Positions 1 to 64,000 of a stretch of DNA of 64,000 nt are shown piece after piece. Both the position numbers and the translations under genes were made by a program. How positions within the stretch are numbered: position 1 is the first letter of the stretch; each line of letters begins with the position of its first letter. A model generated the notes under the pieces. The model had not been told where the DNA came from. It was given only the letters and a program-made list of their open reading frames with translations, and did not search any database. Source of the DNA: Ceratodon purpureus (lineage: Eukaryota > Streptophyta > Bryopsida > Pseudoditrichales > Ditrichaceae); the NCBI GenBank assembly GCA_014871385.1, contig CM026426.1, positions 55,175,375 through 55,239,374 of the forward strand. Reading direction: 5' to 3'.

Positions 1-1159
1 AATGAACAGTAGATAAATCAGGCGGCCTTGCTGGTATCTCTCCAATGCTCTCATACTCCTGCCTCCTTTTTTGCTCCTTCCACCAATCCTCGATTCGTGT
101 ATGCTCATAGTGCTCTCGTTTGAGCCGTTCTTGTTCCCTCTGTTGGGTAGCCAACTGCTGTGCTACCAAGTGCTGCGCTGCCGACTGCTGTGCTGCCAAC
201 TCTTGTGCTGCCAATCTCTGCATTGCTTCTTCAACACGGCGGTCAAAGTCGGCCTCCTGTGGTGTTAGATTCTTCTGTGGCCACTGTGGCTCTGTATGCC
301 AGTGGTGCAGTGATGCCACTCCCGATGCTGCACCTTATTGCAGAGCCTCTAGCTGCATGAGGTACTTTCCAGGGTCCGGCCTGCCTTGGTTTTGACCTGC
401 TTGGTGTTGCCTGGCCCTTTCCTTCTTGGCTAGTAAGTCCGCCGCAAAGGCCTCCAGTGCCCATTGGTCCTCTTCTTCCAGCTCCCATCCGGACTGCAGT
501 CGAAATTCATCCAAGAAGTGAACATTCCTGCCAGGTATACTATCTTGGTGGTTCACTTGCCCATGCTCTTGAGCTGATCGACTCCTGGTTTCTTCCAACG
601 GCTGCCTTAAGTTCTGAAATGCGGCTGGCAGTGTCTCTGGAGTTTTTGGCAGGTGGTCGGGAGGTACCGGTCGGCTGCGTAGCCGGGTCGGCTCCGCTTC
701 TATGTCGGCTCTGCCAATGACTGTGCTTGGCCACTGAGTCAGCTCTGCAATGACCTCCTTTGTCTGACGTCTCTCCTCATAGAATGTGTTGTAGTCGTCC
801 ACTGCAGGGAAGAAGTCCCCCCTGAATGACGCAGTTCTTCTCTTGTCCTCATATCTCCATGGAATGATGGCTTGATCAGGATGACTGTTCAGTCTATCCC
901 CTTTTTCGAACTGCCTTCCCTCTTCAAATCGGCTTTCTTGTGTCTTCCCCTCTGATGGTGAAATGTCATTTTCGACCTCCATGTCAATGAGTTCACCCTC
1001 CTGCAGAGCTGCACTGCCCTGCGAGCTAAGTCGGCTGCGTACCTCAGGTGATGTCGGCTCTACTGTCTGCTCCTCATGTTGCAGCCAACGTTTGTACCCC
1101 TCCATGGCTTGTCTCTCATCTTGCAGATCATTCGAGTCACCTTCTTCCATGGGTATCAA
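1..1159 (-). CDS. Acidic, Gln-rich coiled-coil ORF region, possibly gag-like, at left edge
   Basis: On the minus strand a long frame runs from about 1159 towards the left edge and leaves the window. The first part (about 270 residues) is highly charged, with many Glu, Arg and Pro. The part nearest the edge is a Gln/Ala-rich helix-forming stretch (repeats like LAAQQ) followed by a basic, Glu-rich coil with EDWWKEQKRRQE. I see no zinc knuckle, protease or reverse transcriptase here, but the window cuts the unit. The composition resembles gag-like proteins of plant retroelements. A host coiled-coil protein is equally possible. If it is a retroelement it is not clearly whole. Function unknown. 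Confidence 0.35.
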
Positions 1160-1376
1160 CGCCTGATATTGTCAGTCGGCTGCGTTCAGTCGACTGTGTG
1201 TGCTTCCTAGTCTTGGCGGCTGTTACTCCCTGTCCGTTGCAGTCGGCTCTGCTCGGCCTCCTCCAATCAGTCAGCTACCAATACTTGGCTCCTTCCCTTA
1301 CATTTTGTAGTCCCTGCCACTTTAGACTCAGCAACCCTACAAACGGCTGTGTGGCCTAATTAGTGTTTAGAGACAC

Positions 1377-1397
1377 TTTTTTTTTTTTTTTTTTTTT
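1377..1397. repeat. T homopolymer (21 bases)
   Basis: Uninterrupted run of T. Read on the minus strand this is an A-tail, so it could mark the 3' end of a retroposed element lying to its right, but I found no matching body sequence or duplicated target site. Confidence 0.7.
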
Positions 1398-1736
1398 AGC
1401 AAATGAGAACAAACCAAGGCAGTTCAGTAAAATTGCCCCTAACTAGTTTCTATCCCCTTTTTCACACTGTATTGACCCTTAGCAAATCTAGTCCAGTGGT
1501 TATAGTGCTAGTTACTGTTCTGACAATATTTGAAACAGAAATCACTCTGAATCTGCCCAAATGCACTCAGCAACCCAAATTACCACTCTGTTCTGGCCTG
1601 TGCCAACCTCAGGTCCAGGTCCCAAATGTCCACCGAAGTCCCCAAAAATGACGTCCCACCGCCGACCCAGATTCCCAAACCCAGGTCCGCAGAGCCGACC
1701 GAGGTCCCACTTGAGGTCCTCAAATTCAAAATTCAA

Positions 1737-1797
1737 AATTCAAAATTCAAATTTTTAAGATCCTAAATTTTCGGATCTGAAATTTGAAATTTGAATT
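1737..1797. repeat. Nested inverted repeat (AT-rich hairpin)
   Basis: The left arm repeats the word AATTCAAA. The right arm repeats its complement TTTGAATT or TTTGAAAT. Inside them AGATCC and GGATCT pair around a 9-base loop. Together this can fold into a stem of about 25 bp with few mismatches. It may be a MITE remnant or a cruciform-prone site. Confidence 0.6.
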
Positions 1798-2811
1798 CCT
1801 AAAATTTCGGGTTACTTACCTTTCGCCCCTTTTTACAGTGGGAACACAAATCTGACCTGTAGCAGCCCTATCCCCTTTTTCGCTCTTGAACTGCCCTCAG
1901 TTCACAAGGATTGACGCCAAGGCAATTCTGGCCCTCCACCTCCTCACAGCACCTGCGCCCACCAGCCTGCAACAGAGCCGCCCCTGCTGCTACTGCTCCC
2001 TGGACACGTGCTGGACTGCCACCGTTGCTGCACCAATGTTTCCACCTCTGAAAACACCTGAAACTCTTTGGCTGCCACTGCCCTCTCTACTGCAACTGTC
2101 TTGCTATACTTCAGAAGCCTTGGGACCCTGCCAGTGACTGGACAGCACTCTGCTGACCGATTCTAACACTGCAGTGACTCCCTACACCCTGCTAGCAACT
2201 GTTCACCACCTCGGATTACAGTAACAGCAATTCAGCACCCCTAAACACTCCTGACAGTCACTGCTGCACCTCTGCAGACCTAATGTGTGTACTTCAGGAC
2301 CTCTCTAGTGTGTGGAACAGCCTACAACCAGCAGGAGATCACATGGTACGAACTAAAGCATGGTCGCCAATGGTAAAGGGAGGATTTAACCACTAAACCC
2401 TAGCCTTCACAATCCCATCAAAACCCAACAAAACCCAACTAAACTAAGTGCTCCAAACCCTCATAGAATGCTGGAAATGTACAATACAAGTGCAAAAAGA
2501 GGTCAAAACTGCATAAAATGGGTCAAAACAGCCCCAAAACATGGTACAGCAGCTCCTAACAGCTCTCAGACCTCTCTGACTCTACCTGCTCTAGTGTAGA
2601 ATGCTCTCCCAAAACCCTAAACCTGCCTCTTAAACCCCCTGAAAACGGACAGAATCATCCAGTCGGCTCCGACAGAGTTCATCCAGCCGACTGGCAGAGT
2701 TCATCCGTAGGAACTGGATGACTGTCGGGACACTTCCTGGATGAAACTGAGAGGGGACTGGATGGAGTTAAAGGGAGAGACCGGTTGGGTCTCCGGTTAA
2801 CACCTGACAGA

Positions 2812-2965
2812 GTTGCAAGCAGAGTAACCAACAATCAACACAAAATGAACCTAAATCAAAGTACTAGTAAAGCTGCAAACAAAGTAACTAAACAATCATC
2901 ACAAAATTAAGCCAAATCAAAAAAGGGTAAATGTGCAAACAAAGTAACATACAAATCAACACACG
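2812..2965 (+). repeat. Degenerate 60-bp tandem repeat, about 2.5 copies
   Basis: Units start near 2812, 2872 and 2932, each with a TGCAAACAAAGTAAC-like head followed by an A/C-rich body (AATCAACACAAAAT). The third unit is partial. No coding potential. Confidence 0.65.
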
Positions 2966-3108
2966 CCATCTAGCACATGATGTAAAGGTTGAATTTAGGA
3001 AAACAAACCAAGCACTAACAGCAACAATCACAACTTCAGAATAGCATTGCACACCAAATGAATATTTAATGAGAACATAGACTTCTGTACACCCTAATGA
3101 TGCCTATT

Positions 3109-3231
3109 ATAATTTCTATACTTTTATTTAATGGTCAGTACTTCAAACCGACACACAGCACAGAGAAAGTGAATGGTCATGTCACAAGAAACACAAGGCA
3201 ATGTCATTAGAAACGTGATGTCACGTTGCAA
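3109..3231 (+). repeat. Direct repeat, left copy (pairs with 4087-4209)
   Basis: This block starts with ATAATTTCTATACTTT and runs through ACAAGGCAATGTCA to a GTGATGTCACGTTGC word. It is repeated 978 bp downstream with moderate divergence. Similarity continues more weakly to about 3340. The right part belongs to the dispersed GTGATGTAATGTCA-like word family. Confidence 0.7.
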
Positions 3232-3479
3232 GAAAAGCACAGAACCATCATGAGAAACGGAAGATAATGTCCTAAGAGTCGTAATATCCCGTTATAAGCA
3301 ACGCAATATCACATCACTTCAGACGCACAGTAATGTCATCACATCGGACAATGCCACTATTGAGGTTATGTGCAGACAATAAGAACTCCGACATTGATTC
3401 ATTAAACTCTCAGACACACCTTCCATTTCAGTAGCATACCCTTTTGATGAAGATCATTAAAACCAATTCACTTGTTGAA

Positions 3480-4086
3480 AAATAAATTATGACATACCCA
3501 AATAAAAAACGGGACAAAACTCAGATTATTCAGAGAGAGCCGAGTAGAGGGGGTTGAGCAAGCAATTTCGGAGAGAGAGATTCGGGAAAGAGAGCACGGA
3601 AGTGAGGGGGAGAGACTTTTCTGTTGTGGACTGAGGAGGAGAGAAAATGAGAGGAGGAGCAGTGAGAAAAAACGAGAAAAAAAAGGAGAAAGAGTAGGGG
3701 CAACCGGTACCTTAGATTGCTGCAGTGAGGTGTGAGCGAGAGAGATCGTGAGGGAAAGCACAAAGTCAGACAAGATTAAAAAAAAAAAAAACAAGTGAGA
3801 GAGAGCAAGGGAGAGACTTAGAGCCAACTAAATTTGGCCAGCAAGAGCAAGCAAAACGAGGAGATCAGAGGGAGAGTTTGGGGTGAGGGAGATCGAGGGA
3901 GAGATCAAACAGCCAAAAAAAAGAAGGGGAGGGAGTTCAAGGAGAGACCAAGGAGGAAGAGGGAGCCGAGAGAGGTGAAGGGTAGAGTCGGGCATCAACG
4001 AGGGGAGAGGGCGAGAGCCAGGGTGTTCGGGAGACTGAGCGGGAGTGACGGAGAGGGAAAACAATTCATCTACGAGAAACCGAACC
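3480..4086 (+). other. Purine-rich (GA) low-complexity stretch
   Basis: About 600 bases in which the plus strand is almost all purine, dominated by GAGAGAG, GGGAGAG and AAGGAG words. It lies exactly between the two direct repeats. Open frames here on both strands are compositional (Ser/Leu/Phe on one strand, Arg/Glu/Lys on the other) and are not credible genes. Such tracts can act as promoter-proximal GAGA-type DNA or form triplexes. Confidence 0.6.
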
Positions 4087-4209
4087 ATAATTTCTATACT
4101 TTAATTAAATAGACAGTACTTCAAACAGACACACAACACTGAGAAAGAGAATAGCCACGTCATAAGAAACACAAGGCAACGTCAAGAAAAACGTGATGTC
4201 ACGTCGCTA
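4087..4209 (+). repeat. Direct repeat, right copy (pairs with 3109-3231)
   Basis: Second copy of the block described at 3109, with the same order of words (CATAATTTCTATACTTTAAT, ACAAGGCAACGTCA, GTGATGTCACGTCGC). Weaker similarity continues to about 4280. Confidence 0.7.
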
Positions 4210-4395
4210 GAAAGGAAAAATCAGGTCATTAGCAACAGAAGATAACGCAATGTCACGTCACTTGAATCCACAGTAACGTAATAAAAAACGATAGCGTTAC
4301 TAAAAATGCAATGGCAAGACATAGTAAACAGGGGATCGTGTCACTAAAAACATAACTTCACTTCGTACCAGATAGATTATTGTACAAGTACTTAC

Positions 4396-6047
4396 CAGCG
4401 CGGACAGTGCAGCAATTGATTGGCTCCATGCGGTGCCGAACTTCAAAGGCCTCCCAAGCGAGATGCTAGACATGATCTGGGACATCTCTTGTACAGCTGG
4501 GTCATCCCGCATCTCCACCAACGTATCCCAATGGCACGTGGCGATATCCGATGGCTTCTCTTGTCCAAATCTGATGAGCTTGTTGATCTAGAACTTCAAC
4601 CGAGTCACGCACCTCGACATCCTCAAATTGAACCATCTCTCACAGAGTTCCGTGATTTCACCATAGAATTTGAACTCCAAGCATACATGTGCAATCAATT
4701 TTGCTTTTGCCTCCTTCAATTGTCCCTTCCACCCCGGTGTCACGGTCGGATCCAGGCCGCGTGCAAATTTTTGAAGGGAAGCATTGAGGAGGGGTTCGTG
4801 GGAGCCCACAGGGACGCCGTGGCGATCCAATCTGATGTGCAACGGCTCCTTCGGCTCCCCATCATCTTCCTCATCGTATCCCTCCATGTCGTCTTCCTCC
4901 TCCATGTCTTCATCACCATACAATTCCTCCATGTCGTCATCCTCCGACTGCAGTTTTTGCGAACTGAGCGAGTCAAACCGAGAATTGCGCATGGGTATCC
5001 TCCCCGTTGCAACTGGGGTGCGGGAGCCGGAAGAGCGCCCTACTGGAGAGGAGACATCGAAGGTACCTCGCCAGCGTCTTGGCGGTGTCAAATCTTCCTC
5101 CTCGTCGTGCGATGGTCCAGTATCTACGCCGCAGATTCTCTTGAAGACGCTTGCGGGTTTCCTGCAAACAGGCCCCAGATATGCCCTCCCACCGCCAGCA
5201 TGGGATGTGACTCTTGATCTCGGTGGGCATCCTCACGCCTCGCGCTCCATCCAGTACGTCTCTACACGCCTCGGCAATCTGATCTTGCTCTGGCTGCAAT
5301 TCTAGGCGTTCTGTCTGGGTTCCTCGTGGTCGTCCTCCAGCGCCAAGCACGGAGCCTCTTCGGAATGCAGCGCTGCTCGAATCGCCTCCACCCACACGTT
5401 ATTTCTCCTAAGGCCCGGCCTTGGGTATCGCTGCCTCCACTCTGCAAAAACCTCATTGCTCTTTTTGGATTCTGTCAAGGAAGAGAGAATTGCAACCCTA
5501 AATTGTGAATGCCGTTCACCTAACTTCCAGAAATGACGGCAGAGACTCAGAACCAGACACTAATCCCTAGAATCGTACCCTCATCACCCATAATTCACTG
5601 CCTAATGAAAAGAACAATTCATACAGTATCCAACTGTAATATGTAACATGCTTGTTTATCAAATTGAGATGCTGCAAAACCACATTGAAGAGCACAGAAT
5701 TTGTAGCATAGGGATTAGGGTTTACTTATAGTTCGGAGGCTTGAAGTTGGCTTGGGCGTTGCTTCCTCCACTCCCTCCTGGTATGCCACCCGTCGACGTT
5801 GGCGCGAGCTCCGCCTCGGCTGGAAGTCAGATTCCACCGATGAGCTATGCCATTTTCTCCAACTTGGTGGTTCTGCTGGAGCAGCAGAGGACCTGATCAA
5901 GGAACCCGCACGAGAGGGGCATAACCTCAACGCAGAGTTCGGGTCGAAACCTGCCTCCTTCAATCGCAACTCCACCTCCCTCTTATTTGCGTCCACAATT
6001 GCATCACGCAATTGCTCGTAGAACGAAGTTAATGAAGCCGCCGCCAT
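4396..6047 (-). pseudogene. Two-exon minus-strand gene of unknown function, decayed
   Basis: Exon 1 (6047-5726) opens with MAAASLTSFYEQLRDAIVD, an amphipathic, helix-rich start. It ends in a basic RRSSRQRRR patch and a GTAAAC donor. Exon 2 (5471-4396) follows a good acceptor (TTCTCTCTTCCTTGACAG), joins in phase 1, and begins KSKKSNEVFAEWRQRYP. It holds an acidic run (DDDMEELYGDEDMEEEDD) and a helical C-terminal part, and ends with SIAALSAL before GTAAGT. Within exon 2 the sensible reading moves between frames near 5300 and 5110, and a TAG interrupts it near 4590, so this copy looks inactive. I do not recognise the family. The composition suggests a nuclear, possibly DNA-binding protein. Exons downstream of the last donor were not found. 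Confidence 0.5.
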
Positions 6048-6204
6048 ATCTGTGTTCGGATCCGCATGATGCAAGGTAATCCGGCTGCCATAAGTGATCT
6101 TCAATAGGTGACCCTATAGGCGTGCGCCATTCAAACCAGCCGGCGGTAATCAGGTACATGTCCCTTACTTCTGTGCAGTGAATTGAATGTGCTAAAAGTG
6201 TTTT

Positions 6205-6500
6205 CACACGTCATCTTGAACATAATATAGCGTCATCTATAACAAGGAGCACCGTCTTTTTTAACGCGATCTGAATTTCTCTATCTGTCATTTTTAACGT
6301 GATACAACCAAATCTAATGTCATATGTAACGTGATTCAATATCAACACAAATGTAATGTTATGTCAAATGAGACGTGATGTAATGTCAATTGCGACAAGC
6401 TAATCTGTCATTGGTGACGGGATGCAATGTCACTTGTGACGTGATTAGTTGTCACCTGGAACGTGGTGTAATGTCAACAATGACGTGATGTAACGTGATC
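6205..6500. repeat. Cluster of GTGATGTAATGTCA-like words
   Basis: At least ten degenerate copies of a word of about 20 bases, best seen at 6430-6500, where TGACGTGAT alternates with AATGTCA. The same word family appears near 3165-3350, 4150-4300, 7305-7410, 41575-41735 and 42085-42185. The core TGACGT/ACGTCA is self-complementary. Confidence 0.6.
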
Positions 6501-6597
6501 TATGTTCAATTTTATTTACTACTTGTGGTCTCTGGTAATGGCTGGAAATTTCATTGACTAGGTCAAGCCAAAAGCCTATATTTGTACTGTAATGCAG

Positions 6598-6771
6598 GAG
6601 CATTCGTGATGTGAAGATACTTTTAAAGTTTACGAGAGAGGTGTACAAGTATTTAAGTAGCGGGAGTATGTTCGCCTTCTCTGGTCCATGTACACGTGTA
6701 AGACCCTGGGTCGCTATGGAGGGAAGAAAGTAGAACGTGCATGAGACTTCTCTGGGCAAGCTTTGAAAGAG
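6598..6771 (+). pseudogene. Degenerate copy of a SYF1/XAB2 exon
   Basis: Second, decayed copy of the exon at 7087-7257. It keeps the acceptor (AATGCAG), the phrase for TIYER, the CGCTATGGAGGGAAGAAA block (RYGGKK) and the GTGAGA donor, but the frame is interrupted by stops. The copies also share some upstream intron sequence, so the duplication covered more than the exon. Confidence 0.65.
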
Positions 6772-7086
6772 GTGAGAGTCATCATTTTGAATGATGCGCT
6801 TGCAGTTGTCGCCATAATATATATACTTCAAATGTCTTTCATTCTACGTTCTTTTTATTGAATTTTGTGTAAAATAATTGACAAATCGATGTAATCGGCT
6901 GGAAAATGAATTTGTAGGGGATTCTTACAATATTGCCATGTGAGCAATCATCTCACCCTTCACCACCTCCATATGTATTATGTACGACTTGGATTTACTA
7001 GCTATATGATATCAGAAAGTCACGTTCCCGTAGTCAAGTTCATTGACATAGTCATGTTAACATCCTATACTTCCCTTGTGATGCAG

Positions 7087-7257
7087 GAGCATAAATTCTA
7101 TGAAGATGCTTTTAAATTATACGAGAGAGGTTTACAAGTATTTAAGTATCCTACTGTTTGCTTTATCAGATCTATGTACCTGTATAAGTTCCTAATTCGC
7201 TATGGAGGGAAGAAATTAGAACGTGCACGAGATTCATTTGAGCAGACACTGGAAGAG
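7087..7257 (+). pseudogene. Isolated exon of pre-mRNA-splicing factor SYF1/XAB2
   Basis: The 57-codon exon is open and bounded by a good acceptor (GTGATGCAG) and donor (GTGAGA). It encodes EHKFYEDAFKLYERG, then VFKYPT and RYGGKKLERARDSFEQ. This matches the HAT/TPR-type repeat region of SYF1 (human XAB2), a scaffold of the NineTeen-associated spliceosome complex. No other SYF1 exon is visible within several kb on either side, although the full protein is over 800 residues. I therefore read this as a captured or dispersed exon rather than a working gene. A poorer copy lies 490 bp upstream. Confidence 0.75.
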
Positions 7258-7304
7258 GTGAGAATCTTCATTTCTCAAAGAATGCTACCGACGATGTGGA
7301 CGTG

Positions 7305-7410
7305 ACCTTCTGTCATTTTTTACGTGACACAGTGTGATGTCGTGTAATATGTAACATGATGTAATGTCCACTATCACGTGATGTAACGTCACATGTGACA
7401 TCATATTATA
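7305..7410. repeat. Second cluster of GTGATGTAATGTCA-like words
   Basis: About five copies, including ACATGATGTAATGTCC and ACGTGATGTAACGTCACA, start just after the SYF1 exon donor. With the 6205-6500 cluster they bracket both exon copies. Confidence 0.6.
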
Positions 7411-8326
7411 GCAACTCTGGGTGGAAGTACACTAGAGGTAGTGCAGTTTTGGCAAAACTCCACTGTACCATTGGGACCTTTTAGTACTAAAGTGTACAAT
7501 AAGTACTCTAACTTAGTCAATCTGAGCCGTTGAAATTCCTTGAAAGAAGCGGGGTTAGGCGATTGGTATCAGCCAATCAGGATAGTCTATTCTGACACTA
7601 GGGATTCGATTTGATTTAGATCCATATGGGCCAGCACATCTCGACATGACATGTGGCAGAATTCAAATACATGGAGTGGCGGGAGTTGATGTCCAGCCTC
7701 GGCGGCAGGATCTGCAATTCATTGAAGCATTTAGCATCCTAGCCTTTCTAGACAAGGTTTCCGAGATTGGTCATTTGATTACAATCATCCTTTGAATGTG
7801 CAATCATCCTGCTCCTAAAAACTCTATATTTGTTAAAGGCCTTAGAGTTATGGACTTGTCTCTACTTCATGTTTTTTTTAGATGAACTTGGGATGAAGTC
7901 TAGCTCAGTCAAGTGATTGGTTGTTTGAAGCATTCCAGAATACTATACAAGCTATTGAATTTATATTATAGCATGGTTCTAATAAGATTTTCTTTTCAAT
8001 ACGTTGTTATAAAAAAATACAAATTGAAAACCATGATTGCTAATTATTTATACATTTGTTTTTTTAGAATTGAATATGGTTCCTAATTTAGCATCTTGAA
8101 AATAAACCTCCATACTTTGAATTAAGAGTTTTTTCTAGAATTCATCATTTTATAAAAGAGAACATGAGAAGTTGAGCTATTAAGATGGTGGGAAAAGGAG
8201 AATGCAAGAAAGTACTCTATATAGCATGTTTATTTTTGGGTTTTTAATTTTTTTTTGTGTATAGCTTTTTGAAGTTGTTTGAACAATAGAAAAAATTAAA
8301 AATTGAAATATGGACATCATTTCCTT

Positions 8327-8359
<33 letters not shown>

Positions 8360-10080
8360 TCAAATATTAAATATTCAAATTAAAGAAGGAAGAAATTGAA
8401 AGGAAAAAAACTTAGAAGAAGAAAACAAAAATAATAGAAGGATAAATAAAGTAGAAACAAATATGAAATATGGTGATAAAAGAAAAAAGGGGAAAAATTT
8501 TAAAAAGAGAAGAAAAAATCAAATAAAATAGAAGGGTCAAAAAAAAAGGTTGTAAATATGAAATACGGTACTGTAAGACATCTGGAAGAAAAATAAATAA
8601 AGGTAGGACACAGAAAGATGTCTAAGAAAAAAGGGAATGAAATATTAAAATAAAAGAAGGTGGGAAAAAAAAAGGATGAACGATCTTATGAAGAAAAAAA
8701 AGGAAAAGAAATATTAAATAAGAGATGGTCAAAGAAGGAAAAAAGAAAAAGTTTAATTAAATTTTAAAAAAATGAAACAAATTAGTTGAAGGATGAAGGA
8801 ATACTATATTGAAGTGTGATGTAATAGAGAAATGAAACATTATTCATCAGAGTTATAGGTGCCAGTGGATTCTTAACATAGCAATTTGAAAACAAAATAT
8901 TCTAAAATGAAGGTAGATTTTTTTATATGTAATTTTTTCTTAAAATAAGGCATGGAACATTAGATATTAGCATGATGGAAAAATTTAACGTGAAAAACTA
9001 ACCTATGAGATAGTTGATATTTTCATTTAACATGTACAGCTACTTTAAGATATTTAATTAACAGGAAAAAAAATTAAAATAATATATGAATGAACGTCAT
9101 TTTCTGCGCCCCTTCTTAAGAGTTGATATGATATATTAAGAAAGAAGAAGTAAAAACAAAATAGATTAAGATTGTTAGAGAAAATTATAAAAAAAAATAG
9201 ATCAAGATTATTTCTTCCCCCCTTTAAATAAAATATGAAACATTAAAAGAAATAGAAGAACTGAAAGGAATGAAAAGGATATTTCTTCAAGGACGAAAGA
9301 ACAAGATATTGTAGAAATTACTTTATATATGTTGTTCATTTTTGATTTTTTTATTTCATCGTAATCTATTTTAAGTTTTTTTGATGATAGGAATTTTAAA
9401 AATACATCACTGGATGAACATTGAATAAGGTGGAAAACTAGAAAAGAAATAATTAAAAAAAAATGAGCGTTCCTTCAAAGAGAATATGAGAAGGTATTGA
9501 AGTGTGGCATAATTGTGAAATCAAATTGAAGTAAGAGAATTTTAGTTGGTTTTCATTTACGGCTACTTCAAGTGATTTTAACTAAAAAGTAGTACGCACC
9601 AAAATAACAATTTAGATACCTCAATCTTATTTTCTCAAAAAAGGAGAGAAATAAAAAATTGAAAGGATGAATGAACAAATTCAATTGAAATTGTTTTTTT
9701 TAAGGTATTAGACAAATTTAATTCTAAGATGAGATAATTCTTAGAGACATTTTTTCATGCATTCTAGTAGCGATATACTTATGAAATTGAAAATAAAGTG
9801 CAATAAATATTTTGTTGTTTTTGGACAACAAAACCATAGTGTATAATGTCATTGCAAAAACAAAGAATATTTATTTAAACATTTGCATATACATTTAAAC
9901 ATACAACAATTTCTAAGAGCACGTTTTTAAATTCTTAGGGATTTTTTTGAAAATGGTGAGGTTTTAAACTAGTGAGGTTTAGAATAGGAGAGAATCAAAT
10001 GTGGGAGTATAGTAGCAAAATGTCAATTAATGTTGACACGCAAGCTGGAGGCTAGAAAAGTTAGAGGTGACGGCTTAGAA
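7411..10080. other. AT-rich intergenic DNA
   Basis: No credible gene. From about 8355 to 9700 the plus strand is strongly purine/A-rich with AAGAAGGAAGAAA-type words and scattered ATGAAATA. It contains the 28-C run at 8327-8354. From 9900 the composition rises towards the GC-rich gene that follows. Confidence 0.5.
8327..8354 (+). repeat. C homopolymer (28 bases)
   Basis: Uninterrupted run of 28 C on the plus strand at the edge of an A/purine-rich region. The complementary G-run could form a quadruplex. The exact length is liable to sequencing error. Confidence 0.8.
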
Positions 10081-10430
10081 ACGGCGGGAATTCATTACTT
10101 GAATTGGTGGCCGGCGGTCACCGGTTACCGCAGGTAAAGCGTGTACTGCTGACCGGTGACCGGCGGTGTGAAGTGCTGGGTGACCGGTGGTCATCGATCA
10201 TCTTCGTCTCGCACCTTTGTAGCTGGGGTCGGGACTCATGTTGTTGTAGAGGGGAAGAAGCTGCGAGCTCCGCCTGTGGAGGATGCTGGGTCGGGAATTG
10301 CGATGTTGAGGGGGTAGGTTGGTTGAGGGAGATTGTGAGGGTCTTAGGGTTTAGGGTCTCAGGGATTTGTGAGGAGAAGGGGTTTAGGGGGTGGCAGTGG
10401 GGTTTAGGAGAAGGGGTTTGTGGGGTAGTG

Positions 10431-13400
10431 ATGGAGCGCAGCGGGAGTGCACGCTCCGGAGATAGGGACAGTGCGCGGAGGGGCGGAGTGTTGGAGCGCG
10501 AGAAAGGAGGGGTCGAGGGGCAGAACGCGATGAAGACGACGCTCGGAGGGAGGGTCCGCGGAAGAAGGCTTGCGGGTCATCTGCACAGGAGCCTGAGGTC
10601 AAGGAGATCCGGAAGAAGTCAGCTGCAAACCGAGGAGACAAACGAGGCCGGGACGAGGTGGAAGAAGGGGCTGCCACACCGGCATTGAAGAAGACAGGGG
10701 GAGCAACACGAGGTCCAGCACCAAGCCGCGAGGTGGAAGAAGGGGCTGCAACACCGGCATTGAAGAAGAGAGGGGAAGCGACACGAGGTCGAGCAGGAAG
10801 CCGCGACGAGGACAATGGAGAAGAGCAGGCACTGTCGAAGTCCACCGCGAAGAAGAAGGGGAAGGGGAATGTACGCTCCGAGAAGGCCTTCAGTTGCGTT
10901 GAGGACGTCGACGAAGAGATTGAGAGGCTGAAGAAGCCCCCGCGGGAGTTGAAGAAGGCGGATTTTGCAGGAGAGTATGGACTCTCCAACGAGGGAGACA
11001 ATCCCCACCACTTCCATCGCGGAACGGTCTCCTCCGATACAGTGCGAAAGTTATTTGGTAAACTATATGGGGATGGGGGCCGTAGCGGATTCTATTGGCA
11101 GGGCTGCGAGGTTCAAGAGGTGGTGGACAAGGTGAAGTATTTGCACCCCATTCTGTACCAACATGAAGAGGAGGAGAATCCAAACCTGATTACAATCAGA
11201 TTTGCCGAAGGGATTGCTCTAGAGTACGAGGAAGAAGGGGGTCGAGTGAATTGGTGTGCAACGGGGAGGAGACCAACAAGCGCCAGAGGAGTAGATACAA
11301 GCTGGATAGGGGAATGCTAGAGGAGCTGCGCAAGAGTATTGCGGAGTCCACGGCTGAGGAGGGGAAGAAGAAGGTGGACGTGAGAGGGACGGAATGGCGC
11401 GGCATCAAGGTGGAGCCCGGCTGGGAAGGGAAGGTGGAGCAAGGGGACGCGATGAGGGTGAGGGGTCGTGGAGCACCGGGTGAGTCAAGGGGAGGACTTG
11501 AATCTGCCATGGCCTCGGGAGTGTGCTTGCAGGAGGATGCGGCGGCGCGTGCTCCAAGTGGAAGGTTGGCGAAGGAGGCACTGGAAGAGCGGCTGCAAGA
11601 CGTGGAGGGGTTAATGCAGGCTATCTTCTTGGAGCAAAAGATTAAGCGGGAGCTGAAGAAGGAGGCAACAGAACGACTTGACCAAGCCATTTGGAAGAGC
11701 AAGCAGTCCAAATGGGGCATGGGACAACTGAGGAAACAGAGGGAGCAGAAGACAGTGTTGATCAAAGCACTTGAACAGGAAGGGGCTGATGTATACAAAG
11801 AGAAGATCAAGATGGAGGGAATTCAGGAGCAGCTGGATGAGGAGGAGAAGATGGTCACGGCCGCGAGGAAGGAGCTCGAGGCTGCCAAGGCTGAGATCCA
11901 GGTGTTAACAAGGGAATTGGAGTCGAATCAGCTTCAGTTTGATGCCCTTGCAGCCGAGAAGTTTCAGTTGAAGCAAGGGAGGAGTAGTCTAAACTTTACG
12001 CCAAGTCCAATGGTGTATGCGGCTGGAAAATCAATTCTGCCCGGGTTTGATTCTTCTGATGAGGCCTCGTTGATCAGGATTACAGCTTGTTGCTTATGTT
12101 CCTTCCCATTCCCGCAGAATGACATGGTCGTTACCTCTTGTAGACATTTGTATCATCCGTTCTGTGCTTCAGTTGTCTTCGTTCGAAGCTGTAAGTGCGT
12201 GGCCACAGGGTGTGGGGAGATGTGTCACCCAGATTAGCACCGAAGTTTCGGTTGGGGAGAGCCACCTGCGGATTTGGTGGAGAAGGCCCGAATGCTTGGA
12301 CTGGCAGAAGAAAGGAGGAGCGTGATGGAAGACAGAACAAACCAGGCAATGGCAAAGGTGCCTTCGGATGGTAAGTTTAAGAGCACATAATTTTCAGACT
12401 CTTATTATGTGCTTTGCAATGAATAGTCACTGTTGTGCTCTGTAGGGATTTGAGTGCTTATGTATTTCGAAGCTCACAGTGTAGTATGTCTTTGTTCCAC
12501 TTCTGCTGAGTTCTCGAAGTTTGTTATTGTAAGGATAACCAGTTTAGTGTTGGCAGGTAAGGTTGTACACGGTGTACTTATTTAGATTGTAGTCCCTCAT
12601 CTGATCGTGATCTTAGTTTCAGTTAAGCTTGCACAGTGTATAAGGAGTCCAATTTCACTAACGGCATGAGACTGAACGTGTATCATAGTGTCGCAGTCGA
12701 ATTGCAATATGTGTACAAGAATTTGCTTTGATGAATTCCATAGATTATTCTGTAATGCATAGTACTTGGTGATTTTTGTTAGGCGCTAGAAATGTCATGT
12801 TTGTATATTAGTGTCAAGTTCAGTAAATGCAACATGTGTACAAGAAGTTGCTTCGCAGAATATGGAGGATTATTGTGTGTTGCATAGTACTTGGTGATTT
12901 TGGTTAGGCGCTCGGAATGTCATATTTGTATATTAGGCCTAAATTCAATAAATGCAACATGTGTACAAGAAGTTGCTTCGCTGAATGTGGAGGACTATTG
13001 TGTACTGCATAGTACTTGGTGACTTTGGTTAGGCGCTGGAAATGTCATATTTGTATATTAGGCCTAATCTTCAGGTACATGCGGTTACTTAGAACAAGTA
13101 TCTTATGTACTCCATGTGGTTGAAATGTACTTACAGTGCTGTACACAGACGACATTGTACTTGACGAAGCTACAACAGGCATTTCTTGTCTTTATTTAAC
13201 TTGGCACTAGAAGTCCTACGTGGTAAACATAGATTGAGTCCTATTCCTACAGTACTTTCAGAATTGCGGACCTGTACAAATGGTCCAGCAGTTCAAATCC
13301 AATACATAGTGATAGTATCGCTTCATTTGTGCAGGTCGACTGAAATTACATTATGTACTATGTGTATAGACTCTAATCTCTTGTGTCGTGGCAGGTTCTA

Positions 13401-14668
13401 GCCTCCGTTTTGCATCACCAAAGAAGGCCTTCAACAGCGCGGGACTAACATTCGAAGGGAGGACAAGTCAGGCAACATGCTCTAGAGGCGTGCCTCAGGA
13501 GTTTGGTGGTGTGCCGCACCGGATTTTGAGGGGCGAGAGCATACGCTCAAGAGATGGACCAAGGTTGGAAAAGCCATTCGAGAAGGTGGTCATGGAGGCT
13601 CTCGCGGAGGACACTCACTTGAAGGGGTCGGAACCAGACCTGGAGTTGGGGGAGGATTCTTCAGATGACGAAGAATCCACCGTCAAGATGTCCCCCCTAC
13701 ATTCGAGCTCTGGCACTACCGTAGAGGGTTTGGGTTTGGATGGAAGCTCGTCTGATGATAAGTCGTCTGAAGAGGGGACAGAGGAGGGAGGAGACGGCGA
13801 CATCAGTGTGGAGGTGCGCCCTTCACAGCCAACCCAAAGAAAAGGCAGCCCTCAACAGCTAGCCAGGGAAGGGGATGCAGAAGAGCAGGTGGAAGAGCAA
13901 GATTATGTAGAGGTGACGAGTCCCGGGGAAGAACGAGGGGGTCAGGGTGATCGGGCTGTTGCTGTTGGTGTCAGTGGGAGCGGGAAGAAGGCGGATCAAG
14001 GTGCCGGCGTCGTGAAAAAGGGACCGCACGCAGTGGAGAAGGGACCGCAGGGGGTGGAGAAGGGGCCGCAAGCAGTGGGGAAGGGGCCGCAAGCAGTGGA
14101 GAAGGGGCCGTAGGGGGTGGAGAAGGGACCGCTGGCAGTGGAGAAGGGACCGCAGGCAGAGGAGAAGGGACCGCAGGTAGAAGAGAAGGTACCGCAGGCA
14201 CAGAAGGAACCGCAGGCACAGAAGGAACCGCAGGTAAAAGAGAAGGGACCGCAGGGGGTGAAAGGGAAGGACACGCCGGAGAAGCCTGAGAGGAAGGAAA
14301 TATCGCCCCCCAAGCCGGGGTCACAATGCCTGCCGGGGCGCAAGGGAAGAGGGCTTTGGGGAGAACTTGCTTGGGAGAAAGCAGGAGTCACGGCTAGGGG
14401 ATTTGTTGAGACTTTGGTGTCGGTGGAGGCTGCTGCAAAGTTCATGGCGATACCAAGAAGGAAGGCCGAGGGTGCATCAAAGGAGAAGGAGCCGGCAGCA
14501 AAGGAGAAGGAGCCGGCAGCAAAGGAGAAGGGCGGTGCAACGTTGCTTGTAGAGGAGGGAGGCAGCCGCGGTGGGGAGGCAGCCGGGGTGGATGAAGCGG
14601 ATCTTCTGGAGAACTTGTCATTGGGAGCACTGGAGGAAGAAGGAGCCCAGGTGCACAAAGAAGGATAA
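10431..14668 (+). pseudogene. RING-H2/coiled-coil protein with KGPQ-repeat tail, two exons, interrupted
   Basis: The first ATG is near 10431 (MERSGSARSGDRD). Exon 1 ends at 12370 before GTAAGT. Exon 2 starts at 13395 after GTGTCGTGGCAG and joins in phase 1. Order: basic N-terminus; a globular part around 10950-11250 (HHFHRGTVSSDTVRKLFGKL, GFYWQGCEVQEVVDKVKYL); a long coiled coil at about 11570-11980; a RING-H2-like finger at about 12080-12235 (C-x2-C, then CRHLYHPFC). Then comes an acidic Ser/Asp/Glu-rich linker, and a tail of tandem KGPQA/VEK units (14011-14270) with three KEKEPAA-type copies (14480-14530). The reading changes frame near 10470-10650 and near 11250. TAG codons lie at 12235 and 14111, the latter inside the repeat tail. 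The protein may bind DNA or act as an E3 ligase. The family is not recognised, and an element origin is likely. Confidence 0.5.
12713..13070 (+). repeat. Three tandem copies of a ~125-bp unit in an intron
   Basis: Units start near 12713, 12829 and 12954. Each carries ATGTGTACAAGAA, then CATAGTACTTGGTGA, GTTAGGCGCT and TTTGTATATTAG. Copies 2 and 3 are nearly identical and copy 1 is older. All lie inside the inferred intron of the RING/coiled-coil gene. Confidence 0.75.
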
Positions 14669-14680
14669 CAACGGAGATAT

Positions 14681-15247
14681 TTACCAGTTAATGTCGTGCA
14701 TGGCGTGAAGCAACTTGCCCACATGGCCGCGGGGGTCTAGTATAATGCAATGTACTGAGATGTGCCATGCTGGGTCGTCCGCATGGTGCTTGTTTATATG
14801 TCGGAGCCAGGCAGCGAGGCGGTGGTTACCTTCCCAGACAAAGAACATCTTGTTGGTGAATTGCATCCACTCCTCGTCTCCACGGATCTCATCATCAAAA
14901 CGATCACTCGCGGCCCTCCATAAAGGGCTCCAACCAGCTATGGTCTCCGCCGTAACATCCTTCGTTTGCTCTTCACTGTTGTATATGGAGATGTACATGA
15001 CGCGGTCCCCATCTCTATACCCCTTAACAAACTCCCGCTCCAAGTGCTGTACCCCTATTTCGCCCACTGGTCTAACCTTGGCCATTGAAATCATCCTGCA
15101 CAGGGGCACCATTAAGCGGGACTTCCTTTCAGGTTGAATCCTGAGTTTGTTGATGACGCCAATGGAGTCCAGCTTGTATTGTTTACGGTGCTGCAATTCG
15201 CCTTCTAAAGCTGTCTTCAAGTCTTCCGGACAAGATGGTTTTCCCAA
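14681..15247 (-). CDS. ParB/sulfiredoxin-like domain protein
   Basis: Open frame of about 188 codons on the minus strand, ending 12 bp from the end of the plus-strand gene to its left (tail to tail). The strongest signal is FFVWEGNHRLAAWL near the C-terminal third. It fits the [D/E]GxHRxxA signature of the ParB/sulfiredoxin fold, where the Gly-x-His-Arg loop binds nucleotide. The first half (LMVPLCRMISMAKVRPVGEI) fits the strand-helix start of that fold. I see no helix-turn-helix. There is no ATG at the frame's start, so the exon may be preceded by another, and an acceptor just upstream (TTTACAG, near 15271) is out of frame. The role is unknown; a nuclease-like or CTPase-like activity is possible by analogy. 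Confidence 0.45.
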   Translation of the reverse strand: MGKPSCPEDLKTALEGELQHRKQYKLDSIGVINKLRIQPERKSRLMVPLCRMISMAKVRPVGEIGVQHLEREFVKGYRDGDRVMYISIYNSEEQTKDVTAETIAGWSPLWRAASDRFDDEIRGDEEWMQFTNKMFFVWEGNHRLAAWLRHINKHHADDPAWHISVHCIILDPRGHVGKLLHAMHDINW

Positions 15248-15397
15248 CGCTTCTTGTGTTTAAGTAACCTGTAAAACGGTGTGTAAATTAATGTTGGAAT
15301 CAAAACTTAGAAAGTCTTGCAAAATAGAGATATATGAAATCACTTCATAATGATATTTCGAATACAACAAGTTCAATATCATTTAAGCCTGAAGACT

Positions 15398-15991
15398 CTA
15401 TCGACGTGATGAACGCCTATAATACTCCCTAGACTGTCTACAGTTCCAATGACGGCGCCTCCTCCAGAAACGCCTCGTTTGTTGGACAGGGCATGGTAAA
15501 ATTGCCGTAAGGGCAAAAACAACATGGCTTGGCCGCCTCACTCTAATAGGCGAAGATGGAGAGGGTGCAGACATCGGTGGTGAATCCTGTATAGGAGAAG
15601 TGGGCATGTAGCGAGGGGAAGTAGGCTCATAGACAGGGGACGTAGGCATGTAAACTGGAGATGTAGGCATGTACTGTGGAGAATGGATCTCAGAAGGTAC
15701 AGTACCAAAACCTACAGAGATTGAGAGATCACAAGTACAGTAATGCTGATCAAATGAATCCGAAAGGTCCGAAACATTGATTACTGAAATGGGGGAATTA
15801 GCAGACACCTCTGGAGCATCGGAATATACCTAAGTTATGAAGAAGAAAAAGGTCAAATTCCAACTTAAAAGGGAGTTAAACAGTAATAATATGACACAAT
15901 AACGACGAAATTGCTGAATCATCTAAATATAAAGGTACACTGTAAGTACCTCCGTCTCCGCATGAGTGCAAACTTGTGCTTCGCTCCCCAT
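15398..15991 (-). CDS. Small protein with RNA polymerase II CTD-like heptads
   Basis: Two exons. The ATG at 15991 lies in a 60-base exon (16009-15950, acceptor GAAATTCAG, donor GTACTT). The second exon (15829-15398) has a strong acceptor (TTTTTCTTCTTCATAACTTAG) and the join is in phase, giving about 157 residues. Order: MGSEAQV start; a [10 protein letters not shown] patch resembling a SUMO-interaction motif; four heptads, YMPTSPV twice, YEPTSPR and YMPTSPI (about 15590-15674), matching the Pol II CTD heptad YSPTSPS at Tyr1, Pro3, Thr4, Ser5 and Pro6; a Ser/Pro stretch; then an Arg-rich tail ([16 protein letters not shown]). The acceptor before the first exon means the transcript could start further upstream, beyond the satellite. 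Function unknown; CTD mimicry is inference. Confidence 0.5.
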
Positions 15992-16056
15992 ATTATCCTC
16001 ACACGACTCCTGAATTTCACACCATATTAAAAAGATTATAATCATATTTGATTCCA

Positions 16057-19000
16057 CACCCACTGCTTGCCTACGGCCACTGAGAGCTTTCGGGGCCGAA
16101 TGCTAACCAAAAAGCAAGCATGTAGAAAAAAAAAGGGGATGCCGAGGTGCCTCATCGGCCCAGCCTTGCAAGGCTGAGCCTCCGCACCCACTGCTTGCCT
16201 ACGGCCACTGAGAGCTTTCGGGGCCGAATGCTAACCAACAAGCAAGCATGTAGAAAAAAAAAAGGGATGCCGAGGTGCCTCATCGGCCCAGCCTTGCAAG
16301 GCTGAGCCTCCGCACCCACTGCTTGCCTACGGCCACTGAGAGCTTTCGGGGCCGAATGCTAATCAACAACCAAGCATGTAGAAAAAAGAAAAGGGATGCC
16401 GAGGTGCCTCATCGGCCCAGCCTTGCAAGGCTGAGCCTCCGCACCCACTCCTTGCCTACGGCCACTAAGAGCTTACAGGGCCGAATGCTAACCAACAAGC
16501 AAGCATGTAGGAAAAAAAAAAGGGATGCCGAGGTGCCTCATCGGCCCAGCCTTGCAAGGCTGAGCCTCCGCACCCACTGCTTGCCTACGGCCACTGAGAG
16601 CTTCGGGGGCCGAATGCTAACCAACAAGCAAGCATGTAGAAAAAAGAAAGAGATGCTAAGGTGCCTCATCAACCCAGCCTTGCAAGGGTGAGCCTCCGCA
16701 GCCACTGCTTGCCTACGGCCACTGAGAGCTTTCGGGGCCGAATGCTAACCAAAAAGCAAGCATGTAGAAAAAAAAAAGGGATGCCGAGGTGCCTCATCGG
16801 CCCACCCTTGCAAGGCTGAGCCTCCACACCCACTGCTTGCCTACGGCCACTGAGAGCTTTCGAGGCCGAATGCTAACCAACAAGCAAGCATGTAGAAAAA
16901 AAAAAGGGATGCCGAGGTGCCTCATCGGCCCACCCTTGCAAGGCTGAGCCTCCGCACCCACTGCTTGCCTACGGCCACTGAGAGCTTTCGGGGCCGAATG
17001 CTAACCAACAAGCAAGCATGTAGAAAAAAAAAAGGGATGCCGAGGTGCCTCATGGGCCCACCCTTGCAAGGCTGAGCCTCCGCACCCCATGCTTGCCTAC
17101 GGCCACTCAGAGCTTTCGGGGCCGAATGTTAACCAACAAGCAAGCATGTAGAAAAAAGAAAGGGTTGCCGAGGTGCCTCATCGGCCCACCCTTGCAAAGC
17201 TGAGCCTCCGCACCCACTGCTTGCCTATGGCCACTGAGAGCTTTCGGGGCCGAATGCTAACCAACAAGCAAGCATGTAGAAAAAAAAAAGGGGATGCCGA
17301 GGTGCCTCATCGGCCCACCCTTGCAAGGGTGAGCCTCCGCACCCACTGCTTGCCTACGGCCACTGAGAGCTTTCGGGGCCCAATGATAAGCAACAAGCGA
17401 GCATGTAGAAAAAAGAAAGGGATGCCGAGGTGCCTCATTGGCCCACCCTTGCAAAGCTGAGCCTCCGCACCCTCTGCTTGCCTACGGCCACTGAGAGCTT
17501 TCGGGGCCGAATGCTAACCAACAAGCAAGCATGTAGAAAAAAAAAGGGATGCCGAGGTGCCTCATCGGCCCAGCCTTGCAAGGCTGAGCCTCCGCACCCA
17601 CTGCTTGCCTACGGCCACTCAGAGCTTTCGGGGCCGAATGCTAACCAACAAGCAAGCATGTAGAAAAAAAAAAGGGATGCCGAGGTGCCTCATCGGCCCA
17701 GCCTTGCAAGGCTGAGCCTCCGCACCCACTGCTTGCCTACGCCCACTGAGAGCTTTCAGGGCCGAATGCTAACCAACAAGCAAGCATGTAGAAAAAAAAA
17801 AGGGATGCCGAGGTGCCTCATCGGCCCAGCCTTGCAAGGCTGAGCCTCCGCACCCACTGCTTGCCTACGCCCACTGAGAGCTTTGGGGGCCGAATGCTAA
17901 CCAACAAGCAAGCATGTAGAAAAAAAAAAGGATGCCAAGGTGCCTCATCGGCCCAGCCTTGCAAGGCTGAGCCTCCGCACCCACTGCTTGCCTACGGCCA
18001 CTGAGAGCTTTCGGGGCCGAATGCTAACCAACAAGCAAGCATGTAGAAAAAAAAAAGGGATGCCGAGGTGCCTCATCGGCCTAGCCTTGCAAGGCTGAGC
18101 CTCCGCACCCATTGCTTGCCTACGGCCATTGAGATTTTTTGAGGCCGGATGCTAACCAACAAGCAAGCATGTAGAAAAAAAAAACGGGATGCCGAGGTTC
18201 CTCATCAGCCCCGCCTTGCAAGGCTAAGCCTCCGCATCCATTGCTTGCCTACGGCCACTGAGGGCTTTCGGGGCCGAATGCTAACCAACAAGCAAGCATG
18301 TAGCAAAAAAAAAAGGGATGCGGAGGTGCCTCATCGGCCCAGCCTTGCAAGGCTGAGCCTCCGCACCCACTCCTTGCCTACGCCCACTGAGAGCTTTCGG
18401 GGCCGAATGCTAACCAACAAGCAAGCATGTAGAAAAAAAAAAGGGATGCCGAGGTGCCTCATCGGCCCAGCCTTGCAAGGCTGAGCCTCCGCACCCACTG
18501 CTTGCGTAGCGCCACTGAGAGCTTTTGGGGCCGATTGCTCACCAACAAGCAAGCATGTAGAAAAAAAAAAGGGTTGCCGAGGTGCCTCATCGGACCAGCC
18601 TTGCAAGGGTGAGCCTCCGCACCCACTGCTTGCCTACGGCCACTGAGAGCTTTTGAAGCCGAATGCTAACCAACAAGCAAGCATGTAGAAAAAAAAAAGG
18701 GATGCCGAGGTGCCTCATCGGCCCAGCCTTGCAAGGCTGAGCCTCCGCACCCACTCCTTGCCTACGCCCACTGAGAGCTTTTGGGGCCGAATGCTAACCA
18801 ACAAGCAAGCATGTAGAATAAAAAAAGGGATGCCGAGGTGCCTCATCGGCCCAGCCTTGCAAGGCTGAGCCTCCGCACCCATTGCTTGCCTACGGCCACT
18901 GAGATTTTTTGAGGCCGGATGCTAACCAACAAGCAAGCATGTAGAAAAAAAAAAGGGGATGCCGAGGTTCCTCATCAGCCCAGCCTTGCAAGGCTGAGCC

Positions 19001-22000
19001 TCCGCACCCACTCCTTGCCTACGCCCACTGAGAGCTTTCGGGGCCGAATGCTAACCAACAAGCAAGCATGTAGAATAAAAAAAGGGATGCCGAGGTGCCT
19101 CATCGGACCAGCCTTGCAAGGCTGAGCCTCCGCACCCACTGCTTGCGTAGCGCCACTGAGAGCTTTTGGGGCCGATTGCTAACCAATAAGCAAGCATGTA
19201 GAAAAAAAAAAGGGTTGCTGAGGTGCCTCATCGGACCAGCCTTGCAAGGCTGAGCCTCCGCACCCACTGCTTGCCTACGGCCACTGAGAGCTTTCGGGGC
19301 CGAATGCTAACCAACAAGCAAGCATGTAGAAAAAAAAAAGGGATGCCGAGGTGCCTCATCGGCTCAGCCTTGCAAGGCTGAGCCTCCGCACCCACTCCTT
19401 GCCTACGCCCACTGAGAGCTTTCGGGGCCGAATGCTAACCAACAAGCAAGCATGTAGAAAAAAAAAGGGATGCCGAGGTGCCTCATCGGCCCAGCCTTGC
19501 AAGGCTGAGCCTCCGCACCCACTGCTTGCGTAGCGCCACTGAGAGCTTTTGGGGCCGATTGCTTACCAACAAGCAAGCATGTAGAAAAAAAAAAGGGTTG
19601 CCGAGGTGCCTCATCGGACCAGCCTTGCAAGGCTGAGCCTCCGCACCCACTGCTTGCCTACGGCCACTGAGAGCTTTCGGGGCCGAATGCTAACCAACAA
19701 GCAAGCATGTAGAAAAAAAAAAGGGATGCCGAGGTGCCTCATCGGCCCAGCCTTGCAAGGCTGAGCCTCCGCACTCAGTGCTTGCCTACGCCCACTAAGA
19801 GCTTTTGGGGCCGAATGCTAACCAACAAGCAAGCATGTAGAAAAAAAAAAGGGATGCCGAGGTGCCTCATCGGCCCAGCCTTGCAAGGCTGAGCCTCCGC
19901 ACCCACTCCTTGCCTACGCCCACTGAGAGCTTTCGGGGCCGAATGCTAACCAACAAGCAAGCATGTAGAAAAAAAAAAGAGATGCCGAGGTGCCTCATCG
20001 GCCCAGCCTTGCAAGGCTGAGCCTCCGCACCCACTGCTTGCGTAGCGCCACTGAGAGCTTTTGGGGCCGATTGCTAACCAACAAGCAAGCATGTAGAAAA
20101 AAAAAAGGGTAGCCGAGGTGCCTAATCGGACCAGCCTTGCAAGGCTGAGCCTCCGCAGCCACTGCTTGCCTACGGCGACTGAGAGCTTTCGGGGCCGAAT
20201 GCTAACCAACAAGCAAGCATGTAGAAAAAAAAAAGGGGATGCCGAGGTTCCTCATCAGCCCACCCTTGCAAGGCTGAGCCTCCGCACCCACTCCTTGCCT
20301 ACGCCTTTTGAGAGCTTTCGGGGCCGAATGCTAACCAACAAGCAAGCATGTAGAAAAAAGAAAGGGATGCCGAGGTGCCTCATCGGCCCAGCCTTGCAAG
20401 GCTGAGCCTCCGCACCCACTGCTTGCCTACGGCCACTGAGAGCTTTCGGGGCGGAATGCGAACCAACAAGCAAGCATGTAGAAAAAAAAAACGGGATGCC
20501 GAGGTGCCTCATCGGCCTAGCCTTGCAAGGCTGAGCCTCCGCACCCACTCCTTGCCTACGCCCACTGAGAGCTTTCGGGGCCGAATGCTAACCAACAAGC
20601 AAGCATGTAGAAAAAAAAAAGGATGCCAAGGTGCCTCATCGGCCCAGCCTTGCAAGGCGAAGCCTGCGCACCCACTGCTTGCCTAGGGCCACTGAGAGCT
20701 TTCGGGGCCGAATGCTAACCAACAAGCAAGCATGTAGAAAAAAAAAAGGGATGCCGAGGTGCCTCATCGGCCCAGCCTTGCAAGGCTGAGCCTCCCCACC
20801 CATTGCTTGCCTATGGCCACTGAGATTTTTTGAGGCCGGATGCTAACCAACAAGCAAGCATGTAGAAAAAAAAAAGGGGATGCCGAGGTGCCTCATCAGC
20901 CCACCCTTGCAAGGCTAAGCCTCCGCACCCTCTGCTTGCCTACGGCCACTGAGAGCTTTCGGGGCCGAATGCTAACCAACAAGCAAGCATGTAGAAAAAA
21001 AAAAGGGATGCCGAGGTGCCTCATCGGCCCAGCCTTGCAAGGCTAAGCCTCCGCACCCACTGCTTGCGTAGCGCCACAGAGAGCTTTTGGGGCCGATTGC
21101 TAATCAACAAGCAAGCATGTAGAAAAAAAAAGGGTTGCCGAGGGGCCTCATCGGACCAGCCTTGCAAGGCTGAGCCTCCGCACCCACTGCTTGCCTACGG
21201 CCACTGAGAGCTTTCGGGGCCGAATGCTAACCAACAAGCAAGCATGTAGAAAAAAAAAACGGATGCCGAGGTGCCTTATCGGCCCAGCCTTGCAAGGCTG
21301 AGCCTCCGCACCCACTGCTTGCCTACGGCCACTGAGAGCTTTCGGGGCCGAATGCTAACCAACAAGCAAGCATGTAGAAAAAAGAAAGGGACAGCGAGGT
21401 GCCTCATCGGCCCAGCCTTGCAAGGGTGAGCCTCCGCATCCACTGCTTGCGTAGCGCCACTGAGAGCTTTTGGGGCCGATTGCTAACCAACAAGCAAGCA
21501 TGTAGAAAAAAAAAAGGGTAGCCGAGTTGCCTAATCGGACCAGCCTTGCAAGGCTGAGCCTCCGCAGCCACTGCTTGCCTACGGCCACTGAGAGCTTTCG
21601 GGGCCGAATGCTAACCAACAAGCAAGCATGTAGAAAAAAAAAAGGGATGCCGAGGTGCCTCATCGGCCCAGCCTTGCAAGGCTGAGCCTCCGCACCCACT
21701 GCTTGCCTACGGCCACTGAGGGCTTTCGGGGCCGAATGCTAACCAACAAGCAAGCATGTAGAAAAAAAAAAGGGATGCCGAGGTGCCTCATCGGCCTAGC
21801 CTTGCAAGGCTGAGCCTCCGCACCCACTACTTGCCTACGGCCACTGAGAGCTTTGGGGGCCAAATGCTAACCAACAAGCAAGCATGTAGAAAAAAGAAAG
21901 GGATGCCGAGGTGCCTCATCGGCCTAGCCTTGCAAGGCTGAGCCTCCGCACCCACTGCTTGCCTAGGGCCACTGAGAGCTTTCGGGGCCGAATGCTAACC

Positions 22001-25000
22001 AACAAGCAAGCATGTAGAAATAAAAAAAGGGATGCCGAGGTGCCTCATCGGCCCACCCTTGCAAGGCTGAGCCTCCGCACCCACTTCTTGCCTACGGCCA
22101 CTGAGAGCTTTCAAGGCCGAATGCTAACCAACAAGCAAGCATGTAGAAAAAAAAAAGTGATGCCGAGGTGCCTCATCGGCCCAGCCTTGCAAGGCTGAGC
22201 CTCCGCACCCACTGCTTGCCTACGGCCACTGAGAGCTTTCGGGGCCGAATGCTAACCAACAAGCAAGCATGTAGAAATAAAAAAAGGGATGCCGAGGTGC
22301 CTCATCGGCCCACCCTTGCAAGGCTGAGCCTCCGCACCCACTGCTTGCCTACGGCCACTGAGAGCTTTCGGGGCCGAATGCTAACCAACAAGCAAGCATG
22401 TAGAATAAAAAAAGGGATGCCGAGGTGCCTCATCGGCCCAGCCTTGCAAGGCTGAGCCTCCGCACCCACTGCTTGCCTACGGCCACTGAGAGCTTTCGGG
22501 GCCGAATGCTAACCAACAAGCAAGCATGTAGAAAATAAAAAGGACAGCGAGGTGCCTCATCGGCCCAGCCTTGCAAGGCTGAGCCTCCGCACCCACTGCT
22601 TGCCTACGGCCACTGAGAGCTTTCGGGGCCAAATGCTAACCAACAAGCAAGCATGTAGAAAAAAAAAAGGGATGCCGAGGTGCCTCATCGGCCCAGCCTT
22701 GCAAGGCTGAGCCTCCGCAGCCACTGCTTGCCTACGGCCACTGAGGGCTTTCGGGGCCGAATGCTAACCAACAAGCAAGCATGTAGAAAAAAAAAAGGGA
22801 TGCCGAGGTGCCTCATCGGCCTAGCCTTGCAAGGCTGAGCCTCCGCACCCACTACTTGCCTACGGCCACTGAGAGCTTTGGGGGCCAAATGCTAACCAAC
22901 AAGCAAGCATGTAGAAAAAAGAAAGGGATGCCGAGGTGCCTCATCGGCCTAGCCTTGCAAGGCTGAGCCTCCGCACCCACTGCTTGCCTAGGGCCACTGA
23001 GAGCTTTCGGGGCCGAATGCTAACCAACAAGCAAGCATGTAGAAAAAAAAAAGGGATGCCGAGGTGCCTCATCGGCCCAGCCTTGCAAGGCTGAGCCTCC
23101 GCACCCACTGCTTGCCTACGGCCACTGAGAGCTTTCGGGGCCGAATGCTAACCAACAAGCAAGCATGTAGAAAATAAAAAGGACAGCGAGGTGCCTCATC
23201 GGCCCAGCCTTGCAAGGCTGAGCCTCCGCACCCACTGCTTGCCTACGGCCACTGAGAGCTTTCGGGGCCAAATGCTAACCAACAAGCAAGCATGTAGAAA
23301 AAAAAAAGGGATGCCGAGGTGCCTCATCGGCCCAGCCTTGCAAGGGTGAGCCTCCGCACCCACTGCTTGCCTACGGCCACTGAGGGCTTTCGGGGCCGAA
23401 TGCTAACCAACAAGCAAGCATGTAGAAAAAAAAAAGGGATGCCGAGGTGCCTCATCGGCCTAGCCTTGCAAGGCTGAGCCTCCGCACCCACTACTTGCCT
23501 ACGGCCACTGAGAGCTTTGGGGGCCAAATGCTAACCAACAAGCAAGCATGTAGAAAAAAGAAAGGGATGCCGAGGTGCCTCATCGGCCTAGCCTTGCAAG
23601 GCTGAGCCTCCGCACCCACTGCTTGCCTAGGGCCACTGAGGGCTTTCGGGGCCGAATGCTAACCAACAAGCAAGCATGTAGAAAAAAAAAAGGGATGCCG
23701 AGGTGCCTCATCGGCCTAGCCTTGCAAGGCTGAGCCTCCGCACCCACTACTTGCCTACGGCCACTGAGAGCTTTGGGGGCCAAATGCTAACCAACAAGCA
23801 AGCATGTAGAAAAAAGAAAGGGATGCCGAGGTGCCTCATCGGCCTAGCCTTGCAAGGCTGAGCCTCCGCACCCACTGCTTGCCTAGGGCCACTGAGGGCT
23901 TTCGGGGCCGAATGCTAACCAACAAGCAAGCATGTAGAAAAAAAAAAGGGATGCCGAGGTGCCTCATCGGCCTAGCCTTGCAAGGCTGAGCCTCCGCACC
24001 CACTGCTTGCCTACGGCCACTGAGAGCTTTCGGGGCCGAATGCTAACCAACAATCAAGCATGTAGGAAAATGAAAGGGACGCCGAGGTGCCTCATCGGCC
24101 CAGCCTTGCAAGGCTGAGCCTCCGCACCCACTGCTTGCCTACGGCCACTGAGAGCTTTCGGGGCCGAATGCTAACCAACAAGCAAGCAGGTAGAAAAAAA
24201 AAAGGGATGCCCTGGTGCCTCATCAGCCCAGCCTTGCAAGGGTGAGCCTCCGCACCCTCTGCTTGCCTACGGCCACTGAGAGCTTTCGGGGCCGAATGCT
24301 TACCAACAAGCAAGCATGTTGAAAAAAAAAAGAGATGGCGAGGTGCCTCATCAGCCCAGCCTTGCAAGGCTGAGCCTCCGCACCCACTGCTTGCCTACGG
24401 CCACTCAGAGCTTTCACGGCCGAATGCTAACCAACAAGCAAGCATGTAGAAAAAAAAAAAGGGATGCCGAGGTGCCTCATCGGCCCAGCCTTGCAAGGCT
24501 GAGCCTCCGCACCCACTCCTTGCCTACGCCCACTGAGAGCTTTCGGGGCCGAATGCTAACCAACAAGCAAGCATGTAGAAAAAAGAAAGGGTTGCGGAGG
24601 TGCCTCATCGGCCCAGCCTTGCAAGGCTGAGCCTCCGCAGCCACTGCTTGCCTACGGCCACTAAGGGCTTTCGGGGCCGAATGCTAACCAACAAGCAAGC
24701 ATGTAGAAAAAAAAAAGGGATGCCGAGGTGCCTCATCGGCCCAGCCTTGCAAGGGTGAGCCTCTGCACCCACTGCTTGCCTATGGCCACTGAGAGCTTTC
24801 GGGGCCGAATGCTAACCAACAAGCAAGCATGTAGAAAAAAAAAGGGATGCCGAGGTGCCTCATCGGCCTAGCCTTGCAAGGCTGAGCCTCCGCACCCACT
24901 GCTTGCCTACGGCCACTGAGGGCTTTCGGGGCCGAATGCTAACCAACAAGCAAGCATGTAGAAAAAAAAAAGGGATGCCGAGGTGCCTCATCGGCCCAGC

Positions 25001-28000
25001 CTTGCAAGGGTGAGCCTCTGCACCCACTGCTTGCCTATGGCCACTGAGAGCTTTCGGGGCCGAATGCTAACCAACAAGCAAGCATGTAGAAAAAAAAAGG
25101 GTTGCGGAGGTGCCTCATCGGCCCAGCCTTGCAAGGCTGAGCCTCCGCAGCCACTGCTTGCCTACGGCCACTAAGGGCTTTCGGGGCCGAATGCTAACCA
25201 ACAAGCAAGCATGTAGAAAAAAAAAAGGGATGCCGAGGTGCCTCATCGGCCCAGCCTTGCAAGGGTGAGCCTCTGCACCCACTGCTTGCCTATGGCCACT
25301 GAGAGCTTTCGGGGCCGAATGCTAACCAACAAGCAAGCATGTAGAAAAAAGAAAGGGATGCCGAGGTGCCTCATCGGCCTAGCCTTGCAAGGCTGAGCCT
25401 CCGCACCCACTGCTTGCCTACGGCCACTGAGGGCTTTCGGGGCCGAATGCTAACCAACAAGCAAGCATGTAGAAAAAAAAAAGGGATGCCGAGGTGCCTC
25501 ATCGGCCCAGCCTTGCAAGGCTGAGCCTCCGCACCCACTGCTTGCCTACGGCCACTGACGGCTTTCGGGGCCGAATGCTAACCAACAAGCAAGCATGTAG
25601 AAAACAAAAAGGGATGCCGAGGTGCCTCATCGGCCTAGCCTTGCAAGGCTGAGCCTCCGCACCGACTACTTGCCTACGGCCACTAAGAGCTTTGGGGGCC
25701 AAATGCTTACCAACAAGCAAGCATGTAGAAAAAAGAAAGGGATGCCGAGGTTCCTCATCGGCCTAGCCTTGCAAGGCTGAGCCTCCGCACCCAGTGCTTG
25801 CCTACGGCCACTGAGGGCTTTCGGGGCCGAATGCTAACCAACAAGCAAGCATGTAGAAAAAAAAAAGGGATGCCGAGGTGCCTCATCGGCCTAGCCTTGC
25901 AAGGCTGAGCCTGCGCACCCACTGCTTGCCTACGGCCACTGAGAGCTTTCGGGGCCGAATGCTAACCAACAATCAAGCATGTAGAAAAATGAAAGGGACG
26001 CCGAGGTGCCTCATCGGACCAGCCTTGCAAGGCTGAGCCTCCGCACCCACTGCTTGCCTACGGCCACTGAGAGCTTTCAAGGCCGAATGCTTACCAACAA
26101 GCAAGCATGTAGAAAAAAAAAAGGGATGCCCAGGTGCCTCATCAGCCCAGCCTTGCAAGGCTGAGCCTCCGCACCCTCTGCTTGCCTACGGCCACTGAGA
26201 GCTTTCGGGGCCGAATGCTTACCAACAAGCAAGCATGTTGAAAAAAAAAAGAGATGGCGAGGTGCCTCATCAGCCCAGCCTTGCAAGGCTGAGCCTCCGC
26301 ACCCACTGCTTGCCTACGGCCACTCAGAGCTTTCAGGGCCGAATGCTAACCAACAAGCAAGCATGTAGAAAAAAAAAAAGGGATGCCGAGGTGCCTCATC
26401 GGCCCAGCCTTGCAAGGCTGAGCCTCCGCACCCACTCCTTGCCTACGCCCACTGAGAGCTTTCGGGGCCGAATGCTAACCAACAAGCAAGCATGTAGAAA
26501 AAAGAAAGGGTTGCGGAGGTGCCTCATCGGCCCAGCCTTGCAAGGCTGAGCCTCCGCAGCCACTGCTTGCCTACGGCCACTGAGGGCTTTCGGGGCCGAA
26601 TGCTAACCAACAAGCAAGCATGTAGAAAAAAAAAAGGGATGCCGAGGTGCCTCATCGGCCCAGCCTTGCAAGGGTGAGCCTCCGCACCCACTGCTTGCCT
26701 ATGGCCACTGAGAGCTTTCGGGGCCGAATGCTAACTAACAAGCAAGCATGTAGAAAATAAAAAGGGACAGCGAGGTGCCTCATCGGCCCAGCCTTGCAAG
26801 GCTGAGCCTCCGCACCCATTGCTTGTGTAGCGCCACTGAGAGCTTTCGGGGCCAAATGCTAACCAACAAGCAAGCATGTAGAAAAAAAAAAGGGATGCCG
26901 AGGTGCCTCATCGGCCTAGCCTTGCAAGGCTGAGCCTCCGCACCCAGTGCTTGCCTACGGCCACTGAGGGCTTTCGGGGCCGAATGCTAACCAACAAGCA
27001 AGCATGTAGAAAAAAAAAAGGGATGCCGAGGTGCCTCATCGGCCTAGCCTTGCAAGGCTGAGCCTCCGCACCCACTACTTGCCTACGGCCACTGAGAGCT
27101 TTGGGGGCCAAATGCTAACCAACAAGCAAGCATGTAGAAAAAAGAAAGGGATGCCGAGGTGCCTCATCGGCCTAGCCTTGCAAGGCTGAGCCTCCGCACC
27201 CACTGCTTGCCTAGGGCCACTGAGGGCTTTCGGGATCGAATGCTAACCAACAAGCAAGCATGTAGAAAAAAAAAAGGGATGCCGAGGTGCCTCATCGGCC
27301 TAGCCTTGCAAGGCTGAGCCTCCGCACCCACTGCTTGCCTACGGCCACTGAGAGCTTTCGGGGCCGAATGCTAACCAACAATCAAGCATGTAGAAAAATG
27401 AAAGAGACGCCGAGGTGCCTCATCGGCCCAGCCTTGCAAGGCTGAGCCTCCGCACCCACTGCTTGCCTACGGCCACTGAGAGCTTTCGGGGCCGAATGAT
27501 AACCAACAAGCAAGCATGTAGAAAATAAAAAGGGACAGCGAGGTGCCTCATCGGCCCAGCCTTGCAAGGCTGAGCCTCCGCACCCACTGCTTGCGTAGCG
27601 CCACTGAGAGCTTTCGGGGCCAAATGCTAACCAACAAGCAAGCATGTAGAAAAAAAAAAGGGATGCCGAGGTGCCTCATCGGCCTAGCCTTGCAAGGCTG
27701 AGCCTCCGCACCCACTGCTTGCCTACGGCCACTGAGGGCTTTCGGGGCCGAATGCTAACCAACAAGCAAGCATGTAGAAAAAAAAAAGGGATGCCGAGGT
27801 GCCTCATCGGCCTAGCCTTGCAAGGCTGAGCCTCCGCACCCACTACTTGCCTACGGCCACTGAGAGCTTTGGGGGCCAAATGCTAACCAACAAGCAAGCA
27901 TGTAGAAAAAAGAAAGGGATGCCGAGGTGCCTCATCGGCCTAGCCTTGCAAGGCTGAGCCTCCGCACCCACTGCTTGCCTAGGGCCACTGAGGGCTTTCG

Positions 28001-29252
28001 GGGCCGAATGCTAACCAACAAGCAAGCATGTAGAAAAAAAAAAGGGATGCCGAGGTGCCTCATCGGCCTAGCCTTGCAAGGCTGAGCCTCCGCACCCACT
28101 GCTTGCCTACGGCCACTGAGAGCTTTCGGGGCCGAATGCTAACCAACAATCAAGCATGTAGAAAAATGAAAGGGACGCCGAGGTGCCTCATCGGCCCAGC
28201 CTTGCAAGGCTGAGCCTCCGCACCCACTGCTTGCCTACGGCCACTGAGAGCTTTCGGGGCCGAATGCTAACCAACAAGCAAGCATGTAGAAAAATGAAAG
28301 GGACGCCGAGGTGCCTCATCGGCCCAGCCTTGCAAGGCTGAGCCTCCGCACCCACTGCTTGCCTACGCCCACTGAGAGCTTTCGGGGCCGAATGCTAACC
28401 AACAAGCAAGCATGTAGAAAAAAAAAAGGGATGCTGAGGTGCCTCATCTGCCCAGCCTTGCAAGGGTGAGCCTCCGCACCCACTGCTTGCCTACGGCCAC
28501 TGAGAGCTTTCGGGGCCGAATGCTAACCAACAATCAAGCATGTAGAAAAATGAAAGGGACGCCGAGGTGCCTCATCGGCCTAGCCTTGCAAGGCTGAGCC
28601 TCCGCACCCACTGCTTGCCTACGGCCACTGAGAGCTTTCGGGGCCGAATGCTAACCACTAAGCAAGCATGTAGAAAAAAAAAAGGGATGCCGAGGTGCCT
28701 CATCGGCCCAGCCTTGCAAGGCTGAGCCTCCGCACCCACTGCTTGCCTACGGCCACTGAGAGCTTTCGGGGCCGAATGCTAACCAACAAGCAAGCATGTA
28801 GAAAAAAAAAGGGATGCCGAGGTGCCTTATCGGCCCAGCCTTGCATGGCTGAGCCTCCGCACCCACTGCTTGCCTACGGCCACTGAGAGCTTTCGGGGCC
28901 GATTGCTAACCAACAAGCAAGCATGTAGAAAAAAAAAAGGGACGGCGAGGTGCCTCAACGGCCCAGCCTTGCAAGGCTGAGCCTCCGCACCCACTGCTTC
29001 CCTACGGCCACTGAGAGCTTTCGGGGCCGAATGCTTCTTAACAAGCAAGCATGTAGAAAAAAAAAAAGGGATGCCGAGGTGCCTCATCGGCCTAGCCTTT
29101 CAAGGCTGAGCATCCGCACCCTCTGCTTGCCTACGGCCACTGAGAGCTTTCGGGGCCGAATGCTAACCAACAAGCAAGCATGTAGAAAAAAAAAAGGGAC
29201 GCCGAGGTGCCTCATCGGCCCAGCCTTGCAAGGCTGAGCCTGCGCACCCACA
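16057..29252 (+). repeat. 128-bp satellite array, about 103 monomers
   Basis: Head-to-tail monomers start CACCCACTGCTTGCCTACGG and contain a tract of about ten A. They end with the perfect 16-bp palindrome CAGCCTTGCAAGGCTG flanked by GGCC and AGCC. The marker GCATGTAG is at 16120 and at about 29178, which gives 102 intervals averaging 128 bp. Most differences are single bases. Clear subtypes exist, for example CTTGCGTAGCGCC, GGGGGCCAAATG, GAGGGCTTTCGGGG and an A-tract broken by G, T or C. Short open frames through one to three units arise because an added base restores phase. They are not genes. No similar sequence is seen elsewhere in the window. Confidence 0.97.
26640..28175 (+). repeat. 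Higher-order repeat: 768-bp hexamer, two copies
   Basis: The order of monomer subtypes in about 26640-27400 is repeated in about 27408-28170, an exact offset of 768 = 6 x 128. Diagnostic features recurring at that spacing are the GAAAATAAAAAGGGACAGCG tract, the GTAGCGCC subtype, the ACTACTTGCC/GGGGGCCAAATG subtype and the GAAAAATGAAAG tract. A five-unit offset (640 bp) links 22530 with 23170, and a fifteen-unit offset links 24316 with 26235. Confidence 0.8.
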
Positions 29253-29440
29253 ATTTCATCTCAGTTAGTCACACTTTCAACATACAAACCCCAATCCTCG
29301 CACTGTTACCCACGACTTACCCGCAATCAAACATACAAACCTGAACCCACATTCCCATCAAACCCTAATCACATCAAACTCTGATTCGCACAATCGCGAC
29401 AAGGGCTGGAAGCTTACCTCGATTGCAACGTTCTACTCAC

Positions 29441-30114
29441 CTTGCGCGACGTCGAGAGCACCTTCCATGTGGTCGTCATCCTCCTCTCCTTCGTGGTCAT
29501 CGTCCTCGCGGTCTCCTTCTTGGTCGTCTTCCTCCTCCTCTCCTTCTTGGTTTTCGTCTTCCTTCTCTCCTTCTTGGCTGTCGACCTCCTGCTCTCCGTC
29601 GTGGTCGTCGTCGTCGTGCTCGCCTTCGTGGTCGTGGTCCTCGTGCTCTCCCGGAAGGATGTCAAATCCTTCAACCAGTGGCACCTCCTCGATGACTGCC
29701 CCAATCGCCCTCCCTGCCTCATGGTCCATCTCCGCAGCACCAGTCGCACCCCCTGCTTCCCTCCCCGACCCACGCCCTCCGCGGCCCGCACCTCCACGCC
29801 GTCTCCTCCCAACTTGCTTCTCCGAATCCTGCTTTTCAGACTTTCGACCTGCTCCTCGCCCAACCCCACGCGCACTACGGCCCACGCCCCTTTGCCCACG
29901 TTTTATATGACCTCCGCGGGCCGCAAGAGCTCGATCTACGGCCTCCCCTTCTTCCATAATTGCTCGTCTCGCTCTCGCAGCTCTACCTTGCCAATCGCTT
30001 GAACCCTCTTGCGCTTCTTCTCCACTCACTTCTTCTCTTACTCCTCCTCTTTGTTTAGCAAACCTCGACCCCCATCCCTCCGTCCACTTCCTCAAAAGAC
30101 GCAAGTTAGCAAAA
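29441..30114 (-). CDS. Basic-then-acidic low-complexity exon next to the satellite
   Basis: A minus-strand frame bounded by a pyrimidine-rich acceptor (TTTTTTCCTCAG, exon from 30114) and a consensus donor (CAAG then GTGAGT, exon to 29441). It encodes an Arg/Gly-rich half (GRRRRGGAGRGGRGSGRE) followed by an acidic tail of DHDHEGEHDDDDHDGE-like repeats. Another frame through the tail is also open because of the repeat structure, so the coding frame is not certain. The donor is about 190 bases from the right edge of the satellite, and the next possible acceptor downstream on this strand is beyond the array. Function unknown. It could be a chromatin-type acidic protein. Confidence 0.4.
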
Positions 30115-30317
30115 CTGAGGAAAAAATTTTCAAAAAAAAACTGCGCGCGAACTAGGTTTAAATTAAGAATTCTCAACACCAAAATCACGAGAATTTTACG
30201 TCAAATCTATGTTTAAAATCTAAGAATTAGAAATAATTAAAACATTGTAAGGGTCATCGGTTTCAACTAAAAGAAATAAAATACAGATTCAACAATAAAA
30301 CGAGATCAGTAACTTAC

Positions 30318-30788
30318 TTCGGTAGAAAGAGTACCCTCTTCAGGAAGTGACCCGTTTAAGCCAAACGAAGGCTGCGGAGACTGTGGTGTCTCTAAACCAT
30401 CAAACTCTAAATCTTCCGTCAACTCCTTATCATTTTCGAGCATGTTTTCTACAGCGTGGTCACAAACCGTGACATCTAAATCCTCCTCTTTAATTTTCAC
30501 TATAGAATCTAGAATGACTTCACAAATGCTACAAAATTTATTTGCCAAGGGCAGCCTAGCTCCGCGAACCTTCAGAGGTGCACTCGAGAGGTTCCCTCTC
30601 GACTTTGCCTTTCTACGTGATTCTCTCCTCCTCCTCACTCTCCTATTCGTAAAGTTTGTACCATATGCTTTCCTTCTACGTCTATGAGTCACAGAAGTGG
30701 AGGGAGCCGACCCTCCACTCTCCTTCATGTGTCTAACTAACGAGAGAACTCTACTCACAATATAGCTCTCCCTCATAGTTCCCTTCAT
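30318..30788 (-). CDS. Unrecognised basic/acidic exon
   Basis: Open frame from an ATG at 30788 (MKGTMRESYIVSRVLSLVRH) to a consensus donor after ACCGAA (GTAAGT). The N-terminal half is very basic (RRRRKAYG, RRVRRRRESRRKAKSR) and could be a nuclear localisation or nucleic-acid-binding patch. The C-terminal half is acidic (KIKEEDLDVTV, MLENDKELTEDLEFDG) with short Ser/Pro motifs. It precedes the 29441-30114 exon on the same strand, but that acceptor is not in phase with this donor, so a direct join is unsupported. Confidence 0.4.
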
Positions 30789-31099
30789 CTTATATATCTC
30801 AACCTTCAACCCTTCTGACTCAACCCTAAATACTTAATTTATGCATAACCTAATGTAAATAAATAAAAATAAAAATAAATGCAATTCAAATTAATGCTGA
30901 TGAGATCAATCTATATTGGAAGACAATAAACCGAGCCCACGGAAGATTAAAATATTTAAATTAACCATTGGAATACTTCTATTAAATATAGAAGCAACTG
31001 ACGGCTCACTCTAATCTCACTAACTTCACATCGAACAGAATCGGTTCCACGATTCAAATATTAAAAGCGTTTTTCTAAAAACTCCAACCTAGTATACTT
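30789..31099. other. AT-rich spacer
   Basis: No genes or repeats seen. AATAAATAAAAATAAA-type words near 30860 may reflect a 5' non-coding flank of either neighbour. Confidence 0.4.
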
Positions 31100-31328
31100 G
31101 GGCCTGCAAAAAGCAACATTTGAATTAGTTAGCGCCATCTGCCTTTAATCATACATTCGTTACGTAACAGAACAAATCATAACCTAGTCGTCCACATGGA
31201 CATTCCAACCTGAATAAAATGATCAACAACAATGCATCTTTCCTCTCACTTTCCTCTCGCAATACTGCTACGCTAGTACACTCAGTCTCCTCTCTTCTTC
31301 CACTACTACTATAGAGTTGCCTGCGAAT

Positions 31329-34300
31329 ATGGGGATGGTTAGTCTGTACGCCCAAGGCATGGGCATCCCTCTTAGGTTTCGCGTAGATGACGATGGTCTA
31401 GCTACAGTTTCCTCTCTTCGCCTGAGTCTCAGATTCCATTTCCGTGAGGATTCCATCACTCTAGAGAAGGAGATCTTTGATGACGTTACTGCGGAGGTTA
31501 CCCACACCCTCGGGCAACCTTCACTGAGAGATGAGAACAATATGTTGCAGTGGAGACTCCTCCCTGGATCCTATAGAGTCTATGGTCTTACTGATTCTCT
31601 GATGGCTGCATACACTGAGATCCTCACCCCCCGTTGCTCTTCTACTTGCACAATTCAGACTCCCTTACCTCGTGATGTCAAGGTCAAAGTTGAGCCTGGT
31701 ACTGAAACTTCAGACGTAGAGAAACCTTCCCCTCCGACAGTCATTTCTCTCTCTTCTGATGACGAAGTCAGTCCCGTCAAGTCGGTGCCCAAGGTCCACG
31801 CAGATGCCTTTCCTTCCATTGTGTCTCCTCCATTGTCCTAGGTCACAGTTAGCATTGTTCCGCTCCTTAAAGAGATTGCTAAGACGCGTGGGTCAAAAAA
31901 CATTTTGAAGAAGATAGACTATTCCACTATTAGACACGAGAGAGTAGAGTACTTGCCTGCGAAGTTTGATGGTCCGGTTCTTTTTGAGCTGCCCCTAACT
32001 GCTGCAGGATCCTCTAAGCTCGCCGCCGAGTCAATGCAGGGAATGGACAAACGATACGACGGACACTTGTGGACCGAGACCATCACAACAAACATCAAAA
32101 ACGACTTTGGACTCTCTTTTCGAAGTTCCACCTGCGTCGGATGGCTGCGCTGTAGCAACCAGGAGTGTGACTTCCTCAAGCGTGTTCCCAACATCTTCGA
32201 GGTTAACGAGACTGAGTTCGAAGGCTGTACCCTGCAAGCTTTTCTCATGGATCAGCCTCCTCCATCTGACTCCACGCTAGTGTGCAAGGTATGTAAAGAA
32301 CCTCCATCATGTGTAGCTACATGCGAGGCTAAGATTTATTATGTAGTGGGCACACTGAATCAGACTAGAGCTTGTATTTACATAGGAACACATGATCATC
32401 CAGTGAAAGTTGGAGACTACAGAGACTTGTAGCACGACGTGGTATCAGTATTCCTCCGGAAGGCACTTAATTGACACTAAATACCCTCCAAAGTAAACCA
32501 CTCCGTGTTCGTTCCCACGAAGACCTATAGTTTTCTTCCTTTTAGATTTTAACGGAAATCACCACCCGTGTTCGACCGTACACCGTCTTACAGACGGTTG
32601 GACAACTCCGGTAGTTTTTGCCTCGTTCCTATTTTCCGGCTTTTTAGACTAGTGGCCGGTTCCCACTGATCCGTCTATCCTTTCAAGTGGCTGGATTTTC
32701 CACCGTCCTGTGACTTAAAGTGGCTGGACACCCCACTGTTCCTATCTACCACCCGAGAAGTGGAGTAATAATCCTTCCGTACTGCTATGGACCGGTCCGG
32801 ATAACTACTCAGTACCGGTTACGGATACGGAAATCATACTACAATGACATCACCTTACGGCTGCACGGTATCCTACCATACTATCTTCCTTCCGTATTGG
32901 TTCGCAGTAGGGCATCCGGCTTTTATCCCATCTACAGGAAGCGACCGGTCCGTTTCCGGATCCCGGTGTACACACGGCCCTCCGTGTCCTTGAGACTACC
33001 AGCCCTGCTGCAATACGTCTCTCCTCCCCTACGGGCTCCTTCCGGGACTGGAAACCGTCAACACTCGACGCTTGACACCTCCCCAGTCTCTCCGGGCGCT
33101 CTCCCGACCTTCCTACTGTTCAACACTCCTCCGGAACACTACTGAAGACAATAGTACCACAAACCATACGGCAACGGACCCGTCAGCAGCCGGTTGACAC
33201 AACAAATCAAAAGTATATTCTCAATTGCAACAACAAAACGGCGTACAAAAACAAGGCCCTGGCCTTGGAAAAACGTCTAACTTAAATACTAAAACCTATC
33301 GGTTCCTACAACGACCAAGTGGCCCCCGAGATCCAGAAATTCCGGATCTTGGATCCGGGAATCCCGGACCGGTGGCCGCCTTCTATTCCTAGTTACTGCC
33401 GCTATCTATCCGGATTGGCAGCCGGGTGCACTGGAGCCCCATCGTTAGTCGCTGCCATTTTATCCGGTCCTTATCCTAAACCCTACTCCTTGTGCTTATC
33501 GAGCCGGGGACTGTGCCGGGTTCCGTCCAACCGTTCCTTCTTCTGTGGCCGCTTCAGTTTCTTCAACGAGGGGCCTTCTTCCGGAGCCTCAGATGCTGAC
33601 GGTTCGCTGGACTTCCGGGATCGGTCTACTTGAACTGCCAGGGATGGAGATCGTGCCGCCACCGGAACTGCGCTGAGATCCACCTGGAGCGTTTCCGGAG
33701 ATCCCTGTACCGGCATAAAATCTACCGGTGGTGGTCTCTGGTCCGGTCCCAAAGGAATGTTTCCGGGGTTAACAGTCTCGACTCCATCCAAGTTGGGTAG
33801 AGTGTGCAGACTGCTCAAGGTATCCGGAATAGGATCCTCCAGCGGGTGTCCTACCTCCTGTTGGGCTGGCCGGATGGCCGACCGTATCGGAGAGGCTGGA
33901 GGTGGCACCGGTGCCGGTTCCCTGATTGGGGACGGTGGTCTGGGATCCTCTTGATTTGCCGGTGGCCCTGATGACGGACCGGCCTCTGCGTAACCGAGGA
34001 CTTCCACCAGGTTCTTCATCTGCATCCAAGTGTCCTTCATCACCTGCGTCCGGTCGTGCATGAACTTTATAATATTCTTCATAGTCGGATCCGGTTGACG
34101 GGTCAGGAAGGCCTGATAAACGGCGCACTGATTGGCCACATCTACCGGAAGAGCTAAAGTGGCCTTGATCTCGGCGACCGACCGGATGGCCTCGACTGAC
34201 CGGTCACGGGCGTCATTGAAATCTTTCCGGGCATCACGCACTTCCTCCTCGAGCTTCCGATTCGTCTCCCGGTACTTCGCTAGCCGGTCCATGTGCTTGT

Positions 34301-37300
34301 CCTGGAGACTGGCCAAATCCCGGTGCTTGCGAAGAATACTCAGGCAATCCTCCACCCGGTCCGAACCCGTAAGGATCATTACTTCCCTAGCCAACCGGCC
34401 CTCCACCTGCCTAGTCGACTGTAAGAACCGGGCATACGTCGTCGCCTGTTCCGATAGGTTAACTAAGTCCTGATACGGATCTCCGGTGTGCTCCGGTGGT
34501 CCGGTGGGTTGTTGGATCTCCGTGTTTAGGGTTCGCTTGGCCGGTATGGGAGTCCGAGGTGATCCGGATGGCTGTCCCTTTTCCGGGCTGGGACGGGGTC
34601 TCTTAGCCGGCGTGGGGGAGACCTCGATAACATCATCATCGTCGTCCTGGTCGGACACTTCTTCCGGCTCAGCGAACTGCTGATAGCTTAAGAGCTCATC
34701 GTACTCCCGGACCTCCTCAGTACTCAACAGCCCCTTAGTACGGTAGAGGTGAATGAGGAAAGACGGAAGGCAGGTGGCCTGCTTCTTGGTCTTCCGGAGA
34801 TTGGCCACCTGCCGGTCGATTATCGTCTTCCTCATGACACCCCAGTCCACCGTGAATTCACCGATCATGGCCCCAATGAAAACGGACGCCCACTTAATGG
34901 TGATCCGTTTGGGCTTTTCCGGATGGAAAATAGGGTTCATAAACCCTACGACTCTCCGGGCCTCCGGATCCGCAATGTCATCCAGCTCCCATCCTTCTCT
35001 CGGGTCTCCGGCCCCCTTGAGATACCGGTGTACGAAGTCCCGGGTCTCCGGTGTCGAGACCTCGCCGGAGTTCTTGAAACCATACGTCTCCCTCCAGAGT
35101 TGTGCCGTCCACTTATCCGGCTCTCCCCGGATGGTTCCTCGATTCTCGGGATTCTTGACGAGGATCTCCTGGGCCGGAAGGGCAAGCTTCCAACCCCATG
35201 CCTTGTCCAGTAGGACCTCACATCTCATAGACTCTAAGGCGGTCCGGAGGAGCTCCTTCTCCTTCTCGCCGGCCGGTATCAACGGCATTACCCGTTGTAC
35301 CCTGAACGACTGTCCTTCCGCCGCCGGTTCCTTCCCTTTCCTACCCATTCTGCTAAGTCCTCCTCTCCGTCACTCCGGTAACACCTGCACGCACGATCCT
35401 CACCACAATCTCTCGCCTAACGGAAACACTTCCGTCTCACCGTCTCTCTCCTACCGTCTAACCCTAACTGCGCCCTCCGCCTTAGAGCGCAAGGACCCGT
35501 CGTGCCACAAAATGACAAAGAGAAAGGAGGAGCATGGCGGTTCTTCCTCCTTTTATACCTGCCCTCGCGCCCACCCGTTCGTAGCTCATCATGACGGACG
35601 GTCGTAGCCCCTCATCATTGGACGGTCGCGACCGGCGGCGTTTTAATGGTTGCAGCCATTATCCCCGTGTGCGTTGTACCTTTTGGTGGTTATCCTTAAG
35701 TCTGCCGGGTCAGGGCTCTGTCATATGGACTGTACCCGTCTCTCCTCCAACGCAGACGACCGGATCTCACCCGGCTGGCCTTCCGGTCACTTATTTATTC
35801 AGCCGACCGGCTTAACCGGTTGTTTTACTTATAGGCTTAGTACTTCCGTATTTCTAACATAAAAATTTTAATTTTTTTATCATTTTCCTACCGGAATTAG
35901 TATTCCGGTGTGTCAACCGTGGAAATCACTTTCCACAAGACTCTAAAGCAGAGATTAGTAGCTTAATAGAAGAGCACGTAGAGATGAACAACAAAGCAAC
36001 AAAGCGCGCCGTTGTCCTGGAGGCGAGCAAACTCCTCATCGGGAGCTACCTTCTACAGCCCGAGGATGCACCACCGAGGAAGCTGACGATGAAGGAGCTG
36101 GTTCCTGTTATGGATCGTTGCAAAGACATGGCGTCACCAAACATCCGCAACAAAGTCGCCACCTTCAAAAAATTCAAAAGGTACAGAATCATGGACGGTA
36201 TCACCAAGCTCCGTGGAAACAATCTCTGGGCATATGTCCAGGAGAATAGGTTTCCTGGTCAGGGATCTATGCGTGACAAAGTCTTCGTCTTCAAGATGTC
36301 GGAGGTCGGGCCGGGAAGTGGTGTCGACTTGGTCAGCCGAATGCAAGCTGGTGGAGATTTGGAGAACGCATGGATCATGTTCGACCATGTTAAACGCGTG
36401 AAAGATTGGTCGACGATGACGTGCCATGTGTACGACGCCACCTACTGCCGCGTGATGACAATCGCCACTTGCGACATGCAGTTTGAGGACACGGAGGCCC
36501 AGCTCGTCTTCTGGAAAAACCTAAACCTGGTCATGGAGATCAATGGCGTTGCAGCGCCGAACTTCAAGGGGTTCATGGCGGATAACGCACAGGCGAATTG
36601 GAATGCAGTGCAAATCCTTTACGGCAATGGCAACAAAGAGGACCCAATGGAGGACCGGGAGAGGTCGTGCTTGTTCCACTGGACTCAGAACATGGTGGCG
36701 TATACGCAGAAGCACTTCCCCGAAGAACTCTGGGAACAGCACAAGAAGATGTGCACTCAATACAAGAATGCGACCAGCATGGCAGAGGCGGAAACTCTGT
36801 ACCACGCGTTGCGAGCATGGTGGGCATCCACCGGGGTCGTTGGCGAGAGCGGGCTCATCAAACTGGATCAGTGGCTGTCATTCTGGCACCACCGCTTCCG
36901 CCAGTGGGGGGGATTCATGACCGAGGTATGATCTCTGCACTATGTTCTGATGTTTTTCATACTGGTTTCCTAGCCCTAACCTACAAAACTCTCATCGGTG
37001 AATCTAACGGCACCTACTCTCAAAATTGCAGAAATTCACGGAAGAAGAACTCACAGAGATGCCGACCCGTAACCTCGCCGAAACAGTTCACAACAAGTGG
37101 CTCCAAGCTTCAGGAAACAACGGGAACGACCTGTACGTTGCTACCGTGGACGATTTCGTTTGGGCTTTTCTACAGGTTGTCAACTACTACCAGTTCCTTA
37201 AAGGTGACGTCGGCGGTACAGGACCGTCCAAGAAGGAACTCAGGCTCCGGATGGCCGAACGCAACGCGAAGAAATGGGGAAATCCTACACTGCTCGATAA

Positions 37301-38513
37301 GCCCATGCTCGATATGCCAGGCGCGGATGAGTTCTGCACCCGTCAGCCTATCATGCCTGGAGCGGAAGTCTTCGGTTCACAGAAGCGAAAAGCCGACCTC
37401 CCCATCGGAGCTGACGAGGAGTCTCATCGCCCGGACAAGACAAACTTCTCATGCCCAAGAGGCCCAAGACGTGCCGTCAGGGCTCGCCCTATGCAGATGC
37501 CCGTCATTGTGGAAGACGACTCCGAACACGACACCGAGGTAGAAGGTACTCCTGCCCAGGAAGTTGATTCCCTTCTACTCTCACCTGTGAACAAGGGCGG
37601 CATTCGCCACGTCAACGCGGTTGAAGAAACCAAGGTCGATGTCAAGGAGTGGCACATTTCGAGACTTCACAAACTTTCTGCAAAGTGCTGCTGGGCCCAA
37701 AGAGCTGATACAAAGAAGAAGTGCACTGAGAGAATCGTCAGGGGGCCCCATTGCACAGCTGCACCGACCTACACTGAGCTCTGGATTAACTATCGCAGGA
37801 ACACAGTCCAGAAGACAGAGTTCTTCTTCTGCTCCGACGATATTGAGCGCTGCGTGAAAGGCTCTAAGCGCAAGTGGGTAGCACACTACTCAAAGGACCA
37901 GGAATTCCCCTCCATTCCAGAGGTCTGGCTAGTGAAACTAGGTACTAACCTAAAACTCACAGAGATTCTTGCCCTCGAAGCAGCAGGCTTTCAACTTCCG
38001 CCGAAGAAGTTGGTCTCCCCAAGACGCCTCTTCTCCTCTGCCCCGCCCCCCGCAAATCTCAGCTCGGTGCCAGTCCCTGCAGACGCTGACCGCTACCCAG
38101 GCAAGAGAGACGGCAAGATGGTGAAGCGCACTGCCACTCGTCCCAATCCGGCGCAGCGACTCTCCATGGGCTCCTCCGAGTCACTGAAAGCGCGCCTCCG
38201 TTCCGTCACCATGATACCTGAGCCGCGCCACGGTTGCATCATTGGGCTGGATTCGGGCGTCGCTCCACACATCACACGGTACCAGATTACCATCAGTTCT
38301 TACCCTGGTTGCACTTGTCCTGCATTCAAGATGACTTCGTTCCGAGAGAGGACTCAGTTCACGTATTGTAAGCAACTTTACTACATACTCTTGAAGGTCT
38401 GCAACCGTGATCCTGAAGCGGAGCTTTTCATCCATGCGCCTACCTTTAGCTTCAACGAGGTCAAGCTTCTCCTAGAGAGTGGAATCTTGCGTCACCCCTT
38501 GGCGAAGAAGTAG
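31329..38513 (+). CDS. MULE transposase with SWIM-type zinc finger
   Basis: The ATG at 31329 opens MGMVSLYAQGMGIPLRF. One TAG lies at 31839, and the same frame continues to the insertion at 32428 and resumes in frame after its target duplication (35943). The first exon ends at 36925 (GTATGA). The second runs 37032-38513 after TTGCAG, phase 0. Order: N-terminal region with a VISLSSDDE patch; Cys-rich segment (CKVCKEPPSCVATCEAKI) like WRKY-GCM1/FAR1-type fingers; then the DDE-type core, with VYDATY and FMADNAQANWNAV as the likely Asp sites and ERSCLFHWTQ nearby; last a SWIM finger (GCTCPAF then YCKQLYY, 38309-38380). In the expected C-x-C...C-x-H pattern the final His is Gln (CAA at 38373). The protein would cut and paste the element in the nucleus. 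Copy 2 lacks this SWIM part. Confidence 0.75.
33483..35348 (-). CDS. 621-residue ORF of the LTR-type insertion, gag-like
   Basis: Fossil or recent retroelement protein, open from MGRKGKEPAAEGQ to DKHKE. The first 230 residues look globular (KWTAQLWRETYGF, GEFTVDWGVMRKTI), like the N-terminal part of some plant retroelement gag proteins. Next comes an acidic DDDDDVIEVSP patch, a central coiled coil (about residues 320-400), a helical region with MKNIIKFMHDRTQVMKD, and a long Pro-rich tail. No zinc knuckle, protease or polymerase motif is visible. It has the look of a structural protein of a non-autonomous element. It looks whole. Confidence 0.5.
   Translation of the reverse strand: MGRKGKEPAAEGQSFRVQRVMPLIPAGEKEKELLRTALESMRCEVLLDKAWGWKLALPAQEILVKNPENRGTIRGEPDKWTAQLWRETYGFKNSGEVSTPETRDFVHRYLKGAGDPREGWELDDIADPEARRVVGFMNPIFHPEKPKRITIKWASVFIGAMIGEFTVDWGVMRKTIIDRQVANLRKTKKQATCLPSFLIHLYRTKGLLSTEEVREYDELLSYQQFAEPEEVSDQDDDDDVIEVSPTPAKRPRPSPEKGQPSGSPRTPIPAKRTLNTEIQQPTGPPEHTGDPYQDLVNLSEQATTYARFLQSTRQVEGRLAREVMILTGSDRVEDCLSILRKHRDLASLQDKHMDRLAKYRETNRKLEEEVRDARKDFNDARDRSVEAIRSVAEIKATLALPVDVANQCAVYQAFLTRQPDPTMKNIIKFMHDRTQVMKDTWMQMKNLVEVLGYAEAGPSSGPPANQEDPRPPSPIREPAPVPPPASPIRSAIRPAQQEVGHPLEDPIPDTLSSLHTLPNLDGVETVNPGNIPLGPDQRPPPVDFMPVQGSPETLQVDLSAVPVAARSPSLAVQVDRSRKSSEPSASEAPEEGPSLKKLKRPQKKERLDGTRHSPRLDKHKE
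35551..35557 (-). promoter_or_regulatory. TATA box upstream of the 621-residue ORF
   Basis: TATAAAA on the minus strand, about 200 bases before the start codon and about 390 bases inside the element end. It lies in a CpG-rich stretch and is followed by a pyrimidine-rich CTCCTCCTTTCTC likely to hold the transcription start. Confidence 0.5.
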
Positions 38514-38764
38514 GTAGCCCTCCTACTTTAGAACTGTCATTTCAACAATGGCCATTTGTCACGTAGTGAATGATTTTAGTAATATACCATGTACTAAGTC
38601 AGCTATTCAGAAGCTGTATTGACTTTTTCATTATATTAAAGGCTTTGTCGTTCACATTGATTGCATTCTATTTCAATACATGCTATCTTGAACAAGTGCA
38701 CTATATACCTCGTATCCTCTGACATTACTTTATTACAGCAAACATATACTTGTTATTAGATGTC

Positions 38765-39217
38765 CTAATCTTCGAATCTAACACGTTTAGGGTTGCCCAC
38801 TACTCTATCAGCAGGGCTGCGAACGTCTGACTGTACTGCAGGACAAACTACATTCGCGTTCACTTTCGGTCCCACACTTGCCAAGTGTCCTTGGTATGAA
38901 CGTTTCAGCAATGCCCCACCTCCCCGCCTCCGATTCACTGATTCCCTGGAATAGGTTCCCCTTGGGATCTTTCCAACCTTGGAGTATGCATGAGGTTGCA
39001 AAGGCACATCTGCAACCTCCTCCAGCACTATGATATCATCCGAATTTTTTGAACGTGGAGGGTCAGCTCTTACATCCGGTTGCACGTCAACATCCGTTGT
39101 CAAAGGACGCCCTTAGTTCTTGGCCATCACCTCTTCTTCGTCCTCCACCTCAACATATGGTTGAAATGGACAAACATCGTCCGCAAGTGAAACGACAATA
39201 TCTTTGACGTCTTCCAT
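38765..39217 (-). pseudogene. Short acidic/basic ORF convergent with the transposase
   Basis: Minus-strand frame starting MEDVKDIVVSLADDV at 39217, interrupted by one TAA at 39113, and ending NPKRVRFED at 38765. It contains DDIIVLEEV, a canonical SUMO-interaction-like motif, and a basic block (RESVNRRRGGGALLKRSY). It faces the end of the MULE transposase, the place where some MULEs carry an accessory gene, but I see no family match. Function unknown. Confidence 0.35.
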
Positions 39218-39456
39218 AACTGCTGTCCCGCACTATGGAAAAGAGCTTCACAAAACACCAACAGAAAAGAGGAAGAGACATTCCATAATCCTATCTTAAA
39301 TATCCCTGAAGAAGATGCTTGGCGCCCTTCAAAATCGGCTCTTCATTCATTCGAAAGTTGTCATTGTCCTAATCTGAACGGAAAAGGATGAGGGTTGAGC
39401 AGAAGTCATTTAGCATTTAAAATTGAAAAAAAAAAAAATAAAAAAAAATGAAATTA

Positions 39457-39502
<46 letters not shown>

Positions 39503-40290
39503 ATTTATCAAGAATGAAATTAAAAAAATAAAATTAAAAAAAAGCAAAAATAAATATTAAGGTTGAAAATAATATGAAGGCGACTAAGAAAATGAAAGAG
39601 AAATAAAATGAAAGAGAATTAAAGGAAAGGAAAGATAGATAGAGTAATGGAAGTTAATGTAAAAAATAAAAGAAATAAACCATGTAGACTATGGCGGATG
39701 AATTGAAGCAATGTTAAGAAATTGTTACGAAATTAAATGTTACTTGAACCCTCTTAAGAGGTTCAATACCAATACATTTTAAGTAGTAATTTGCATATAA
39801 ATGTGAGGAGATAAGGGGAATTACTGTATGCCTGAACTAGTTAGAAGGAGCTGGAGCATAGTAATTGGTGCACGCAAAAAATTTAATCACCAAGAAAAGA
39901 GAAAATGAACTACAATTTCAATGGAAATACTGTAATTAGTACACGGTTATAGGGTCAATTAAGTTACTAAAATTAGTAACTTTCCAAAAATATACTAAGT
40001 ATATTCGAATCTTCTAAATTTATAATTTATTTTTAGTGAAAAAATTGCTATTTTAAGGTTCTGTCCCCCATTCTGTGCTCTCCGCTCTCCAAATCTGCGC
40101 TCACCGCTCTCCGCTCTGCGCTCTCCGCTCACGTACAAGCTACGTCCTGTCCGTTTCCAGTTCAAGATTAGGACCCTAAACTCATAGCAGGGAGGAGATA
40201 ACGGCAACAGTGTCTGAGATCAAATTAACAGCCTCTCTTGTGACTGAGGAAGGGAGGAATCACATGTTCTTGCACACCCCGATCATAGGT
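39218..40290. other. AT-rich flank with A-tracts and a CTCTCCG-type tandem
   Basis: Contains a long A-rich tract (39428-39502, including an A-run of about 38) and a tandem of GCTCTCC/GCTCTGC words at 40076-40132. Just before 40290 the plus strand reads as a possible exon end (TASLVTEEGRNHMFLHTPII, then a GTAAG donor), which the solo LTR then interrupts. No complete gene. Confidence 0.4.
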
Positions 40291-40293
40291 AAG

Positions 40294-40980
40294 TGTAACA
40301 AACCTCCCAACAGGTTTGCCACCAACTCTCAAACAAAGACAAATACGACAAAGGAAAGATAAAACCCAATACACTTTAGGGATCAAAATATATTAACTGA
40401 GGCTCACCACCCAACCATAGAGAAGAGATCACCAGAAGAAGTGTCTTACCTTCTCACCCCCGAGCCTTTATATACTAGTTTCTTCCCAAAAGGAACTAGA
40501 GTCTATCTCAGACTATGTCCAAGAGGCTAGCCTATTCATAGATCATTCTATTCATAGATCATTCTATCATGGAGTAAAGATAATCCATAGATCATTCTAG
40601 ATCCTTCTATCCCTTTAACTCAGAGACTCTTCTAGATCTTTACTTCTATATCTAGAGTAACAATAATTCACCACTATCTTTATTCCTATATTTAGAGTAA
40701 AGATAATTCACTACTATCAGTATTTTAATTCTAGTGTACCTCATCTTGATTTGTCTAACTCTTGTACACACATTTTCAATCTTGGAGTGGTCTGACTCCA
40801 ATGCACTAAATAAAGAGCTGTCTAACTCCTGTGCACAGGTTCTCAATTTGAAGCTGTCTGACTCTGATCCATCTATCTTCAACTGGGAGTTGTCTGACTC
40901 CTTTTCATCCTCTGCTTACACATTGTCCAATGTGATTAGAAGATTTTATTCATCCATCTATCATTGTAAGTTACCTTACT
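40294..40980 (+). mobile_element. Solo LTR, family 1 (copy a)
   Basis: 687-bp unit starting TGTAACAAACCTCCCAACAG, ending CCTTACT, flanked by GTAAG on both sides (40289-40293 and 40981-40985). The same family lies at 59029-59680. Repeated GAGTGGTCTGACTCC/GAGCTGTCTAACTCC phrases fill its right half. No internal coding part is present, so it is a solo LTR left by recombination. Confidence 0.85.
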
Positions 40981-40985
40981 GTAAG

Positions 40986-42418
40986 ACACTTTCATTACAA
41001 GAGTTGGAAGGAAGGAGATGTGGCTGTTGGATGCAGTACTGAAAAAGGCACCGTTATGGAGGACCTACCGATTTTCCCTTGATGGATTTGCTCAAGCAGT
41101 GTAGATCTCTCATTTGCGTGAAAATACTATTGCATGCGTGGGAGGTGATTGAATTGGAAGTATGGAGGACAGAAACAAAAGCAGTATTATCTACTAATGC
41201 GTACTGAATGAGCTTGTAGAGCTATACAAGGCATTGATAATTGCCGAAATCGTCATGTACATGCAATCTAGTCACTTGATAGCACGTACCATGTGTACAT
41301 GCAATCTATTTACTTGATTCTAGATACTCTTTGTACAATGACTTTGTATGATCACACAGTTGTTAGCACGTGTGGAATGTGCACTCCTGATATCTAAATC
41401 AGAACATGAGTATTATTATAGCTCTGTCCGACTATTTTGTCTACAGTTAATTAAGTGAGCTGGAAACCAGAAGAGGAGGAAGAAGACAACTGAAGCATAT
41501 AAGACCCTTTGGGGTGTGAATTGAAGCCACAGGTGACAATCCTACTTAACGATTTTCTCATTCTGTTTTGCGGTGTCTACTCACTTTAAATAAACGTGAT
41601 ATAAAGTCATATACTGTCATAGGTGACTAAATTCTACGTCTCCTTCAACGCAATGTATCGTCATTGTTGACGTGATAGAACCGGATCGTAACATCATGCA
41701 TAACGCGACGTAACGTAATAGTTAACGCTTTAGTCCAGAAAATCTAACTTCACTTATCACTAGATTGCCATTGAAATGGACTACCGTGGTAGCGATGGTT
41801 GAACGAGTCTGATTGCAAGCATTAAACCTCATAGCCATTTTTGTCATCTGTCTTGTTTTCCAAAATGTTATTCCTTTGAATTATGGTGTCCAACAAGTGA
41901 ACAGAGTTTGGTTTGAAACAGGGATTTGGGTCATTGAGATTGGATTCTTGGACACGCAGAGCAAACAAGAGACTCTAAACCTAGGTAGCAATCCACTCTC
42001 CACTTACTAGGAACTTTATTCGATGAACATGTAACCAATATCACCTTATATCATTGCTTTTGTTATATGATCTGAGTACGTCATACCAGCGTCATTTTTT
42101 TGCGTCATTGGAAACGCATTCTAACATAATGTAATGCTATCCAGACGTCACATGCCGTCACTTGAAACGCGACATAAGCTTTTCAGGTTATGGGTGACTA
42201 CAAAGCGGTTATGTTTGCAATTGCCAATCTCTCGCATAATTGCTCGAGTCTTATGCGTTGGTATGATTACTTGCATTGTCGGAACGAGTAGAGGGAGCTG
42301 AACTTAAAATTCGTCACAATGTTTGCTCCTCTGAAGTGTTCTTTTATTTCTCATTCTCATTTTTTGTTTGCAATTTCCCGTGCATCTTTCCATCGTCGTG
42401 CAGATTTTGCAGGCAGCT
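40986..42418. other. Intergenic DNA with GTGATGTAATGTCA-like clusters
   Basis: No full gene. Degenerate copies of the GTCAC word family at about 41575-41735 and 42085-42185 bracket a short open frame (41813-42010) that I do not trust. A stretch near 41460-41540 reads like an exon ending in DPLGCELKPQ before GTGACA, but I could not place it. Confidence 0.35.
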
Positions 42419-42826
42419 ATGGCAGGCAATTCATCCAGAGGGCCAGGGACCGCAAGAATCTGGGAGGACCCGTAAGTTTTTTTCTTAATCTCAAATTCTA
42501 TGCTTAGTGACATTTTTCCTTTACCACATTTGGAAATGCACTAGTCCGTGTCCGTCTTATAATGAAGTGCACCATTAAGAGAGGTGCTGTGAGGAGCATT
42601 CTCTTGGTATCGTAATTAGTTTCCTTAGTGCGACGTGACCTTGTAGTGTAACAGAGTAGGACTATCCACATCCATATAAACCCAATTCCTGATTTTATTC
42701 ACTTAAAACCCTAAGCTTCAAACATAAACTGTACGGATTAGAGAACCTTACCTTACACAATACACTGTACGGACACTGTAACTTGCTTCAGTGATCCCTT
42801 GATGCATTGTTCACATATCCTTAGTC

Positions 42827-43429
42827 TATCGGGGGATCTCTCGATGCGTCGGTATCCCCTTCCCATTCTTTGGGAACGGCAAGCCATCGCGAGATCTCCC
42901 GATGACCTTTTCACTTGAAACCACTATTGATGCATCAGTATCCCCTTCCCATTCTGTGGGAACGGCAAGCCATCGCGGGATGTCCCAATGACCATTCTGC
43001 ACATGTCTTGGGTCCGTCGGGGGATCCCTCGATGCGTCGGTATCCCTATCTCATCCTGTTGTTACGGCAGAACATCGGGGGATCTCTCGATGACCCACTC
43101 ACTAGAAACCATATTCATAAAACATAAACTAATAACCAGGTAACCTCACCCTGGACAATACACTGTATGGACAGTGCTAATTGCTTTTGGGATCCCTTAA
43201 TGCTTAGGTATCATATCCTTGGTCCATCGGGGGGTCCCTCGGTGTGTTGGTATCCCCTTCCCATCCTGTGGGTATGGCAGAACATTGAGGGATCTCTCGA
43301 TGACCTCATTGCCCCTTTCGTCCCTCTGCTTTTTACTATGGTCCTCCTAGATAGTTGTTGTCCTGTTAGTAATGTGCATAGCCCCTCATGCGTGTGTATG
43401 AATCAAAGTGATCGAGAGATCCCCCGATG
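42827..43429. repeat. Intron 1 cluster of GATC-centred palindromes, including 78-bp paired modules
   Basis: Copies of CATCGRGRGATCYCYCGATG start at 42827, 42885, 42971, 43015, 43073, 43225, 43283 and 43410. Three pairs have exactly 58 bp between starts. Each pair is joined by a spacer GCGTCGGTATCCCC followed by TTCCCA, a short loop and TGGGAA (or a decayed form). A fourth module has lost its left palindrome (about 42913-42990). Confidence 0.85.
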
Positions 43430-44835
43430 ATCAGATTTATATAACTATGAAATGATTTGGAGCAAGAATTTGACCAACAGTGGTGTATGTCTGTTCTGCA
43501 GGGAACAACAAGTATTGGAACCACCAAGTGACCACAGACCCGTGAAGCTGTTCCCCTTTATTGATAGTTGGATCCATGGTTTCAATTTCGATGGTGAATC
43601 AAATCGCTGCGCAATCTACCGCTGCGATAAGAACGTCACCGCATGGGCTATGTGACGGAAGGATACGGCAGGAGGCATGGCCGTCATTGTCCCCCATCTC
43701 ACCTGTGATTTGCGGATCCATTCCCCGATTGGATTCAACGTTCTCGAACTGAAAGGCCTTGACGCGGAGACAGCTATCATGGTGGTGGAGGAGAAGATGC
43801 CGAAGTCCGATCGGACTCTAACTTATGGACTGATCCTCGACCTCTGTAAGCTCAGCCTGATTTAGTGTGCATCCCTCACTGCCAAGGGGTTCATGTACTT
43901 GCCGGAGGATAAGGCGAAGTGGACTCCGGCACATATTGAAAATCAGTGGAACCAAATTGACGAGGCGCTTTGAGGTTGCAGCTGCTGCTCCTCGTCAATT
44001 GCAGGCTCCGACTGCGTCTACTTCTATCAAGACGCGGGGCACAAAACGGAAATCATCCTTGATCAATGACGGGGAAACTGCGGTGCCTGACACAGGGAAG
44101 GGCAAGAAGGGAAAGGCTGATGACAAGCTCACTCTTCAGCAGTGTGTGACAATGTCAGCTTTGGATATTGAGAAGCTGGACAAGACGAAGCGGACAGAGA
44201 TGAAGAACTTGTACAACGAGGCTTTGGAACCCCTGTACAGGTGGGGCCACGAGAGGCTGAAGGATGAGAAGGAAGCGCCAATAACTGTGCATTTCTCAAA
44301 GCTGCACAGGGCCCCTCCAGGTTCAATTGTCTACCGAGGACTTATTCCAGAAAGGTTAAAAGCCTTGATGAACCAGGCGCACATCGCTCCGAGGTACAGT
44401 GGAACAGATAGAGAAATCACTGTACTTCCACTGAAGAAGGGACCGTATGGAGAAAAAGGTCTCGTAGAGTTTTTCAATAAACCTACGGAAAAGAATCAGA
44501 TAAAGAGCTCCACGAACTTCTACATCATTGGGGGTCAGCATACGGTTCAGTGTTACCGAGATCTCGTCGAGAGTGGGGAAATTGATGGGGCTGACAAAGA
44601 CAAGGCGTCGAAGTTCTCAATCATCCCAGTGCGGGCGCCCAAGCATGAGCACATCAAGCACATGCTCCTCTCACGTGTCCTAAACCAGGATATGGCCGGC
44701 CCACAGAAGGAGCACACATTCATGATGCAGGCGCTCAATGCCTGAATTAAGTGGAAAGAGATGAAGAAGCCGATGCCAGCTTTACAGGGACGGCAACACC
44801 CTAAAGAATTTCTGGTAAGTCTGTATTCCCTCCCT

Positions 44836-44982
44836 CATCGAGAGATCCCCCGATGATCCGAGTTGTATATCTGTATATGTATCAAAGTCATCGAGAGATC
44901 CCCCAATGATCTGAGTTGTAGAAATGTTTATGGCTTCTTAGTGTATTCCTCATACTTCTCATCATCAGGGGATCCCTCGATG
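44836..44982. repeat. Intron 2 cluster of GATC-centred palindromes
   Basis: Three copies at 44836, 44889 and 44963. The first two are followed by the same GATCYGAGTTGTA phrase. They lie between the donor at 44815 and the acceptor at 45037. Confidence 0.8.
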
Positions 44983-45280
44983 GCAACTTCCTCATCGGAG
45001 AGCGCTACTAACCCTTCCTCCGAAAATTGGTAAGCAGGAATTTGTTCCAGCGCTCGCATTGATCTTGAAAAACGTGAAGGAATCAGAGCTAAGGGACTGC
45101 AAGATACCTCTACTGTTTATTGAAGACGACACGGCCGTTGACCGATGGGTGGAGATTGAGAAACAGTACATGAAGGGGAAGCTGCCAGATGCGCAAGGGA
45201 ATGTGCAGACGAACTATGACCTCAAGCGTAAGCCTTTTGTTGAGAATGACTTAAAACCGCTATACGGCCCGCGCTCAGAG

Positions 45281-46041
45281 CTCGGGGGTTGCACTTAGTG
45301 GAAGGAGTAGAACTATACGTGCGAACAAATATAGGGTGGCAAATAAACATTGGATCAAAAAATTATAATTCAATTTTATCTACTATAGGATATCTAGAAT
45401 GTCATTGAATGTCTTCAAACTACCATAGGGTGTTGAATAATAGGGCTAGATTTTAAAAAATTGGACATAAGATACCCGTCTTTATATTCAATTTTTGGGC
45501 CTGGGTCCTTGATTTGTACTAATTTGACATTCAGACGTGCAATAAATGAATTTTTTTAGTGGGATCAGAAACTTCATACCGAGCTTCATACCTTGCTCAC
45601 TTGAGGGCATTTACAGCCTGTTTTTGGTGGACTGGTTTAGGCCATCAGTTTGAATCTCAGATCGACAGTGGACATTGTAATGTACACCTGTGAATGCTTG
45701 TAATGTGCATATACTTTTGAATTATAGCTTTGAAGTGAGTTGGCATGTATTTATGTTGTGTTCCATGTTTGCAAAAAAATTAATGTGACTTTTAGGAATC
45801 AGAGTGCAAAAAAATACAATAGAAGAAAAAAATACAATACAATAAAACAAAAGTAACCATACGATTTATTGTGGCAATTTGAAATTCTAATTAATGAATG
45901 CCCCCATTTAAATGAGTCATAATTGAGAATTATATAATGATAGAGTATGGAATAATCATTTTCCAAAAAATAATACCCCCCTATAAAATACCCTTTGTTC
46001 GCACGTGTATTCTTATTTTTTAGAAGAGTGCACCCCCCGAG
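45281..46041. mobile_element. hAT-type MITE inside an exon
   Basis: 761-bp AT-rich insertion with terminal inverted repeats of about 48 bp. The left end starts CTCGGGGGTTGCACTTAG and the right end complement starts CTCGGGGGGTGCACTCTT. Both then carry ACGTGCGAACAAA. An exact 8-bp target duplication GCTCAGAG flanks it (45273-45280 and 46042-46049), typical of hAT elements. No coding capacity. The host reading frame on the left continues in frame on the right of the duplication, which fixes the insertion as later than the host gene. Confidence 0.88.
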
Positions 46042-47415
46042 GCTCAGAGGATATCCACTACCTTGCTGACCTTGTAGAGAGGAAAGAAATCTCTGTGAAG
46101 GGATCGAAGGCCACCAAAGGTGATAAAGTGGCGAGATTACCGTCCTTTCAAATAGCAGGGATTAGGGAACGACTGGTCAGGCTGATGAAGAACGAGTTGA
46201 TGAGCACCTATTGTGGTTGGGAGCTTCCAAGCCGTAAGAGCTCATACGTAATGTATCCTGCACATGAATGGGACGAGTTTGCCGATTCCAAGTCCATCAC
46301 TCGCGCGGAGCTGGAGAGCTGGCTCAATAAGGCGTATGCAACGGCTGCGAAGAAGAAGTGGTTGGACGAACCAAACAAGAACCTCAACAAGACGTCTGAT
46401 CTTGCGGACGTGCCTGACTTTGTTAAGGTGATGAGGGACGCACACATATTCACACAAGAGCAAGCAAATGGGGCATCGCACATCCAAAGGGGGTTCAAAA
46501 CAAAGTACAAGTGCATGGTTACGGAGAGGATTAGGCCCGACATTTCTGGCCTTCTAGGAAGTGAAGAAGTGTATCAATGGAGAGGAGGGGGAAAAATACA
46601 CATATTCATGTACTTCATGTTTGATGCGATTGCTGACATGCCAGTGAAAGCTCAGGTGCTGGCCGAGAACAGGCTGAATCGGATATTCGATCCTCTAGAA
46701 GGCCAGGAACGAAACAGTATGCAGGTCTTTGCACACTCAAGAACAGTTCTCTTCATAGATGCGGCAGGATTCCATGCCACACTTACGCACCTTGAAACGC
46801 GCACGAGGATAGTAAAGAGGAAGTTGTGGAACTGGCATGTGATCCACTACGTCCCTTCCCGCGAGGGCGGATTTCTTGAGGCAGAGGTGGGTTCTTTGTA
46901 TGTTGTGTACATGATTTTCTGCTTCGCTTATTCGGCAACGCAGTCAACAAAGGAATGCTTCGGGGATTTCTTTGCGGGGAAGAGGCCATTTGACGCAGTG
47001 TACCTGGCCAAGGACATTATGGAAACCATCTAGCAATGGAAACGACCTGGTCGACCAACGATTAAGTTGGCCGCGCTTTCTACTCTCTTTCAGCAGCATA
47101 TCAAAGATAACATGGTACTTGTAAATGTCAACGGTGGGGCTCACTTCACCCACCTTGGACTTGTAAGTACTCTGTCTGCATCCTTCAAATGCTGAAGTCA
47201 TACTGTTAATTTCTCTAAATGACTCGAACGCTTCCACTTTATTTCACATGTGTGCAAATAGGCTGTTTTTCGAGAGGCTTGTTATGCAGATGTCATCCAT
47301 TTATAATACTCGCGATATATGCATTTGTTCACTCACGTATATAGAAGCTATGTCAGGGGTCCTTTTTTGTTCTCAGCCTCAGTGTTTCCTGATATGTCTT
47401 CACGGATGCAAGACT

Positions 47416-47496
47416 TATCGGGGGATCCCTCGATGGACGGTTAACGTCTAGAATGACGGTATAGGGGTTCTCAAATCATCGAGGGATCCCCGGATA
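47416..47496. repeat. Intron 3 pair of GATC-centred palindromes
   Basis: Copies at 47416-47435 and 47477-47496, in the intron between 47163 and 47622. The second copy has lost its last bases. Confidence 0.75.
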
Positions 47497-48514
47497 AATC
47501 TTGCACTTCGCACCACATTTCCCCACACCTCTGAACCCTTACGCAATGAAAGTGAACTTGACATTTGGTTAGAGTGTGCTGTTCGCATTTCATACATGTT
47601 CTTATCGCCTGCATGTCTACAGGAAAACGAAGCCATGGTCCTGGAAGTTGTCTTCTCTGACGATGAGAAGGAACATGCTCAGAAGACGTCGAAGCAGATA
47701 TGGGACATACTTTACAAGGATACAGTTGACCCAGATGTCTTGGTAGTCAATGATGATGAAGATGATGACGATGATGATGAGGCAGCCGGTGGAGAGGGTA
47801 ATGATGAAGATGGAGTGGCTGATGATGAAGATGGCCGCGGACAAGCTCCGCTTAATGATTCCGAATCCAACTCTCAGGACGAGGAGACGGCTTGCACCTT
47901 GGTAGGTTTTGAACCGTAGGCAGGCCCTCGCACCTCTTTTTTGTTTGCTTAGCACTGCACCTCGGGTTAACTTCCAAGGCATTGTAGTATGCATGTAACG
48001 TATACTCGAACCTAATTTCTACTGTACTGCAGCTTTTCTTACCGCTAATGGTGTCCTGCGCTCATATTGCAGGGACTGCTGAACTCCGCGCGAGTTTACG
48101 GTGGTGCTGCGTCGAGGGATCACACCATTGACGATTCTCACGTGGGGGAGTCCTTGACGCCATGAAGCGATCTTGCCACCGTGTCGGGCAACATGAAGGA
48201 CGTAGCTCGGTGGCTGCTAGATATGAGAACATCACCGGTGGATCACCAGACTCAGACTATGGATCCTGAAGGTGGCGCAGGAGACGTGGGAGAGGGTGCT
48301 AAGGGGCTGGAGGACTTGGACTTTAATGTCGAGAACTTTGCTACGGTTTCGCGAAATATTGATTTTGCACTAGCACGAGAGGAGGTTGCGGGAGTTGTCA
48401 GGGATAGGGACGGGACGAACAGGGATGCTGCGGACGCGGAAGGGATTCCTCCTCTTGAAGAGCAGGAGACTGAGGGAGGAGTAGCTGATACTCAGCATGC
48501 ACCGAGCATCCCAC

Positions 48515-48534
48515 CATCGGGAGATATCCCGATG
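48515..48534. repeat. Exonic copy of the GATC-type palindrome
   Basis: CATCGGGAGATATCCCGATG, a perfect 20-bp palindrome with centre GATATC rather than GGATCC-like. It is the only copy within an inferred exon (frame reads PSGDIPMI). Confidence 0.7.
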
Positions 48535-49324
48535 ATAAAAGGCACAACACCTGATCCAAGCCATCACCCCCCCCCGTAACTGAGGAGTGCACTCCTCAGA
48601 GTTCGCAGTCCCTCGCTCCTACTGTGATCCCATCCAACCCCCCGCCTCCGAGTACATTTCCCGAGGAGACCCATCAGTCTCCCCCCGTGGCACCTGTCAT
48701 GAACGAAGATATTGTTGACGACACTCTGAAGGATTTAGACACGTTCAGCCCGGGGAAGAAGAGATGCGACGCGGAAGCCCTGGTGTGCAACGATGTGAAG
48801 GCATGTGACGATGTCAAAGACAAAGACACGGAAGAGGAGGAGAAAGACCTGGATTTATATGAAGGGCTCCCAGACAAGGCACTTACGGAGGTATTCACCG
48901 AGCGAGATCTAGTCATGGTGGAGAAATCTAAGGCCGGAGATCGTGATAGTCGCTCACTTGTGCTGCAGAAGGGATTGAAGCATTTGCAACAATGCCTTCT
49001 GCCGGACCTTCCGTTGGGAACAACATCGGCCCCCCCGGCCACACTAAGCAAGGATAAGACTGGGCCTAGCATTGGAACGGGAGTCAAGGGGAAGGGAAAA
49101 GACACCGGCGCTAAGAGAGAGGGTAAGAGAAAGCACTCTAGCAGGAATTCCTGCTAGTCTGGACGAACCGGTAAGGCAGCACATATCCCAGCGAGGGAAT
49201 TACACCCCACCCTCTCGCAGTGCTAAGTATATTGAAGTAGTTAGAGAGGCTCACGAGTTCGTTTACAAGGACTATAATGATACCATCGCATTTACTTATA
49301 ATTTTGAAAAAAAACCTTTACCAG

Positions 49325-50338
49325 ATGCCGACGTCTAAGACGGTGGGCATTTCATCGGAAGTCCAAGATCCGAATTCGGACGACAATGCGAAAGGTATCT
49401 AGTCGGACTTTAATTGTAGGACTGATAGTTTTCATGTTCTCAGATTGGACATGTGTAGATCGTGTAGTGTCTCCCGTAGATGCTTGAGGAATTTAGTGAA
49501 CATTTGTATCGAGGGATCTCCCGATGCTGAATTTTGATGAGACATATTTTCAGTGGACATCTATATCGAGGGATCTCCCGATGCTGAATGTTGATCAGAC
49601 CTGTTTACAGTGGACATCTGTATTGAGGGATCTCCCGATGCTGAATTCTGATGAGACCTTTTTTTGTTGCATTTTCCAGGGCCCCCTCTCCCATCCTCTG
49701 TTCCAGCAAAGGTGATCAGAAAGGTACCCGGTCGAAGGTATTCGGTTGTACTAGACTTAAACGGGGTTCTCATTCACCTTGGAAATTTTGTCAAGGGAAA
49801 AAAGCGCCCCATAATGATCAGACCTGGCTGCTAGGAATTCCTGAACTGGCTTTTTAATCACGCAATGGTAGCCTTTTGGACCAGCATCGCGGCTAAGAAT
49901 GTACCTTAAACTCTTCATATTGTTCTTCAAGGCACCTCCTTCAAGCTGCCAAATGTGCAGGTTCTTAGCCAGAACAATTGCATACGTTCGTCATACGTGG
50001 AGTCGTCAAAACCAGACAAGCCGTTCTTTCTAAAGGATCTCCGTGTCTACGCTAAGTTGCTGGGATTGGAGTCCGTTGAGGAAGTCCTACTAGTGGATGA
50101 TAGTCCATAGAAGAACCTTCTCAACGATCCTCATAAAGCTGTCCACCCCCCAACCTGGTCCGGGGATGATAATGATAGGTTTACTACGATGATACTGAAA
50201 CCGTGGCTGGAGGGTCTATTCAAATCAGGCGAAGTTGTCACAGAATATGTGAAACGGGCCCCGCTTCCGTTTGGTCAGTTACCCATCGACCGGTCGTCAG
50301 ACTTGGTAGTGAAGATATTGAGGGGCGTTGTGGTTTAG
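49325..50338 (+). pseudogene. FCP1-like HAD domain protein, copy 1, interrupted
   Basis: Exon 1 49325-49394 (MPTSKTVGISSEVQD, donor GTATCT). Exon 2 49680-50338 after TTTTCCAG, joined in phase 1. Exon 2 begins with a basic linker and then YSVVLDLNGVLIH, the HAD motif I in the DLNG form seen in many plant FCP1/SCP-like proteins (second Asp replaced by Asn). MVAFWTSIAAKN is motif II and EEVLLVDDSP is the Asp-Asp motif. The C-terminal part (DRFTTMILKPWLEGLF) is typical of the domain end. FCP1/SCP family members dephosphorylate Ser-phosphate, notably on the RNA polymerase II CTD; this copy has a few stops and is probably inactive. It starts directly after the end of the ParB-like gene and may be its 3' partner. 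Confidence 0.65.
49507..49640. repeat. Three GATC-centred palindromes at 57-bp spacing
   Basis: Copies at 49507, 49564 and 49621, each followed by CTGAATTYTGATSAGACC-like sequence, so this is a 57-bp tandem unit of three. It lies in the intron between 49395 and 49679. Confidence 0.8.
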
Positions 50339-50615
50339 TACAAATGACTTTGGATTTTGGAACACTCATTTTATTCAGAGTTCTTCATTGTCAACACATA
50401 CATTCTCTCACATGACCATGTAATGAAGCTGTAGCTCCCTCATCTTTGATAGCGAAATGAAACTAACCAAGTTCCTTAAAATTTGCATTTGTCTTCCTGA
50501 ATGCAATGGAGTTTTGGAACTTTGAATTTGTTTTGTTTTAAAATCACTTTGCTGTGGTAATACTCTTTCAAGACATGGTCTGACCACCTCTGTGTGCCAT
50601 GGCGTTGGGAGGCAC

Positions 50616-50685
50616 CATCGAGATATCCCCCGATGAACTATGTTAGCAAATACATCATTTACAAACATCGGAAGATCCCCCGATG
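50616..50685. repeat. Two GATC-centred palindromes upstream of HAD copy 2
   Basis: Copies at 50616-50635 and 50666-50685, in the non-coding gap between the two HAD units. Three weaker relatives (CGGAAGATCTCCTGATC type) follow at about 51592, 51685 and 51780. Confidence 0.75.
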
Positions 50686-50732
50686 TTTAGTCTCTGTAGA
50701 AATGTCCTGATATTTGTATTTCAACTGTGCAG

Positions 50733-51236
50733 AAGGCGATAGTTCTCTCGGTTAATGGCGTCCTGTGCTTTGAGGATTATAAGGGATTCGGCCCGCCGTT
50801 GCTGGACTTAGGGAATGTCATTTGCCGTCCTGGGATTCGACCGTTCTTTCGAAAGCTTCTTGAAGATTTCCATGTCGGAATATGGTCATGTATGCCCCCA
50901 TCCCGCTTAGACCTTGTCTTAGCGCATCTGCTTCCACTGAAGCTTAGATCGCAGTTAATTTTGGTGTATGGTCAGGACAAGTGTGTTCGACAGAAGCCTT
51001 ATCCATTCTTCCAGAAGTTCCTGCAACGACTTCGTATGGATAAAAAAACTCGCAGGTTTTGCAAACCGGGTAAAGTTCTCATGGTAGATGACTGTGAATG
51101 GAAGAATGTAATGAATGGAAATCATTCCTGCTATTTCCCGACTCCTTGGAAGGGTGAAATGCACCTACCTAATCCGCGAAACGTCATACCAGACGTCGGC
51201 ACAGCCTTACTTCTATTCATTATAGATTTGGTTTAG
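50733..51236 (+). CDS. FCP1-like HAD domain, copy 2, motif I changed
   Basis: Open exon of 167 codons after a good acceptor (TTTCAACTGTGCAG), ending at TAG 51236. Motif I reads AIVLSVNGVLCF, so both catalytic Asp positions are replaced (Ser and Asn). Motif II is HVGIWSCMPPSRLD and the Asp-Asp motif is VLMVDDCEWKN, both kept. RPGIRPFFRKLLEDF and KPYPFFQKFL match usual FCP1-like segments. This predicts a catalytically dead but possibly folded phosphatase-like domain, or a relic. No first exon was found. It may be a tandem duplicate of the gene at 49325. Two GATC-type palindromes (50616, 50666) lie just upstream. Confidence 0.6.
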   Translation, partial: KAIVLSVNGVLCFEDYKGFGPPLLDLGNVICRPGIRPFFRKLLEDFHVGIWSCMPPSRLDLVLAHLLPLKLRSQLILVYGQDKCVRQKPYPFFQKFLQRLRMDKKTRRFCKPGKVLMVDDCEWKNVMNGNHSCYFPTPWKGEMHLPNPRNVIPDVGTALLLFIIDLV

Positions 51237-53810
51237 TATGACTCCGTTACTGAGTTCCTGCAGAAAACTCCCATGGATGGGGAATTATGTAGGAGATCAC
51301 TTAGGCAATGGTACACCACTAGAGTAGAACAATAGACAGTACATACAGTGAGTTGCTTACAATCCCGTGTCCCTATGTACCACAATGTATTAGTGGTAAT
51401 AATATGGCACCGTTCATTCGAATTACTTTCATGACAATACCTCATATTTATGTAACCCGTTTTTTGTAATGTGAATGACTATTTCACCATCATCGGTCTA
51501 TGTGTATTATTTGTAATGTTATATTACTTAGTTTGTCCATACCATTTCACTCGTGCAATTGTGAGATGGCTGTTGTTCTTCCGGAAGACACCTATAACGG
51601 GAAATCTCCTGATCCATGGTTTTGCAAAACACACATTATTCATTACATTACTTTGTCCATACATCTGTTCTTCCAAAACACCACTATATCGGAAGATCTC
51701 CTGATCCATGGACTTGCAAATCATACAATGTTCTATACATTACTTAGTCCACACATTTCCCCCGACTTGGAACAACACTATATCGGAAGATCTCCTGATC
51801 CAATCATTCAAATAATACACTGTTCATAACAGTGGGGCATGGTTTTACTAAGCCCCTTTCATTTGCCTTTGCTTTTTCTGGACGATCCATAGTCCATAAT
51901 TCAATGAATAGTCCAGAAATAGGTAAATATGGCATATAGGATTACAAGGCATATGTGGAAGAATCCAATTAGGTGCTCATTAACCTACGTACCCAAGTCG
52001 TGAATTTCGAGTTAAAATTGACCGTTGCGCACGAGCAAGTGGACGCCTTGGAGAAGGTGCGGAACTTAACGATCGAACGCACACACTGGGTGGAGCAGCA
52101 GGACTTGGGCTACATTGCCCACTGTAAGACCCTAAATGAGGCTCCAGCACCAATTCTGGAAATCTTGGCCTTAGTCTAGAATCTTAGTCCAGTACCAATT
52201 CTAAAAAAACATGGGCCTTCATGAATTCGGTCAGATTTGGGGCCCTTTTCAACAGTTGACTCAAAGATATTGTAATGGGGCTATCCAATATCTTTCTTCC
52301 TACCAAGGTGCGTAATGTTTCTTGTGATGGTCCTTTGTACTAGTCCCCCTTGCTATTTCCAGTTCTTGCTGTACTATCTTTGTATTGTAATTGAGAGTGT
52401 CAGAGTCTGAAAATCCTGCCCACTCATTATCCAGTAACTTGCCTTCTCCTCATTCCTTTTCTGTTGTTTTCAGGGTATTATTGACCTTCTCTGCTTCACC
52501 CTTCTTGTGCTCCTCTCAAAGTTGAATTTCCTATAAGGCCTCCTACATAGAATTTTGTATCCTTTCTTCCTCTTGCCAATCCTCCTTTGTTTTGGCTTTC
52601 CTTGGTTCAGGTTCCTATGACTCATCTTGGATAGGTAGGAGTCCTGCCTTTTGGCGCCAAGCTTTGGTCATAGTAGCTCTGGCCATAGATTGGTGCCTCT
52701 TCAACTTCTCCTTTAGTTCGTGAGAAACCCTACCGACCGCATTGCTGATCCACTCATCCACTGACCTCGATGTCCACAAATGAAGCTCAATAAATCTCTT
52801 ATAAAACTTTATCTCAGCTACCGCTACAGCCTCCCCTATCTCTTGCTGCAAACATGCACTGTATGAATGAAATAAAATAGCAATCTCCAAGATGCAAACA
52901 ATGTATCAAACATAATTGGTTTGACTTGTAAATCTAGCAATTTATATTTGATGTAGAACTGAGTTCACGCCTTCTAAAATCAGAGGGTGCTTTGAGGCCT
53001 TCCTTGCTTGACTTTAGCGCGGTCAAGTGTGGCCTTAGAGACAATACTTTAAAAATAAGAGAAGGGTTGTGACGCAATGTTCTGAATTTTGTAAAGTCTA
53101 TGAACGAGGTTTGTTTCAACATGGGATTTTTTATTCCTCCTAATGCACAATTTACAAATATTTAATTAGTATAATGATTCTACCACCAAAAAAGAGGAAT
53201 GTATATAAAATTATAAAGACACTCACCAATTTACTTCATGAAGAACTGTGATAACGGATCCCACATCCCCTTGTGATCATGCCAAAGCCATGTTGTAGTT
53301 TGATGTTCTTCTTGTGCCACTTACGACTCCATTTCTCCACAATTACATCTGATACATCGGTTGTAAAGCCCAAATTGTCCTCGAATTCCACGTAAATGAA
53401 TCCATTGCCTTCCATGTATCCGCACTTGATAAAGTGCGATGCCAATTGTTAGAGGTCATTCTTGAGAGAAGGTCTTACAACTGGCACGGAGGTTATTCTT
53501 GCATAACAATATGCTTAATCTACCCTTAGCTGAAGATTGCCACTTCACACTCTCAAGCCTTGCCATGGTGTTGACACATGCGTTGCCAACTAGATTGTGT
53601 AGTTGCAGCTATACTTCTGTCTGCGTAACCTCCACTACAATTGAATCTGCAAGGATCGACAAACACACAATCAATCCAAATGATATGCTCGCTACGGCTT
53701 GCCATGCTCTCCCTTCTATGCCAACCGCGAGGCGTACACTAGCTAACAGTCTGAACAGAACTAGTCAGAAGTGCAAAAATAATAAGATGGCTTAATAGTA
53801 AGATCATAGC
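51237..53810. other. Mostly non-coding, with decayed coiled-coil and exon-like fragments
   Basis: Plus strand 51973-52179 carries a helix-forming fragment (LKLTVAHEQVDALEKVRN). On the minus strand 52890-52615 has SVDEWISNAVGRVSHELKEK, and 53445-53236 has EKWSRKWHKKNIKLQHGFG followed by a donor-like GTGAGT near 53225. The two minus-strand parts could be pieces of one old gene, but no consistent frame links them. I do not recognise a family. Confidence 0.3.
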
Positions 53811-54310
53811 TAGGGGCACTGTCAGCAGCAACCTATTCTCCGGGCTCCCATTCAGTAACTGAAATTGTGCATAGACTAACCTCTCAGATCATAGCCGTAG
53901 GCATAGTCGGCACCAACTCACCCTCCAGGCTCCCTTTTAGTCAATCAAATTTGTGCACCAACCAACTTCTAAGATCATAGCCAAGGGCATAGTCGGCACT
54001 GGCCAACCCTTTCGGCTCCCTTTCAATCACTGAATAATGTGCACAAACCAACCTTTAAGATTATTCCGGGGGCATGCCGGCAAGGACCTACCAATGGGCT
54101 CTCTTTCAATCAATTACATTTGTGCTCTAACCAATCTGAAAGATCATGGCCGGGGGCATGGTCCGCATCAATCTACCTCTCGAGCACTCTTTTGATAATT
54201 GATATTGTGCGCAAAATAACATTTGAGAACATGGCCGGGGGCCGTTCAACACCGTAGTACCCTTGGTAGTCACAAAAACTTAGTATGGACAGATGACAAC
54301 AACAATGAAT
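53811..54310 (+). repeat. Minisatellite, ~85-bp unit, five to six copies
   Basis: Units start at AGATCATAG-like words at 53811, 53886, 53972, 54058, 54141 and 54226. Each has GGGGGCATAGTCGGCACC, then GGCTCCCTTTCAATCA and TTGTGCACAAACCAACC. A lone relative is at about 54468-54545. Copies differ by 15-30 percent, so the array is old. Confidence 0.8.
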
Positions 54311-54794
54311 GGGAGCTTCGTCGGCACCTACCTATCCACGGAACTCCTTCTCAATTGGAACAAAAACTTTACCTCAAACCTAGACATCAACCGATCATGA
54401 CGGCAATCGGCATCGAACTACCCCACAAAATTGTTCAATTGCAATCATATGGCATTAACATCACACACACAGCATGGCTAGGGGCTCGGTCAGCACCACC
54501 TTCCCCTTGGGCTCCCTTCCATAATCAACAAAAACTGCGCACCATGGGCCGCGCATTGCCAAGGAAGCTTGAGATTTCTCCTAAGTAGGTTTTGTGAGCT
54601 TATCAACCTAGAATTTGGTGCTCTCCTTGGCCGCCCTTTGCAACTGCTCCATTGACGCCACGCCTAACTCCTCGGGAACATTGAGCTCCATGCCTTTTGA
54701 CACAACCTTCAAGAGCTCCTTCTCAGAATCCGTTACCCTCGGCTACTGCATCTGCAGGGTACTCTATCCTCCCTAAGAAGAGAAAAAAGAAGAG

Positions 54795-54837
<43 letters not shown>
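54795..54837 (+). repeat. A homopolymer (43 bases)
   Basis: Uninterrupted A-run after a short GAAAAAAGAAGAG stretch. It could be the tail of a retroposed sequence lying to its left, but I see no duplicated target site. Confidence 0.7.
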
Positions 54838-54841
<4 letters not shown>

Positions 54842-55867
54842 GATTCAATGCGAAGAGAGTATGCAAAACCCTTGCCTTATTATTGGGTGTGGGATGGTTA
54901 CAAATTGAATAGAGACTTCAAGGCGTCTTAGGAGCGGAAAGCAATGAAGGGTCAAAGGAGAATGAGTGCGATAAAAACAAGAAGGCACGCGGGAGGATGA
55001 TGGATGAGTAATAAGAAGGCACATGGGAGGACAGCGGGCCTAAAATACACTAGATGTAGTCCAAGAGTCAAGCTACGTGTAAAGAATAATATGATGGAAT
55101 TCATAGATAAGACTAAAGTATTTGACAATGCGGCGTGATTTGGCAACTTAGCCCAAAATTTTTATTTGGGAACAAAGCAAGCTATTGCATCTATTGGAAT
55201 GAATGTGCAATTTTCACATCATTTGAAGTTCACCTTTCTAAGCCCATCATCCATGTACAAAGACTGATTCTCTCATTTACTATAGTACAAATGATAATTG
55301 TTTACCTTCGAGTCATTCGTGTCGCTTGTATCAGATACCACACATCCACCTGCTTTCTTGCGTCCCTCGTATTGTTTTGTTGCTGCTTGAGGGTCTCTTA
55401 TGTCAGTTTCCACCTGCTCCGCTTAGGGATATTCTAACTCTCAAGTGATCCCATTCTTTTCGAATCGCTTAGTTTGTTTCTTTTTTTTTGGCCATTCTAA
55501 TCCTTGCTAAAGCCTTTTGCAAACTAAATGCGTGCCTCGCTTCTTTTTCTTCTTTGTTGACATTTGCATGTCACTCAACCGCCAACTACCTACTACTCAT
55601 ACTGAAGTCTATACAACAATTTAACTATACAAACCAAGGTGCAAAAAGAGAGAAGTTCACAAATGACTCAACGCTTATATACCTTACATTGGAAATCCTA
55701 ATAGAACCAACGTCAAATCTGTCATTCTCAAGTATAAATGATCAATCACCAATTTTGATAATGCAAAAGTTGGTTAATACTAATCTAACTAGATCATTTG
55801 ATAAGTAGAATCCGCAGCAGGATTTAGAGAAGACATCTATGGTCTAAATTACTCACCAAACAAGTTT
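54838..55867. other. AT-rich spacer
   Basis: No credible gene, repeat or RNA. Open frames here are short and hydrophobic by composition. Confidence 0.4.
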
Positions 55868-57083
55868 GGGTCTGCAAAAAGCAACAACTAAATTATAAGC
55901 ACCCACAATATTTCATTCATCACTTGAAAAAATGATCAGAGTTATAGTGGTGCTCGTAGACACTCAAAATTCAATAAATTGTTGAACAACAATGCATCAT
56001 CTCTCTCACTCTTTGCGTTTGATTAGCTTTTAGGACTACTCTTTCCTTCTATCCACTGTGGCCTAGATTCCTACAAACCAAGACATGGAGATGGTTTTCA
56101 TGTACGCACAGGGCATGGAAATCCCTCTAAGATTTTGCGTAGATGCTAACAAGCTTGCTACAGTGTCGTCTCTATGTCTCAATTTTAGATTTCAATTTCA
56201 AGAAGAAACCATTAGTATCAATAAGGAGATTTTTGATGATGTGACGGCCGAGGTTACCAACACCCTTGGACAGATATTGCATAGATATGAGAACAAAAAT
56301 TTGATATCAAGGTTGTTTCCAAGTTCATATAGAGTCTACGGTCTCACAAATTCTCAGATGGCTACATCTACTTAGATCCTTATTCCCTGTCGCTTTTCTA
56401 CTTGCACAATCCAGACTCCCTCACCTCCTAACAAAAAAGTGAAACTTGAGCTAGGTGTAGAAACGCCAGATGTAGAGAAAACTCGTGCCTCTTTTGTCAT
56501 TTTGATTTCTTCAAATGACAATGGCAGTCCCATTAAGGTCCTGCCTAAGGTCAAAGTTAATGGACAAGCTTCAAAGTCAATTCCTTCTTTGTTCCAAGAG
56601 AGTGCTAGCAATGTTCTATTGCTAAAAGAGCTTGCAACAAAGCTAGGGAAAAAAGCATTCTTAAAAAAAAAAAATCACTCATTCATTCGATACAAGAGAG
56701 TAAAGTACTTGCTTGTAGTGTTCGATGGTGCTATGATATTTGAGTTGCCCCCAACTAGTGAAGGAACCTCAAGGTCAAAAGCCAAGTCAATGCAGAGAAT
56801 GGATAAGCGTTACAACGGCCACGTGAGGACTTTAACTATGACCACCAACATCACAGACAACTTTGGCCTCTCTTTTTGCTATTCCGATTGCGTTGGATGG
56901 CTGTCTTGCAATAGCAAATAGTGTAAATTTTGGACCGACGATCTTGCATTTTTGAGGTTGACGAGACTTTGTTTGAAGGTTATACCCTCCAACCTTTTAT
57001 GGTGGATCAACCACCTCCATTTCATTCTACAATTGCATACAAGGTATGCAAAGAACCCCCCATATGTATTGCTACATGTGGAG

Positions 57084-58358
57084 TGTGAGGTGGAAATTTG
57101 CTAAACAACACCCAAGCCCAATAAAATCTAGATTCGTTCTACGGGAGGGTCAAGTTCGTCTAAGTTTGGTGTATGTCTAAGGTGTAAGTAGGTAAATAAA
57201 GGTTTTTAAGGCTAAATGTCTTAAGGATAACTCTTATCTTAGAGTTTGTGTGGCACTTTGCCAAATAAGCTTTAAGGTGGGGATGGAATGAATCTTAAGG
57301 ATCTCACAACCTCACTCGTTGCCCTATATCCTTTCCATGTTTGGCCATGAAGATCCTCCATGTAGTTCTCTCATCACTCATTGTTGGTTCCTTAATTAAA
57401 GTGAATTACTTAAAACACAATTTACCTCGAGCAATTAACGCTCTCCAATCTCCATTCTCCAAGTACTCCTTCCTTCACTTCAAGGATTACTCAAGTTAGT
57501 AAATTGTATTCTTAAGATAAATCCACTTCAGTTTACTAACACAATGCACGATATGCATGCATTATGCTCTCAAGGACTTCATTCACAACTTCTAATCTAA
57601 TTCCACTTCACAATGCATTAACTCCTTTATTTCTTCCCGTGAGTCTTAACTCACTCAAGCTATATTCACTTTGTTACTCACTCCTAAATCTAAGTATTCG
57701 CAATTACTTCTTCAACTCATAATCTTTATCATCACTCAATGATTACAATGATTCACTCTTTAAGCAATTAAGGTATTTCCTTAATTTTCCATGAAGTACT
57801 ATTTAATTTTTAAGTAATATAATGTTGAAATATTACTCCTCTCAAGTCAATATTCCAAACATTCAACTCATAACACACACATACAACACTTTTTTACACA
57901 ATTTCCTTATACAAACTCAAAGAGTTCACTCATTCTTTATTGCAAAGGCTAGCTCCAAGCTAGGACACACATATTACACAATGTGGTGCTTAACACCTTG
58001 GGGGAGAAGGGGATATAGTCCAAATCTTAAGGGCTACACCCTTTCTCAAGGGGTGCGCCTTTAAGTTGGCACCTCCTCTTAAGATCGCGACTCTTTATAA
58101 GGTCGTACCCTTTAACAAGGGGTACATCCCTTTATAAAGGTGCACCTCATGCCATGTTCACATATAACATATCTTCTTAAGTGTTTATTCTTAAGCTATC
58201 TACTTCTTCTAGTGTGAACTAAGTTTCTTAAGTCCCTTTTTATATTCTAAGGATTTCTCCCTACTTAAGGCACTTAGTTTCTAATTTTTTAAAGTTTTTA
58301 TTGCTACATTTTTCTTATTCTTAAGAACTTAGGCTTAAAACTAAAAAGTAGCTCTACA
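57084..58358. mobile_element. Solo LTR, family 2
   Basis: 1275-bp insertion starting TGTGAGGTGGAAATTTGC and ending GTAGCTCTACA, with the 5-bp duplication TGGAG on both sides (57079-57083, 58359-58363). The flanks rejoin in the MULE sequence (CTACATG then CTAGGATTTATTATG) as in copy 1. A stretch near 58010-58145 has small inverted repeats (AAGGGGTGCGCC, AAGGTCGTACCC, AAGGGGTACATCCC). No coding part, so a solo LTR. Confidence 0.88.
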
Positions 58359-59028
58359 TGGAGCTAGGATTTATTATGAGGCTAGCAAAGTCAAGCAGAC
58401 TAGAGCGGGTATCCACTAAGGCACTCATGATCATCTAGTCAAGGTTGGCGGCTACAGAGACACAATCATGGAGATCAGTACTTAATAAAATGCGGGTTGA
58501 GAAGACTCCCCAAGCTACGAAGAGTGCAGTTGTGTTGGAGGCAAGCGAGGTTCAAATCGGCAGCCATTTCCTGCTGCCTGAGGACGCACCGCTGTGGAAG
58601 TTGTGTATAGATGAACTAGTTCTTCTACTTGACAGATGCAAGAACATGGTATCTTTAAACATCTGCAAAAAGGTAATGACCTGTCGGCAATCGAGTATGT
58701 ACGGTGTTGGAGGCAAGCTTGGTACGATAGTGGACCATAATGGTGTATGACTCAGCATCTTCTTGTGTCATAACCATTGCTACATGTGATATGTAGTCTG
58801 CTGACTGTGAGGCCTAAATTGTATTCTTAAAAAACCTAAACCTTATCATGGAGAGTGATAGCGTTGAAATACTGAACTTCAAGGGATTCATGGCTGACGA
58901 CGCTTTGGCTAACTGTAATGCGATTCGGATTATCTGTGGTAATAAGAAGGAGGACCGTATGGAGGACCCTAGAGGACATATCAATTTAGCAGGACGCAAT
59001 CGATGGTCACGTATATGGAGAAGTATAT

Positions 59029-59680
59029 TGTAACAAACCTCCCGACAGATTTGCCACCAAATCTCAAAGAAAAAGACAAAAGAAAGATAAAAAAAAAGCT
59101 CAAAATATTTATAATAGAACGACAAAGATCAAAATATATTGACTTGGGCTCACCACCCAACCATAGAGAAGTGATCACCAAAAGAAGTGTCTCACCTTCT
59201 CATGTCCAAGCCTTTATATACTAGTTCTTTCTCAAAGGAACTACAGTCTATCTAAAATTATGTCTTAGAATCTGTCTCAGATTTTATCCTACTCATAGAT
59301 CTTTCTAGATTGTTCTATCTCTTCTACTCTTTTATTTGAAGTAAAGATAATCCATAGATCATTCTAGATCCTTCTATCCTTTTAACTCAAAGAATCTTTT
59401 AGATATTTTTATCTTCTTACTCCTATATCTAGAGTAAAGATAATTCATAACCATCAGTAGTCTAATTCTTGTGTACCTCATTTTGAGTTGTCTAACTCTG
59501 GTACACATGTTCTCAATCTTGGAGTGTTCTGACTCCAGTGCACTAAATATCGAGTTGTCTTACTCCACTCCATCCATCCTCAACTGGGAGTTGTTTGACT
59601 CCTTTTATCCTCTGCTTACACATTGCCACATGTGATTAGAAGATTTCATTCATCCATCTATCATCTTAAGTTCCCTTACA
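59029..59680 (+). mobile_element. Solo LTR, family 1 (copy b)
   Basis: 652-bp insertion, TGTAACAAACCTCCCGACAG to CCCTTACA, with duplication TATAT (59024-59028, 59681-59685). Same family and orientation as 40294-40980, with which it shares the TTTATATACTAGTT and GTGTACCTCATTTTGA segments. Confidence 0.88.
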
Positions 59681-60776
59681 TATATCCCTAAAGAGCTTTG
59701 GGAACAACACAAAAAGATGTGTCACCAACACAGGATAGCGAGGACTATGGACAAAGCGGATAGTATATACCACAAGCTACAAGCATGTTGGGTATCTGCT
59801 GGAGCTGTAGTTGAGAAGGCCTTGAGCAAACTAGAGCTCTAGCTTGCATTCTGGCACTTTTGCTATTGCTAGAGGGGAGGATTCATGACAAGGGTATGTT
59901 TATCATTCACTCTTCTAATTTCTTGATTCTTTCCAAAAACATTCTAACCCACACATGTCTTTCATCATATCTAACCACTATATCAATGTATCTTGTAGAA
60001 ACTTATAGAAGAAGAACTTCCAAAACTGCCTTTATGTCTACTTGCCAAAACAATTCACAACAAGTAGCTACATGCTTCTATTAACAGGGGCGGCGACCTC
60101 TACGGGGCTGTAGTGGAAGACTTTGTTCTTGGGTTCCTACAGGTAGTCAACTTCTATTAGTTTCTCACTATGTGATGTGGGCGGAACAGGTCCATCCAAG
60201 AAGGAACGCAACCTAAGGATAACAAAACAGAGAGCAAAGCTAGCAAGAAATCCAAAAGTGCTTGAAGACCCCATGTTGAGATGCCTGGAGCAAATATGTT
60301 AAGCTCGCATTACGTCATGCTCGCATGGCTAGAGAAGAAGTATTTGGGACCATCAAGATGAAGGCTAATCTACCCCTTGGAGGTGAGGAAGAGTCACATT
60401 GTCCGGGGAAAAACCTCTCTCATCCAAGAGGTTCAGGACATGCAATGAAGGCACGCACCGTGCAAATGCCCATCATACTGAAATAAGATACTATAAATGA
60501 TACTGAGGTACAAGAAGTTTAACATAGCGCACAGTGAGGTGTTCGAAGACCTTCAGCGACAATTGTGGTCTCAGTTTAAATAAATCAACTTTGACAAAAT
60601 GCTGTGGCGGTTGCTGATTCTAGAATGCCGGAAAAGGATTCACAACGGACAAAGAGGGGTAATATTCAACGAAAGAGGTTTTACGTCCTAAAAAATCCTA
60701 CGAAGCTTGCATTTCAAGAGTGGCAAGACGCAGCAGAACCATGGCCTTACACTACATGTCAGCAATTCATTGAATA

Positions 60777-62586
60777 GTGCCACATTGGCAAGAAATTCCT
60801 GCTACATCGCCATCGTGCACACCGTACTACAAACAAAGCAAACTTGAAATACTGCTTGTGTCCCAAGTTTATACAACGATGTTTGGAAGTGATGCAATTT
60901 TTGTACAAAGTACCAATTCCAGCAAGAAGCAAGGCTCCACTCTTTGTCTACAGAATAGTGTATGCCGAGCTTGTTATTCGAAAGGTGGTGGATTGGAGGT
61001 TGATCAGAAATATGCCGAATATCAATTGTCGCCCTCAGAACTTTTTCATTCGTAGAGTTGTATTAAAATTCTCCAAAGGCAATATCAAAATGTTTGATAA
61101 TCCTAACAAGCATGGTGGTGGGGCTGCAATAGAGTGGAGCTCATCGCATGACGATAATGACTCATTTAATGGAATGCCAGCACGTAAGCTTTCAACCACA
61201 AAAGCAGCAGAAACATGCTAGGAGGACACGGCTTTGTAAAAGATATCCTACATAAGTTGCATCTTTTGGATTCCTCTAGCACATATTGTAGGCTCGAACA
61301 ATGCTCGTGATGATGATGAGGCAACACTTGGAACATTGTTAGACATGGCAAGGATTGAAGACAGGGCCTAGCTACAAGAAGTTGAAGATTTGATTGGCCA
61401 GCTCTATGAAAGGATGAAATAATTGCCAACCTAGAGAAGACAATCTAGGAAATGTGTCTCAAAGCGGAGAGACTAAATGAGACTATAAAAAAGCAAAGGG
61501 AAGAAATAGAACATCTTGTGGCTGCGAGAAACTCAAATATAGTACAAGATGTTAGCAAAGTTGCTCCCGCTGATAGCCCAGGAATGAATGAGGCTGAAGT
61601 AGCTGTCATTATTGATACGGCCACACATGGTGTCTTCAAAACCATTCAGACTCTAGTGAGCAGCAGGGCAGCAATTCCTTTTCCACTATTGAGCCAAGAG
61701 GTGCCTCCTCTCCTGCAGCAAGTAGTATTGATGGATTCTCAAGAAACCCACAATTCATTGTCTTTTCCGACAACAACAATACTTCCATAGGTCCCTCGAG
61801 TTGGTGATGCCATTAAATTACAGACTACTAATGAGTTGCTCAAGACCTATCTTGAGGAAATAAGCAAATACTACTACCAGTGGATGGTTGCATGCATTAT
61901 GTCTCTGGACCGTGCAAGGCAAATGTATAATGAGTTCAAGAAGATATATAACGACTACATAGCGCTCAATCAAAGCAAGGATTTTGGACTTACTTCGTGG
62001 GCACTTACCGATTTTATGTTCCTTGAGAACTTCCCGACTTTGGACCTGAGTAGTGCAACAGATTGGATGAACGCAGGTTGAGATTACAAGACTGCAAGAA
62101 CCTGCAGTGAAAAACGCCTAGGATCCTTTGGCCGAAACTAGCAACGTTTGTTACTGATGGAACTTGTTGTCTCCTTTGTAGCAATCCATTCGAGCCAGTA
62201 AGAAGTTGGTCACTTGGATCATGTCAGTGCATAAACCATCCAATGTGCCTCCTTTCCTGTGCTTTGATATGTTAGTTTTGTGCAATATGCAAGGCTCCCT
62301 TTCACAAGCGTCTTCACAAGCAATTTGGATTGGAGCCCTACATGCCGCCATGTTGGGAGAAGAATCCATTTAATACACCAGACATGCCGTCTTTGTGGGT
62401 TAAATATCAGATTTGGAATTGGCAAATACAAACACATTCGGCCTACAAGAACAATATGAGCACCCAATTTTGTAACACCATATTTGTTATTTTGGGAGAT
62501 ATTCTTGAATTTGGGAAATCAGCATGTAGAGAAATGGCCACATTCGTGCCTTCCCATTTACTTCGACCTCGCATAAATCAATATTG
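60777..62586 (+). pseudogene. Decayed ORF with coiled coil and C-terminal RING-like finger
   Basis: Follows MULE copy 2 directly and may be its own 3' part or a second gene. Fragments: 60844-61221 (LKYCLCPKFIQRCL-like start, VYRIVYAELVIRKVVDWR); a coiled coil at 61390-61560 (ERLNETIKKQREEIEHL); a helical region 61803-62081 (LLKTYLEEISKYYYQWMV); then at 62165-62350 a RING-type cluster with CCLLC, CQCINHPMC and FCAICKAPFHKRL in order, followed by MPPCWEKNPFNTPDMPSLW. Cys/His spacing fits a C3HC4 RING finger with one extra Cys. Several stops break it (for example inside the RING and after THNSLSFPTTTILP). A RING E3 or DNA-binding accessory role is only a guess. Confidence 0.5.
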
Positions 62587-62628
62587 AATCATTAAAAACA
62601 TATTAAAGGAAGAATGAGGCCTATGTCA

Positions 62629-63475
62629 TTTAGGTCGAGTGGACCTAAATGCACAAACATACAGGAGAGAACTTAATAATGTTCAATGATTCGTTAAGAA
62701 CATGTTTAAGGAAGGATGGTGATTATGTCATTTAGGTCGATCACACCTAAACGCAATAAAAAACAAGAAAGAAGAGTAAACTACGTTTTTGTATTCATAG
62801 TAGTAACTATCCGTTACCTTTCTAACCCTAGGTTTAGAAAAAAGGCAATGTCCAATCACATAAAATACATTTGGAATTTTGAAGAACACGAAATGAGTGC
62901 GTGACAGTGAGGTATAAATGGCAGACGAGAAAATTTGACAAACAGATCAATCGTTTTATTCGATACATAATTACATTGAAATAATACAAACTACTCTTAT
63001 AATCGTCTCTCCATTGTTTGCGCCATTGCTATACAGTACATACTATCCACTATATGGTTATGGAGTCCCCCATTATGCCTCAAATCTTGACTTGACGAAT
63101 TCCCGTTGACGCTGACATGTCCACGACATTCCCTCCATCTCCATCATTGGACTATCAAGAAGACGTTGCAACTTCTGTCTACGCCTGTCACCAATGCTTG
63201 ACTCTGGCAAAGAGTGGCGACGGGTACTGGATGGTTTAGGGTGGGAGTCGCCGGACTTCCTTGCCCCGGATCCTGTAGTTGTTGATCGTAGCCTCGGCAT
63301 CTGCAAAGGGGATAAATTAGCATTGGGAAGCGATTTTGGTTTAGGTCGAATCGACCTAAACTCCTGAGTGCAAGTGTAAAGGTCGAACGGACCTTGAAAG
63401 AAGAAGCCGACATAAGGCAGCACGAACCTATATGAAAGTAGAAAAAGATCAATCATTTTAGGTGGCTTCGAGCTA
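62629..63475. repeat. TTTAGGTCGA-type palindromes, five copies
   Basis: CATTTAGGTCGAGTGGACCTAAATG (arms of 10 around 5) near 62629; CATTTAGGTCGATCACACC near 62728; TTTAGGTCGAATCGACCTAA near 63340; AAGGTCGAACGGACCTT near 63380; and a weak TTTAGGTGGCTTCGAGCTAA near 63456. Some lie in the intron and the 3' flank of the gene at the right edge. Confidence 0.7.
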
Positions 63476-63908
63476 AACTAAAGACATGAAGGAGGCAAGA
63501 AACAGATGCGAGCAGCTACCATCATTGAACCCACTTACATGAATGAAACATCAGAAAGGAATGAAAAGCTAATACTCAGGAATGAAAACTAACCTTTGCC
63601 GGTAGAGGTGACGGCATATCCTCCACATTGTTATAAAGAGCACGCTTCGTAGGGGTAGAACTCAATCGTTTTGGAGATAAAACCTGCAGTACGGTCCATG
63701 GCCACATAGGAGGAGAGGATTTCAGGGTCTTGGGAATGGACAGGTTAACCGGGCTGTCCACAACTCCTTCATCGACAGTCATAGTTGAATAGTCCATCGT
63801 GGACTGCGCTGTTGCAACCGATTGCAACAGAAGCCCTCTGCTACGCAGAGAAGGCCCGCAGCCATAAGCATTATTCAAAAAATCCACTGAGGCTCGACAT
63901 GCATTATC
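63073..63908 (-). CDS. Last two exons of an unrecognised gene
   Basis: Exon 63908-63594 (acceptor TTTACGTATTGCAG, donor GTTAGT) and terminal exon 63300-63073 (acceptor CCCCTTTGCAG), both phase 0. They encode the last 180 residues of a protein whose start lies beyond the window. The first exon is Ser/Pro/Thr-rich with VLSPKRLSSTPTKRALY, resembling CDK-type SPxK/TPxK sites. The second begins MPRLRSTTTGSGARKSGD, then RRQKLQRLLDSPMMEMEG and ends EFVKSRFEA. Frames are clean and the intron is short, so this is the best candidate for a working gene in the window. I do not recognise it; a cell-cycle or chromatin protein would fit the composition. Confidence 0.55.
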
Positions 63909-64000
63909 CTGCAATACGTAAAGCGAATCGAAACATACATCCCCAAATAATTCAGCAATAATTTAGGGTTCGCCGCAAGGGGCAGAATAGATTTAAAAAG

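Follow-up and report, generated by a model that had tools for sequence, protein, structure and literature searches.

The window, the whole 64,000-nt stretch of moss DNA analysed here, contains a series of GATC-centred 20-bp palindromes that an earlier note had assigned to one gene pair. What was described as a gene pair is a decayed remnant (42344–51935) of the right part of a transposon of ~22.4 kb, family 1 in what follows. Compared by blastn with an intact copy (copy A), the window copy is 85–94% identical in the long blocks, dropping to 70–81% over intron 1, and nothing in the window matches by blastn the left ~13 kb of copy A, which includes the transposase. Its features are listed below (+, forward strand; entries without a sign are unstranded).

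42344–51935 (+): DUF7869 transposon of family 1, right part of one copy (blastn comparison with copy A; right end)
42827–43429: eight palindromes, intron 1 of the ParB-like gene (splice sites by eye)
43502–44814 (+): exon with a GGQH loop ('ParB-like'), with stops and a frameshift in the window copy
44836–44982: three palindromes, intron 2
45281–46041: later 761-bp insertion in exon 3, with an 8-bp repeat on either side (alignment blocks, sequence)
47416–47496: two palindromes, intron 3
48515–48534: one palindrome, last exon of the ParB-like gene, outside the parts aligned between families
49495–49664: 57-bp tandem array with three palindromes, ahead of the first phosphatase-like exon
50616–50685: two palindromes, between both phosphatase-like exons
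50700–51233 (+): second NIF/HAD phosphatase-like reading frame (PF03031, E 9.2e-05)
51574–51802: 92-bp tandem array with decayed sites, adjoining the right end
51910–51935: right terminal inverted repeat, one base different from the family repeat

A scan of the window recovered all 19 palindromes that the note had reported, each with ≤3 mismatches and two as the exact word, against a mean of 0.01 sites (largest 1) in shuffled sequence. The rest of the window holds no further site at ≤3 mismatches, as had been claimed, and the decayed forms described near 51590–51780 were found at 51687 and 51781 (inner 18 bases seen). On exon and intron positions predicted from splice sites placed by eye, intron 1 (42472–43501) carries eight of the 19 sites, intron 2 (from 44815) three and intron 3 (47163–47622) two, with three more ahead of the first phosphatase-like exon and two ahead of the second; the site at 48515 is the sole exonic one, and the statement that all but one copy fall in introns or gaps therefore holds. 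The insertion at 45281–46041 is foreign to the transposon itself.

Family-1 elements encode a DUF7869 protein and have 26-bp inverted ends (ATGCC) with 4-bp target duplications. Of 11 end pairs, each selected for its 22–23 kb spacing, 10 show the duplication; the terminal ends have 142 exact 25-base matches in the genome. DUF7869 (PF25273) matches a copy A frame of 671 codons with E 3.3e-44 and a score of 151 bits (cut-off 26), and in a Pfam scan of eight copy A frames only DUF7869 and NIF exceeded their cut-offs. A literature search by the Pfam name DUF7869 returned no paper on this transposon class. Near-identical copies occur on several chromosomes, and C6, which fits a sex chromosome, carries both intact and decayed copies. 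The 39 sites of copy A are spread along its length, mostly internally, those closest to both ends having four mismatches.

Genome-wide, the family-1 word has 1092 exact occurrences and its reversed-pattern control none, so that 'one gene pair' proves too narrow a description: the placeable occurrences lie in one transposon family. Among the matches listed, 50 of the 1092, forming five clusters on C1 and C2, are all in family 1. The C1:128.9-kb cluster is without a family-1 exon match, yet is 71–78% identical to copy A. All ten perfect palindromes also lie in family 1, nine of them ≤1 kb from a family-1 exon match and the tenth (C6:46548255) 17.6 kb inside a transposon end. Neither a random scatter through the genome nor homologues whose introns lack the word was seen among the matches listed.

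The sites are conserved well beyond their surroundings. Between separate clusters the 20 bp show identities of 0.85 and 0.95, and the flanks 0.25 and 0.26, which is chance. In the intron-1 region of family 1, measured on the window copy together with 28 loci chosen by rank of score after removal of one identical locus, sites accumulated 0.87 substitutions per aligned 20-mer (201 comparisons) against 2.55 in nearby windows (2209 comparisons), a rate of change roughly a third of that in the DNA nearby; among near-identical copies, sites and flanks show no difference. The best-kept intron site is present with ≤2 mismatches in 29 of 29 other aligned copies, which bears out the expectation that homologues carry the word in their introns. 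Site number varies through gain and loss of tandem units: 22 of 29 copies lack two of the 12 examined sites together with the tandem unit that holds them.

In matching places, a sister family has a palindrome of its own. The motif of family 2 is GATCGTAGGATCCTACGATC and that of family 1 CATCGRGRGATCYCYCGATG; nATCGnnnGATCnnnCGATn is the frame common to both, and the differences fall at a few inner positions and at the outermost base. There is no cross-occurrence at up to three mismatches in the two copies read. The comparison covers two families with one fully read copy each, that of family 2 having 36 sites, and in the six corresponding gaps around conserved exons both families have sites. The family-2 motif occurs exactly 609 times in the genome (reversed-pattern control, 0); the 50 among the matches listed fall into three groups, on C1 and C2, and every group is ≤10 kb from a family-2 exon match. 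The motif of family 2 is retained in the two diverged copies of that family examined (protein identity 67% and 72%), and no intermediate step was therefore seen. A search for a third motif family (same outer frame, pyrimidine at position 7) gave 58 forward genome matches against 7 reversed, but most of the candidates printed were (ATCG)n-like and four were family-2 motif variants; two matches from a gapped pattern search led to nothing.

Sites avoid the coding stretches conserved between families: these fill 30% (family 1) and 45% (family 2) of the scanned stretches and contain 1 of 39 and 0 of 36 sites, respectively, a contrast whose P values overstate the evidence because sites within one cluster are not independent. 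Local protein identity between families is 60–66% for the transposase (46% for its N-terminal exon), 40% and 55% for the phosphatase-like frames, 28% for the ParB-like exon and 27% for the exon after it. Among frames with a between-family blastp match, a set outside which the last exon of the ParB-like gene falls, the catalytic transposase exon is thus the best conserved despite the change of motif, and the two alignable exons of the ParB-like gene are the most divergent.

The ParB-like exon is an open frame of 468 codons in intact copies, and its GGQH loop is ParB-like by eye. Its dN/dS is 0.34 and 0.25 between copy A and the intact copies L010 and L020, and 0.19–0.44 across ten pairs compared, ratios that show purifying selection on the exon in intact copies. 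Homology to ParB itself found no support. Searches of the product returned nothing from Pfam at E≤1 or from NCBIfam at E≤5 and, in PHROGs, one match of unknown function (E 0.098, family 2 only) and no ParB; in PDB searches (phmmer and hmmsearch) the single protein had no match, and the profile matched two surface-layer chains (E 0.12 and 0.57). An hhalign comparison with a second, GNHR-loop frame of the window lent ParB no support, no DNA-binding domain was recognised in these sequence searches, and of 16 stretches matching a pattern in a search for viral-contig relatives none was confirmed. Two AlphaFold models were of low confidence (mean pLDDT 34.6 and 45.1), and a Foldseek search with the second had no match at E≤0.001. 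Of the note's original interpretation, the part tying an iterated palindrome to a gene family and to the introns of its homologues stands; the link to ParB and parS drew nothing from the sequence searches and nothing usable from the fold models.

We propose that a sequence-specific protein encoded by the self-mobile transposon binds the palindromes iterated along it; that some protein binds them is, judging from the sequence patterns, probable. Different tags in matching places suggest that each family encodes a protein recognising its own copies, and protein and sites may have diverged together, so that each family would mark its own copies, family 1 by one palindrome and family 2 by the other. 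The likeliest candidate binder is the product of the large ParB-like gene, in which the two exons that align between families have diverged more than any others in the comparison, a candidacy that we consider evenly poised; every gene of the element is linked to its motif, and the transposase or another product could therefore be the binder. The likeliest use would be to recognise sister copies and keep them open against host silencing, as VANC does on VANDAL, although anti-silencing as the purpose, suggested by analogy, falls slightly short of an even chance. Taken as a whole, our reading of the palindromes as putative binding-site arrays for a fast-evolving element-encoded protein, with self-recognition and anti-silencing as their likeliest use, seems to us about as probable as its negation.

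Alternatively, the sites could be bound by the transposase, or by an accessory protein like TnpA, and have a role in excision, transposition or self-regulation, as the subterminal motifs of CACTA elements do. The inverted ends, target duplications and open transposase-like frame fit such a role, and CACTA motifs likewise differ between subfamilies (PMC2613891); since TnpA is reported to activate and demethylate Spm (PMC10398659), this alternative overlaps with our preferred reading. We nevertheless think it unlikely, if a serious contender, as most sites are internal over ~22 kb, the end-nearest ones have four mismatches, and no other compared frame is as well conserved as the catalytic transposase exon, despite the switch of motif. 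Cis-regulatory elements for a host protein (with an enhancer, insulator or splicing role) exploited by the transposon would account for the conservation of the sites and their preference for introns and gaps, but are improbable given two sister families with different motifs in one host and placeable genome sites that, among the matches listed, are all within the elements.

Passive repeats without function, spread by tandem duplication and conversion or as a mobile 20-bp palindrome, would be consistent with the changing number of tandem units and with the two window arrays detected as tandem repeats. Such repeats would give no reason to expect that matching gaps hold different motifs, and the chance-level flanks between clusters and the slow change of the sites speak against them; moreover, among the 64 absences counted over 12 sites in 29 copies, not one had lost just the 20 bp and kept both flanks (15 further cases aligned only partly), leaving mobile insertion unsupported and passive repeats as a whole decidedly improbable. 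The palindromes could also fold as RNA hairpins in introns and UTRs, and pair counts over the 58 family-1 sites of copy A and the window are mixed: at pair 8–13, G–T (G–U in RNA) outnumbers A–C by 34 to 9 on the + strand, but at pair 6–15, A–C, unpaired in RNA, occurs 20 times against 18 for G–T. With sites also in gaps between opposite-strand genes, an RNA role is disfavoured and highly improbable. In bacterial ParB–parS systems palindromes are iterated in and near the gene, and the moss palindromes likewise lie inside and next to a gene whose loop looks ParB-like by eye; a true partition or clustering system is nonetheless very doubtful, as the product has no ParB sequence match, the structure models are too poor to help, and no ParA-like gene is among the Pfam matches of the scanned frames. 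Unlike the bacterial arrays, the moss palindromes sit in a plant transposon. It would be a long shot, too, for a parS-like system to have evolved independently in a eukaryotic transposon superfamily, its ParB-like protein loading at family-specific palindromes and spreading along each ~22 kb copy to keep it from being silenced, and with a joint change of specificity in protein and palindrome whenever families split.

If correct, the proposed self-recognition would add a further, unrelated example of plant transposons that tag themselves family by family, this one from a moss. The shared frame and few differing positions make protein–DNA co-divergence directly testable by protein and motif swaps, and the near-identical copies on different chromosomes, together with the intact and decayed copies on C6, provide a natural comparison.

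Among large DNA transposons, CACTA elements (Spm/En with its TnpA sites; soybean Tgmt*, 20.5 kb) resemble the moss element in having repeated motifs that differ between subfamilies, for which the authors expect matching DNA-binding proteins (PMC2613891); a separate DNA-binding protein is putative in the moss element. CACTA motifs are subterminal, whereas the moss sites lie throughout, and CACTA ends begin CACTA with 3-bp duplications, against ATGCC and 4 bp here. In the VANDAL elements of Arabidopsis, the transposase is reportedly conserved, VANC is divergent and its targets lie in non-coding tandem repeats (PMC5735166), with anti-silencing shown for VANC on VANDAL21 and VANDAL6 (PMC5735166, PMC10398659) and proposed by analogy for the moss element. 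Both systems have short family-specific motifs, tandemly iterated in introns and other non-coding parts and differing between related families, alongside a conserved transposase and a divergent recognising protein, which in the moss element is a candidate. VANDAL, by contrast, is Mutator-like with a 9-mer motif, and the moss element has a DUF7869 transposase-like protein, ~22 kb of length and a 20-bp palindrome; neither a Mutator-like transposase nor the VANC domains DUF1985 and DUF287 were found in the Pfam scan of eight copy A frames. The moss element is a transposon unrelated to VANDAL that may have arrived at an analogous family-specific tagging.

All 19 of the GATC-centred 20-bp palindromes that the earlier note had placed in the window are present (0.01 expected in shuffles), and we find that they belong to a transposon. 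Searching the genome that holds the window (G000) with the gene of that note recovered 136 matched stretches on several contigs, many with an open 468-codon frame; 15 of them, 31-33% identical to the query gene, constitute a second family. Two family-1 copies, A on contig C1 and B on C8, align across about 18.5 kb (the fetched part of B past its position 20899 has no long match to A), and the window copy matches the right part of A alone, starting at window 42344. Copy A spans about 22.4 kb, from its left end to a right end near position 24622. The transposon ends carry an inverted repeat, ATGCCATATTTAACTATTTCTGGACT, whose 25-base form occurs 142 times in G000 (75 forward, 67 reverse), and 10 of 11 end pairs, hand-picked as +/- neighbours at 22-23 kb spacing among the matches listed, show a 4-bp target duplication. 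The transposon codes for a DUF7869-domain protein (E 3.3e-44) and has two frames that resemble NIF/HAD phosphatases. Because matches to its 671-codon DUF7869 frame are all at least 85% identical, many 99-100% (66 scored of 1387 first-look candidates), these sequences suggest that family 1 was recently active; the window copy is a decayed fragment, with stops and a frameshift in its ParB-like exon (the 468-codon frame). DUF7869 is very abundant in G000 (1399 first-look candidates, all 150 scored exceeding the cut-off), with recurring frame lengths of 678, 966, 980 and 942 codons; the domain search matched 0 of 14 control genomes. Inside the transposon, copy A 11798-13372 is a tandem array with a unit of about 127 bp, its length differing between A and B.

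Other features of the window
16053-29251: satellite array, 13 kb, about 103 repeats of 128 bp with 93% matches
45281-46041: 761-bp insertion in exon 3 (the exon after the ParB-like one) of the transposon copy, 8-bp repeat gctcagag each side

The satellite has a recurring CTTGCAAG core, and the insertion, with inverted ends CTCGGGGG..., is presumably hAT-like by those ends and its 8-bp repeat.

The family-1 word has 1092 exact matches in G000 (362.5 Mb, 151 contigs), where its reversed control pattern has none. The contig carrying the window (C6) is 110,524,308 bases long, the other contigs making up 69.5% of G000; a review (PMC9273592) gives Ceratodon purpureus sex chromosomes of 110.5 and 112.2 Mb, autosomes of about 69% of the assembly and a genome of around 300 Mb, somewhat under that of G000. 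The window is very probably part of a sex chromosome of Ceratodon.

At up to 3 mismatches, copy A holds 39 sites and the fetched part of B 30, and the arrays vary in number: 12 sites in A versus 8 in B before the transposase, 3 versus 5 in one intron. Sites of one cluster most often lie 57-58 bp apart in family 1, where spacings of 44, 55 and 74 bp form additional peaks, and 56-60 bp apart in family 2. Between clusters, identity over the 20 positions is 0.85 in family 1 (13 clusters) and 0.95 in family 2 (8 clusters), against 0.254 and 0.259 in the flanks; the edge of conservation is sharp in family 1, and family 2 has about two more weakly conserved bases per side. Across 29 other copies of the intron-1 region, sites carry 0.87 substitutions per 20-mer versus 2.55 in nearby windows, nearly all non-coding. 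Compared with A, the window copy has an identity of 0.915 in sites, 0.889 in coding sequence and 0.813 in the remaining non-coding sequence, and near-identical copies show no difference between sites and other sequence. Family-1 sites shun two equal halves, with 5 of 171 exact sites (distinct contexts, from fetched loci) equal at positions 6 and 8 versus 53.6 expected for independent halves, a contrast inflated by the sites' shared descent. The whole of G000 contains 10 instances of the perfect GGGG/CCCC form, and 22 of 36 sites in the family-2 copy read are perfect palindromes.

That copy, a sister element on C3 (copy C) whose left end lies outside the fetched stretch, carries its 36 sites as another palindrome, GATCGTAGGATCCTACGATC, with 609 exact copies in G000. 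Both motifs are GATC-centred 20-mers sharing the frame nATCGnnnGATCnnnCGATn, and at up to 3 mismatches neither of the two copies, one per family, contains the other family's motif. In these copies, sites occupy six corresponding gaps around conserved exons.

Sites per gap, family 1 and family 2
Before catalytic transposase exon: 4 and 5
Catalytic transposase exon to its N-terminal exon: 1 and 4
Transposase N-terminal exon to ParB-like exon: 21 and 12
ParB-like exon to exon 3: 3 and 4
Exon 3 to first phosphatase exon, including less conserved exons: 7 and 10
Between phosphatase exons: 2 and 1

The stretch beyond the last exon has 0 sites in either family, and conserved coding stretches contain 1 in family 1 and 0 in family 2. 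The family-2 motif is retained in two copies of that family that have diverged to 72% and 67% protein identity.

Protein identity, family 1 versus family 2
Catalytic transposase exon: 60-66%
Transposase N-terminal exon: 46%
ParB-like exon: 28%
Exon 3: 27%
Two phosphatase-like frames: 40% and 55%

Active HAD enzymes carry a DxD motif; DLNG and SVNG stand in its place in the phosphatase-like genes of both families, at copy A 22220-24018 and copy C 14323-16242, so these genes may, judging from their sequences, be inactive pseudo-phosphatases. Elsewhere in G000, generic ATCG...GATC...CGAT sites form two groups of four that mirror each other (C9:838918-842065 and 1078368-1081515) and perhaps represent another iterated family.

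A sequence-specific protein encoded by the element would recognise the palindromes, protein and sites having presumably diverged together between the families. Of the frames that can be compared, the ParB-like exon and exon 3 have diverged furthest; taking the two as one gene, we propose its product as the most likely binder. The ParB link proposed earlier came from a loop seen by eye; sequence searches lent it no support, and structure models of the product were too poor to bear on a ParB fold. A second frame with a loop ParB-like by eye (GNHR; window 14684-15259, minus strand) matched no Pfam family above the cut-off, no NCBIfam or PHROG entry and, by hhalign, not the transposon protein.

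Palindrome binding could alternatively be of a CACTA-like kind, the arrays serving as subterminal TnpA-type sites do in CACTA elements (PMC2613891). We infer both palindrome binding and anti-silencing. Among the matches listed, judged by title, literature on DUF7869, ParB and transposons, moss transposons and anti-silencing, and family-specific palindromes held no account of such a system. Arabidopsis VANC proteins, as described in PMC5735166, bind short motifs that lie within non-coding tandem repeats of the VANDAL family to which they belong and remove methylation, the motifs changing from family to family while the transposase is much more conserved. By analogy, the pattern of sites and proteins in the moss transposon fits VANC-type self-recognition and suggests that self-tagging arrays, known from VANDAL, occur here in a transposon unrelated to it.
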